Below, piece after piece: positions 1 to 64,000 of a stretch of DNA of 64,000 nt. The position numbers and the translations under genes are program-made. Source of the stretch: Chloranthus sessilifolius (Eukaryota > Streptophyta > Magnoliopsida > Chloranthales > Chloranthaceae). Position 1 is the first letter of the stretch. Every line of letters begins with the position of its first letter. The stretch covers positions 6,516,001-6,580,000 of the forward strand of contig CM037591.1 of NCBI GenBank assembly GCA_021018995.1, written 5' to 3'. The notes under the pieces were generated by a model. It saw only the letters and a program-made list of their open reading frames with translations, searched no databases and was not told the DNA's origin.

Positions 1-326
1 TGTAGAGGAGGGCATTCAAATTTGAAAGCTATGGAGGCGACTCACGATGAGAAGTTGAGATGCATGGGAGTTTGATAGGGCATGTGCATGTGTTCGGTAT
101 ATCATTCGAAACTCCGTGTAATTGTTTTATTTCATGGTGGATTTGGTTTGTGGAATTCGTTCCCGTGATTTTCTCTCAGTGATTGAATTTCCACGTATAT
201 CTTGTATTGTGGTGATTGTTGATATTTTGTTAATTCTAAATTTATTTAGAATTAATTGAATAGCCGATCGATTCCGTTGATTAACAGAATTTCATGTACT
301 CGGGTCACTTTTGGTACGTGCCCACA
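1..326 (+). repeat. Degenerate copia-like LTR, 3' part
   Basis: Matches 29905-30228 closely. Phrases such as 'ttttcacgtatatcttgtgt' resemble the R-U5 part of plant Ty1/copia LTRs, and the segment ends in CCCACA. Its left end lies outside the window. No internal domain of the parent element is visible. It was present before the two Helitron copies separated, because both carry it at the same site. Confidence 0.4.
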
Positions 327-1123
327 AAAAATTATAATAGATACCCTATGATAGGTGATATATGATCTAAAGATCTTTGGCCGAAAATATGGGGACGAAA
401 ATTGATTTCCATCATCTCACTCAAAGTAGTCAAAGTCATCTAATATTAATGAAGATTATTTTATAATTAAGGAGTAAGATGAGCTATCATGTTGGTTGAG
501 TCAAGTCGAGTCAACCCAATATTTTAGGTCTATTTTTTGGGATCTGTGCCACGTGGATTAAAAAATTAACCGTTTTATGGTACACTCATGATCTCAAGAT
601 CCCTTGTATCGAAGATTGGAGCGAAAAACGACCTTCATCGTCTCATTCAAAGCAATCAATGGTTTTTGGCATAGGTTCCAACAAAGATTCCATAGGTATT
701 ACTAAAGCGGCCCATAAAAATAGGGGTATTTTACCTAGTTGGGTTAGGTTTTTGGGTTGGGCGTCGGGTCGGATTGGCTTGAGTGCACCATTAGGGTTGG
801 GTCGGGCCGAGCATTCACTACTAGAAAATTAAGTAACAAAATATTAGCCTATTTAAAGAATGGACCATTTGATGGAATGTGTGCCACATGGAATAAAGAA
901 CGGACCGTTTGATGGAACAACCATGATCTCAAGATTCGTTGTGTGAAAGATTGAGATGAAAACAATCTCCGTTATCTATTTCTAAGGCGGTTAATGCATA
1001 CCGGCTGCAGAAGATAGGGTGAGAATAATGGTATTCACTTTTTGGATGTGTGCCCTTGAAGTCCAAAATTTACCATTGGATGGTAATCCCATGAGTTTAA
1101 GCATGTCAAATGCGGGTTGAGAG

Positions 1124-1434
1124 CATAGTGTCAAATTTCGTTTTCAGCAACATTTCGGTAGGTGGTCATTTCGGATAAATTTTGAGAAAAATTCAAAAAG
1201 TTTCGGGAAAATTTCAGGGAGTACAAAAAATATTAAATATAAATTATATTTAAACTTCATAAAATTTTTATTTATTAATTAAAAAATGACTAAAATTAGA
1301 AAAGATTTATTAATTTCGGTGAAATCAGCGATTTCATGGAAATCATCGAAATTTCGCCGAAAGTTTTGCCCGACCCTTATTTTGATTAATTTCGGTTAAT
1401 TTCGAAGAAATTTCGGAAAAATTTATAACTATTA
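1124..1434. mobile_element. 311-bp MITE-like insertion in H1
   Basis: The segment is flanked by the 7-bp direct repeat TTGAGAG (1117-1123 and 1435-1441). The sister copy at about 31652 shows an empty site with a single TTGACAG. The ends form an imperfect inverted repeat of about 15 bp (CATAGTGTCAAATTT against AATAGTTATAAATTT). The interior is rich in TTTCGG/CCGAAA words. A 7-8 bp target repeat suggests a hAT- or Mutator-type non-autonomous DNA transposon; the superfamily is not settled. Confidence 0.6.
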
Positions 1435-1918
1435 TTGAGAGAGAAAATTCTTGGTTTATAAATGAGGATATCCTAACTTTAATTAGTAATTAAGGTATAT
1501 AAAAGAAGGTTAAGATATGATGGACGTGCGGGGGCACTTTTTTGTGTTCTTCTCTATTTACTAATTACATGAGTTACATGTGCGGCCTTTTTCTATTTAT
1601 TCGTTAAGATCATTAGTGTCTGTTGTGACTTTGGAGTTGTCTTGAAATCTTCCTCTAAAGGTTGTGTTCTCCATTTACTAATCAAACATATGAGGTACAT
1701 GTGGGGTCTTTTTCCACTTACTCATCTTAAATCGAAGAGGGTGGCAATTTTTTTAATGCGAGAATAAGATTGGAAACTGGAAAGTCTTTAAATAGGGGTA
1801 TAATGGGTGTATTTTAGGGATAGATGAAGCAAAGTAGGGGCATTTTACTCTTATTAAAGTGTGGAAACACAAAATTATAGAAATTAGAAAGTTATTTGCG
1901 CTTTTAATAGTAGTAAGA

Positions 1919-2301
1919 TATATATAATACTAATATACTTTAATCTACCAAGTGGGATGGGGCTTGTGTCGGTAACCTAACACTAATATATAATAGTAAC
2001 TCATTTTCTTTGCCGATCATAACTTTCCCCATAAGAAGAAAATCATGGCTCTGCCCTTGAGCTAATAGTCCACCCGAATCATTGGGGAGTAGCGTTATTT
2101 ACAGTGATCAAACTTGTGAAGAACACACGCATGTCCACCTTAAAAAAAAATTATTAATTGCCTTAAATTAGACGAAGGAGATCATTTTTCATCCCAATCT
2201 TCCACACACAATAGATCTTGAAATCATGGCACACTATCAGCGGTAATATGTTGATTCCACGTGGCACAGATCCTTAAAAGTGACAGTGACCATGGGCGTA
2301 C
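1919..2301. other. Gene-free spacer with one arm of a foldback repeat
   Basis: No gene is visible. From about 2156 the sequence is the left arm of a dispersed inverted-repeat module (…tcccaatcttccacac…gatcttgaaatcatgg…attccacgtggcacagatcc). Its complementary arm lies at about 27880-27990, beyond chromovirus A, so A was inserted in the loop. The last five bases, CGTAC (2297-2301), are the target-site repeat of A. Confidence 0.6.
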
Positions 2302-4676
2302 TGTGACAGCCCGGATTTCGGCAGCCCGAAACCAGTGCCATCAGCACGATCCTCCAGACCGTGCCACATAGATCTGTGCCGAACATTGGTATAGCAAGCA
2401 ACAATTTAAACAAGATAAAATAAATAACTGCACGATACGGAAATAAATATGCTAAACTAGGCGTAAACTCAAAAGACAGTTCTGCTTTCATGCCGATGCA
2501 TGAACAGAGAATCGATCCGAATCATCAGTGATAAATAGATCATCTCAGATGGTTCGCCAAAAGAATTATATCATATAAGTACATGTTTCTCAAAATAAAG
2601 GCTTGACATACCAAGTCGCACAAAATATACTCTCAAAACTCTCCCTATCAAAGTACACAGTGAAGTCTCTTAGAAGAAGTCCTCGGGAGGAGGCTCTAAC
2701 TCGTCTCCGAGCATGTAATCCGAATCCCCCGGATTAGCTCAATAGGGAACAACACAATGAACATATAAGTCAAATCCTCACATATATTTCATGATATTCT
2801 TAGCATGATGTATTTATGAACTTTCTGAGAAACAGTTTAAATGATTACAATATGCATTGAAGTTTACTGGTGGTTTACATGTTACATTTATTATCATCTG
2901 TTCATGAATTACACTGAATAGGCCTAAAGAAACTGAAATCTTCAACTTAAGTAATCCCCGGGCAATAGAGCATCGAGCCCCGATGGAATACCCTCCATCT
3001 TCGTCTAAATAGACAGTTGTTATGAATATATCACTTTGAACACTACCCAGGTCCTTTTCTCAAAGGCGAGGGGGTCTAATCTCATCTCAACATCTTTGAG
3101 ATGTAGTCTGGATAGCCGTATCGTCAATTTAATATTCCGCCGAGTCGTCGGGTATCCCACCACGTCGGTGGGGTATTCTGTTCAAACCTTAAATAACAAA
3201 AATATCATGCGCTTTACATATAGTTATTCATCGTATAAATGTGCTACTTTATATCAATTAGGCCTTATCAGTCTTTGTTCAATCTTACTTTATAATCTCA
3301 TTTACATCCCTGGGATGTTTAAATCACTCGCATCACACTGATGCCTTTATCACTTTCTCATCTCCTGGGAATGTCTCATTTTCATATGCTTACTTGGTGT
3401 CATACACACACATACTGAGAGGATTATATGATTAAAGTATTTTCATTTCATTGGTGTATCACACACACCCATGGAGATTATATGATTCATTTCATTTCTA
3501 TATCACTACATGTATGCTCTTGTAATTAAAGTATATGTTCAAGGTGTTTCCTACCTCAAGTGTCTGACTGCCCAAGCATCAAGGTCCCACACGGCTCCTC
3601 ATACTTGCTTTAGCTTGTACCACCTATGACACATCATAACATATGCACAACATCAATAAGGATGCAATAGAGAAGATCCAAGACCCTCCATGAACCTCAA
3701 TGTTCAACTAAGAAGTCAACTCAAACTGCCAAAATCGATTAATCGATCTCCAAAATCGATTAATCGAAACCCCAAATCGATTAATTGAAATCAAAAATCG
3801 ATTAATCGATCCCAAATCCATTAATCGAAAGTCCACAAACGATTAATCGATTCCCAAATCGATTAATCGAAATCCACAATCGATTAATCGAATCCCAAAT
3901 CGATTAATCGGTTTCCCCAGGTCTTATTTCTTCAGCTACTGGAGGTATTTAGTCGATTAATCAATTCCTAAATCGATTAATCGAATTTCAAAATCGATTA
4001 ATTGATTTCAAGATCGATTAATCGAACTCGGGCCTTTTTGCTTTTTTAACTTCTGGACTAAAATCGATTAATCGATTTGGCTAGAACTCAACCCCTTTTC
4101 GGGCTGTTCTTCCAAATCTTTTTCTTCCTATTTTCTATCTTTTTTCATCATTTTAATTCATCATTTACTCCATCTATTGACTGAATTTAATCATCAAAAC
4201 TCATGCATTTAAATCTAACAAAACTCACCTCAAATCAATCTCTTAAAGAATGGATTTGTTGGTTTAATGGCTAGGGTTCCAGCTCTTGCTTCAACGGTCC
4301 TTCACGCGTCGAATCCGACATTCAATGCTCAAACTCTTCATCAAATCCGAACCACAATAACTCTCCTTGCCATTAACTCTCCTTTACTCTCTCTCTCTCT
4401 GTCCTCTTAACTTCTCTCACCAACCCAAACAAGAGCATAGCTTCTTTAAGGTATTAAAAACCCTTATAACCCTCTTGCTTTGGTGTTGAGCACATACACC
4501 AGAGATAGGTGTACGTGACCCTTAACTAACCTCTAACTCCATGCCTAGGTCACATTTACATCACAAAATACTTTCCTTCTCAAGTCTACTGTTTGACCAT
4601 CACTTGGCCAACCTACGACCAATCGGGCATGGATCCTGAGGTCACTGTTTGTCGCTCAATTTTTGAGGATATTACA
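2302..4676 (-). repeat. 3' LTR of chromovirus A
   Basis: Runs from TGTGACAGCC to GGATATTACA on the plus strand; read on the element strand it starts TGTAATATCC and ends GGCTGTCACA. It is about 150 bp shorter than its partner at 25341-27864. It contains a CGATTAATCG palindrome array (3730-4078) and the CCC(A/T)GGG palindromes shared by all LTRs of the window. Confidence 0.92.
3730..4078 (-). promoter_or_regulatory. CGATTAATCG palindrome array in A 3' LTR
   Basis: About 14 exact or near copies of the 10-14 bp palindrome (AT)CGATTAATCG(AT) lie in about 350 bp, several spaced 20-21 bp start to start (for example 3850-3905). The array lies in the first third of the LTR on the element strand, so probably in U3. 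A role as a binding-site array is inferred from density, symmetry and spacing. Confidence 0.7.
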
Positions 4677-4689
4677 TTCTCCCCACCTT
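4677..4689 (-). other. Polypurine tract of chromovirus A
   Basis: On the element strand the sequence AAGGTGGGGAGAA directly abuts the first TG of the 3' LTR. This is the usual place for the plus-strand primer, and it matches the tract of B at 22350-22362. Confidence 0.85.
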
Positions 4690-4973
4690 GAAATTTTCGT
4701 CTTCGAAAATGAACCCAAAAGGTGTGTCGATTGGGTACCCCACACACAAGTGATGTCACATACCCGATCACAAAAAAATTAACTAATATAGCCATACGCA
4801 ATGCAAGAAGTAATGTAAATGTAAGCGAATTTCAAAAAATATGATTTATATTTCAGGATTCATGTCCCAAAAATTTATAATTATCTCGGTTCTCAATAAT
4901 TATAAGTGACAATTTAATTACAACACCACAAAAACTCAAAAAGTGACCACAAAAGAACATCATCGCCGCTAGC

Positions 4974-6399
4974 TCACGTCGTCCCCTCACCCGACTGGTC
5001 TGGTGCTGGGTGACTCACCTCGCTGGGTCGTTGTGGCGCCGAACGAGATGTGCCGGCATCTGCGGCACCCGTATGGAAAGTGGTCGCTCCCGCAATCCAA
5101 GCCTGCTCCTGCGCGAGGTGCTGCTGGTAGTCCAAAGGATAAATGTACCGCATGGTGTGGTACATCAAAAAGTCCATTTGCCGGTTTATCTGCTGGTTGT
5201 TGGCCTCCATCCAGGCCAACACATCCTCGATCGTAGGCGTTGGGCGAGCTGCTCGTCGGCGATATGATGATGTAGGTGTGGCAACCGCTGACTGCAAAGG
5301 TGGCGTAGGGGATGCGATAGTATGAGATGGTGCCCCCTCAGCTGGTGGAATAACGGGGTGTGCTCCCCCTACTGGTGGGTCATGTGGTGGTGGGGTGGTG
5401 GTGGTGCTACTGCTGATGCCGCTGCTGTTACTGGGTCCTCTTCAATAATCGATAGCTACGACCCCATGAAGCATTGGAGTAGTATTTCATGTGGTCCGTA
5501 GCCTTCTCCTCATGGGGTGAGATGGCGTACCCTAGAGCGTCGGAATAGCACTCCAACATGCTCGAAATGAGGCGAGCGTATGACATCTTCTCCTTTGGTC
5601 TCAAAGGACCCTTCATCAACTTCCCCTTTATGTAGGTCATCCCCTCTAAGACGATCTTGGTGGCGTCGAACCAACGGCCACGAAATACCGCGTATAAGGC
5701 CTGTTGGACCAACTCCACCCTCTCTGTATCATGGCGCATCGGGTAGAGGTTACACTTGATTATAGAGTCAAGCATCCACATGTAGTGGGGTAAGTCTACC
5801 CTCCTAATGAACGATCCGGATCCGCCGAGCCCCTTGGTCATCTCGGTCTGAATCTCCATAATTAGAATTTCTTGCTCAAAGGGGGGAAAAAGGTTGGTCT
5901 CTGGTACGTGGTCGAAGTAGCACTCAAGGGATTGATGTATGTGGGCTCTGGTGAAAAGGTAAAGGCGATCGTCAATTTCGGTCACCACGGTGTCATCAAC
6001 GCGACCCTTTTCCAGTTTCTGGTAAAAGAGGCGAACTAGCCTAGGGTAGTAATACCCGTGTAGCGACTTCAATAGGTTACCGAGGCCCGCGTTGAGAAGA
6101 TAGTTCTTAGCCCATTGGGTCTCACCTTCAACGTCGGGGTTGGTAAACAATGCGTCATCGATAATATATTCATTTTTAAAGCTCTTTGCCGCCCACCACT
6201 CATTTGGTTGGGGCAAGTTTACGGGTGGCGGTGGTAGGGTCGGTGAAGATTCATGCGAAGATGCACTCGTCAAACTGGATGTGGTATCCGATGATGATGG
6301 GCATGGGGTTTGTAGAGGTGGTGGCGGTGCGGCGTTCTTATGCCGTATCGGGAGCTTCGAAGTCGCTTGCTTCATGGACAAGAGAGTTCTTGAAGGCAT
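4974..6399 (-). pseudogene. Extra sense reading frame of A, 3' of pol
   Basis: Sits between pol and the 3' LTR on the element strand. It starts at an ATG at 6399 that matches the starts in B and D (MPPKTRLS-like; here MPSRTLLS). The N-terminus is Ser/Pro/Thr-rich and basic. A conserved central domain follows, including NEWWAAK, YYPRLVRLFYQ, LPHYMWMLDSIIKCNLYP, RWFDATK and MSYARLISSMLE. The C-terminus is proline-rich and ends with a possible coiled coil (about 5030-5240: DVLAWMEANNQQINRQMDF). No signal peptide, membrane span, zinc finger or known catalytic motif is seen. The layout resembles the Pfam 'putative plant transposon protein' family by eye only. Degenerate, with few breaks. The function is unknown; a DNA-binding role is inferred from context. 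Confidence 0.75.
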
Positions 6400-6628
6400 T
6401 TTGAATCAAAAATCAAAATGTAGGGCTGTAAAGATTAAAATTTCAAGAAAAAATCAGAATCTATGGTTTACCTTAGGAGTTTGATCCAAATGTGCAAGGA
6501 TTTTGATTCGAAATCGGCTCAAAATCTCAAAAAACCCTAGCTCGCAAGTTGGCTCAAGGAGGAAGATGAAGTAGCGCGCGAAAGAGAAAACCAAAAATTT
6601 TCGAATGGGAAAAAAATCCCCCTTTTTC

Positions 6629-6975
6629 ATATTTATATGCCGAAATCGATTAATCGATTTTTATAATCAATTAATCAGTTTTAAAAATCTTCTCCAGCCG
6701 CGCGATATCAATTAATCGAATTTCAAAATTGATTAATCGATTTCCCAAAATCGATTAATCGAATTTCACCTCGATTAATCGAAATTATTATACCCTTAAA
6801 TTTTTTCAAAATTCTCAGCTCACTGGCGTGTGCTAGTCGAGTAATCGAATTCCCCTCAATTAATCGAAATTTTACTTTATTAATTTTCTGAATCTCCACT
6901 CACTAGTGTATGCCAATCGATAAGTCGACCTAAATCGATTAATAGAATTTCCAAATCGATTAATCGATTAATTGG
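6629..6975 (-). promoter_or_regulatory. Internal promoter of A's extra frame: palindrome array plus TATA box
   Basis: On the element strand about 10-12 copies of CGATTAATCG-type palindromes (6975 down to 6644) end 5 bp before a TATA box, CATATAAATAT (6639-6629). The ATG of the extra frame lies about 230 bp further on. The leader contains a donor-like CCTAAG|GTAAACC, as in B. The array, then TATA, then leader order is the same in B, C and D. Confidence 0.72.
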
Positions 6976-7251
6976 TTTTCATTAGAAGTTCAAAATTTTT
7001 CTTGTTTTTATGTCTCTTTTGTTTTCTTGGTAGTACATGACCAGTGGGTCATTGGTTTTGCGAAGCATGTCTTCATATTCATTGTGTGGTGTGATGAATC
7101 TTGACCATGCATTCTACATCGCATTATAGCACAATTTTTTTTTTTCTATTTAACATTCTCTCCATTGGATAAATTGGCCAAATGGTCAACACTGGATTAC
7201 AATAGATGGTTTACATCAACAAACATACTTGCGGTGATACAATTTTGACTC

Positions 7252-10200
7252 TTAACTCATCGCAAACAAGTCCGGATATTGTTCTTTCATGTCGGCCTCT
7301 TGTTCCCACGTAGCTTTTTCGACCGGATGATTTTTTCATCGAACAAGCACTAATGGAATTACCTTTGTGTGCAACACTTGTTCTTTTCAATCCAATATCT
7401 CCGCCGATTCTTCTATCATTTTCATATCCTCATATATCTCAAGAGGTTGTCCTCCCAAGATATGAGAAGGATCATTCACGTACTTTCTGAGCATAGATAC
7501 GTGGAAGATGTTGTGTACCCGATCGTATCGTGGCGGTAAGCCAACACAATACGTAACCTTTCCTATTCGACCCAAAACCTCAAAGGGTCAAAGATAACGG
7601 GGACTTAACTTCCCTCTCTTTCCGAATCTCATGACGCCCTTCATAGGCGACACCTTGACAAACACGTATTCACCCACCTTATAGTCTACACTGGTCCGCT
7701 TGATATCGGCGTAGCTTTTCTGTCTGCTCTGAGCCGCTTTGAGTTTTACCCTTATCATCCGAACATAGGCGGCATTATCTTTAAGCATTTCGGGTCCCAA
7801 AACAAATTTCTCACCGATTTCTTTCCAATTGATAGGCGATCTACATCGCCGTCCATAAAGAGCTTCATACGGTGCCATCCCAATGCTCGTCTGAAAACTG
7901 TTATTGTATGGGAACTCAATCAATGGCAGGTGCTGATCCCATGATCCTTGCAACTCTAGCATACACGCCCTAAGCATGTTCTCGATGGTCTGATTTACCT
8001 GCTCTGTTTGCCCATCAGTTTGCGGATGGAATGCTGAACTGAAATCCAATCGCGTTCCATTTCCTCTTGAAATTTATTTCAAAACTTTGATATATATAAT
8101 GGGTCACGGTCAGAAACAATGCTACTTGGGATCCCATGCAAACGGACGATCTCTTTCATATATAGCTCTGCGAGTCTTTCTGCTGTGTACATCGTGTTGT
8201 AGGGCAAGAAGTGTGTTGACTTAGTCAATCGATCTACGACTACCCAAATTGTGTTATATCTCTTCGCTGTACGCAGTAGTCTTACGATAAAGTCTATAGA
8301 GATCGATTCCCACTTCCACTCTGGTATGGGTAGAGACTGCAATAATCCAGCAGGATGTCTATGATCAACTTTCACCTGCTGACATATCAAATATCGTGAC
8401 ACGTACTCTGCCACATCTTGTTTCAACCCTCTCCACCAGTAATTCTTTTTCAAATCTTGATACATTTTTGTGCTACCAGGGTGGATTGCATAGTTTGACT
8501 TGTGAGATGCATCAAGGATGGTCTGCCGTAGATCGGCATTGTCCGAAATGCAGAGATGACCCTTGAATAATAAGGAACCATCTTTCACTAAGAAGTTCGG
8601 TTTGATGCCTTCAATTACATCTTGATGAATCTTGGTTAGCACCGGGTCTTTCATCTGTAGCTCGTGAATATGCTCAAATATCACTGGCCTCACTAAAATG
8701 TTTGCCAAAAAGGCTCATGTGGCTTGCGACTCGATGTTTCGCATCATATAGTGCCAGATATTCAAACAACTTCCATCTGTGCATACCCAAAATCAAATTA
8801 TCCAACTGAGCTGAACCCTTCAGACTCAAGGCATCTGCCATTATATTAGCCTTACCTGGATGGTACTGAATGGAACAGTCATAGTCCTTGAGGTACTCCA
8901 TCCATCTGCGTTGCCTCATATTTAGTTCCTTCTGTGTAAACAGATATCTGAGGCTCTTGTGGTCGGTAAAAATCTCAAAGGTCTCACCGTACAAGTAATA
9001 TCGCCAAATCTTCAGTGCAAATATGACCGCTGCTAGTTCTAGATCATGTGTCGGATAATTTTTCTCATGTTCTTTCAGCTGTCTCGACCCGTAAGCTATC
9101 ACCTTTTTGTGTTGGTTGAGCACGCAATCCAAACCATTATACGAAGCGTCACTGTAGACTGCGAACCCTCCATTGCCTGAAGGAATCGCTAGTATTGGAG
9201 CTGAAGTGAGTCTCTTCTTAAGTTCTTGAAAACTCTTCTCACATGTCTCACTCCATTCGAACCTTGCATCTTTCCATGTAAGTCTCGTGAGTGATCCCGA
9301 TATCTTTGAAAAACCCTCAACGAAACATTGATAATAGCCAGCTAGTCCGAGGAAACTACGGACGTCAGTCACGGTCTTTGGTTGCTCCTAATTGATCACT
9401 GCTTCTATCTTAGTCGGGTCAACTGTGACACCATGTTTTGAGATGACATGTCCCAAAAAGCTAACTTCCTCTAACCAAAACTCGCACTTGCTGAGCTTTG
9501 CGTACAGTTGGTGTTCATGTAAAGTTTGTAGAGCAATCCTCAAGTGTTCTTCGTGTTTCGCTTTTGACTTGGAGTATATTAGGATATCGTCGACGAACAC
9601 GATGACGCAGGAGTCTAGGTGGGGTTTAAACACCCGATTCATCAAGTCCATAAACGACGCTGGTGCGTTCGTCAACCCAAACGGCATCACTAAGAATTCA
9701 TAGTGTCTGTACCGTGTCCTGAATGCAGTCTTCTGGATGTCCTTTGCCTTGACTCTCAACTGATGGTATCCAGATCTCAGATTGATCTTGGAGAAATACC
9801 TTGCTCCTTGTAGCTGGTTGAATAAGTCATCTATTCTAGACAAAGGATACCTATTCTTTATAGTGAGTTTGTTTAATTGCCGATAGTCAATGCACAAACA
9901 TATTAACCCATCTTTCTTCTTTACAAACAAGACCAGTGCTCCCCATGGGGACACGCTCGGTCTAACAAACTCCTTATCTATGAGCTCTTGTAACTGCTCT
10001 TTCAACTCCTTCAACTTAGCAGGATCCATTCTGTATGGTGCTTTAGACACAGGCTCCGTTCCTGATGCTAAGTCGATGGCGAACTCAACTTCTCTATCTG
10101 GAGGTAATCCGGGTAATTCTTCTAGAAACACGTCAGCGAAGTCTCGCACAACTGTTATCTCTGAAATAATATTCTTCTCTTCCTTATCCTCCTTCAAGAA

Positions 10201-10664
10201 TGCCAAGTATCCACTACACCCTTTTCTGATCAAGCGTTCAACCCTGACTGCAGAGATAAGTGGCATACACATCGATCTCTCTCCTCGAAATCGAAACGAT
10301 CTCCTGGTGTTAGGTCTGAAGATGACAACTTTATTCTTACAATTCACAGTTGCACAATGAGTCGACAATCAATCCATGCCAAGGATCACGTCGAATCCTT
10401 GCATGTTTAATATGATCAAATTTGCCGGTAGTTCAAAGATGTCTCCATCCATGATTCTCACGATCACAGAGTTGCAAACCTTTTCGGTATCAACCGACTT
10501 CCCAGTCGGAACAGTCAAAGTTAACACAAAGTCTAACTCCTCTGGGTTGACTTTCATCTTCTTTGTGAAGCGAGGGATAATAAATGAGTGGGTAGACCCC
10601 GGGTCTATCAACACTCGAGCTTCATATGTCACATCGCTTCCTTTCTCATAGATTTGTAACGTAC
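7252..10664 (-). pseudogene. pol: pol region of chromovirus A
   Basis: Domains in order on the minus strand: aspartic protease (about 10630-10370; [15 protein letters not shown]), reverse transcriptase (about 10100-9400; [27 protein letters not shown]), RNase H (about 9200-8800; [11 protein letters not shown]), integrase with an HHCC-type zinc region (about 8520-8400), catalytic core (about 8330-7870; FHPQTDGQTE) and a GPY/F module. A short C-terminal chromodomain follows (about 7400-7252). YNNSFQTSIGMAPYEALYGR is typical of the plant Tekay/Del chromovirus clade. Such enzymes copy element RNA and insert the DNA, with the chromodomain steering integration towards marked chromatin. Broken by several lesions. 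Confidence 0.9.
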
Positions 10665-10676
10665 CTAGTCATAAAT

Positions 10677-10713
<37 letters not shown>

Positions 10714-10832
10714 ATATATACCATCATACCAAAATTTTACATATAGGTTCTTTTCTATTTTCTATATGGATGCACCTTCTCTATCTAAAATTTTTTAAGA
10801 ATTGAAGTTCTTTATTTAAAAGAGATTCTCAC
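10665..10832 (-). other. Intron-like segment between gag and protease (A)
   Basis: A 168-bp AT-rich stretch on the element strand, starting AAG|GTGAG (donor-like) and ending CTAG|GTAC (acceptor-like). The same boundaries occur in B and D. It contains an (AC)n(TA)n microsatellite at 10677-10720. A spliced intron between gag and the enzyme part is known in Ogre elements; its use here is inferred. Confidence 0.5.
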
Positions 10833-11880
10833 CTTGGATCACGTCGTTTGTATTCTGAGCCTCTTGAGCTGTGTTCGCATAGGCTCTCCCTTGGACGATC
10901 GGCTTCCTTGCTTGTATCGGTCGTGACATAGCAACTGAAGTCGTCTTCCCTTTGTTTACCTCAGGATAATCTTTGATCAAGTGGCCCACCTTGCCACATT
11001 TGAAATAGCTCCGAGTTCTCTACCTACAGTCCGCCGTCTTGTGAGACTTGCCACACTTGGCACAAGTCTCCCGTGGTGTGGAAGATGCAGCTCGTGAGAA
11101 ACCCTGTGTAACTGTAGCTCCGGTAGTGATAGTAGGGCTCTCATATCGTATCGGCCTCTCCGACGTGAGCAATGGAAATCTCTACTGGTTGGCGTGTTGT
11201 GCCGGTCTTTGATACCCTCCTTGGAATGGTGGTCTCTGATTGTGGGCTATAAATCTCGGCTTTTTGTTCACCGGCTCGTAGTTTCCCGTTCTACTCTGAT
11301 CCACACTCCTCCTTCCTTGCTGTTCCCTCTGACGATAGCGATTATTATTTTCTTCTTCAATCACTAATGCCTTGCTCATAACCTCTCCATAGGTCCTCAT
11401 TTGAAATGGTGCTACTCCTCCCCTCACGTCCGGTCTCAACCCTTGCTGAAACCTCTTTGCTCTCATCATATCCGTGATAACATAGTCGGGCGCGAAGCGA
11501 GCAAGTCGCATGAATTCCATTCCATACTTTCTAACAGTCATCTTTCCTTACACGAGTTGCAAAAATTGTATTTCCATTTGATTCCTCACCACTTCTGGAA
11601 AATACTGTTTGTTGAACTCTTCAACAAATTCATCCCACGTCCAGGGAAAATCTGGGGTCTCCTGAGCCCTAGTCCGTAAAATTGACTTCCACCAAGGCCC
11701 AGCCTCCCCATCTAACATGTAGGCTGCCCAACAGACGCTCTCGTCCTCAGTGCATGTGAGGACACTAAACACTTTCTCCATTTCATTAAGCTAGTTCTCA
11801 GCTGTCCTGGGCTCTGCCTGCCCCGAAAAGCTAGGAGGTCTCATCCTTCTAAACTCAGTAAACGTAGAAGACACTGTCGG
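10833..11880 (-). pseudogene. gag: gag of chromovirus A, C-terminal part
   Basis: Encodes the retrotransposon gag core (EKVFSVLTCTEDES, GEAGPWW, EEFNKQYFPEVVRNQMEIQF) and then a zinc-knuckle region at about 11085-10950. The gag protein forms the particle that packages element RNA. The region stops at 11880, where B is inserted, and the N-terminal part resumes at 24884-25239. The target repeat of B is GTCGG (11876-11880) against GGCGG (24884-24888), one mismatch. Broken. Confidence 0.88.
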
Positions 11881-12459
11881 TGTAATATCCTAAAAAATTA
11901 CGTTAAACAGTGACCTCGGGATCCATGCCCGACTAGTCATAGGTTTGACCAAATAGGAGTTCAATAGTTGGCATAGGGTGCAATGAACGGATGAGATGTG
12001 AGAAATCAAGTGAATATGTGAAGGGTGATGTAAATCTGAAGTCACATACACCTATTACGGTGCATGTGCTCAACACACAAACTAGAGGGGAGATAAAAGG
12101 ATTTAATAACCCTAAAATAGATGTTTTGGTTGTTGAGAGAGAAGTAAAGAAGAGAGAGAGAGGAGTAAAGAAGGTGGTTAAGCAAGGAGTTTTTGTGGGT
12201 GATTGGAAGGGGGATTCAAGCACTTAAGAGGCCGATTCAACGCGAAGGATCCGTTCAAGCCAAAGCTGGAACCCTAGCCTTTCCAACCACTTGATTAATC
12301 AATTTGAGATTGATTAAAGGTAAGATTTTTGTGAAGTAGATGTATAAGCTATGGGAGCTTAAATGTAGTTAGGAATGGTCTAAATGATAGATTAAATGCT
12401 TAGAAGATTATTGGAAAAATATTGAGAAGAACAACCCAAGAGGGGGCTGAATCTGGCCA

Positions 12460-12935
12460 TTTCGATTAATCGAAAGTGGGATTTGACTAATCGATTTTTG
12501 CCAAGAAGTTGAAAAGTCAGAGGACCCCAATTTCGATTAATCGAATTGAGTTTCGATTAATCGACTTTGATTTTTGATTAATCGATTTTAGTATCGATTA
12601 ATCGACTAGGAACCTCTAGTGAACTCCAGTGGAGGGGAGAAAAAAGGACTTGGAGAAATCGACTAATCGAAATGGGATACGATTAATCGATTTAGAAATT
12701 TGATTAATCAATTTGGGATCGATTAATCGATTTTGGAAATTCGATTACTCGAGTTGAGAATCGAATGGATAGAGTGGAGAATTTCGATTAATCGAATTGG
12801 GATTCGATTAATCGAATGGGAATATCGATTAATCGATTTGAGAATCGATTAATCGATTTTGAATTTCAATTAATCGATTTTGGAAATCGTCAAATCAGAT
12901 TCGATTAATCGACTTTGGAGTTCGATTAATCGACT
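12460..12935 (+). promoter_or_regulatory. CGATTAATCG palindrome array in B 5' LTR
   Basis: About 18 copies of CGATTAATCG and near variants (CGACTAATCG, TGATTAATCG) lie in about 475 bp, roughly 580 bp from the LTR start. Similar density is seen in the 3' LTR (22941-23421). Full-length copies reach the 14-bp perfect palindrome ATCGATTAATCGAT. A regulatory role is inferred. Confidence 0.72.
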
Positions 12936-13960
12936 GTGCCAATTTTTGTTGACTTTTGAGTTTGACTTTAAGATTCTTAGAGGGTCTTGGAACTTCCTTA
13001 TTACATCTTTAGTGATGTATTGCATATGTTATGTGGTACCATAGGTGGTACATGTGATCAAGAGCACAAGGAGCCACGCGGAACCTTGATGCGTGATTTA
13101 GCAGAGACTTGAGGTAGGGAACACTTTTAACATGTACTTTATTTTGCAAGAGCATGCATGTAGTGATATAGAATTCAATTCAAACTATTTTTTTTATTGC
13201 TTAAGAGTTTGTGAAAAGTGTGTGTGTGTGACATCTATAAGAGTAATCATAATGAGCCATCCCCAGGGGAGGAGGAAGTAAAGAAATAAGAGCATCAGGT
13301 GTGATGCAAGTACACGGATACATCTCAGGGATGTATCCAAGATTGAATTATGTCTGATAAGGCCTAACTGATATAAGATACCACACTTACACAATGAATA
13401 AATATATGTAAAGCACATGATATTTTTGTTATTTGAGGTTTGATAGGATACCCCACCGACGTGGCGGGATACCTGACCGGCTGACAGGGATATCCGTGAC
13501 CGTCTGGTGTGGCTTGTAGGCCAATGCGGAGGCTTATCTGTACACAGTAAGCACACCCCAGGGGTGTTGAATTGAGATATGTTGAAACCCCGCCACCAAT
13601 CCCCAGGGGAAAGGGGCTTGGGTACTATTGTATTCCCAGGGAATACATTTAAAACTGTTATATAGATGATGATGAAGGGTATCTCATCGGGGCTCGATGC
13701 TATATTGCTCGGGGATTACTTAAGTTGAAAGGTTAAGTTTTGTTTTAGGCCTTCTCAGTGTCATTCATGAATAATTAAAAGACATGAGTAAACTACCAGA
13801 AAAATATGATTCTTTTCAACTATTTTTTTTTCAATAACTGCATAGACACATCATGCATGGCATTTCATTGAATATATGTGAGTTGTAATTTATATGTTCA
13901 ATTGTGTTTTGTTCCCTATTAAGCTAGGATGTAGCTCACCCTTTAGACTATACGTCGCAG

Positions 13961-14063
13961 GTCCACTATTGGCTGCTGCCGAGGCTTCAGGGGACATTGA
14001 CCCTGGTGAGTCAGACCCGACACCTGGAGACCAGTTGGAGCCACCTCCTGAGGACTTCTTTAG
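13961..14063 (+). other. Conserved acidic-peptide segment in B 5' LTR
   Basis: Follows an acceptor-like TACGTCGCAG. Reads GPLLAAAEASGD, then an acidic Pro-rich stretch, and LEPPPEDFF. The same peptide frame is found at 24430-24532, 25709-25812 (minus), 37668-37771 (minus), 53167-53270 and 63597-63700. In A, D and E the segment is exactly 104 bp with a stop right after Phe-Phe. It may be a terminal exon or small ORF; its product is unknown. Confidence 0.5.
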
Positions 14064-14415
14064 AGGACTCCGTTGTGCAGCTTTGAGAGTTTTTGTGAGA
14101 TTATTAGTGCGGCTTGGTATGTCAAGCCTGGTTTTTGGTTAAACAATGTAAATATAAGTTTGAGATTATTCTTTTGGGCGAACCATCTGTGATGATTTGC
14201 TATCATCGATGGTTCGGATCGGTTCTCCATTCATGCAGGGGCATGAAGGTAAAACTGTCTTTTGAATGATATCCTATTTCCGCAATTATAGTTATTATTT
14301 TAGTTCATTATTGTTGCTTGATATACCAATGTTCCGTGCATAGCTAAGGGGCACGGTCAAGATGATCGTGCTGATGGCATGGGTTTCGGGGTGCTGATAT
14401 CCGAACTGTCACAGT

Positions 14416-14428
14416 TGGTATCAAAGCC
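14416..14428 (+). other. Primer binding site of chromovirus B
   Basis: TGGTATCAAAGCC lies two bases after the 5' LTR. It resembles the complement of the plant initiator methionine tRNA 3' end (usual form TGGTATCAGAGC) with one difference. The same variant occurs in A and D. Confidence 0.85.
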
Positions 14429-14502
14429 TTTCTTTTAGCAATTCTAATATCATTCTTTTTGTCAGAACATATGGACTTCTGCTAACGAAACTTTAGTTTC
14501 AA

Positions 14503-15856
14503 ATGCAGCCGTCAATGTCATCTAGAGGAAGGGGCCGACCGAGGGGAGGCCAACAGAGAAGTTTGCGTAGTGGAGATGATTACATCTCTCCTACCAATCG
14601 AGTACCTTTAGGAAGCAGTGAGGCCCCAGGGGGCAGCAGTAGTAGACAACAGGAGGATGAGGATCGAGATCAAAGAGAACAGGAGAGAGTTAGAGAAAGA
14701 CAAGAGGATAGAGAGGAGCGACAAAGGATGATGCATACCATGGAGACCATGGCAGCTGCCATGGCACAACAAGCCGCATCCTTTGCAGCTTATGCAGCGA
14801 GAGAACAACAGCCACCTGTAGGACCCGCACCGCCTGTGCCTTCATCCTTCACGGAGTTTAGGAGGATGAGACCTCCTTCATTTTCTGGGCAGGCAGACAC
14901 GATGGCAGCAGAAAATTGGTTGATGGAAATGGAGAAAGTTTTTAGCGTGCTGACATGCACGGAGGACGAGTGTGTAAGATGGGCAGCCTACATGCTAGAC
15001 GGCGAAGCTGGGCCTTGGTGGAAGTTCGTGATACGGAATAGGGCCCAGGAGACCCCAGAATTGCCGTGGACTTGGGAGGAGTTCAACAAACAGTATTTTC
15101 TGAAAGTTGTGAGAAATCAATTGGAAATTCAATTTCTACAATTGGTGCAAGGGAGGATGACTGTGAGGGAATATGGAGTGGAGTTTCTACGACTTGCCCG
15201 TTTTGCTCCGGATTACGTCGCTATCGACGTGATGAAGTCAAAGAGGTTTCAGCAGGGCTTGAAGCCTGAAGTTAGGGGAGGAGTAGCTCCATTTCAATTG
15301 AGGACCTATGAAGAGGTCATGAGCAAGGCACTGGTTGTAGAGGAGAATAATAACAGATACCGGCAGAGAGAGCAACAAAGAGGAAGCAATGATCAAGGAA
15401 GAACGGGGAGCTACGAACCGGTGAATAAAAAGCCGAGGTTCGTGGCCCAAAATCAGAGACCACAGTTCCAAGGGGGTTTTGGAAGACCGGCGCAGTAGCA
15501 CCACCAATAGAGATTTCCACTACTTACGTCGGGGTGACCTTCACGCTATGAGAGCCCTGCATTGTCTACTGGCGCTACCGTCACACAGGGTTCTCGTACA
15601 GTTTCTTCCGCGCCTCGAGAGACTTGTGCCAAGTGTGACAAGCCTCACAGGACCGTGGATTACATAGTGGGAACTAGAGGTTGTTTTCGATGTGGCAAGG
15701 TGGGCCACTTGATCAAGGATTGCCCCGAGGTTGATAAGGGGAAGACGGCTTCAGTTGAAGCGCCACGACCCATTCAAGCACGAAAGCCGGTCGTTAATGG
15801 AAGAGCCTATGCAGTCACTGCTCAGGAAGCAGGGAACGTGCATGACGTCATCCAAG
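14503..15856 (+). pseudogene. gag: gag region of chromovirus B
   Basis: Starts with the arginine/glycine-rich MSSRGRGRPRGG, an N-terminus shared with A and D. A glutamine/arginine/glutamate-rich helix follows (about 14650-14800). The gag core (about 14850-15330) contains FSGQADTMAAENWLMEMEKV, GEAGPWW and RFQQGLKPEVRGGVAPFQ. Zinc-knuckle cysteines lie at about 15625-15725 (CFRCGKVGHLIKDC). Expected to form the virus-like particle and bind element RNA. Broken by a small number of lesions. It is separated from protease by an intron-like segment, not by a stop and new start. Confidence 0.9.
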
Positions 15857-16019
15857 GTGAGATCTCTTTTAAATAAAGAAATTCAACTTTCATGGAAATT
15901 TTAGATAGAGAAGGTGCATTCATTAGGAATAGTGTAGTTTTTCTAAACACTGTATTTGTATGTGAATTAGGGGCATAAATTGATATGTAAATTATTGTGT
16001 GTATGTATGTATACTATAG
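15857..16019 (+). other. Intron-like segment between gag and protease (B)
   Basis: 163 bp, AT-rich, starting AAG|GTGAG and ending ACTATAG|GTACG. The boundary words match those in A and D, while the interior differs. This suggests a real intron, as known for Ogre elements, rather than random decay. Confidence 0.5.
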
Positions 16020-19000
16020 GTACGCTAACTGTATATGAGAAAGGATGCTTCGTTGGATATGACGCTAGAGTGTTGATAGACCCAGGGTCTACCCACTCAT
16101 TCGTCACTCCACGATTTGCCAAGAGGATGAAGATTATTCTAGAGGCGTTGGATTTTGTCCTATCTGTGTCTATTCCGACTGGAGAGTTAGTGGACACAGA
16201 GCTAGCTTGCAAATCCGTCATAGTAGCAATTCGAGACCTGGAGGTGCATGAGTTGGAGGCAAAATTGATACTGCTGGACATGCAAGGGTTTGATGTGATC
16301 CTTGGCATGGACTGGTTGGCACAACATTTTGCAACAGTCGATTGCAAGAATAAGGTTGTCATCTTCAGACCCAACACAAGAAGATCATTTCGATTTCAAG
16401 GAGTGAGGTCATCATGTATGCCACTAATCTCAGCAGTAAGGGCCGAGCGGATGATCAAGAAGGGTTGCAGTGGGTACTTGGCTTTCTTAAAGGAGGACAA
16501 GGAAGAAAAGAATGTCATCTCTGAGATAGCAGTTGTGCGAGACTTCACCGACGTCTTTCCAGAAGAGTTGCCTGGATTACCTCCAGAGAGAGAAGTAGAA
16601 TTTGCCATTGACTTAGAACCGGGAACAGAACCTGTTTCAAAAGCATCATATAGAATGGCTCCTGCTGAGTTGAAGGAGTTGAAAGAGCAACTACAAGAGC
16701 TCATGGATAAGGGGTTTGTCAGACCGAGCGTGTCTCCGTGGGGAGCACCGGTCTTGTTTGTTAAGAAGAAAGATGGGTCAATGCGTCTGTGCATTGACTA
16801 TCGACAACTGAACAAACTCACTGTCAAGAACTGTTACCCTTTGCCTAGAATCGACGATCTGTTTGATCAACTGCAAGGAGCGAGGTACTTTTCCAAGATC
16901 GACCTGAGATCTGGATACCATCAGTTGAGAGTCAAGGCAGAGGACATCCAGAAGACAGCTTTCAGGACACGGTATGGACACTATGAATTCCTTGTAATGT
17001 CATTCGGGTTGACGAATGCTGCAGCGTCGTTTATGGATCTGATGAATCTAGTGTTTAAACCACACTTGGACTCCTGCGTAGTAGTATTCATTGATGATAT
17101 TTTGATATACTCCAAATCTAAGACAGAACACGAAGAACATTTGAGGATTGCTCTACAGACGCTACATGAACACCAATTGTACGCCAAACTCAATAAATGT
17201 GAATTTTGGTTGGAGGAGGTTAGATTTTTGGGACATGTTGTCTCAAAGTACGGTGTCACTGTAGATCCAGCAAAGATAGAAGCAGTGGTTAAATGGGAGC
17301 AACCAAAGACAGTGACCGATGTCCGAAGTTTTCTTGGGTTAGCAGGCTACTATCGATGTTTCGTCGAGGGGTTTTCAAAGATTTCGGGACCTCTCACGAA
17401 GCTGACACGAAAGGATTCAAGATTCGAGTGGAGTGAGGCATGCGAGAAGAGTTTTCAAGAACTCAAGACGAGACTCACTTCAGCTCCAGTGCTAGCGATT
17501 CCTTCAGACAGTGGAGGATACGTGGTGTACACGATGCGTCATACAATGGTTTGGGTTGCGTGCTCAACCAACACAAGAAGGTGATAGCTTACGGATCAAG
17601 ACAGCTGAAAGAACACGAGAAAAATTACCCGACTCATGACTTGGAGCTAGCAGCAGTCATTTTCGCACTGAAGATTTGGAGACACTACTTGTATGGTGAG
17701 ACGTTTGAAATTTTCACCGATCATAAGAGCCTCCGATACTTATTTACACAGAAAGAGCTAAACATGAGACAGCGCAGATGGATGGAGTTCCTCAAGGATT
17801 ATGATTGTTCTATACAGTACCATCCAGGTAAGGCTAACGTGGTAGCCAATGCTTTGAGTCGAAAGAGTTCAGCTCAGTTAGCTTGTTTGATTTTGGATAT
17901 GCACCGGTGGAAATTATTGGAAGATCTGGCACTTTATGATGCAAATATTGAGTCGAAAGCTACAGGATCCTTTTTGGCTAACATATCAGTGAGACCAGTA
18001 ATATTTGAGCATATCCACGAGTTATAGATAAAGGATCCGATGTTAACAAAGATTCATCAAGATGTGATTGAAGGCATCAGGCCGGACTTCTCAGTGAAAG
18101 GAGATGGTTCTTTATTGTTCAAGGGCCGTCTTTGCATTTCGGACAATGCCGAGCTAAGACGAACGATTCTTGATGAAGCCCACAAGTCAAATTATGCTAT
18201 CCACCCTGGTAGCACCAAAATGTACCAAGACTTGAAAAAGAACTATTGGTGGAGAGGTTTGAAACAAGACGTGGCCGAATACGTGTCACGGTGTTTGACC
18301 TGTCAGCAGGTAAAGATTGACCATAGGCATCCTGCTGGACTATTACAACCTTTACTAATACCCGAATGGAAGTGGGAATCGATCTCGATGGATTTCATTA
18401 TAGGATTACCGCGTACTGCCAAGAAATACAATGCCATTTGGGTAGTGGTCGATCGATTGACCAAGTCAGCGCACTTCTTGCCTTACGACACGATGCACAC
18501 GGCGGAAAGACTGGCACAGCTATATATGAAGGAGATTGTCCGTTTGCATGGGATTCCGAGTAGCATTGTTTCGGACTGTGACCCATTGTACACATCAAAG
18601 TTCTGGAAGAAATTTCAAGAAGGAATGGGAACACGACTGGATTTCAGTACGACATTCCATCCACAAACTGACGGACAGACTGAGAGGGTCAATCAGATTA
18701 TCGAGGACATGCTTAGGGCATGTATGTTAGAGCTACAAGGATCATGGGATCAGCACCTACCTTTGATTGAGTTTGCATATAACAACAGTTTTCAGACGAG
18801 CATTGGGATGGCACCATGTGAAGCACTCTACGGACGGCGATGTAGATCGCCCATTAATTGGGAAGAAACGGGTGAGAAGTTTATTTTGGGACCTGAATTA
18901 CTTGAAGATAATGCCGCCTATGTTCGTATGATAAGGGCAAAACTTAAAACGGCACAAAGCAGACAGAAAAGCTACGCCGATATCAAGCGGACGAGCGTAG

Positions 19001-19434
19001 ACTACAAGGTGGGTGAACACGTGTTTGTGAAAGTGTCACCTATGAAAGGGGTGATGACATTTGGAAAGAGAGGGAAGCTAAGTCCCCGCTACCTTGGACC
19101 ATTTGAGGTTTTGGGACGAGTAGGGGAAGTTGCTTACCATATTGGATTGCCACCATTGTTCGATTCAGTGCACAATGTCTTCCACGTATCAATGCTTAGG
19201 AAGTACATTAACGACCCTGACCACGTGTTGAGCGGTCAAGAGTTAGAGAGGCATGAGGACATGACCATGATCGAAGAACCCGTGGAGATTTTGGATCGAA
19301 AGAAACAAGTACTACGAACAAAAGTGATTCCACTCGTACTTGTCAGATGGAACCATCATACGGCCGAAGAAGCTACGTGGGAACGGGAAGCCGATGTGAA
19401 GGAACAGTATCCGAGCTTGTTTGCGACGACTTGA
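16020..19434 (+). pseudogene. pol: pol region of chromovirus B
   Basis: Protease (about 16060-16320; [22 protein letters not shown]), reverse transcriptase (about 16690-17240; [37 protein letters not shown]), RNase H (about 17500-17870), integrase zinc region (about 18180-18330; HPGSTKMYQDL, CLTCQQVKIDH), catalytic core (about 18380-18850; FHPQTDGQTERVNQ) and GPY/F module (about 19090-19190). The C-terminal chromodomain (about 19300-19430) includes VIPLVLVRW and EEATWERE. It is the best-preserved pol of the window, with a low number of breaks. The chromodomain places the element among chromoviruses. Confidence 0.93.
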
Positions 19435-19609
19435 GAGTCAACATTGTAACACCGCAAGCTTGTTCGAGGATTCTCATCGTCCATGTAATTCAATGATGAC
19501 CAGTTGGTCAATATATTCAATGGAAAAAAAAAATTTCGAAACAAATTGGAGATGAATATCACCATGGAAATAAAGAACGAAAAGAAACAACTGGGTTTGA
19601 GAAGTCAGG

Positions 19610-20315
19610 TAAAACCGATTAATCGATTTTCAAATCGATTAATCGATTTGAGGATTCGATTAATCGAGTTTTGGTCGACTAATCGACTGACATCGGCTAG
19701 TGAGGAAGAACTTAGGAAAATGAAAATTTAGAAAATTTTGATTAATCAAGGGGATTCGATTAATCGATTTGGTAACTCGATTAATCGATAGTGGAATTCG
19801 ATTAATCGACTGGCAGAAGCCAGTGGGCCTAATATTGAAGAAATTAAGTTATGTTTAAATTCGACTAATCGATCTAGCTTTCGATTAATTGAATTTGGAA
19901 TTCGATTAATCGAATAACTTAAGAGATTTTAGATGAAAAATTTGAATTATAAGCAATTTCGACTAATCGAACTGGAAAATTCGACTAATTGATTCATTTA
20001 AGAAATTGGGAAAAATTTGAAGGACCATGCGATTTCGATTAATCGAAGTAAAATTCGATTAATCGATTTTAAAATCTCGATTAATCTAAAACGGATTTTG
20101 ATTAATCGACTGGCCAATGCCAGTGAGCCAAAATTTTGAAAATTTAAACGGCTACGATTTCGATAAATCGAAATGGATTTCGATTAATCGAGTATGTATT
20201 TCGATTAATCGATTTTGGGAATCGATTAATCGATTTCGAACGCCTTAGCTAGTTTTGCAACTCGATTAATCGACTTTGAGAAATCGATTAATCGAACCAG
20301 GGCCTATATATATAT
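19610..20315 (+). promoter_or_regulatory. Internal promoter of B's extra frame: palindrome array plus TATA box
   Basis: About two dozen CGATTAATCG-type palindromes lie between 19615 and 20294, often 20-21 bp apart. Ten bp after the last comes a TATA box, CTATATATATAT (20304-20315). The leader (20316-20531) holds a donor-like CCTAAG|GTAAACC at about 20460 and then the ATG at 20532. Hairpins of the form CTGGC-n-GCCAGTG recur in the array (about 19806, 20107). Nothing here codes for protein. Confidence 0.75.
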
Positions 20316-20531
20316 GTGAGTTGGGGTTTTTGGTGCCATTCGAAAATTTTGCAAGTGGGCGCCATTTTCTTCTTCTTCTCCAACCTACCGAGAGATCTAG
20401 GGCTTGGATTTCCGTCGATTTTGCATCCGCAATTGCACACATTCGCATCCGAAACCTAAGGTAAACCCTAGATTGTCGTTTCTTTCCATTCTAAACAATT
20501 AAACCCTAGTTTTTCTTGAAATTTTATCAAG

Positions 20532-22072
20532 ATGCCACCGAAAACCCGTTTGTCTTCAAGGAAGGCAACCAGCAAGCTACCTGTCCGGCGTAAGAATGCC
20601 GCACCGCCACTACCGACCCCATCATCTGTGAGGACTTTGTCATCATCGGCATCGGACACCACGTCCGGGTCGACGAGCGCGGCTTCGCGCGAGTCTTCAC
20701 GCGAATCTACCCCAATGCCACCACCACCTGCCAATGTGGTTCAACCTAATGAATGGTGGGCGGCTAAAACCATTGGGTTCGATTTCATTATCGACCCAAC
20801 TCTATTTACAGACCCTAATGTGCAGGGCGAGACCAATTGGGCTCGTAAGTACCTTGAAAATGTCGGACTCGGCAATCTTTTGAAACCGACCCGTGGGTCC
20901 TATTACCCTCGGTTGGTTCAACTGTTTTACCAGGGCCTTACAGATGGCCCTACCGACGACGTGGTCTTGACCAAAATAGAGGGTCGAGACTACACCAGCA
21001 CGCGTCGTCACATCCATGAAGCACTTGAGTGCTATTTGGATTTTGAACCTGAGACCACCCTATTTCCACCATTTCCAGAGGAGGTGGATGTCGAGGAGAT
21101 CATCTGCGACATGACCAAGGGGAAGAGGGGTTCGGGCACCTCAATCTGGAGGGTAGACTTGCCTCCGTATATGTGGATGCTCGACTCCATTATCAAATGC
21201 AATCTATACCCTATGCGCCACGACACTGAGCGCGTGGAGTTGATTCAATAAGCACTATTCGCGGCTTACAAGGGCCGTTGGTTCGATGCCACCATGATCA
21301 TCCTCGGGGGGATGAGGTACATGAAGGGCAACCTCAGGCCCAAGGAGAAGATGCCTTACGCTTGGCTCATCTCGAGCATTTTGGAGAGCTATTATGACGC
21401 TCCCGCCTATACCATATCGCCCCACGAGGTGCGGGCGACGTACCGGATTAAACGATTTTCACACTCCTCGTGGAACCGGAGTTACAACCTTCTGAAGAAG
21501 GCCTTACCAACAACGGGCGCAGCTGTACCACCACCACCACAGCTAGACCTGCCCGCCGGCAGAGCACCACGAGAGGAGGCTCCACCTGTTATCCCACCCC
21601 CTGCCACAGCAGCTACACCACCACCTCGATCCACCCCGGCGACGTCGACGTCATCCCGTCGCCGACCGCAGCTCCTTCTGGCCCTACTATAGAGGATGTG
21701 TTGGCACGCATGGAGGCCAACAACCAGCGGATGAACCGGAGGATGGACTTCCTTATGTTCCATACGCTCCACTACATCTACCCGTCCGACTACCAGTGGT
21801 ACTTAGCTCAGGAGGAGGAGTGGACCGCAGGACGGACCGCCTTCCATAGGGGTCCCGTCTTTCGTCCGATCGCAGCGGCTACCGACGCTGGTACTTCCAC
21901 TTCAGCACCAGTTCCTCCGATCGAGACGCCACTGCCACCACCGTCGACTACGACCAGCCATCCACCCCCTGTGTAGCCAGTTCTCGCTGACACACCAGCC
22001 CCCATAGCTCCGCCAGCTCAGATGGAGCAGCCTGCTCCACCACCCGACCTGCCTGACGAGGGGACGACATGA
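20532..22072 (+). pseudogene. Extra sense reading frame of B, 3' of pol
   Basis: The start MPPKTRLSSRKATSKLPVRR is nearly identical to D's (59786) and close to A's. The basic Ser/Pro-rich N-terminus (about 70 residues) leads to a conserved domain (about residues 70-310) with NEWWAAK, YYPRLVQLFYQGLTDGPTDD, YMWMLDSIIKCNLYPMRHD, GRWFDAT and MPYAWLISSILE. A Pro/Thr-rich linker and a helical segment follow (MEANNQRMNRRMDFLMFH), then a proline-rich tail. No membrane span or enzyme motif is seen, so it is not an envelope or protease. It lies in the same place and strand as in A, C and D, so it is a stable part of the family. Few breaks. Function unknown. Confidence 0.78.
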
Positions 22073-22349
22073 GCCTCATGCTCTCATCTTCTTTTTGAGT
22101 AGTTTCCTTGTATGTATGAGTGTTTGTATGCCAACCTATCTGGCAATTTATAAAAAAATTTCAGACACTTAATAGAAATCACAAATTTTGGTGTAAATTT
22201 TCCAGTATCGTTGCATTTTCTATTCTATACTTGTATTTTTTGTAATTGCCTTGCTATGTCTGGAGTCAATTGGGCCACCTCACCTGAGAGTGTGGGGGGG
22301 GGACCTAGACCTACGCACCATTGGGTTATTTTCGAAGACGAAAATTCCC

Positions 22350-22362
22350 AAGGTGGGGAGGA
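22350..22362 (+). other. Polypurine tract of chromovirus B
   Basis: AAGGTGGGGAGGA directly precedes the 3' LTR start TGTAATATCC. The stretch 22073-22349 between the extra frame and this tract holds no recognisable gene. Confidence 0.88.
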
Positions 22363-24883
22363 TGTAATATCCCAAACAATCACGTTTAAACAGTGACCTC
22401 GGGATCCGTGCCCGACTAGTCATAGGTTTGACTAAATAGGAGTTCAATAGTTGGCATAGGGTGCAATGAACGGATGAGATGTGAGAAATCAAGTGAATAT
22501 GTGAAGGGTGATGTAAATCTGAAGTCACATACACCTATTACGGTGCATGTGCTCAACACACAAACTAGAGGGGAGATAAAAGGGTTTAATAACCCTAAAA
22601 TAGGTGTTTTGGTTGTTGAGAGAGAAGTAAAGAAGAGAGAGAGGAGTAAAGAAGGTGGTTAAGCAAGGAATTATTGTGGGTGATTGGAAGGGGGATTCAA
22701 GCACTTAAGGGCTGATTCAACGCGAAGGATCCGTTCAAGCCAAAGCTGGAACCCTAGCCTTTCCAACCACTTGATTAATCAATTTGAGATTGATTAAAGG
22801 TAAGATTTTTGTGAAGTAGATGTATAAGCTATGGGAGCTTAAATGTAGTTAGGAATGGTCTAAATGATAGATTAAATGCTTAGAAGATTATTGGAAAAAG
22901 ATTGAGAAGAACAACCCAAGAGGGGGCTGAATCTGGCCATTTCGATTAATCGAAAGTGGGATTCGATTAATCGATTTTTGCCAAGAAGTTGAAAAGTCAG
23001 AGGACCCCGATTTCGATTAATCGAATTGAGTTTCGATTAATCGACTTTGATTTTCGATTAATCGATTTTGGTATCGATTAATCGACTGGGAACCTCCAGT
23101 GAACTCCAGTGGAGGGGAGAAAAAAGGACTTGGAGAAATCGACTAATCGAAATGGGGTTCGATTAATCGATTTAGAATTTTGATTAATCGATTTGGGATC
23201 GATTAATCGATTTTGGGAATTTGATTACTCGAGTTGAGAATCGAATGGATAGAGTGGAGAATTTCGATTAATCAAATTGGGATTCGATTAATCGAATGGG
23301 AATCTCGATTAATCGATTTGAGAATCGATTAATCGATTTTAAATTTTGATTAATCGATTTTGGAAATCGATTAATCGAATCAGATTCGATTAATCGACTT
23401 TGGAGTTCGATTAATCGACTGTGCCAATTTTTATTGACTTTTGAGTTTGACTTTAAGATTCTTAGAGGGTCTTCGAACTTCCTTATTACATCTTTAGTGA
23501 TGTATTGCATATGTTATGTGGTACCATATGTGGTACGTGTGATCAAGAGCACAAGGAGCCACGTGGAACCTTGATGCGTGATTTAGCAGAGACTTGAGGT
23601 AGGGAACACCTTGAACATGTACTTTATTTTGCAAGAGCATGTATGTAGTGATATAGAATTCAATTCAAACTGTTTTTTTTATTGCTTAAGAGTTTATGAA
23701 AAGTGTGTGTGTGTGACATCTATAAGAGTAATCATAATGAGCCATCCCCAGGGGAGGAGGAAGTAAAGAAATAAGAGCATCAGGTGTGATGCAAGTACAC
23801 GGATACATCCCAGGGATGTATCCAAGATTGAATTATGTCTGATAAGGCCTAACTGGTATAAGATACCACACTTACACGGTGAATAACTATATGTAAAACA
23901 CCTGATATTTTTATTATTTGAGGTTTGATAGGATACCCAGGATACGGACGCCGGATATCCGTGATCGATACGGCGGCGAAACCGTAGGCCAGTGCGGAGG
24001 CTTATCCGTACACAGTAAGCACACCCCAGGGGTGTTGAATTGAGATATGTTGAAACCCCGCCACCAATCCCCAGGGGAAAGGGGCTTGGGTACTATTGTA
24101 TTCCCAGGGAATACATTTAAAACTGTCTATATAGATGACGATGAAGGGTATCTCATCGGGGCTCGATGCTATATTGCTCGGGGATTACTTAAGTTGAAAG
24201 GTTAAATTTTGCTTTAGGCCTTCTCAGTGTCATTCATGAATAATTAAAAGACATGAGTAAACTACCAGAAAAATTTGATTCTTTTCAACTATTTTTTTTT
24301 TAATAACTGCATAGACACATCATGCATGACATATCATGGAATATATGTGAGTTATAATTTATATGTTCAATTGTGTTCTGTTCCCTATTGAGCTAGGATG
24401 TAGCTCACCCTTTAGACTATACGTCGCAGGTCCACTATTGGCTGCTGCCGAGGCTTCAGGGGACGTTGACCCTGGTGAGTCAGACTCGGCACCTGGAGAC
24501 GAGTTGGAGCCACCTCCTGAGGACTTCTTCTTGAGGACTCCGTTGTGCAGCTTCGAGAGTTTTTATAAGATTATTAGTGCGGCTTGGTATGTCAAGCCTG
24601 GTTTTTGGTTAAACAATGTAAATATAAGTTTGGAATTATTCTTTTGGGCGAACCATCTGTGATGATTAGCTATCATCGATGGTTCGGATCGGTTCTCCGT
24701 TCATGTAGGGGCATGAAGGTAGAACTGTCTTTTGAATGATATCCTATTTCCGTAATTATAGTTATTATTTCAGTTCATTATTGTTGCTTGATATATCAAT
24801 GTTCCGTGCATAGCTAAGGGGCACGATCAAGATGATCATGCTGATGGCACAGGTTTTGGGGTGCCGAAATCCGGGCTGTCACA
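22363..24883 (+). repeat. 3' LTR of chromovirus B
   Basis: 2521 bp, from TGTAATATCC to GGGCTGTCACA. It is collinear with the 5' LTR and carries the same palindrome array (22941-23421) and acidic-peptide segment (24430-24532). After it, GGCGG (24884-24888) is the target repeat and gag of A resumes. Confidence 0.94.
22941..23421 (+). promoter_or_regulatory. CGATTAATCG palindrome array in B 3' LTR
   Basis: About 19 palindrome copies. Several positions that are variant in the 5' LTR array read as the exact palindrome here (for example at about 22965), so the ancestral array was probably close to uniform. Confidence 0.7.
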
Positions 24884-25239
24884 GGCGGTGTCGGAGCCAC
24901 TGGAGGTGTAGGTGACTGATGCTGCTCGTGGGCAGTATGAGCTGCCAAGGATGCTGCCTGTTGTGCCATGGCAGTCGCCATGGTTTCCATAGTGTGCATC
25001 ATCCTTTGACGCTCCTCTCTGTCTTCATTTCTTTCTCTGACTCTCTCCTATTCCCTCTGATCTCGATTCTAACAATTTCAATCCTGATTCTCTGCCTAAT
25101 CTTGGCTCTCTTGGCCACCATTGCCTGAAGCCCCTCCATCTCCAAAAGGCACTCGATTGATATCCGAGATAAAATCATCTCGACTACGCAAACTTCTTCT
25201 ATGGCCGCCCCTGGGTCGGCCCCTTCCTCTAGAAGACAT
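24884..25239 (-). pseudogene. gag: gag of chromovirus A, N-terminal part
   Basis: On the minus strand the start at 25239 reads MSSRGRGRPRGGHRRSLRSR, matching gag of B and D. A charged helical stretch and MMHTMETMATAMAQQAASLA follow. It runs to the insertion point of B at 24884; the rest is at 10833-11880. Broken. Confidence 0.85.
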
Positions 25240-25325
25240 AACGGCTGCATGTGAAACTAAAGTTTTGTTAGCAGAAGTCCCTATGTTCTGACAAAACAAG
25301 AGTTGTCAGACTTTCTAAATGAAAA

Positions 25326-25338
25326 TGCTTTGATACCA
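25326..25338 (-). other. Primer binding site of chromovirus A
   Basis: TGGTATCAAAGCA on the element strand, two bases after the 5' LTR. It is the initiator-Met-tRNA type, as in B and D. Confidence 0.85.
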
Positions 25339-25708
25339 ACTGTGACAGCCCGGATCTTGGTACCCCAAAACTTGTGCCATCAGCACGATCCTCCAGACCG
25401 TGCCACATAGATCTGTGCCGAATATTGGCATAGCAAGCAATAATTTAAACAAGATAAGACAAATAACTGTACGATACGGAAATAAATATACTAAACTAGG
25501 TGTAAACTCAAAAGACAGTTCTGCTTTCATGCCGACGCATGAACAGAGAACCGATCCGAACCATCAGTGATAAACAGATCACCTCAGATGGTTCGCCAAA
25601 AGAATTATATCATATAAGTACATGTTTCTCAAAATAAAGACTTGACATACCAAGCCGCACAAAATATACTCTCAAAACTCTCCCTATCAAAGTACACAGC
25701 GAAGTCTC

Positions 25709-25812
25709 CTAGAAGAAGTCCTCGAGAGGAGGATCTAACTCGTCTCCGGGCACGTAATCTATATCCCCCGGATTAGCATCTCCCGAAGCCTCTACGGCTG
25801 CAAGCAAAGGAC
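25709..25812 (-). other. Conserved acidic-peptide segment in A 5' LTR
   Basis: 104 bp after an acceptor-like TACGTCGCAG on the minus strand. Reads GPLLAAVEASGD, then an acidic stretch, and LEDFF followed by a stop. It has the same length and frame as in D and E. Confidence 0.5.
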
Positions 25813-26875
25813 CTGCGACGTATAGTCTAAAGGGTGAGCTACATCCTAACTCAATAGAGAACAACACAATGAACATATAAGTCAAATCCTCACATATATT
25901 CCATGATATTCTTAGCATGATGTATTTATGAACTTTTTGGGAAATAGTTTAAATAATTACAATATGCATTGAAGTTTACATGTTACATTTATTATCATCT
26001 GTTCATGAATCACACTGAATAGGCCTAAAGAAACTTAAATCTTCAACTTAAGTAATCCCCGGGCAATAGAGCATCGAGCCCCGATGGAATACCCTCAATC
26101 TTCGTCTAAATAGACAGTTGTTATGAATATATCACTTTAAACACTACCCAGGTCCCTTTCTCAAAGGCGACGGGGTCTAATCTCATCTCAACATCCTTGG
26201 GATGTGCTACTGTGTACGGATAGACCGCCGTATCGATGTACGGATTGGCCGTCGTACCGGTCACGGATATTCTGCCGAGTCAGTCGTGAGTATCCCGCCA
26301 CGTCGGTGGGATATTCTGTTCAAACCTTAAATAACAAAAATATCATGCGCTTTAATTACATATAGTTATTCATCGTATAAATATGCTACTTTATATTAAT
26401 TAGGCCTTATCAGTCTTTGTTCAATCTTACTTTACAATCTCATTTACATCTCTGGGATGTTTAAATCACTCGCATCACACTGATGCCTTTATCACTTTCT
26501 CATCCCTTGGGGATGTCTTATTTTCATATGCTTACTTGGTGTCAACACACATACTGAGAGGATTATATGATTAAAGCATTTTCATTTTATTGGTGTATCA
26601 CACACACACACCCATGGAGATTATATGATTAATTTCATTTCTATATCACTACATACATGCTCTTGTAATCAAAGTACATGTTCAAGGTGTTCCCTACCTC
26701 AAGTGTCTGACTGTCCAAGCGTCAAGGTCCCACACGGCTCCTCATATTTGCTTTAGCTCGTACCACCTATGGTACATTATAACATATGCACAGTATCAAT
26801 AAGGATGCAATAGAGAAGGTCCAAGACCCTCCATGAACCTCAATGTTAAACTAAGAAGTCAACTCAAACTGCCAA

Positions 26876-27273
26876 AATCGATTAATCGATCTCCAAAATC
26901 GATTAATCGAAACCCCAAATCGATTAATTGATTCCCAAATCGATTAATCGAAATCTAAAATCAATTAATCGATCCCAAATCGATTAATCGAAAGTCCACA
27001 ATTGATTAATCAATCCCAAATTGATTAATCGAAAGTCCACAATCGATTAATCGATTCCCAAATCGATTAATCGGTTTCCCCAGGTCTTATTTCTCTAGCT
27101 ACTGGAGGTACTTAGTCGATTAGTCAATTTCTAAATCGATTAATCGAATTTAAAATTCGATTAATCGATTTCAAGATCGATTAATTGAACTCAAGCCTTT
27201 TTGCTTTTTCAACTTCCGAACTAAAATCGATTAATCGATTCTCCAAATCGATTGATCGATTTGGCCAGAACTC
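26876..27273 (-). promoter_or_regulatory. CGATTAATCG palindrome array in A 5' LTR
   Basis: About 17 palindrome copies and near variants, many at 20-21 bp spacing (for example 26925-27070). Matches the array of the 3' LTR at 3730-4078. Confidence 0.7.
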
Positions 27274-27864
27274 AGCCCCTTTTCGGGTTGTTCTTCCAAA
27301 TCTTTTTCTTCTTATTTTCTATCTTTTTTCCATCATTTTAATTCATCATTTACTCCATCTATTGATTGAATTTAATCATCAAAACTCATGCATTTAAATC
27401 TATCAAAACTCACCTCAAATCAATCTCTTAAAGAATGGATTGGTTGGTTTAATGGCTAGGGTTCCAGCTCTTGCTTCAACGGTCCTTCATGCGTCAAATC
27501 CGGCATTCAATGCTCAAACCCTTCCTCAAATCCGAACCACAATAACTCTCCTTTCCATTAACTTCCCTTTTCTCTCTCTCTCTCTCTCTCTCCTCTTAAC
27601 TTCTCTCACCAACCCAAACAAGAGAATAACTTCTTTAAGGTATTAAAAACCCTTATAACCCTCTTGCTTTTGTGTTGAGCACATACACCAGAGATAGGTG
27701 TACATGCCCTTAACTAACCTCTAACTCCATGCGCAGGTCACATTTACATCACAAAACACTGCTCTTCTCAAGTCTACTGTTTGACCATCACTTGGTCAAT
27801 CTACGACCAATCGGGCACAAATCCTGAGGTCACTGCTCGTCGCTCAACTTTCGGGGATATTACA

Positions 27865-29339
27865 CGTACCCATCAAACGGTCAATTTTGGGGGTGGATGC
27901 CACATGTAATCAACAGATAATCGTTTGGCAGGTGCGCCATGATCTCAAGATCTATTTTGTGAAAGACTAGGACGAAAAAAATAATTTGTCAATGATTTTT
28001 TCATGTTGGAAATGTGTATGTTATTTACAGACAGAGAAAATGAGGTAGCCTAAAATTTTCGAATACAAATTTAATCCAACTTTGGCAAGAAGATAATAGA
28101 GGACTCAGATGGAGGGCCAAAAGAAAGAGAAGATATGCCCAAAAGTGTTGATAATGAGAGCATTATAGAACAAAATATATAAAGAAGGACTAAAGATGGA
28201 ACAAGCTATATATGAACTGAAATGATTTAAAGACAGAATCATGTAGGGTCAAATATCGATCAATATCTGGTCATATAGGCCAATTGGGGCCAAAATGACC
28301 TCCGTCGTCTTATTTAAAACAATCAATGATTTATGCACGTAAAATGTAGGTTGGGATGGAAGAATCTTGGGTTGTAATGAAAGTATCCTTCGTTAATTTT
28401 CTTAAATATTTATTGGGGTAGCAATTTTTGCAATCAGAGTTTCTTACAGCACCACTGGCGCTTCCACTAGTCACATTGTTGACTGCCTTAAATCAGATGA
28501 TAGAGGTCGTTGCTCATCCCAATAGTCCACAACTTGGATCTCGAAATCATGGCTCTAATATCATACGGTTAGATTTTGATTCCATGTGACACACATTCAA
28601 ACAGTGAACGTAATCATGGTGTACATCAAACATTGTTCTATAATTAGAAGGGTACCTTTATTTACAACCCGAGATTCTTCCTTCTCAAGCTTAAAGATGT
28701 TGACTTTTTTGAATATGATGATGGATATTATTTTTTGCCCCAATCATCTAGACTTGATACAAAGCAATCTATGGCAAACTTAGAAAATGAGTTAGTTATA
28801 AGATGACTTGATATTTAGGTCAGGTTTAGCGGTGGGTGTCATGTAAAAGTCTAACATGTGCACTATATGATAGGTACCCCATGATCTAAATATGTTTGGT
28901 GTAAAAGATTATGAAGAAATCAATTTCTATGGGCCTCAAATGTTTATACAATTGATCATATATAGATCATGGACATCAAATCACATGGAATACATGATGA
29001 TTCTATGGCATGCATCCTAAACTGTGACCCAACTCTCAAATACGAAGAGCTTTAGTGATTGGCAGGGATACCTAATACTATCCTCTATGATTTAGTAGAT
29101 GCTAAGCAAGATTCTCCCATTTTGATTTTCCTCAACTTAATAGTGAGTTAGTATTAGTTGCATGACTAAAGCAAAGTGACTTTGTATTGTCAGATCATGT
29201 TGTCGCATTCTACTCCAAAATTCGTGGATCTCTCTTAGGAAGTGTGAATGCCAAGATGGATGGATTCTGCCTTGTGATCAAGACTATCAGTCACATATCC
29301 TTAGCCTCATTTTAAACCTTAAAAAGACTTTCTTTCAAA
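27865..29339. other. Gene-free spacer with foldback repeats
   Basis: Begins with the target repeat CGTAC of A and the right arm of the foldback module split by A (about 27880-27990). Another left-type arm lies at about 28480-28620 (cttaaatcagatgatagagg… to …ccatgtgacacacattc). No reading frame of note, tRNA or rRNA is seen. Confidence 0.6.
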
Positions 29340-30228
29340 GTGTTTTTTAAATGTCTTGAAGTCGTGTCCACAACGTGCTCTGACCTTGGCCATAGTGAGC
29401 TGTGAGTGACCCCAATAAGCTGCTGGCTTCTTCACACCTTGTTGTCGCTTCTGGCCGAATTCTTTAGCACAACGCGTTGTGTTGACTATAGCGAGCTGCT
29501 GTGATATTCACAGCAAGCTGTGGTCACAGCTCGCTGTGGTTCCTCGAGACGACCTTCATCACTCTTAGTCTTTTGTGAAAAAAGGGTCTTTTGGACTTTT
29601 TCGGGAATAGTCCTCTTGAGGGGTTTTAGGGTTTTGATAAATAGGTTTTGAAAAGTGGAGGGAAGGCTAAGCAAGCTAGTGAAAGCTTTCTTCCTTCTTG
29701 AGAGTAAACCCTAGAACTCCTTCTCACCTTTTGAAATCCTTAATTTGCAAAAATAGTTTTATTCAAAAGGTTTCCTTTTCTTGTTCATTATCTTCTTCCT
29801 ATTTTACTCAAGTCAGTCGAGTGTGTTGAGCCCTAGAGATTGGGGTGTGTGTAATTAGATAGCCTTTTGGATCTCAAGATGAATCGTTGTGCGTTCATCA
29901 ACGGTAGAGGAGGACATTCAAATTTGAAAGCTATGGAGGCGACTCATGATGAGAAGTTGGGTTGCTTGGGGGTTTGATAGGGCATGTGCATGCGTTCGAT
30001 ATATTATTCGAAACTCCGTGTAATTGTTTTATTTCATGGTGGATTTGGTTTGTGGACTTCAGTCCCGTGATTTTCTCTCAGTGATTGGATTTTCACGTAT
30101 ATCTTGTGTTGTGGTGATTGTTGATGTTTTATAATCTTTAGATTAATTTAGAATTAATTGAATAGCTGATCAATTTTGTTGGTTAACGGAATTTCATGTA
30201 CTCTGGTCACGTTTGGTATGTGTCCACA
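29340..30228 (+). repeat. Degenerate copia-like LTR (left end unclear)
   Basis: Its right end, TGTCCACA at 30228, and the 3' third match 1-326. It contains short palindromes at about 29395-29550 (CACAACGCGTTGTG, CACAGCAAGCTGTG-like, CACAGCTCGCTGTG), a TATA-like GATAAATAGG at 29636-29645, and R-U5-like text resembling plant copia LTRs. I could not find the start or a convincing target repeat, so the left limit is approximate. Confidence 0.4.
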
Positions 30229-31988
30229 TAAAATTATAATATATACCCTATGATAGGTGATATATGATCTAAAGATCTTTGGCTGAAAATATGGGGACGA
30301 AAATTGATTTCCATCATCTCACTCAAAGTAGTCAAAGTCATCTAATATTAATGAAGATTATTTTATAATTAAGGAGTAAGATGAGGTATCGGGTTGGGTT
30401 GAGTCAGCTCGAGTCGACCCAACATTTTAAGTCTATTTTTTGGGATTTGTGCCACATGGATTAAAAAAATGACCGTTTTATGATACAAGCATGATCTCAA
30501 GATCCCTTGTATCGAAGATTGGAGCGAAAAATGACCTTCATCATCTCATTCAAAGCAATCAATGGTTTTTGGCATAGGTTCCCAGCAAAGATTCCATGGG
30601 TATTACTAAAGCGGCCCATAAAAATAGGGGTAGTTTACTTGGTCAGGTTAGGTTTTCGGGTTGGGCGTCGGGTCGGATTGGGTTGAGTCCACCATTAGGG
30701 TTGGGTCGGGTCGGGTCGGGCATTCACTATTAGAAAATTAAGTACGAGATTTTTAGCCTATTTAAAGAATCCAATTTAGTAAAGACTATTAGCCTATTAA
30801 AAAAATTTGTTAACTTTTCGAGGTCTATTTTAAAAACTTTATTTAACAGTGGAGAATCCTATTTAGAGTCCTACTTTAAAAAGGTTTAAAAAGTTTCAAT
30901 AGGTAAGCCATGTTCTCATGATCTATTATGTGGAACATTGAGGTAAAAATTGATCTCCATCGTCCGATTAAGGTTGTCAATGATTTTTTTTAATAACTTA
31001 GGGTATCCCAAGCTTACATTAATCCCTGAGGGATGCCCTCATCCCCATGTGCCACCAGTATATCACGAATTACGCACCTTAGTGACCGTGATCATGTGGC
31101 ACACATATAATCCTAAAGGTGACCCTATATTTTAATATAGGAGATGGTAAGATGTTGATTCCATGTAGCACACATCCCAAAGTGATCGTGATCATGGCAT
31201 ATCATGAAAGAAGAGTTCTCAGGTCATTTTTTGGGATGTGATCGTGGTGAAATCAACATTTGACCGTCTAATACGTGGGCCACATTCTAAAGAAACGTTG
31301 TGTGAATGATGGCGATGAAAAAAGATTTTCATTGTTTGATTCAAAGCCATCATTAGTGCTAACGGTGGAACCATCAGTTATGGAGTCCGAATCGATGGTT
31401 GCTAAAACCTGTACCCAAATAATAATAGGGTCATTGTTTGGAATGTGTGGCATATGAAATAAAGAACTGATTGTTTGATGGAACAACCATTATCTCAAGA
31501 TCCGTTGTGTAAGAGATTGAGATGAAAACAATCTCCGTTATCTAATTCTAAGGCGGTTAATACATACAAGTTACCATTCGATGGTCCATGAGTTTTTTTT
31601 TCTTTTTGATAGGTATTCCCATGAGTTTAAGCATGTCAAATGCAGCTTGACAGAGAAAAATCCAGGTTTATAAATGAGGGTATCCTAACTTTAATTAGTA
31701 ATTAAAGAAGGTTAAGATATGATGGACATGTGGGGGCACTTTTTGTGTTCTTATAATCTATTTACTAATTACAGATATGACGTACATGTGGGGCCTTTTT
31801 CCATTTACTCATTAAGATGATTATTATCTTTTGTGAAATTTTCCTCTAAAGAAGATACATAAGTGTTATTTTAATAAGAGAAAATAAGACCTTATCATAA
31901 ATAGAAGAAGAGTAGGGATATTTTATTCCTAAAGTGTGGAAACACAAAATTTACAGAAATTGAAAAGTTATTCATACTTTTAATAGTA
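30229..31988 (-). mobile_element. Helitron-like element H1', 5' part
   Basis: Matches H1 (1-1918). The 5' end on the minus strand is TTACTATTAAAAGTATG at about 31988, directly abutting the 3' end of H2. It carries about 0.7 kb (30770-31440) that H1 lacks and lacks the 311-bp MITE of H1. No coding is recognised. Confidence 0.55.
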
Positions 31989-31989
31989 A

Positions 31990-34900
31990 CTAGTAAAAGT
32001 GCACTTGCGATTCACATGTTAATATAAATATGGAGACACTATCGAATTTAAATGTCACATTCTAAAGATATTCTATCTCTATTATATTACTCAATACAAT
32101 AAAAGGCCATCAATGCATTCATATTTGACTACTTTTGAATCATATAATAGAGATTTTTTCTTTATACCAATCTTTTATATTAAACATCTTTATATCATGA
32201 CCTTCAAATTTGATAGCTAAGATGAAGTTTCCACTTGGCCTAAGTCCTCCAAATACCAAGTCTTTCCTTTAAAAGATAACTCTAATTATACCAACCAGAT
32301 ATCTAAGTGCACTACATTCCAAAAATCAATAAATGATATGAACCAGATGATGGAGATTGATTATTTTTTTCAATCTTTCACATAATAGAGCTTGAGATCA
32401 ATAGTGAACCATCAGACGGTCAATTTATGGTTTCATGTGACACACATCCCAAAAGAGTAATCGAAAACCTTGTGACACGCATCATACTTAAACGTGATTT
32501 TCGATCACTTTTTGGGATGTGTTATTTGTACCACATGCAATAAAAAATTGACTGTCAGCACGCTCATGATCTCAAGATCCATTATGGGTATGATTGGGAC
32601 AAAAAATATCGTTACTGTCTTATTCAAAATAATCAATAGTATTCGGCTATGGTGCCCTTCAAAATTGATTTCCATCTCAATCCTCCACACGATGATCCTG
32701 AGGTAAATGGTGTACCAGTAGACATTCAATTTTTAATCTGAGTGACACACATCCTAAAGAAGTAACTGAAAATCATGTGGTAGAGATCATGCTCAAACAT
32801 GATTTTTGATCACGTTTTGAAGCGTGCAACACTTAAAATAAAAAGTTGATTGTCGGTACACCCAAGATCTCATACATTATGGGAAAGATTGGGTGACAAA
32901 CGATCTTCATCGTCTGATTCACAACAGTCAATGGTTTCGGTTATAGTGCCTTTAAAATTTGATGGGTGCAAATAGACCGTTTCTGTTATCGTTTTAATCT
33001 TTTACATAATGGATCCTTACATCAATGGTGTACCATTAGAGGCTCAATTTTTCTATCTCACCCGACACATATTCCACAAAAGCAACTGAAAATTATGTGG
33101 CACACATCATATTCAATCATAATTTTCAAACTTTTTGCGATGTATATCACATGAGGTAAATAATTAATTATCAATACTCTCATGATCTCAATTTCGATTA
33201 TGTAAAAAACAGAGATAAAAAATGGTCTCTATCAGATAATTCAAAGCAATTAATGATTTTCGGTTGTCGTACCGTTAAAAATTCGGTCACTGTAAATAGG
33301 ACGATTCAATTTTCGTTTCAATCTTTCGTCCGAAAAAATAACTGAAAACTATGTGGCACACGATATTATATCTAGTTAAAAATTATAAAAGCGAAAAAAT
33401 AAAAGTTTTTGACCAAATTCGGGAAAAAAAGTCATAAAATTTGTGAATTGATAAAATTTTTAGATTTTATTCAAAAATTCGCAAATAATTCAGATATATA
33501 TTTCTTTAAGTCAGCGAATTTAGTCACGACGGTCATAAGCAAAGTATCAAGAATTGGCCAATACCGATATGTATCGGTTTTTTGGCCAACCGATATGTAT
33601 CGGCCTCGATATAATATCGGGATCGGTCTCGATATCGGCCACATGGAATCAACATGTGACCGTCTGATAGGTGTGTCATGATCTCAAGATCTATTGTTGG
33701 AAGATTGGGACGAAAAACAATCTCCATCATTTGATTCAAGGCAATCGATGATTTTTTATTGTGGTTGCAGAGAGAATGAAGAAGTGGTTGAAGGAGAATG
33801 AGATGACATAGAAGCAGAGAAAATTTGACTTGGCACTGACTTGGCTCAGAGGGTGAAGAAGATGAAAGAGAGGTCTGTTAGTATTTCTTATTTTGTTGTT
33901 AAAGCTGTTTTTAATATTTATTTTCTTGCATTGCTAAAGTAGATTTAGCAAAGTAGTAAAATATATGGAAGATGACTTTGTCTTCAGCACATGAGTTTGA
34001 TTATCACTATTATTATTATTATTATTATTTATTTTTATTATTAGCTAGGTTAGGGTTTTTGCAACCTATGATTCGGTTTCTGCAAATGATGGTTCCACCA
34101 TTAAAGTTGCTAGCTGCTTAGAATCAGACAGTGGAAATCATTTTTCATTTTTTGTCCCAATCTTTCAAACAATATGTCCTGAGATCATGACCCACCTATC
34201 AGATGGTTAAATGCTATTCCACATGGAATGCATCTCCAAAGTGACTTGAGAACTCTTCTCATAGAACGTCATGATCACGATTACTTTGGGGATGTACGAC
34301 ACATAGAATGAACATGTATGATATGTGGGACGTGGTCTTAATATCTATTGTGTGAAGGAACGAAAAACGATCTCCATCATAATATTCAAGTCAGTCCGCG
34401 ATTTTAACGGTGGAATCATTAGTTGCGAAGACCGAATCTTTAGCTGCAAAAATAAATTAGAAAGGATACTTATCCACCGTTTACAATATATTCAAAGGTA
34501 CAAAAATCAATGCATGAAGGTAGGTGGGCATCACTTTAACTTTGACCTATGATTTGAAAGGCAAAAAAATTTAAAAGATACATTTTTTATGGGAAAATTT
34601 TGAGAATTGACCTCTAGTTTCCACCTTTTCCATAATCGACCAGCTTGAAGCCAAGCCAAGTTAAAATGTCATAAATACCCCTAAGGTATGTAAAAGGTGA
34701 CAAAAACTTGGGTGATTCTAAACATCTTAGCATCTTTGACTGCTTTGAATCCAAGGATGAAGATTGTATTTCGTCCTAATCTTCTACGAAATTGATCTTG
34801 AGATCATGGGCATACCATCAGATGATCCATTTTATTAAAAAACAGAGACAAAAATAATGGGGAACAATATCACTTCCATTAAGGAGTGTAAGCGCTCCTT

Positions 34901-36504
34901 AAGGGGAATGTCAATACTTCTCTAGAGGAGCCAACGCTCCCTTAGGGGAGCGTCAACACTCCTCTAGCTCTCCTTTAGAAGAGCGTCAGCGCTCCTTTAG
35001 GGATTGTCAGCTCTCCTCTAGAGGAGCTCCAACACTCCTCTATAATGACTCCATCTTTTTTAGTAAAATTGGCCATCTGATAGTACACCCTCGATCTTAA
35101 GATCAATCCCGTCGAAGATTAGGATGAAAAATAATCACCATCATGGGATTCAAAGCAATCAATGATACTAAGGCGTTCAGAACCGCCCAAGGGTATTTAT
35201 AACTTTTTAACTTAGCTTGACTTCAAGCTAATATGTTATGCAAAAGGTGAAATTAGAGGCCCAATGCTGGAAAGTGCGAAACAATGGTGGTCGATTTCGA
35301 AAATTTCCCATTTCACACCATAGTTATCAAAATTGGCATTTTTTTAAAGTATATTTTTATTTTACTTTTTTTTAAGAGGCTTTGGGGAGTATACGCCTAG
35401 GCGCATAGGATGACCTGTGCGCCCGGTGGCCAGATCACATTCCACATGGCATGCTCAACCCAAAACAAATCCCGTTTTGGGTTGATCATCCATGAGACCT
35501 GTGATTTATAAAAAAAAAAATAATAATAACTTCTTTGCCCTTTGCTTCATGGGTCAAAGATAAAGTAACGCCCTAAAACTTTGGTGCATTAATTTTTACA
35601 ACTTTAACCATATTTTTAATGGTGAAAAATTTATAAAAAGAAAATTTTCTTTTTTGAAATGGATTTGATCTACCATGCCTAAGTTGCCATTGCACCCGAT
35701 CCTCGCGATGGATGCCACATGATGGCTACCTGATGTTGGGTGTAGAGAAATATCTACCCTGGGCGTATAATCCGTGCATGGCCTCTTTGTAAATAACAAA
35801 ATTGTACTTTTTTTAAACAAAACTTTAATAACGTGATTAAAACATCATTTTTAATGAGTTTCTATTTTAAACATGATTTTTATGAGTTTCTTCCTATTTT
35901 TCTTAAATTATTCTAAAATATATGTGGACAAAAATTTCATGGGAATTGGTATCCGTTCAAAATCTACTGTTGGAAAAGTTTCTTATGGTGTTCTACGATA
36001 TCTGCAATCAGTCACGTATAAACAAATAGAAAGTGCTTTCTTAGATAGAGGAAGAATACAGAGAGCTATTTTAGAAGTTTTATTTTGAGGAGATAAGTCA
36101 AATAAATGGATCAAAAAGGACCTAAAATCTGTTATATAAAAATCATTCTAAACGGATAGGGTTTTTTAGGAGACCGGTTGGATTAGGAAAGATTTTAGAA
36201 AGTTTATTTTTGAGATAGAGGAAGAATACCGAGAGAGATTGAGAGATTTTAAGTTGGATTAGGATGTTTGTAGGAATATTTTAGGTATGATAGGAGTTTT
36301 ATTTTGAGGAGATTGGTTGGATTAGGATGTCTATCAACTTCTTTATAAAGAGAAAAAATATGAGAAAACATGGGAAATGGTAGATAAGGTGAAAGTTAGG
36401 GGTATATAGGGTGATATAGGGATATTTTGTTCCTAAAAAATATGGAAACACCAAAATTGACAGTAATAGAATTTGGTTATTTGTGCTTTTATATAGTAGT
36501 AAGA
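31990..36504 (-). mobile_element. Helitron-like element H2 (4.5 kb, non-autonomous)
   Basis: On the minus strand it starts TCTTACTACTATATAAAAGC at 36504, after an A, and ends at CTAG (31993-31990) followed by T. The 3' end has a short hairpin just before CTAG, clearer in H3. These are standard Helitron end features. Inside are foldback modules (about 32335-32640, 34115-34400), CCGATATGTATCGG palindromes (about 33555-33640), a minisatellite (34880-35045) and a G-box palindrome block (35380-35510). I find no Rep/helicase gene. Confidence 0.65.
34880..35045. repeat. Palindromic minisatellite GAGCGTCA-GCGCTCCT
   Basis: Repeated units of about 17-25 bp built from AGCGCTCC, GGGGAGCGTCA and CTCTAGAGGAG, many self-complementary. 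In H3 the same array is split by the 42165-43164 insertion (42100-42164 and 43165-43290). Confidence 0.55.
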
Positions 36505-37667
36505 TAACTAGTAAATGTGCAAGTGCATTGCACATGTTAATATAAATTTAGAGACACCATCGAATTCGTTTGATTTAAATGTCACATTCTAAAGATCTTC
36601 TATCTCTATCATATGACTCAACACAACAAATGCCCATCATCTCATCTATATTTGACTGCTTTGAATCCTATAATAGAGATTTTTTTTTTATACCAGCCTT
36701 TTGTATTAAACATCTTTAGATCATGACCTTCAAATTCGATGGCTAAGATGAAGTTTCCACTTGGCCTAAGTTCTCCAAATATCAAGTCTTTCCTTTAAAG
36801 GATAGCTCTAATTATACCAACCAGTTATCTAAGTGCCCTACATTCGAAAAATCAATCACTGATATGAACCAGATGATGGAGATCGATTTTCTTTTCAATC
36901 TTTCACATAATGGAGCTTGAGATCAATGGTGAACCATCAGACGATCAATTTATGATTTCATGTGGCATACATCCCAAAAAAATAATCGTAAACCTTGTGA
37001 CACACATCATACTCAAATGTGAGTTTTGATTACTTTTTGGGATGTGTTATTTGTACCACGTGCAATAAAAAATTGATTGTAAGTATACTCATGATCTCAA
37101 GATCCATTATGGGTACGATTGGGACAAAAGCATTCGTTATTGTCTGATTCAAAATAATCAATGGGATTCGGCTATGGTGCCCTTCAAAATTGATTTCCAA
37201 TTCAATCTTCCACACGATGATCCCAAGGTAAATGGTGTACCAGTAGACAATCAAATTTTAATTTGTGTGACACACATCCCAAAAAAGTAACTGAAAATTA
37301 TGTGACAGTGTGACAGCCCGAATTTCGACACCCCAAAACCCGTGCCATCAGCACGACCCTCAAGGCCATGGCCTGAAATATTTTACGGTACATTAGTATG
37401 TACAAGCCAAAATACTGTAGTTAGGGCGCACGTATCCATTCCAACCAAGCTCTCATATATAAAAATTTATTTGCGTTCTCTAAAGGCAGCTCTTGTCCCA
37501 CGCCAATTCATGGGCATAAGAACTTATCCAAACCATTGGTGATAACTGTTCTTCTCAACGTTTTATCAAAAGCTTAACGGTATTTAAATTCATTCAAATA
37601 AGGAGGCTTGACATACCAAGCCGCACCTAATACTCTCAACTCACTTTTAAAGTACGCAATGAGTTTT

Positions 37668-37771
37668 CTAGAAGAATTCCTCAGGAGGAGGCTCTGACTC
37701 CTCAGTGGGCACGTAGTCTGAATCCCCTGGATTAAAGTCTCCAGAAGTCTTTGCTGCCGCTAGTCCTGGAC
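37668..37771 (-). other. Conserved acidic-peptide segment in solo LTR E
   Basis: 104 bp after TACGTCGCAG on the minus strand. Reads GPGLAAAKTSGD, then an acidic stretch, and PPPEEFF followed by a stop. Against D about ten codons differ only in a silent third base (or Asp/Glu), although the LTRs are otherwise well diverged. Confidence 0.55.
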
Positions 37772-38754
37772 CTGCGACGTATAGTCTAAGGGGTGAGCTA
37801 CATCCTAGCTCCGTAGGGAAACAAAATGAACATATAGATTAACCTTCACATATATGTCGGCAGTTTTAAAAGCATAAATTATCGGATAACACTTATGGAA
37901 AATAATTGAATAACTGGAATAAAGTAATGATTTCAACTGTTACCCTGCATGGTTTTGTTTATTCTCCTTTCTGGTTGAGTTGTGAGTTTGGCCTAATCAC
38001 TTAAATCTTAACTTAAGTAGTCCCCGAGCAATATAGCATCGAGCCCCGATGGAATACCCACCATCGTCGTCTAACTAGACAGTTGTTATGCGTATTCCCT
38101 GGGAATACTGCCCAAGCCACTTTCTCGTAGGTGGCGGGGTCTATGCTCAAATCTACATCCCTGGGATGTACTATGAATATACGAATTTGCCGCCGTACCG
38201 GTCACAGATATCCTGCCGAGTCAGTCGTGGGTATCCCGCCACGTCGGTGGGGTATTCTAGTCAAACCTTAAATAATAAAAATATCGAACGTGTTATACAT
38301 ATAGTTATTCACCGTGATTGTGCTAATTTTATTACATTAGGCCTTTTCACTTAAATTTCGTTTCACTGTTAGTTTTCATCTGCATCCCTGAGATGCCACT
38401 AGTTCAATGTACTATCTAGATGTCCACTTTACAATTTTTACGTCCCCTGGGGATCTCATGATTATCACATTTGAAACTTACTCACACACCCTTTTTCATA
38501 ATGATCATGCAATACTTGACTATTTAATTGAAATACACTACATATATGAGTTGACGAAATAATGCACATGTTTCAAGAATATTTCCTACCTCAACGCAAT
38601 TCCAATGCACACTTTCTTGTAGAGGTTTACACGTCACGATCTCACGTCAAACCTACAGTTCATGTGTTTAGAATATGTTTAGAAGGGTCAAGAGGATCAT
38701 TGGAGCACATAGCCTCCATGTATTCATACTAAACTATCAAAATATGTGTGGTGT

Positions 38755-38926
38755 CTCGCGTGAGCGAGCAAAATTCGTCGCTCGAGCGGTCACTTACCCT
38801 CGCTCGAGCGGTCTCTTTACCTCGCTCGAGCAGTTCAATCGAGATCGCTCGAGCGGTTAAAGCGATCTCTACTAGAGACCTCGCTCAAGCGAGCCAAATA
38901 GACCGCTCGAGCGAGGAGCAGAAATT
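38755..38926 (-). promoter_or_regulatory. CGCTCGAGCG palindrome array in solo LTR E
   Basis: About seven copies of CGCTCGAGCG and near variants (CGCTCAAGCG, GCGTGAGCG) in about 170 bp, three of them spaced 22-23 bp. It occupies the place that CGATTAATCG arrays hold in the other LTRs. Confidence 0.72.
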
Positions 38927-40084
38927 TTTAACTCCTCGATCTGATTGAGAAACTCCTTCTTCCTTCATGCAAACCTTATTATCGTTAAAATCCATTCAAT
39001 AATATCCTATACATTATTTAAAACACCTAAGTATTTATCATGCGGTTTAAGATACCTCCGTCGATAGGTCTCGTATAATTTTGATCCGCGATTCAAACTA
39101 CTCTAGACGAAGAGATCTCCAAAGTTCCTCTCCAAAGGTCCTCATTCAACCTTTTCTCTTTCCAAGATAATTAGGTTACGTATATGGGGAACCCCTCTCC
39201 ACTTCATTCACTTATATATCTCTTTGTTAAAGTTAGTGTGTTTCACACACACATACAAAGTGTATACGTGATAGTTTTGGTTTCCTTGTGAACCACACAT
39301 ACACGTGCATGGTACAAGACGTGTACGGTTTCCAAAAATCTGGGTTATGACAGACAGACATCATGCCCAAACATGATTTTCGATCACGTTTTAAAACGTG
39401 TAACACCTGAAATAAAAGTTGATTGTCAGTACATCCATGATCTCATACATTATGGGGAAGACTGGGCGACAAACAATCTCCATCTTTTGATTCACAACAG
39501 TCAATAGTTTTCGGTTATTGTGCCTTCCAAATTTGATAAGTGAAAATAGACCGCTTCTATTATCATTTTAACTTTTTACAGAATGGATCCTTACATCAAT
39601 GGTGTATCATCAAAGGCTCAATTTTTTTATCCCACCTGACACACATTCCACAAAAGTAACTGAAAATCATGTGGCACACATCATATTCAATCGTGATTTT
39701 CAAACTTTTTGCGATGTATACCTCATGAGGTAAATAATTAATTGTCAGTACTCTCATGATCTCAATATCAATTATGTAAAAGATTGAGATGAAAAATGGT
39801 CTTTATCAGATGATTCAAAGCAATTAATAGGTTTTGGCTGTGGTGCCGTTAAAAATTCGATCACTGTAAATAGAACGGTTTGATTTTCGTTTCAATCTTT
39901 CATCTCAAAAAATAACTGAAAATCATGTGGCACACGGTATTATATGCAGTTTTAAATTATAAAAGTGAAAAAATAAAAGTTTTTGACCAAATTAGGGAAA
40001 AAAAGTCATAAAATTTGCATATAATTTAGAAAATTTGCGAATTATTAAAAATTTTGGATTTTATTCAAAAATTCACAAATAATT

Positions 40085-40090
<6 letters not shown>

Positions 40091-40130
<40 letters not shown>
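40091..40130. repeat. (TA)n microsatellite left of the MITE
   Basis: Twenty uninterrupted TA units abutting the MITE. The H2 counterpart has only GATATATATT. Confidence 0.9.
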
Positions 40131-40133
<3 letters not shown>

Positions 40134-40505
40134 AGCCGGTTCCGTCCTCCATGGGAGGATGGTCACCGTCCTCCAAGGTCCACGTGGAGGTACACATGGC
40201 ACCCAAAACACTCATTGGTTGCCACGTGGAGCACATGTGGATGGTTTAGATCAATTTTTAAAAAATGAAATTTCAAAAAAAGTTTTTAAAGGCATAAGTC
40301 AATGTTTGACTAATTTCAATGGTCTACATTTCACAGCTCAAAAAACACATGGTGGAGATGAGTTTTCAAAAGTTTTTCTAAAAATGATCTAAGCGATGCA
40401 CCCGAGGTCCATGTCGCATTGAAACAATGTTTTGGATGCGACATGGACCTCCACCTGGAACCTTGGAGGACGATGACCGTCCTCCCATGGAGGACGGACA
40501 CCTTT
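40131..40505. mobile_element. MITE with long imperfect terminal inverted repeats
   Basis: Both ends carry a roughly 75-bp inverted repeat. The left includes TCCGTCCTCCATGGGAGGAT and CGTCCTCCAAGGT; the right is its complement with scattered differences. The interior is AT-rich without coding. It lies between (TA)n tracts, like the Micron-type MITEs of rice. It is absent from H2 at the matching site. Confidence 0.7.
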
Positions 40506-40525
40506 TCCACACACACAAACACACA

Positions 40526-40526
40526 T

Positions 40527-40611
<85 letters not shown>
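40526..40611. repeat. (AT)n microsatellite right of the MITE
   Basis: About 42 AT units. Translations of this stretch give only Ile-Tyr repeats and are not genes. Confidence 0.9.
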
Positions 40612-40613
<2 letters not shown>

Positions 40614-42164
40614 CAACAAATTTGGTCACTACGATCGTAAGCAAGTATAAAGAATTGGCCGATACTGATACGTATCGGTTTTTTCGCTAACTGATATGTA
40701 TCGGTCTCGATACAATATCAGGTCGGTCTTGGTATCTGTATTGGCCACATGGAATCAACATATGACTGTCTGATAGGTGCTCCATGATCTCAAGATCTAT
40801 TGTTGGAAGATTGGGATGAAAATTGATCTCTATTATGTGATTCAAGGCAATCAATGATTTTTTACTGTGGTTGCAGAGAGAACGAAGAAGTTGTTGAAAG
40901 AGAATGAGATGATAAAGAACCAGAGAAAATCTGACTTGACTCTGACTTGGCTTAGAAGGTAAAGAAGATGAAAGAGAGGTTTGTTAGTGTTTCTTGTTTT
41001 GTTATTAAAGCTATTTTTAATGTTTATTTTCTTGCATTGTTAAAGTAGATTTGACAAAGTAGTAAAATATATGGAAGATGATTTTGTCTGCAACACATAA
41101 TTTTTTAGTTTGATTATTATTATTATTAGGTTAGGATTTTTGCAACCCATGATTTGGTTTCTGCAAATGATTGTTCCATCGTTAAAATTGATGACTGCTT
41201 TGAATCAGATGGTGGAGATCATTTTTCATTTTTTGTCCCAATCTTTCAAACAATATGTCTTAAGATCATGGCCGACCTATCTAACAACTAAATGTTATTC
41301 CACATGGAATACATCCCTAAAGTGACCTAAGAACTCTTATCATAGAACGTCATGATCACGATTACTTTGGGGATGTGTGTCACGTAGAATGAATAAGTCT
41401 GATATGTGGGACATGGTCTCAATATCTATTGTGTGAAGAATTGGGACGAAAAATGGTCTCTATCATCTGATTCAAGTCAGTCCGTGATTTTAACAGTGGA
41501 ATCATTAGTTGCGAAGACCGAATCTTCAACTGCAAAAACCCGTACTGTTATTATTATTATTATTATGAGGTATGGATGGGAGTGCACCCCTAAGCATTGC
41601 AGTCAATCCCGAGGATAGGGTGCTACGAAAAGTTGGGCGAGATCTATCAGGTACCATACAAAAATAAATTAGAAAGGATAGTTATCCATCGTTTACAATA
41701 TGTTCAAAGGTAAAGAAATCAATGCATCAAGTTGGGTGGGCATCACCTTAACTTTGGCCTATGATTTGAAAGGCAAAAAAATTTAGACGATACATTTTTT
41801 ATGGGAAAATTTCATAATTGACCACCATAGTTTGTCACTATCCAACAGTGGACCTCTAGTTTCACCTTTTCCATAACTGAAGCCAAGCCAAGTTAAAAAG
41901 TCCTAAATACCCCAAGGTATGTAAAGGTGACAAAAACTTGGATGATTCTAAACATATTAGCATCATTGATTGCTTTGAATCCAAGGATGGGATTGTTTTT
42001 CATCCTAATCTTCCACGGAATTGATCTGAAGAACATGGGCGTACCATCAGACGATCCATTTTGCTAAAAATCGGTGACAAAAATAATGGGGAGCGATATC
42101 GCTTCCATTGAGGAGTGTCAATGCTCCTTTAGGAGAGTGTCAACACTTCTCTAGAGGAGCCAAC

Positions 42165-43164
42165 TGTCACAGGGTTACTCTTCCAGCAGTGTCAACCCAT
42201 GCGGCACTTAACACCTGATGCGCTAAGTCAGCCTATCTATGATACCAACTGTTGTGTGGGCACCCTTTGACGCGCCATCAATCTGCGCGGTGCCTCGCTA
42301 CCGCATGCAACGAAGCTAACCAATCTCTTTCATCAGCTCTGATACCACCCGCCTAGAGGACGGGAACTCTCCCTCGTGATTACCTTCTTTCTAAGGCCTA
42401 CCATTCAAAAAATTGTGCCCCTTACTACATGCTCGCTTGCACCACTGTTCTATACTTGGCCTGCTCAAGCTTCCCCTTGTGCACTGCACTAGTACCTCAC
42501 TTCGTAATAGTATTGACATGCAGCTTCCCATGTCGTCATGTCTTGCTCGCATACCGAACCAAACCCACAGTCGCATGCCTATCTCATACTGCCGTGCTCA
42601 ATGGAGTCCTATGAAATCCTCATGCTGTCGTGCTCTACTGAGTCCCACATAGCCCTCGTGAATTTACCCAGCCATATGCACCGCGGCGTGTAGTTCGGGC
42701 CATACTTCAACCTCACCTTGGGTGCTACACGGCATTACTGCATCGACATCCTAGGCTCACCCTTTCAGGCCTAGGAGACACTTGCGCCTCCTCTGGCGAA
42801 GCAAGGCCCCATGTGTAGGGAAATAACTCCCGATCTCCCTTCCCCTATATAAGGGTAAAACAGTAATTTAGCCAAAATGACGGGAGAACCTCAAATTCTT
42901 TGGTTTGACATACTTTACTGTTCACACCGCAATGCCCCGGATCGATAGCCCACCTGGCCATGTCGCGTTCGTGTCGCAACCCCCATGCGACCGTGTCGTG
43001 TCCTCGCAGCGCGACCACGTCGCGAGTCCCTCCTGGCCCCATGTCACATGCCCTCCTAGCACCATATGTCGTGTCGGCCCGACACCAAGATGTCGCGTGC
43101 CCTCTTGACACCACATCCCGTGCCCAGGCACCATGCTACAAGCTCTAGTGTTGACCCCGTCACA
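42165..43164. mobile_element. 1.0-kb GC-rich insertion, probable solo LTR or small LTR element
   Basis: Absent from H2 at the matching position. Starts TGTCACAGGG and ends CCCGTCACA, with CAAC on both sides (42161-42164 and 43165-43168). Contains a TATA-like CTATATAAGGG at about 42845 and, on the minus strand, a TGGTATCAGAGC-like primer-site word at about 42337-42350. It is much richer in C and G than its surroundings. No retroelement domain is recognised; its overlapping open frames look like chance. Confidence 0.5.
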
Positions 43165-43489
43165 CAACGCTCCCTTAGAATGTCAACACTCCTCTAGCGC
43201 TCCATTAGGGGAGTGTCAGCACTCCTCTAGAGGAGCGTCAACTCTCCTTTAGGGATTGTCAGCTCTCCTCAAGAGGAGCTCCAACACTCCTTTATAATGG
43301 CTCCATCTTTTTTGGTAAAATTGACCATTTGATAGTACGCCCATGATCTTAAGATCAATCCCGTCAAAGATCAAGATGAAAAATAATCTCCATCATGGGA
43401 TTCAAAGCAATCAATGATGCTAAAGCTTTTAGAACCGCCCAAGGGTATTTACGACTTTTTAACTTGGCTTGACTTCAAGTTGGTCTATT

Positions 43490-46400
43490 ATGAAAAAGGT
43501 GAAATTAGAGGTCCATTGATGGAAAATGCGAAACAATGGTGGTCGATTCCGTAAACTTTCCATTTCACACCATTGTTGTCAAAATTGACATTTTTTTTAA
43601 AGTACATTTTTATTATACTTTTTTTAAAGAGGCTTTGGGGAGTATACGCCCAGGCGCATAGGATGACCCGTGCGTTCGGTGGCCAGATCACATGCCACGT
43701 GGCATGCTCAACCCAAAACAAATCCCGTTTTGGGTTGATCATCCATGAGACATGTGATTAAAAAAAAAAAAATTATTTTTTCACTTTTTTGCCCTCCACT
43801 AGATGGGTCAAAGATAAGGTAACACCCTAAAACTTTGGTGCATTGATTTTTACAACTTTAACCATAGTTTTAATGGTGGAAAATTTATAAAAAGAAAATT
43901 TTCTATTTTTAATCGGATCTGATCTACCATGCCTAAGTTGTTGTTGAACCTGATCCTCGCGATGGATGCCACATGATGGCTACTTGATGGTGGGCATAGA
44001 GAAATCTCTACCTTGGGTGTATAGTCCGTGACCTCTTTATAAATAATAAAATCGTATTTTTTTTAAACAAAACTTTAGTAACGTGATTAAACTACCTTTT
44101 TTCAATGAGTTTCTATCATAAACATGATTTTTATGATTTTCTTCCTATTTTTCTTAAATTATTCTAAAATATGTGTGGAATAAAATTCTATTGGAATTGG
44201 TATCCGTTCAAAATCTACTCCTGAGGAAGTTTCTTAGATAGAGGAAGAATACCGAGAGCTATTTTAGAAGTTTTTTTTTTAAGGAATAAAGCTAATAAAT
44301 CGATCAAAGAAGGACCTAAAATCTGTTATATGAATCCTTCCAAACGGATAAAATTTTTTAAGAGACTATTATGCAAAAGGTGAAATTAGAGGTCCACTGA
44401 TGGAAAATGTGAAACAATGGTGGTCGATTTCGGAAATTTTCCATTTCATACCATCGTTATCAAAATTGACATTTTTTTTAAAGTACATTTTTATTGTACT
44501 TTTTTTTAAGAGGCTTTGGGGAGTATACGCCCAGGCGCATAGGATGACCCGAGCGCCTGGTGACCAGATCACATGCCACGTGGCATGCTCAACCCAAAAC
44601 AAATCCTATTTTGGGTTGATCATATATGAGACATGTGATTTAAAAAAAATAAAATTGACTTTTTTGCCCTCGGCTTGATGGGTCAAAGATAAGATAACGG
44701 CCTAAAACTTTGGTGCATTGGTTTTTACAACTTTAACCATTGTTTTAACGATGGGAAATTTATAAAAAGAAAATTTTCTTTTTTGAATCGGATCTTATCT
44801 ACCATGCCTAAGTTGCCATTGAACCTGATACTCGTGATGGATGCCACATGATGGCTAATTGATGGTGGGCGTAGAGAAATCTCTACCTTTGGTGTATAGT
44901 CCGTGACCTCTTTATAAATAACAAAATCGTATTTTTCTGAAGCAAAATTTTAGTAACGTGATTAAAATACCTCTTTCAATGAGTTTCTATCTTAAACATA
45001 ATTTTTATTATTTTCTTCCTATTTTTCTTATATTATTCTAAAATATATGTGGACTAAAATTCCATAGGGATTGGCATCCATTCAAAATCTACTCCTAGGG
45101 AAGTTTCTTAGATAGAGGAAGAATACCAAGAGCTATTTTAGAAGTTTTTTTTTAGGAAATAAGGCTACTAAATCAATCAAAGAAGGGCCTAAAATCTGTT
45201 ATATGAATCCTTCCAAACGGATAGGGGTTTTTAGGAGTTTTGTTTTGAGGAAATAAGGCTAATAAATCGATCAAAGAAGGACCTAAAATCTGTTATATGA
45301 ATCCTTCCAAACGGATAGGATTTTTTAGGAGACTAGTTGGATTAGGAAAGATTACATAAAGTTTACTTGAAATAGGGGAAGAATACCGAGAGTGATTGAG
45401 AGATTTTAGGAGTTTTATTTGAATAGACTGGTTGGATTAGGATGTTTGTAGGGATATTTTCAGTATGGTAGGAGTTTTATTGTGAGGAGACTGATTGGAT
45501 TAGGATGTCTATCGAATTCTTTACGAAGAGAAAAAATAGGAAAAAACATGGGTAAGGGTAGATAAGGTGAAAGTTAGGAGTATATGAGGTGATATAAGAA
45601 TACTTTGTTCCTAAAAGATATGGAAACACCAAAATTGACAGAAATAGGATTTGGTCATTGGGGCTTTTATATAGTATGCTAAAGCTTTTAGAACCACCCA
45701 AGGGTATTTACAACTTTTTAACTTGGCTTGACTTTAAGCTTGTCTATTATGCAAAATGTGAAATTAGAGGTCCACTAATGGAAAATGCGAAACAATGGTG
45801 GTCGATTCCGAAAATTTCCCATTTCACTCTATAGTTATCAAAATTGACATTTTTTTAAAGTACATTTTTATTGTACTTTTTTTTAAGAGGCTTTGGGGAG
45901 TATATGCCCAGGTGCATAGGATGACCTGTGTGCCCGGTGGTCAGATCACATGCCACGTGGCATGCTTAACCTAAAACAAATCCCGTTTTGGGTTGATCAT
46001 CTATGAGAGATGTGATTTTAAAAAAAATTATTTCTAAATTTTTTTGCCCTCCGCTTGATGGGTCAAAGATAAGGTAACACCCTAAAACTTTGGTGCATTA
46101 ATTTTTGCAACTTTAACCATAGTTTTAAAGGTGGAAAATTTTAAAAAAGAAAATTTTCTTTTTTGAATTGGATCTGATCTATCATGCCTAAGTTGTCATT
46201 GAACCTGATCCTCGCGATGGACGCCACATGATGGCTACTTGATTGTGGGCGTAGAGAAATCTCTACCTTGGGTGTATAGTTCGTGACCTCTTTGTAAATG
46301 ATAAAATCGTATTTTTTTTACAAAACTTTAGTAACATGATTAAAATACCTTTTTCAATGAGTTTCTTTCTTAAACATGATTTTTATGATTTTTATGATTT

Positions 46401-46640
46401 TCTTCCTATTTTTCTTTCTTTATTCTAAAATTTATGTAGACTAAAATTCCATGGGGATTTTTATCCGTTCAAAATCTACTCCTGGGTAAGTTTCTTAGAT
46501 GGAGGAAGAATACCAAGAGCTATTTTAGAAGTTTTGTTTGAGGAAATAAGGCTAATAAGCGATGAAAGAAGGACCTAAAATATGTTATACGAATCTTCCA
46601 AACGGATAGAGTTTTTTAGGAAATCGGTTGGATTGGAAAA
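43490..46640. repeat. Three further copies of a 1-kb block also present in H2
   Basis: Starts 'ggtgaaattagaggtcca' at about 43499, 44381 and 45760; the H2 copy starts at about 35249. Each holds a C-rich tract, the 15-bp palindrome ATGCCACGTGGCATG or a variant, containing a CACGTG G-box, and the hairpin AACCCAAAAC…GTTTTGGGTT. The copies follow one another, pointing to tandem duplication within Helitron DNA. Confidence 0.6.
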
Positions 46641-46654
46641 GATTTTAGAAAGTA
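45676..46654 (-). mobile_element. Partial Helitron-like copy cut by chromovirus C
   Basis: Begins with the text found inside H2 and H3 ('tgctaaagcttttagaacc') and runs collinear with them until about 46654, where pol of C begins abruptly. No coding. Confidence 0.5.
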
Positions 46655-49424
46655 GCCATCTCCGCAGTCAGAGCCGCATTCATCTCCGCAGTCAGAGCTG
46701 AACGTTTAATCAGAAAAAGGTGTAGCGGTTATTTGACATTTCTGAAGGGAGATAAAGAAGAAAAGAATGTTATTTTCGAGATAGCAGTAGTGCGAGAGTT
46801 CGAAGACGTATTTCCAGAATAATTGCCAGGATTACCTCCAGAGAGAGAAGTGGAATTCGCTATCGACTTAGCACCAGGAACGGAGCCTGTTTCAAAAGCA
46901 CCATACAGGTGGTTCTTGCTGAGTTGAAGGAGTTGAAAGAGTAGTTGCAAGAGCTCATGGATAAAGGGTTTATAAGACCAAGCATGTCTCCATGAGGAGC
47001 ACCGATTTTGTTTGTGAAAAAGAAAGATTGGTCGATGCAATTGTGCATTGACTATCGGTAATTGAACAAACTCACTGTGAAGAATCGATACCCTTTGCCA
47101 AGAATAGATGACTTGTTCGATCAGTTGCACGAGTCGCTCTGCAAACTTTGCGTGAACACCAATTGTACGCCAAACTTAGCAAATGTGAATTCTGATTAGA
47201 AGAGATCAGCTTTTTGGGACATGTCGTCTTAAGGCATGGTGTCATAGTAGATCCCGCTAAGATCAAGGCAGTAGTGAACTGGGAGCAACCAAAGACCGTG
47301 ACCGATGTCTGAAGTTTCCTTGGACTAGTAGGCTATTATCGACGTTTCGTAGAGGGGTTTTCAAAGATATCGGGACCTCTTACGAGGCTTCCAAGAAAGG
47401 ATTCAAGATTTGAGTAGAGTGAAGCGTGCGAGAAGAGTTTTCAAGAACTCAAGAAGAGACTCACTTCAGCTCTAGTATTAGTCATTCCTTCAGGCAGTGG
47501 AGGATTCGCGGTCTACAGTGATGCTTCGTATAACGGTTTGGGTTGCGTGCTCAACCAACATAAAAAGGTGATAGCTTACGGGTCAAGACAGTTGAAAGAG
47601 CATGAGAAGAACTATCCGACGCATGATCTGGAACTAGCAGCGGTCATATTTGCGTTGAAGATTTGGCGACATTATTTATACGGGGAAACGTTTGAAATCT
47701 TCACCGACCATAAGAGCCTCAGATACTTATTTATGTAAAAGGAACTTAACATGAGGCAGCGCAGATGGATGGAATTCCTCAAAGACTACGATTGTTCCAT
47801 ACAGTACCATCCAGGAAAAGCTATTGTGGTAGCCGATGCCTTGAGTCGAAAGAATTCAGCGCAGTTAGCCAGTTTAATTTTGGGAAGACACAGATGGAAG
47901 TTACTGGAAGATCTGGCACTATATGGTGTGGACATCAAGTCGCAAGCTACAGGAGCCTTTTTGGCCAACATATCAGTGAAGCCGGTGATATTCGAACACA
48001 TAAGAGAACTACAGATGGAAGACCAAGTACTAACCAAGATCCATTAGGACGTAACGGAAGGCATCAGATCAGAATTCTCAATCAGGGAAGATGGTTCCTT
48101 ATTGTTCAAGGGTCGACTTTGCATTCCTAACAATGTCGATCTGCGAAGAACCATTCTCGATGAGACTCACAAATCAAATTACGCTATCCACCTCGACATC
48201 ACAAAGATATACCAAGATTTAAAAAGGAATTACTGGTGGAGAGGTCTGAAGCAAGACGTGGCAGAGTACGTCTCACGGTATTTGACATGTCAGCAAGTGA
48301 AAATTGATCATAGACACCCTGCGAGATTATTACAACCTCTGCCAATACCAGAGTGGAAATGGGAATCAATCTCTATGGACTTCATCGTTGGACTACCGCG
48401 CACTACAAAGAGATATAATGCCATTTGGGTAATCGTGAACCGACTGACCAAGTCAGCACACTTCCTACCTTACAACACGATGTACACGGCGGGAAAACTC
48501 GTAAAATTATATATGAAGGAGATAGTGCGCCTATATGAAATCCCAAGCAGTATCGTTTCGGATCGTGATCCACTATACACGTCAAAATTTTGGAAGAAAT
48601 TTCAGGAAGGAATGGAAACCCGACTGGACTTTAGTTCAGCTTTCCATCTACAAACAGATGGGTAAACAGAGCGAGTAAATCAAGTGATAGAAGACATGCT
48701 CAGAGCGTGTATGTTAGAGCTGCAAGGATCATGGGATCAGCACCTATCGTTGATCGAGTTTGCGTACAACAACAGTTTCCAGACAAGCATTGGAATGGCA
48801 CCGTATGAAGCCTTGTACGGAAGGAGATATAAATTACCAATCAATTGGGAGGAAACGGGTGAAAAATTTGTTTTGGAACCCGAGTTGCTTGAAGATAACG
48901 CCGCTATTGTCTGCATGATCAGAGAAAGACTAAAGGCGGCTCAGAGCAGACAGAAAAGCTACGCCGATATCAAGCGAACCAGTGTGAATTATAAGGTGGG
49001 TGAACACGTGTTTGTGAAGGTGTCGCCTATGACAGGCGTGATGAGATTTGGAAAAAGAGGGAAACTAAGTCCCCGTTATCTCAGACCCTTCGAGATTCTG
49101 GGTCGAGTGGACGAAGTCGCATATCGCATTGGATTACCACCAGTGTTCGATCGAGTACATAACGTTTTCCACATTTCTATGCTCATAAAGTATGTGCGTG
49201 ACCCTTCCCACGTTCTATAAGGTCAACCATTGGAGATGCACGAGGATATGAGCATGATAGAAGAACCGACAGATATAGTGGATAGAAAGGAATAAGTGCT
49301 ACGCACCAAAGTTATTCCCTTAGTGCTTGTCCGATAGAAGAATCATCCGGGCGAGGAGAAAATGTGGGAACGTGAGGCGGATGTCAGAGAACAATATCCC
49401 AACTTGTTCGAAATTTCCAACTAA
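46655..49424 (+). pseudogene. pol: pol region of chromovirus C (5'-truncated)
   Basis: Reverse transcriptase pieces (about 46860-47350), RNase H (about 47500-47840; [11 protein letters not shown]), integrase zinc region (about 48150-48310), catalytic core (about 48350-48700), GPY/F module and chromodomain (about 49290-49424). Very close to B and D at residue level in integrase (YNNSFQTSIGMAPYEALYGR). Heavily broken. Confidence 0.88.
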
Positions 49425-49649
49425 TTAGTTTTATTCAATAATAATAATATGTAATGGTTGGTGGTATGGAAGTTTCTATATTTTTTAAAAATGAATGATT
49501 GATTTTTTTTTTTTATATTTTAGTATATTAACTCCAAATTATGATAGAACCAACTTTTGTGTGATAAATTCTTGATACACCACATAGGAAACTAGTGGTG
49601 AGGACTATGGACAGAAAACGAGCAAAAGAACACCAAAAAAACATTTCTG

Positions 49650-49806
49650 GGCTCGCTCGAGCGACCACTTATGCTCGCTCGCGCAAGCGACATAAAATCA
49701 TAAATTTCGCTCGCTCGAGCAATGACTATTGCTCGCTCGAGCGAGAAATTTGACCACTCGAGCGAGAATTTATAACCGCTCGAGCGAGGTCAGAGTATAT
49801 ATATGG
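49650..49806 (+). promoter_or_regulatory. Internal promoter of C's extra frame: CGCTCGAGCG array plus TATA box
   Basis: About seven CGCTCGAGCG-type palindromes (49652-49786) end 8 bp before a TATA box, GTATATATATGG (49795-49806). The frame starts about 195 bp later. This is the same plan as in A, B and D, but with the palindrome of solo LTR E. The stretch 49425-49649 is plain AT-rich spacer. Confidence 0.72.
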
Positions 49807-50000
49807 GCAGATTTCTATTCCTTTATTTCATCTTCACGCGAAGGACTTCCAAGCGAAGAGTTAGGGCTTTTTGTTAATCTCCAATCTTTTACATCCGATT
49901 CAAGCCGGTTTCGGACGATACAATCCGTCAAAAATGTTCAAGAAGGTGAAATCTTCACTATTCCATTTTTTTTTCATTTATAAACTCTTCTTAAATATCA

Positions 50001-51061
50001 ATGGCATCCCAAAGCCTTAACACCCAACCTAGGAAACGGGTGGCGATTCGATCGCCATCATCGTGCAACCAAGCGCCACAGACACCACAACCACCCCCAT
50101 CCACACCTCCTACCCTAATCCAATTAAATGAATGATGGGGATCGACATTTTTTAGAACGAATGGGAGATTCATCCCTCTTGTTTTGGGGATCCGACGTCC
50201 ACTCAATGGACTTCGGATTTCCTTACGAACAACCACCTACAAGCACTATTGACACCTTTTGGAGCTCGGTACTATCCGAGGCTCGTAAAATTATTCTACC
50301 AAACACTCAAGACCAACGTGAATGGGGACTCTATCCTCGTCACCATTGATGGGAAATAACTTATTTTCGGCAATGCCGATGTCTCCTCCGTTATGCAGTG
50401 CCCCGCCACATACACACCAAACCCCCTGTCTCTACCTCCTTTTTCTGGAAACGTAGGTTTCCCGACCATTATCGCCGACATTACCGACGGCGCCACCGCA
50501 TCAGGCCAATCGATCACCCGATCCCAATTACTGCCACACATGTGGTTTCTAGATATTATATTTAAGAAAAATTTACACCCGACCGGTCATGACCAAGAGC
50601 ACCGTGAGACGATTTTGCGGGCTCTACACTCCGCTTTCCACAATAGGTGGTTTAGCGCTCCGATGGTCGTCATCAAGGGTATGGCGCATGCCCATAAAAG
50701 AAACCTAAGAGGTGCTATTCCTCCACCGATCAATCGACTACCCTATGTACGTTTGATTTCCCGACTCCTCGATTCACGTAATGGGAAGGAGGGATTTCAA
50801 ATCAAGACGGACGAACTTGTACTCACCGACAATGTCATCTCATTCCTCGCCCAAGACCTAAGCCAAAATCTAAAGAGCCTTCAAACTAGTGTCAATAAGA
50901 AGAGAGATCGTCAGATTTCCCGACAAGCAACGCAGCAAGCACCGGCGGGACCGACTGCTCCCTCCACGTCATCTTCGCAGCCCCTACCTAGCACAAACAG
51001 CGGTATGATGCGAGAGATCCTCCAGCAGGGGCGGGAGATCAGACTACATCAGCAGTTCTAG
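50001..51061 (+). pseudogene. Extra sense reading frame of C, divergent
   Basis: The likely start is the ATG at 50001 (MASQSLNTQPRKRVAIRS). It has a basic Ser/Pro-rich N-terminus, then the same central domain as A, B and D but clearly diverged: LPHMWFLDIIFKKNLHP, RWFSAPMVVIKGMAHAHKRN and LPYVRLISRLLDS. The residues shared by all four (MW.LD.I.K.NL.P, H..E, RWF.A, GM, NL, PY..LIS) mark the likely core. The C-terminus is polar and glutamine-rich, and shorter than in B and D. Few breaks. Function unknown. Confidence 0.72.
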
Positions 51062-51654
51062 GAGGCGCTTTGTAATATCTAGAAAATTTGCGTTAAATGT
51101 TGACCTCGAGATCCGTGCCCGACTGGTCATAAGTTTAACCAAGAAGGAGTTCACTATTTGACTAGAAAGATGATGAACAGATGTGATGTGAAAGTGATGT
51201 AACTGTGTGGAGTGTTGTGTGAATCTGGAGTCACATACACCTATCTATGTGTATGTGCTCAACACAAAGACAAGAGGGATATAAGGGTTAAAGAACCCTA
51301 AATTCATTGTTTTGAGTTGTTGAAGAGAATTAAGAAGAGAGAGAGAGAAGTAAAGAGAGTTTCTAAGCAAGGAGTAAATGCAAGGTAAGGGAGAAGGATT
51401 CAAGTGTTTAAAGCCGAATTCAACGCGAAGGATCCTTTGGAGCTAAAGCTGGAACCCTAGCTATTCCAACTTTGAGATCCAATCAAATTGAGATTTGATT
51501 GAGATAAATTTTATGAGAATTAAATGCATAGATCATAGAGGTTTAATTGTAGTTAGAAATATTTAAAATCATAGGATGAAGGCTTAGAAAAAGAAGATAA
51601 AATTGTTTGAGAATGATTTGGAAGAACAGCCCGAAAGGGGGCTGAATCTGGCCA

Positions 51655-52102
51655 AATCGATTAATCAAAATTAGATTTCGATTAATCGATTTTGGCCCAG
51701 AAGTTGAAAAGTCATGGAAGCCCGATTTCGATTAATCGAAATGAATTTCGATTAATCGATTTGGATTTTCTATTAGTCGATTTGAAAATTGACTAATTGA
51801 CTGAGAAGCTCCAGCCACTGGAGAAAAGAGACCTGGGAAAATCGACTAATCGAATTGGAATTTTGATCAGTCGATTTCAGATTTTGATTAATCGATTTGG
51901 GATCGATTAATCGATTTTGAGATCTCGATTACTCGACTTAAGAATCGACTGCTTTATATAGGAGATCTCGATTAATCGATTTGGGATCGATTAATCGAAA
52001 TTGAATTTTGATTAATCGATTTGGGTTTCGATTAATCAATTTTGGGAATCGATTAATCGAATTGCATTTCGATTAGTCGATTTTGGGAATCGATTAATCG
52101 AC
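51655..52102 (+). promoter_or_regulatory. CGATTAATCG palindrome array in D 5' LTR
   Basis: About 18 palindrome copies, some as CGATTAGTCG or CGACTAATCG. Unlike B, a TATA-like CTTTATATAGG lies within the array, so this LTR may start transcription there. Confidence 0.7.
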
Positions 52103-53166
52103 TGTGACAGTTTTGCTTAAACCTTATAGTTGACTTTGAGATTCAGGGAGGGTCTTGGACCTTCTTTGTTATATTTTTAGTGATGAGTTATATGTGTTGT
52201 GTTGTACCATAGGTGGTACGTGTGAGCATGAGCACAAGGAGCCACGTGGAACCTTGATGCTTGGAATTTCATAGAATTGAGGTAGGGAACACCTTGAATA
52301 TGTACTTTAATTTCAAGAGCATGTATGTAGTGATATAATTATCAAATTGAAGTTGTTTTAAATCGTGAAAAGCTTTGTGAAAATGGGTGCGTGTGTGACA
52401 CCAAGAATGTGATAAGGGCATCTGTGTGATGTAAGTGATTAAGAACCAATAATCTAAAGAGATTGAGACATCCCCAGGGGATGAGAAAGTAATAAAGGCA
52501 TCAGGTGTAATGCGTATATGTATACATCCCAGGGATGTATACATGTGATTGAATAATTACTGTTGAGACCTAACTGATATAAGATAGCACACTTACATGG
52601 TGAACAACTATATGTAAAGCACATGTTATTTTTGTTATTTGAGGTTTGGAGGATACCCCACCGACGTGGCGGGATACCCACCACTGACGCGGCAGGATAT
52701 TCGTGACCGGTACGGCGGCAAATCCGTACACCAGCACGAAAGTTTATCCGTGACCGTAAGTACATATCAGGGATGTTGTGTGATATTTAACCCCGCCGCC
52801 TGTGAGAAAGGGGCTTGGGTCGTATTCCCAGGGAATACATTTTTACAACTGTCTAATTAGATGACGATGAAGAGTATCTCATCGGGGCTCGATGCTATAT
52901 TGCTCGGGGATTACTTAAGTTAAAGATTTAAGTTTTGCTTTAGGCCTGTTCAGTGTCATTCATGATAAATCAACAATAAAGTAAGACATGCTAATAACCG
53001 GTAAACTTGAATGTAAATTCATCATATTTAAACTATTTTCTTTTAAAAGCATAGACACATCATGCTTAGAGTATCATGGAATATATGTAAGTTTTAACTT
53101 ATATGTTCACTGTGCTTGTCCGTATTGAGCTAGGATGTAGCTCACCCTTTTGACTATACATCACAG

Positions 53167-53270
53167 GTCCATTGATAGCAGCTGCAGAGGCTTCGGGAGA
53201 CGTAGATCCGGGTGATTCGGATTACGTACCTGGAGACGAGTTGGAGCTTCCACCTGAGGACTTCTTCTAG
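53167..53270 (+). other. Conserved acidic-peptide segment in D 5' LTR
   Basis: 104 bp after TACATCACAG. Reads GPLIAAAEASGD, then an acidic stretch, and PPEDFF followed by a stop. The copy in the 3' LTR is at 63597-63700. Confidence 0.52.
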
Positions 53271-53639
53271 GTGACTCTGTTGTGTACTTTGATAGAGAGT
53301 CAGTTTTGTGAGCAGATTAGTGCGGCTTGGTATGTCAAGCCTTTATTTTTGAAATAATGTAATTAAATTGGATATTCTTTTAGCGAACCATCTAGGGTGA
53401 TCGGTTTATCACCGATGGTTCGGGTCGGTTCTCTGTTCATGCAGTGGCATGAAGGTAGAACTGTCTTTTGCATATGCCAGTTGGGCATATCAACGTTTTC
53501 CGCTTTAATGAGATTAATTTCTTTATTTATTTAATTGTGCTTGTTATACCAATATTTTGTGCTAAGTTTTGGGGGCACGGTCTGGAGGATCGTGCTGATG
53601 GCACGGGTTTCGGGGTGCTGAAATCCGAGCTGTCACAGT

Positions 53640-53652
53640 TGGTATCAAAGCA
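53640..53652 (+). other. Primer binding site of chromovirus D
   Basis: TGGTATCAAAGCA lies two bases after the 5' LTR, the initiator-Met-tRNA type. Confidence 0.85.
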
Positions 53653-53736
53653 TTTTCTTTTAGAAACTTTGACAATTATTTGTCAGAGCATAGGGACTTC
53701 TGCTAATGAAAACTTTGTTTTCACGTGCAGACCGTG

Positions 53737-55135
53737 ATGTTATCTAAAGGAAGGGGCCGACCCAGGGGCGGCCATAGTAGAAGCTTGCATAGTCGAGATG
53801 ATTTTATCTCGGATACTAATAGAGTACCCATAGGAGATGGAGGGGCTTCTGGCAGTGGTGGCCAAGGGAGCCAAGATCAGGAAGAGAACCATGATCGAGA
53901 TCGTCAGGATCAAGATCAAAGAGAGTAAGAAAGAGTTAGAGAGCGAAATGAGGATAGAGAAGAGCGTCAGAGGATGATGCACACCATGGAGACCATGGCA
54001 GCTGCTATGGCTCAACAGGCAGCATCTTTGGCAGCTCACACGACTCATGAGCAGCATCAGCCACCGACACCTTCAGTAGCTCCGACACCGCCAGCATCAT
54101 CTGCGTTTACTGAGTTTAGGAGGATGAGACCTCCTAGCTTTTTTGGATAGGGAGAGCCCATAGTGGCAGATCATTGGCTGAGTGAGATGAAGAAGGTATT
54201 CAGTGTACTGACGTGCACGGAGGACGAGAGTGTCCGTTGGGCAGCCTACATGCTAGACGGAGAGGCTGGGCCTTGGTGGAAGTCCGTTTCACGGACTAGG
54301 GCTCAGGAGACTCCAGATATGCCCTGGACTTGGGATGAGTTCGTCGAGGAATTCAATAAACAGTACTTCCCTGAGGTGGTGAGGAACCAAATGGAAATCC
54401 AATTTCTACAGCTTACTCAGGGGAAGATGACAGTGAGAGACTATGGAGTGGAGTTTATGCAACTCACCCGCTTTGCGCCCGACTATGTCATCACCGATAT
54501 GATGAAAGCAAAGAGGTTTCAGCAAGGTTTGAAGCCGGACGTGAGGGGAGGAGTAGCACCATTCCAATTGAGGACCTATGGTGAGGTCATGAGCAAAGCC
54601 TTGGTAGTAGAGGAAGAGAATAACAATAAATATCGACAAAGAGAGCAACAAGGAAGATGGAACACTAATCAGAGTAGAACGGGGAACTATGAATCGATGA
54701 ACAAAAAGCCAAGATTCATACCAAATAATCAGAAACTACCGTTTCAAGGAGGCTATGGAAGACCGGTGCAGCAGAGCAACCAGCAAAGATTTCCATTGCT
54801 CGCGTCGGGGAGACTGATACACTACAAGAGCCCTGCTATTACTACAGGCGCTACAGTCACACAGGGGGCTTCTCGAGCAGCTTCTTCCACACCTCGTGAG
54901 ACTTGTGCCAAGTGTGGCAAGCCTCACAAGACAGCGGACTGTAGGGTAGGCACTCAGGGTTGCTTTCAATGTGGCAAGGTGGGCCACTTGATTAGAGAAT
55001 GCCCTGAGATGAACAAAGGGAAGGCGACTTCAGTACCTATTCCACGACCGATACAAGCAAGGAAGCCGATCGTCTAAGGGAGAGCCTATGTAGTCACAGC
55101 TCAAGAGGCTCAGAACACGAACGATGCCATTCAAG
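53737..55135 (+). pseudogene. gag: gag region of chromovirus D
   Basis: Begins MLSKGRGRPRGGHSRSLHSR. It has a charged helical stretch (DRDRQDQDQRE), then MMHTMETMAAAMAQQAASLA and the gag core (about 54180-54600; EKVFSVLTCTEDES-like, GEAGPWW, RFQQGLKPDVRGGVAPFQ). Zinc knuckles lie at about 54905-55005 (CAKCGKPHKTADC and CFQCGKVGHLIREC). Expected to form the particle and bind RNA. Few breaks. Confidence 0.9.
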
Positions 55136-55289
55136 GTGAGCTTTCTTTTAAATAAAGAATTTCAATTCTTGAAATTTTAGATAGAGAAAGTGCATCTATA
55201 TTAGAAAAATATTATAAGAAGAAACTTGCATGTGATAAATTCTAGTATAATGATAAACAATATATATATATATGTGTATGTATGGTTAG
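55136..55289 (+). other. Intron-like segment between gag and protease (D)
   Basis: 154 bp, starting AAG|GTGAG and ending GGTTAG|GTACG, with a (TA)n tract at about 55261. The boundaries match A and B. Confidence 0.5.
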
Positions 55290-58200
55290 GTACGTTACAA
55301 ATATATAAGAAGGGAAGCGATGTGACATATGAGGCTCGAGTGTTGATAGACCCGGGGTCTACCCACTCATTTGTTACCCCTCGCTTCACCAAGAGGATGA
55401 AAGTTGACCCAGAAGAGTTAGACTTCGTTTTAACCGTGACAATTCCTACTGGGAAAGCGGTTGATACCGAGAAGGGTTGTAACTCCGTGATCATGACGAT
55501 CATGGATGGAGATGTCTTTGAGCTACCGGCGAACCTAATCCTTTTGGACATGTAAGGATTCGACGTGATCCTTGGCATGGATTGGTTATCGATTCACTGT
55601 GCGACGGTAGATTGCAAGAACAAAGTTGTCATCTTTAGACCCAACACGAGGAGATCGTTTAGATTTCAAGGAGAGAGGTCGACACACCTACCACTTATCT
55701 CGGCAGTCAGGGCCGAGCGATTGATCAGAAAAGGGTGTAGTGGATACTTGGCATTTTTGAAGGAGCATAAAGAGGAGAAGAATGTTATCTCTGAAATAGC
55801 AGTTGTGCGAGACTTCGCCGATGTATTTTCAGAGGAATTACCCAGATTACCTCCAGAGAGAGAAATAGAATTCGCCATCGACTTAGCACCAGGAATGGAG
55901 CCTATTTCTAAAGCATCATACAGAATGGCTCCTACTGAGTTGAAGGAGTTGAAAGAGCAGCTATAAGAGCTAATGGACAAGGGGTTTGTTAGACCGAGCG
56001 TGTCTCCATGGGGAGCACCGGTATTGTTTGTAAAGAAGAAGGATGGGTCAATGCGTCTGTGCATTGACTATCGTCAATTGAACAAACTTACCATCAAGAA
56101 CCGATACCCTTTGCCTAGGATAGATGACTTGTTTGATCAACTGCAAGGAGCGAAGTATTTCTCAAAGATCGATCTAAGATCGGGGTACCATCAGTTGAGA
56201 GTCAAGGCAGAGGATATTCAAAAGACTGCATTCAGGATTCGATACGGATACTATGAGTTCCCAGTGATGCCGTTTGGGTTGACAAATGCCCCGGTGTCAT
56301 TCATGGATATGATGAATAGGGTGTTTAAACCACACCTAGACTCTTGTGTCGTAGTGTTTGTTGACGACATCCTGATCTATTTGAATTCAGAGGAAGAGCA
56401 TGAAAAGCAGTTATATGCCAAGCTCAACAAATGTGAGTTTTGGTTGGAAGAAGTTAGCTTTTTGGGACATGTCGCCTCAAAGCTTGGTGTCACGGTAGAT
56501 CCAGCAAAGATCGAAGTAGTAGTATATTGGGAGCAACCAAAGACAGTGACCGACATCCGCAGTTTCCTTGGATTGGCGGGTTACTACTGACGTTTTGTTG
56601 AGGGTTTTTCGAAGATATCAGGACCACTCACGAGACTTACGCGGAAGGATGTAAGGTTTGAATGGAGTGAGGCATGCGAGAAGAGTTTTCAAGAACTCAA
56701 GAAGAGACTCACTTCAGCTCCATGTTAGATATTCCTTCAGGCAGTGGAGGATTTGCAGTGTATAGCGATGCTTCGTATACTGGTTTGGGTTGTGTGCTTA
56801 ATCAGCATAAACAGGTGATAGCGTATGGGTTGAGGCAGTTGAAAGAGCATGAGAAGAATTATCTGACACATGACCTGGAATTAGCAGCGGTCATTTTTGC
56901 GCTGATGATTTGGAGACATTACTTGTACGGTGAGACGTTTGAGATTTTCACCGATCACAAGAGCCTCAGATATCTGTTTACACAGAAGGAACTAAATATG
57001 AGGCAGCGCAGATGGATCGAGTTTCTCAAGGACTATGACTGTTCCATACAGTACCATCCAGGCAAGGCTAATGTAGTAGCCGACGCCTTGAGTCGGAAGA
57101 GTTCAGCTTAATTGGCTAGTTTAATTTTGGGTATGCACATATGAAAACTGTTTGAAGATCTGGCCCTATACGATGCAAACATTGAGTCTCAAGCTACAGG
57201 AGCCTTCTTGGCTAATATCTCAGTGAGATCGATGATATTTGAGCATATCCATGAGCTACAGATGAAAGACCCGTCGCTAACAAAGATTCGTCAAGATGTA
57301 ACTGAAGGCATTACATCTGAGTTTTCAATCAAGGAGGATGGTTCCTTATTGTTCAAGGGACGCCTTTGTATTTCGAACAATGCCGATTTACGACGAACAA
57401 TTCTGGATGAATCACACAAATCAAGCTATGCTATCCACCTAGGAAGCACAAAGATGTATCAAGATTTGAAAAAGAATTACTGGTGGAGAGGCTTGAAACA
57501 AGATGTGGCAGAGTACGTGTCGCGGTGTTTGACGTGCCAACAAGTGAAGATCGATCATACACACCCTGCAGGTCTATTGCAACCTCTACCGATACTGGAA
57601 TGGAAGTGGGAATCGATCTTTATGGACTTCATCGTTGGACTACCGCGTACTGTAAAAAAGTACAATGCCATTTGGGTAGTGGTCGATCAATTGACCAAGT
57701 CAGCGCACTTCTTGCCTTACAACACGATGTACACAGCGGGAAGACTCGCAGAGCTGTATATGAAAGAGATTGTCCGTTTGCATGGGATTCTGAGTAGCGT
57801 TGTTTCATATCGGGACCCATTGTATATGTCAAAGTTTTAGAAGAAATTTCAAGAAGGAATGGGAACGCGACTAGATTTCAGTACAGCATTCCATCTGCAA
57901 ACTGACGGACAAGCTGAGAGGGTCAATCAGATCATTGAGGACATGCTTAGGGCATGTATGTTAGAGTTACAAGGATCATGGGATCAGCATCTGCCCTTGA
58001 TTGAGTTTGCATATAACAACAGTTTTCAGACGAGAATTGGGATGGCACCATATGAAGCACTTTACGGACGACGATGTAGATCGCCCATTAATTGGGAAGA
58101 AACGGGTGAGAAGTTTGTTTTGGGACCCAAAATACTTGAAGATAATGCCACCTATGTTCGGATGATAAGGGAAAAACTCAAAGCAGACAGAAAAGCTATG

Positions 58201-58658
58201 CCGATATCAAGCGGACGAGTGTAGACTTCAAAGTGGGTGAACACGTATTTGTGAAAGTGTCACCTATGAAGGGGGTGATGAGATTTGGAAAGAGAGGGAA
58301 GCTAAGTCCCCGCTATCTTGGACCGTTTGAAGTTTTGGGTCGAGTAGGGGAAGTTGCTTACCGCATTGGATTGCCACCATTATTCGATCCAGTACACAAT
58401 GTCTTCCACGTATCTATGCTCAGGAAGTACCTTAATGACCCTGATCACGTGTTGAGTGGTCAATCATTCGAGATGCATGAGGACATGACTATGATCGAAG
58501 AGCCGGTGGAGATTTTGGATTAAAAGGAACAAGTGTTGCGAACAAAAGTGATTCCATTAGTACTTGTTCGATGGAAGCATCATCCGACCGAGGAAGCTAC
58601 ATGGGAACGAGAGGCCGTTGTGAAAGAACAATATCCGGCCTTGTTTCCGACAACTTGA
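55290..58658 (+). pseudogene. pol: pol region of chromovirus D
   Basis: Protease (about 55330-55590; [22 protein letters not shown]), reverse transcriptase (about 55970-56480; [30 protein letters not shown]), RNase H (about 56740-57100), integrase zinc region (about 57400-57550), catalytic core (about 57600-58080) and GPY/F module (about 58310-58400). The chromodomain lies at about 58530-58658 (VIPLVLVRWKHHP). Tekay/Del type. Broken by several lesions. Confidence 0.92.
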
Positions 58659-58870
58659 GAGTCAATTGTACCCCCGCAAGCATGTTTGTGGAGTTTTAAC
58701 AATACTTGTAATCCAATGTAGATTTTTGATCAAAGTATGAAATAGAAACAATTTTTATCCACACTTGGCCATGATGATGTGTTTTGAAGAACCAATGAGC
58801 AACTGATCATAAATTACCAAAAGAAATCAAGTAGACAGAAAATTTTGAAAATCTACAGAATCTGATCAAA

Positions 58871-59555
58871 ACTGATTAATCGATTTTCAAATCGATTAAT
58901 CGATTTGGAAATTCGATTAATCGATTTGGAAATTCGATTAATCGATTTTGTTCGATTAGTCGACTGGCATGTGCCAGTGATTGGAAATTTGATGAGGATT
59001 CGGGAAATGAAAGAAGGGGAATTTCGATTAATCGATTTGGGTTTCGATTAATCGATTTTGGATTTCGATTAATCGATCTGGAGGTTCGATTAATCAATCT
59101 GGAGGTTCAATTAATCAAATGACTTAGGGAATTTTGAAGAATTTAAAGAATTTTTGTCATTTCGATTAATCGAAGAATAATTCGATTTGAGATTTGAGAT
59201 TTCGATTAATCAAACTGGAAGTTCGACTAATCGAGTTACTTAATAAATTGGGAAAAATTTTGAAGGACTGCACGATTTCAATTAATCTAAGTGAATCTCG
59301 ATTAATCGATTTTGAATTTTCGATTAGTCGACTGGCTCACATCAGTGAGCTCTAAAACTTGAAATTTTAAAAAGGATACGATTTCGATTAATCGAAATGG
59401 TTTCGATTAATCGATTTTTACTTTCGACTAATCGATTTTGGAAATCGATTAATCGATTTTGGAAATCGATTAATCGATTTCGTGTGGCTTACCTAAATTT
59501 TGAAACTCGATTAATCGAATTTGAATTTCAATTAATCGAAGCCAGTCTATAAATA
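58871..59555 (+). promoter_or_regulatory. Internal promoter of D's extra frame: palindrome array plus TATA box
   Basis: More than 20 CGATTAATCG-type palindromes (58871-59539), the first ones at 20-21 bp spacing. Seven to eight bp after the last lies TCTATAAATA (59546-59555), a textbook plant TATA box. A donor-like CCTACG|GTAAACC lies at about 59710 and the ATG at 59786. Hairpins such as CTGGCATGTGCCAGTG (about 58963) recur in the array. Confidence 0.75.
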
Positions 59556-59785
59556 CATAAGTTGGGGTTTTGGTGCCCATTCGAAAACTTCAAGCTTTGG
59601 GCGCCATTTCTTTTTCTTCTTCCTCTTCTCCAACCGACCAAGGTAACTAGGGTTTTGGGGCATCCTTCGTTGATTTTGGATCAAGATCACCTACTTTCAC
59701 AGCGACACCTACGGTAAACCCTAGTTTGACTCTTTTTCTTCAAATTTAAGCTATAAAAACCCTAGTTTTAGCTATTTTCACTAAA

Positions 59786-61195
59786 ATGCCACCTAAAACA
59801 CGATTGTCTTTGAAGAAGGCGACCTCTAAGCTCCCAGTTCGGCGTAAGAACGCCGCACCGCCACCACCTACCCCATCACCGGTGAGGACTCCATCACCGT
59901 CGGCATCGGAGACCACCTCCGGTTCAACAAGCGCGGCTTCTCGCGAGTCCACACCCATGCCGCCACCACCCACTAATGTACTTCAACCCAATGAGTGGTG
60001 GGAAGCTAAGACGTTTGAGGTCGAGTATATCATCGACCCAACCCTATTCACCAACCCTGAGGTACAAGGCGAGACCCAATGGACTCGTAATTACCTTCAA
60101 AATGCCGGTCTCGGCAACCTTTTGAAACCTATCCGTGGGTCCTACTACCCACGATTGATCCGTTTATTCTACCAAGGGCTAACGGACGGCCCTACCGACG
60201 ATATTGTTTTGACCAAGATTGAGGGTCGGGAATACACGATCACCCATCGCCACATACACGAGGTACTCGAGTGTTACCTCGATTTCACACCAGAAACTAC
60301 CCTCTTTCCACCCTTCGAGGAAGAGGCCAAATTTGAAGAGATCATAGCCCGTATGACCAACGGGAAGACGGGGTCGGGATCCTCCATTAGGAGGGTTGAC
60401 CTTCCCCACTACATGTGGATGCTTGATTCGATAAACAAGTGCAATCTTTACCCATTGCGCCACGACACTGAGCACGTAGAGAAAGTGCAATAGGCACTTT
60501 ATGCGGCCTTTTGTGGCCGTTGGTTTGACGCGACCATGCTCGTCCTCGAGCGGATGAGATACATTAAGGGTAAGTTGATGAAGGGAAACTTACGGCCCAA
60601 GGAGAAGATGCCATATGCTCGGCTCATCTCGAGCATATTGGAGTGTTATTCCAACGCTCCCGAGTATGTGGTATCGCCCCATGAGGTGAGGGCAACGGAC
60701 CAAGTGAAGATGTTTTCAAAGTCTTCCTGGAGCCGTAGTTATAATTTATTGAAGCGGACCCTACCGGCTCCGGGTCCCGTTCCAGCAGCAGCTCCAGTAC
60801 CACCACCACCCCCACCACCACATCAGGACCCACCCGTGGGTGGGGCACACTCGATTGATCCACCAGTGGAAGGGGCACCCTCCCATTCCACCGCTTCACC
60901 TACGCCGACAGCGCAACCCACGGCAGCTACACCTACTTCATCCTACCGCCGCCGAGCACCTCACTTCGGCCCTACCATTGAGGACGTGTTGGTCAGCATG
61001 GAGGCCAACAACGAGCGGATGAACCGGAGGATGGACTTTCTGATGTTCCATACACTCCGCTACATCTACACATTGGACTACCAACGGCGTCTAGCTCAGG
61101 AGGAGGAGTGGACAGCAGGCCGGACCGCCTTCCATAGGGGTCCAGTCTTCCATCCGAGCACATCGGCTGCCGGCGCAGCAGGCTCGGCACCATAG
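59786..61195 (+). pseudogene. Extra sense reading frame of D, 3' of pol
   Basis: Starts MPPKTRLSLKKATSKLPVRR. It has a basic Ser/Pro-rich N-terminus, then the conserved domain with NEWWEAK, YYPRLIRLFYQGLTDGPTDD, YMWMLDSINKCNLYP, RHDTEHVE and MPYARLISSILE. A proline-rich linker and a helical stretch follow (MEANNERMNRRMDFLMFH). It is close to B over its whole length, unlike pol of C, which is close to B and D while C's extra frame is not. Few breaks. The stretch 61196-61557 before the 3' LTR holds no further gene. Function unknown. Confidence 0.78.
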
Positions 61196-62144
61196 CAACC
61201 CGAGCAGCCTGCCGAGATGGGTCACCCACGAACCCACCAGACGACCACCACGGCGTGGATCCGGATTTAGTCGGGCAGCCCACCCTGCATCGAGAGAGGG
61301 GACGGTGTGAGACCCAGACGAGGATATTTTTGTATGACAGATTTTGAGAGTTTTGATGTAATTAAAAAGATTTAAATAAACAAGTTGTAAATTTTAGAAA
61401 TTTATGAAATATAGATCCGTTTCTTCAGCATCTGATGTGTATGTCATTTTGTTTGCTTGTATAATTGTGAAATGTGTTCGTCCTTATTATGTGTGGGTAC
61501 GCGACACCCAGGGTACGGGGTTACCCAAATCGAACACCCTTGGGTTATTTTCGAGGATGTAATATCCTGAAAATTTATGTTAAATGATGACCTCGAGATC
61601 CGTGCCCAATTAGTCATAAGTTTGACCAAGGAGTTCACTATTTGACTAGAAAGTTGATGAACGGATGTGATGTGAAAATAATGTAACTGTGTGGAGTGTT
61701 GTGTGAATCTGGAGTCACATACACCTATCTATGTGTATGTGCTCAACACAAAGACAAGAGGGATATAAGGGTTAAAGAACCCTAAATTCATTGTTTTGAG
61801 TTGTTGAAGAGAATTAAGAAGAGAGAGAGAGAGAGAGAAGTAAAGAGAGTTGCTAAGCAAGGAGTAAATGCAAGCTAAGGGAGAAGGATTCGAGTGTTTA
61901 AAGCTGAATTTAACGCGAAGGTTCCTTTGGAGCTAAAGCTGGAACCCTAGCCATTCCAACTTTGAGATCCAATCAAATTGAGATTTGATTGAGGTAAATT
62001 TTATGAGAATTAAATGCATAGATCATAGAAGTTTAATTGCAGTTAGAAATATTTAAAATCATAGGATGAAGGCTTAGAAAAAGAAGATAAAATTGTTTGA
62101 GAATGATTTGGAAGAACAGCCTGAAAGGGGGTTGAATCTGGCCA

Positions 62145-62545
62145 AATCGATTAATCGAAATTAGATTTCGATTAATCGATTTTGGCCTAGAAGTTGAAAA
62201 GTCATGGAAGCCCGATTTCGATTAATCGAAATGAATTTCGATTAATCGATTTAGATTTTCGATTAGTCGATTTGGAAATCGACTGAGAAGCTCCAGCCAC
62301 TGGAGAAAAGAGACCTGGAGAAATCGACTAATCGAATAGGAATTTCGATCAGTCAATTTCAGATTTCGATTAATCGATTTGGGATCGATTAATCGATTTT
62401 GAGATCTCGATTATTTGACTTAAGAATCGACAGCTTTATATAGGAGATCTCGATTAATCGATTTGGGATCGATTAATCGAAATTGAATTTTGATTAATCA
62501 ATTTGGGTTTCGATTAATCAATTTTGGGAATCGATTAATTGACTG
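62145..62545 (+). promoter_or_regulatory. CGATTAATCG palindrome array in D 3' LTR
   Basis: About 16 palindrome copies, collinear with those at 51655-52102. Confidence 0.7.
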
Positions 62546-63596
62546 TGACAGTTTTGCTTAAACCTTATAGTTGACTTTGAGATTCAAGGAGGGTCTTGGA
62601 CCTTCTTTGTTACATTTTTAGTGATGAGTTACATGTGTTGTGTTGTACCATAGGTGGTACGTGTGAGCATGAGCACAAGGAGCCGCGTGGGACCTTGATG
62701 CTTGGAATTTCAGAGAATTGAGGTAAGGAACACTTTGAACATGTACTTTAATTTCAAGAGCATGTATGTAGTGATATAATTATCAAATTGAAGTTGTTTT
62801 AAATCGTGAAAAGCTTTGTGAAAATGGGTGCATGTGTGACACCAAGAATGTGATAAGGGCATTTGTGTGATGCAAGTGATTAAGAACCAGTAATCTAAAG
62901 AGATTGAGACATCCCCAGGGGATGAGAAAGTAATAAAGACATCAGGTGTGATGCGTATATGTATACATCCCAGGGATATATACATGTGATTGAATAATTA
63001 CTGTTGAGGCCTAACTGATATAAGATAGCACACTTACACGGTGAACAACTATATGTAAAGCACATGTTATTTTTATTATTTGAGATTTGGAGGATACCCC
63101 ACCGACGTGGCGGGATACCCACGACTGACGCTGTAGGATATCCATGACCGGTACGGCGGCGAATCCGTACACCAGCACGGAGGTTTATCCGTGACCGTAA
63201 GTACATATCAGGGATGTTGTGTGATATTTAATCCCGCCGCCTAGTGAGAAAGGGGCTTGGGTCGTATTCCCAGGGAATACATTTTTACAACTGTCTAATT
63301 AGATGACGATGAAGAGTATCTCATCGGGGCTCGATGCTATATTACTCGGGGATTACTTAAGTTGAAGATTTAAATTTTTCTTTAGGCCTGTTCAGTGTCA
63401 TTCATGATAAATCAACAGTAAAGTAAGACATGCTAATAACCGATAAACTTTCATATTTAAATTGTTTTCTTTCAAAAGCATAGACACATCATGCTTAGAG
63501 TATCATGAAAAGTATGTGAGTTTTAACTTATATGTTCACTGTGTTTGTTCCCTATTGAGCTAGGATGTAGCTCACCCTTTTGACTATATGTCACAG

Positions 63597-63700
63597 GTCC
63601 ATTGATAGCAGCTGCAGAGGCTTCGGGAGACGTAGATCCGGGTGATTCGGATTACGTACCTAGAGACGAGTTGGAGCCTCCACCTGAGGACTTCTTCTAG
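63597..63700 (+). other. Conserved acidic-peptide segment in D 3' LTR
   Basis: Identical in frame and length (104 bp) to the 5' LTR copy at 53167-53270, after TATGTCACAG. Ends DFF then stop. Confidence 0.5.
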
Positions 63701-64000
63701 GTGACTCTGTTGTGTACTTTGATAGAGAGTTAGTTTTGTGAGCAGATTAGTGCGGCTTGGTATGTCAAGCCTTTATTTTTGAAATAATGTAATTAAATTG
63801 AATATTCTTTTGGCGAACTATCTAGGGTGGTTGGTTTGTCACTGATGATTCGGGTCGGTTCTCTGTTCATGCAGTGGTATGAAGGTAGAACTGTCTTTTG
63901 CATATGCCAGTTGGGCATATCAACGTTTTCCGCTTTAATGACGTTAATTACTTTATTTATTTAATTGTGCTTGTTATACCAATGTTCCGTGCTAAGTTTT

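Follow-up and report, generated by a model that had tools for sequence, protein, structure and literature searches.

Constrained palindrome arrays in the LTRs and upstream of an extra gene of chromovirus-like elements in Chloranthus sessilifolius suggest a possible element-encoded regulator

In the chromovirus-like retrotransposons described here, rows of short palindromes occupy the LTRs and the linker between pol and an extra 3' open reading frame (ORF), and the linker rows end at a nearly fixed distance from an internal TATA box. The window, that is, the whole stretch of 64,000 nucleotides of Chloranthus sessilifolius (contig CM037591.1) that was analyzed, contains several such copies. One of them, copy C, combines another palindromic word with an extra protein very unlike the others, a pairing suggesting that the extra protein may read these words and switch the element on. 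Our main reading, to which we give a probability of roughly 0.48, is that an element-encoded, probably dimeric DNA-binding factor acts on both arrays, either as an activator or as an anti-silencer.

The window comprises a solo LTR, here called E, and four chromovirus-like copies that are related to one another and have LTRs of ~2.4-2.6 kb (Table 1). In copy B, the Pfam domains Ty3_capsid, Retrotrans_gag, RVP_2, RVT_1 and Integrase_H2C2 scored above their cut-offs, and the integrase lies downstream of RT, which is the Ty3/gypsy order and assigns the element to that group. The rve match remained sub-threshold (27.4 versus a cut-off of 32.6), as did a Chromo match at residues 415-459 of the integrase ORF (E 0.00029, 21.1 bits versus a cut-off of 25.1), the position of which is the fitting one. 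The solo LTR is a more distant relative, with ~70-72% identity to the A, B and D LTRs over 37581-38349. The extra ORF lies in sense orientation between pol and the 3' LTR; it is open over 323 aa in A and contains stops in B, C and D. The stops of B (21249-21251) and D (60491-60493) fall at the same alignment position, where A is open. Elsewhere in the window, a unit of ~0.7-1.3 kb is repeated several times at 43178-46621, just before the truncated copy C, with a further copy at 34906-36498 (82-91% identical), and a near-perfect inverted repeat (86 bases, 97.7% over the whole) lies at 40525-40610.

Table 1. Coordinates of the elements, extra ORFs, palindrome arrays and internal TATA boxes in the window.
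Feature	Position	Strand	Details
Copy A	2302..27864	-	LTRs 2302-4676 and 25341-27864; flanking duplication CGTAC; copy B inserted inside
Copy B	11881..24883	+	LTRs 11881-14413 and 22363-24883; sits within copy A
Copy C	46677..51070	+	5' side missing; homology to other copies begins in RT near 46677; split by copy D
Copy D	51071..64000	+	5' LTR 51071-53637; 3' LTR from 61558 runs off the window; interrupts copy C
Solo LTR E	37309..39352	-	5-bp flanking duplication GACAG
Extra ORF, copy A	5428..6399	-	323 aa, open
Extra ORF, copy B	20532..21251	+	239 aa, then in-frame stop; weak sub-cut-off PF20167 match
Extra gene region, copy C	50002..51061	+	stop-broken; longest open piece 50393-51061, 222 aa
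Extra ORF, copy D	59786..60493	+	first open piece 235 aa; further open piece 60536-61195
A linker array, TCGATTAATCGA	6646..6975	.	4 exact; 9 at <=1, 11 at <=2 mismatches
B linker array, TCGATTAATCGA	19615..20295	.	13 exact, 23 at <=2 mismatches; short spacings 18-22 bp and longer gaps
C linker array, TCGCTCGAGCGA	49653..49787	.	2 exact, 6 at <=2 mismatches; spacing 21-22, one gap 36
D linker array, TCGATTAATCGA	58872..59539	.	13 exact; 23 at <=2 mismatches
A 3' LTR array	3735..4075	.	8 exact TCGATTAATCGA
A 5' LTR array	26878..27259	.	8 exact TCGATTAATCGA
B 5' LTR array	12462..12933	.	11 exact TCGATTAATCGA
B 3' LTR array	22942..23418	.	14 exact TCGATTAATCGA
D 5' LTR array	51657..52101	.	8 exact TCGATTAATCGA
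D 3' LTR array	62147..62542	.	8 exact TCGATTAATCGA; LTR cut by window end
E array, TCGCTCGAGCGA-type	38756..38914	.	7 at <=2 mismatches, 5 at one, none exact
Internal TATA, copy A	6632..6637	-	8 bp past last site
Internal TATA, copy B	20305..20314	+	9 bp past last site, 227 bp before ORF start
Internal TATA, copy C	49796..49803	+	8 bp past last site
Internal TATA, copy D	59548..59553	+	8 bp past last site

The palindrome TCGATTAATCGA occurs 87 times in exact form in the window, against 0.02 +/- 0.14 expected from 100 shuffles, and all 87 sites are confined to nine regions: in each of A, B and D, these are the two LTRs and the linker between pol and the extra ORF. Outside these regions, the window holds no exact and no one-mismatch site and three matches at two mismatches. 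For the sites at <=2 mismatches in the copy B linker (19435-20531), the expectation was 0.65 compared with the 23 found, 13 of them exact. The linker of copy C has no TCGATTAATCGA-type site and carries another palindrome, TCGCTCGAGCGA, at six sites (two exact). The latter word was also found, without exact copies, at seven sites of E; beyond the C linker and E, it is absent from the window at <=2 mismatches, and no region contains both words. The C-type word thus also exists as an LTR array, as E shows, with E possibly belonging to the family of C, E being a solo LTR and the LTR of C itself lying outside the window. An array both in the LTR and upstream of the 3' ORF was therefore seen in A, B and D, while C (linker only) and E (LTR only) are each incomplete. 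The initial annotation had described a dense palindrome array at 19610..20531, which proved stronger than stated, and had placed the same palindromes in the linkers and LTRs of every chromovirus copy. An array is indeed present in 4/4 copies that retain a linker, E being a solo LTR without one, and the identity of linker and LTR words holds for A, B and D (87/87 TCGATTAATCGA sites) and fails for the C linker with its TCGCTCGAGCGA.

A half-site common to both words (outer TCG..CGA) was considered as a sign of homologous binders and rejected for its weakness, since the outer T or A is missing from several sites of C and E. In the literature full text, as far as the sources were available, the TCGATTAATCGA string matched one Vibrio paper only, and the matches for the TCGATTAATCGA and TCGCTCGAGCGA strings looked unrelated among the matches listed; they may be hairpin cloning oligonucleotides. 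A search of viral_contigs with the array pattern found no related locus.

At insertion, an element has two identical LTRs, and any differences between them are consequently post-insertion changes. Within LTR pairs (three elements summed), 25/552 site positions and 33/658 spacer positions differ (Fisher p 0.79). Between elements, the LTR sites are 90.5-95.3% identical, against 61.9-70.1% for the spacers and 72.1-78.2% for the LTR outside the array (site versus spacer, p 1e-7 to 7e-13), and the B-D linkers show 88.5-89.8% in sites, 65.6-65.8% in spacers and 66.5% in the remaining linker, the site values being possibly inflated somewhat by an aligner that may pair repeat with repeat. A per-site check on the LTR comparisons limits this effect, as the sites that are gapless and have <=1 mismatch in the partner amount to 15/16 for D-B (16 sites), 15/18 for B-D (19), 14/16 for B-A (19) and 13/14 for D-A (16). 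Furthermore, in the four comparisons in which the site mask was slid by up to 10 bp, identity fell steadily. The LTR site differences are transitions with one exception per comparison; unlike these, the B-D linker site differences include 8/25 and 10/29 transversions in the two directions. Since the contrast between sites and spacers exists between elements and not between the LTRs of one element, these results indicate that the sites were constrained while the elements were active and decayed neutrally after insertion. They support the arrays as constrained cis-elements.

The geometry of the arrays is also regular. Short spacings average 20.5 bp, i.e., two helical turns (n=77; measured in three linkers and in one LTR per element of A, B and D). 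Helical phase is maintained across the 24 longer gaps (R 0.50, p 0.004 at 10.5 bp versus uniform gaps), with p 0.018, 0.006 and 0.002 at 10.0, 10.3 and 11 bp, so that the period is not sharply fixed, and with p 0.03-0.14 for the 15 linker gaps alone; all of these values are uncorrected for the four periods tried and optimistic, because the array gaps are partly shared by descent. The C-type word is spaced by 21-23 bp, with one 36-bp gap in each of C and E. Information reaches 1.3-2.0 bits per position in the 12-bp core, against 0.14-0.9 in most spacer positions, and the two positions directly after the core reach 1.3-1.5 bits in the LTRs. A second inverted repeat lies in the array gaps, as CTGGC-N4-GCCAG in three linkers (19810 and 20110 in B, 58964 in D, 6823 in A), where it immediately follows a site in B and D, and as CTCCAG..CTGGAG in 5/6 A, B and D LTRs (23094, 51809, 62291, 3930 and 27093). 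At <=1 mismatch, it has 13 matches, nine in linkers or LTRs and four elsewhere (42793, 51020, 53849 and 54311).

One rule, the first TATAWA after the last palindrome site, was applied to all copies. The gap from the last site to the TATA box is 8, 9, 8 and 8 bp in A, B, C and D, respectively, and is thus constant under either word. The fraction of linker positions with a TATAWA within 11 bp is 0.025, the four boxes counted in; therefore, a box at 8-9 bp in 4/4 copies is far from chance. From the box to the ATG of the extra ORF, the distances are 238, 227, 206 and 238 bp. The initial annotation had array-to-TATA gaps of 5, 10, 8 and 7-8 bp, which differ from ours only because the starts of site and TATA were defined differently, and had put the extra reading frame about 190-230 bp past the TATA box. 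Soon after the box, candidate splice donors can be read in the sequence as AAG/GTAAACC (A and B), ACG/GTAAACC (D) and AAG/GTGAAAT (C). The internal TATA box and its array are the likely promoter of the extra gene.

The LTRs are arranged differently. The six LTRs of A, B and D have a TATA-like box 207-213 bp into their sequence, and E has one at ~135 bp; the main array begins at ~580-606 bp in A, B and D and at ~440 in E, ~300-400 bp downstream of the box. Consequently, the proposal of one site type at two promoters is valid for the sharing of sites between LTR and linker and not for their position. In copy B, the LTR additionally shows a single variant site near 410 and, near 461-463, a further TATAAG; in copy D, a TATATA occurs within the array. 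Both A LTRs, both B LTRs and the 3' LTR of D, though not its 5' LTR, have a donor-like GT near 434-450; in E, one lies near 295. An acceptor-like TGCAG is present just before gag in A, B and D, with donor and acceptor of copy B near 12320 and 14508. These sites suggest a putative intron that would begin in the LTR leader, span the primer-binding site and end shortly ahead of gag; if they were used, the LTR array would lie inside this leader intron.

The extra protein was compared with the integrase by tblastn. Relative to B, integrase identity is 78-85% in A, 81% in C and 87-89% in D, and the C integrase is 79-85% identical to those of A, B and D. For the extra protein, identity to B is 62% in A (58% in the reverse direction), 38-39% in C and 79% in D, and that of C is 32-34% identical to A and 36% to D. 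Other alignments gave 30% and, over 166 codons, 31% for C-A and 44-45% for C-B and C-D over 75 codons; overall, the C protein is ~30-45% identical to the others, depending on method and stretch. Between B and D, the extra ORF has a dN of 0.125 and a dS of 1.26 (dN/dS ~0.10; integrase ratio 0.097), which indicates purifying selection on the extra ORF between these two copies, the remaining pairs being saturated at synonymous sites. Integrase dS is ~1.9 for B-C, 0.93 for B-A and 0.62 for B-D, and C is accordingly the deeper lineage at the synonymous sites of the integrase; time combined with fast evolution could thus account for the divergence of its extra gene in any case. Module exchange by recombination in C was rejected as an explanation of the divergent extra gene; it is not needed, because C is also deeper at synonymous integrase sites.

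Annotation of the extra protein gave weak matches. PF20167 (Transposase_32) scored 25.3 bits in B, 24.3 in D and 19.6 in A, below the curated cut-off of 45, so that these proteins are not assigned to the family, and the Pfam scan found no such match in the C piece or the second D piece. DUF1985 and DUF287 had no match in the five extra-ORF pieces (Pfam scan, E 0.001). No homologue of the extra protein was found at E 0.001 or 0.01 in a protein database of unstated plant content, no relative at up to E 10 in a PDB sequence search, and no locus related to the A protein in viral_contigs; the Pfam scan and the protein and PDB searches detected no DNA-binding domain. AlphaFold2 on an alignment of the four window proteins gave an unusable fold (mean pLDDT 37.0, pTM 0.25).

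If an element-encoded factor is at work, the arrays would be rows of putative binding sites on one face of the helix, for a protein probably acting as a dimer. The linker row would serve as the proximal promoter of the extra gene, and the LTR row, downstream of the TATA-like box, could be an enhancer or keep the LTR unsilenced. The binder would most likely be the product of the extra gene itself, and a little of this protein might then open the promoter of its gene as well as the LTRs of every relative that shares the word, as a self-reinforcing switch. A joint change of word and protein could free lineages from one another, as may have happened between A, B and D on one side and C on the other, with E carrying the C-type word. 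Here, we infer the binding, the dimer, the identity of the binder and the activation or anti-silencing. A word that differs together with a divergent extra protein in C is what an element-encoded factor would predict, an association that is weak with two word types (n=2). The self-regulating circuit proposed initially is thus supported in part, by the constrained shared arrays, the TATA spacing in 4/4 copies and the joint difference of word and protein; an action of the LTR array on the LTR promoter is its weaker part, as this array lies downstream of the TATA-like box. More tentatively, at less than even odds, the extra gene may encode a sequence-specific DNA-binding regulator or anti-silencer that recognizes the palindrome of its own element both at the internal promoter and in the LTR and whose word changes with the protein, providing related retrotransposons with private, mutually insulated switches.

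The closest precedent, which the initial annotation did not name, is the repeated motif (RM) of Sireviruses. Sirevirus (Ty1/copia) identity is ruled out for the present elements by their Ty3-type gag and the integrase after RT, the likeness being in layout only. According to the available parts of the source, the Sirevirus RM consists of family-specific palindromes with dyad symmetry, at 8-32 per element, which also occur in the linker in 9/9 RM elements with ENV, 77/79 linker copies being upstream of ENV (Bousios et al. 2010, PMC2829016). The shared features are family-specific palindromes in the LTR and in the linker upstream of a 3' ORF, CpG richness and diverged flanks; the differences are that Sireviruses have 12/13 motifs with a CGG-CCG core (same parts of PMC2829016), whereas the elements studied here are chromovirus-like Ty3/gypsy elements with another core. 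In Sirevirus LTRs the TATA box follows the array, as described there; in A, B and D, no LTR TATA box shortly after the array was found, and the TATA-like box precedes it. Those parts of PMC2829016 leave the binder open and report no conclusively identified internal promoter, in contrast to the TATA box 8-9 bp past the linker array in 4/4 copies here.

The functional analogy with VANDAL transposons and their VANC proteins, drawn in the initial annotation, is apt, with tandem motifs and a protein diverging faster than the transposase, and the Sirevirus RM is closer still. VANDAL elements are DNA transposons. In the accessible text of the two sources, VANC proteins work via tandem motifs, which differ from one related family to the next (PMC5735166, PMC10398659), and co-evolve with them, the transposase being much more conserved (PMC5735166). 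Non-coding tandem motif arrays, motifs differing by family and a fast-diverging accessory protein are thus common to both systems; in VANDAL, binding and demethylation have been demonstrated, whereas they would be predictions for our candidate factor, and VANC carries DUF1985 and DUF287, compared with only a weak PF20167 match here (PMC5735166, PMC10398659, in the same portions). The VANDAL motif YAGTATTAY is not a palindrome, and palindromes are not mentioned in the accessible text of PMC5735166, whereas the words described here are palindromes. Similarly, the foamy virus factor Tas, as described in the part of the source available, is a single element-encoded factor needed at an internal promoter and at the LTR, a layout like the present one, in which the factor is putative. 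The foamy virus internal promoter drives Tas's own gene. Foamy viruses are animal retroviruses, and we claim no homology with them. To our knowledge, Grande is not a chromovirus. Its gene23 is likewise an additional gene located between pol and the 3' LTR; it has a promoter of its own, its product is nuclear, and it is antisense, unlike the extra ORF here, and the available sections of PMC7264820 describe no palindrome array in Grande. PF20167 has been seen in the extra ORF of sunflower Athila (PMC11728184, in the section available), a family that the extra ORFs of A, B and D match only at the sub-cut-off scores given above.

The strongest rival to an element-encoded factor is a dimeric host plant factor that binds the palindromes and drives the LTR as well as the extra gene, with the extra protein serving another purpose (particle or nuclear import, for instance); we regard this as a real, if somewhat doubtful, possibility. 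It explains most of the cis data equally well, as confinement, constraint, TATA spacing and helical phase fit any DNA-binding factor. In the available parts of PMC2829016, LTR cis-elements are often stress-related host-factor sites that may be tandem, and Sirevirus motifs in PLACE gave mainly stress-factor sites. In addition, of the 13 Sirevirus RM elements, the four without ENV show no palindromes in the linker and still keep those of the LTR, a pattern compatible with a host factor or with help in trans (same parts of PMC2829016). On the other hand, a host factor needs a factor change made alike in the LTR and the linker of the C/E type and leaves the word differing together with a far more divergent extra protein unexplained, both objections being weak at n=2.

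It is less likely that the arrays are an RNA or silencing feature, in which self-complementary words fold the transcript (packaging, dimerization) or act as sources of small RNAs, and we consider this improbable. Compared with 40 shuffles per array, each of the eight arrays folded was more stable (z -3.2 to -7.6, against -2.2 and -1.2 in two control stretches), although fold stability is a trivial consequence of palindromes. The CpG observed/expected ratio is 1.85-2.72 in six arrays (the A, B, C and D linkers and one LTR each of B and D), compared with 0.69-0.78 in two other parts of copy B, which resembles the CpG islands that Sirevirus motifs form, and small RNAs are in excess on clustered maize Sirevirus palindromes, as given in the accessible text of PMC10760457. 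However, a structural role needs no single exact word, and the fixed 8-9 bp to the internal TATA box and the helical phasing would be unexplained.

A shared word without a common factor would also follow if LTR and linker arrays were copied into each other, e.g., through template switches of the reverse transcriptase, and the two kinds of array share the inverted-repeat style in their gaps (three linkers and 5/6 LTRs). We judge such copying very improbable: the copy B linker and LTR are 65-83% identical over ~60-400 bases, carried by the cores, among the matches listed, and the gap patterns of LTR and linker arrays differ. A neutral minisatellite, with slippage or gene conversion of a 21-bp unit and an array position that is historical, is the least credible explanation, since the tandem layout, the spacing near 21 bp and the tandem repeats that Retand and other plant retrotransposons often have between pol and the 3' LTR (PMC11963269, in the portion available) suit it, whereas slippage copies whole units, yet here the spacers differ while the 12-bp cores stay, the spacers change faster than the cores between elements, and the array gaps partly shared among the A, B and D LTRs imply that the arrays are old.

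What appears to be new here is the Sirevirus layout in a chromovirus-like element, accompanied by the fixed gap between array and TATA box, by the contrast in constraint between sites and spacers and by a word that differs along with the protein; no published description of a chromovirus with this array arrangement was found in the available text of the literature searched. The role of extra ORFs in plant LTR retrotransposons is an open question in the parts of the literature available (PMC7264820, PMC6317226). With a gene, its likely promoter, a rigid selected array and a natural change of word at hand, the function of an extra ORF becomes directly testable. If the A protein binds the word of A and not that of C, LTR retrotransposons would have private switches like those of VANC. 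Were an element-encoded regulator confirmed, the family-specific palindromes that precede 'ENV' in Sireviruses would find the same explanation, and many 'env-like' or additional ORFs of plant elements would be private regulators and not envelopes.
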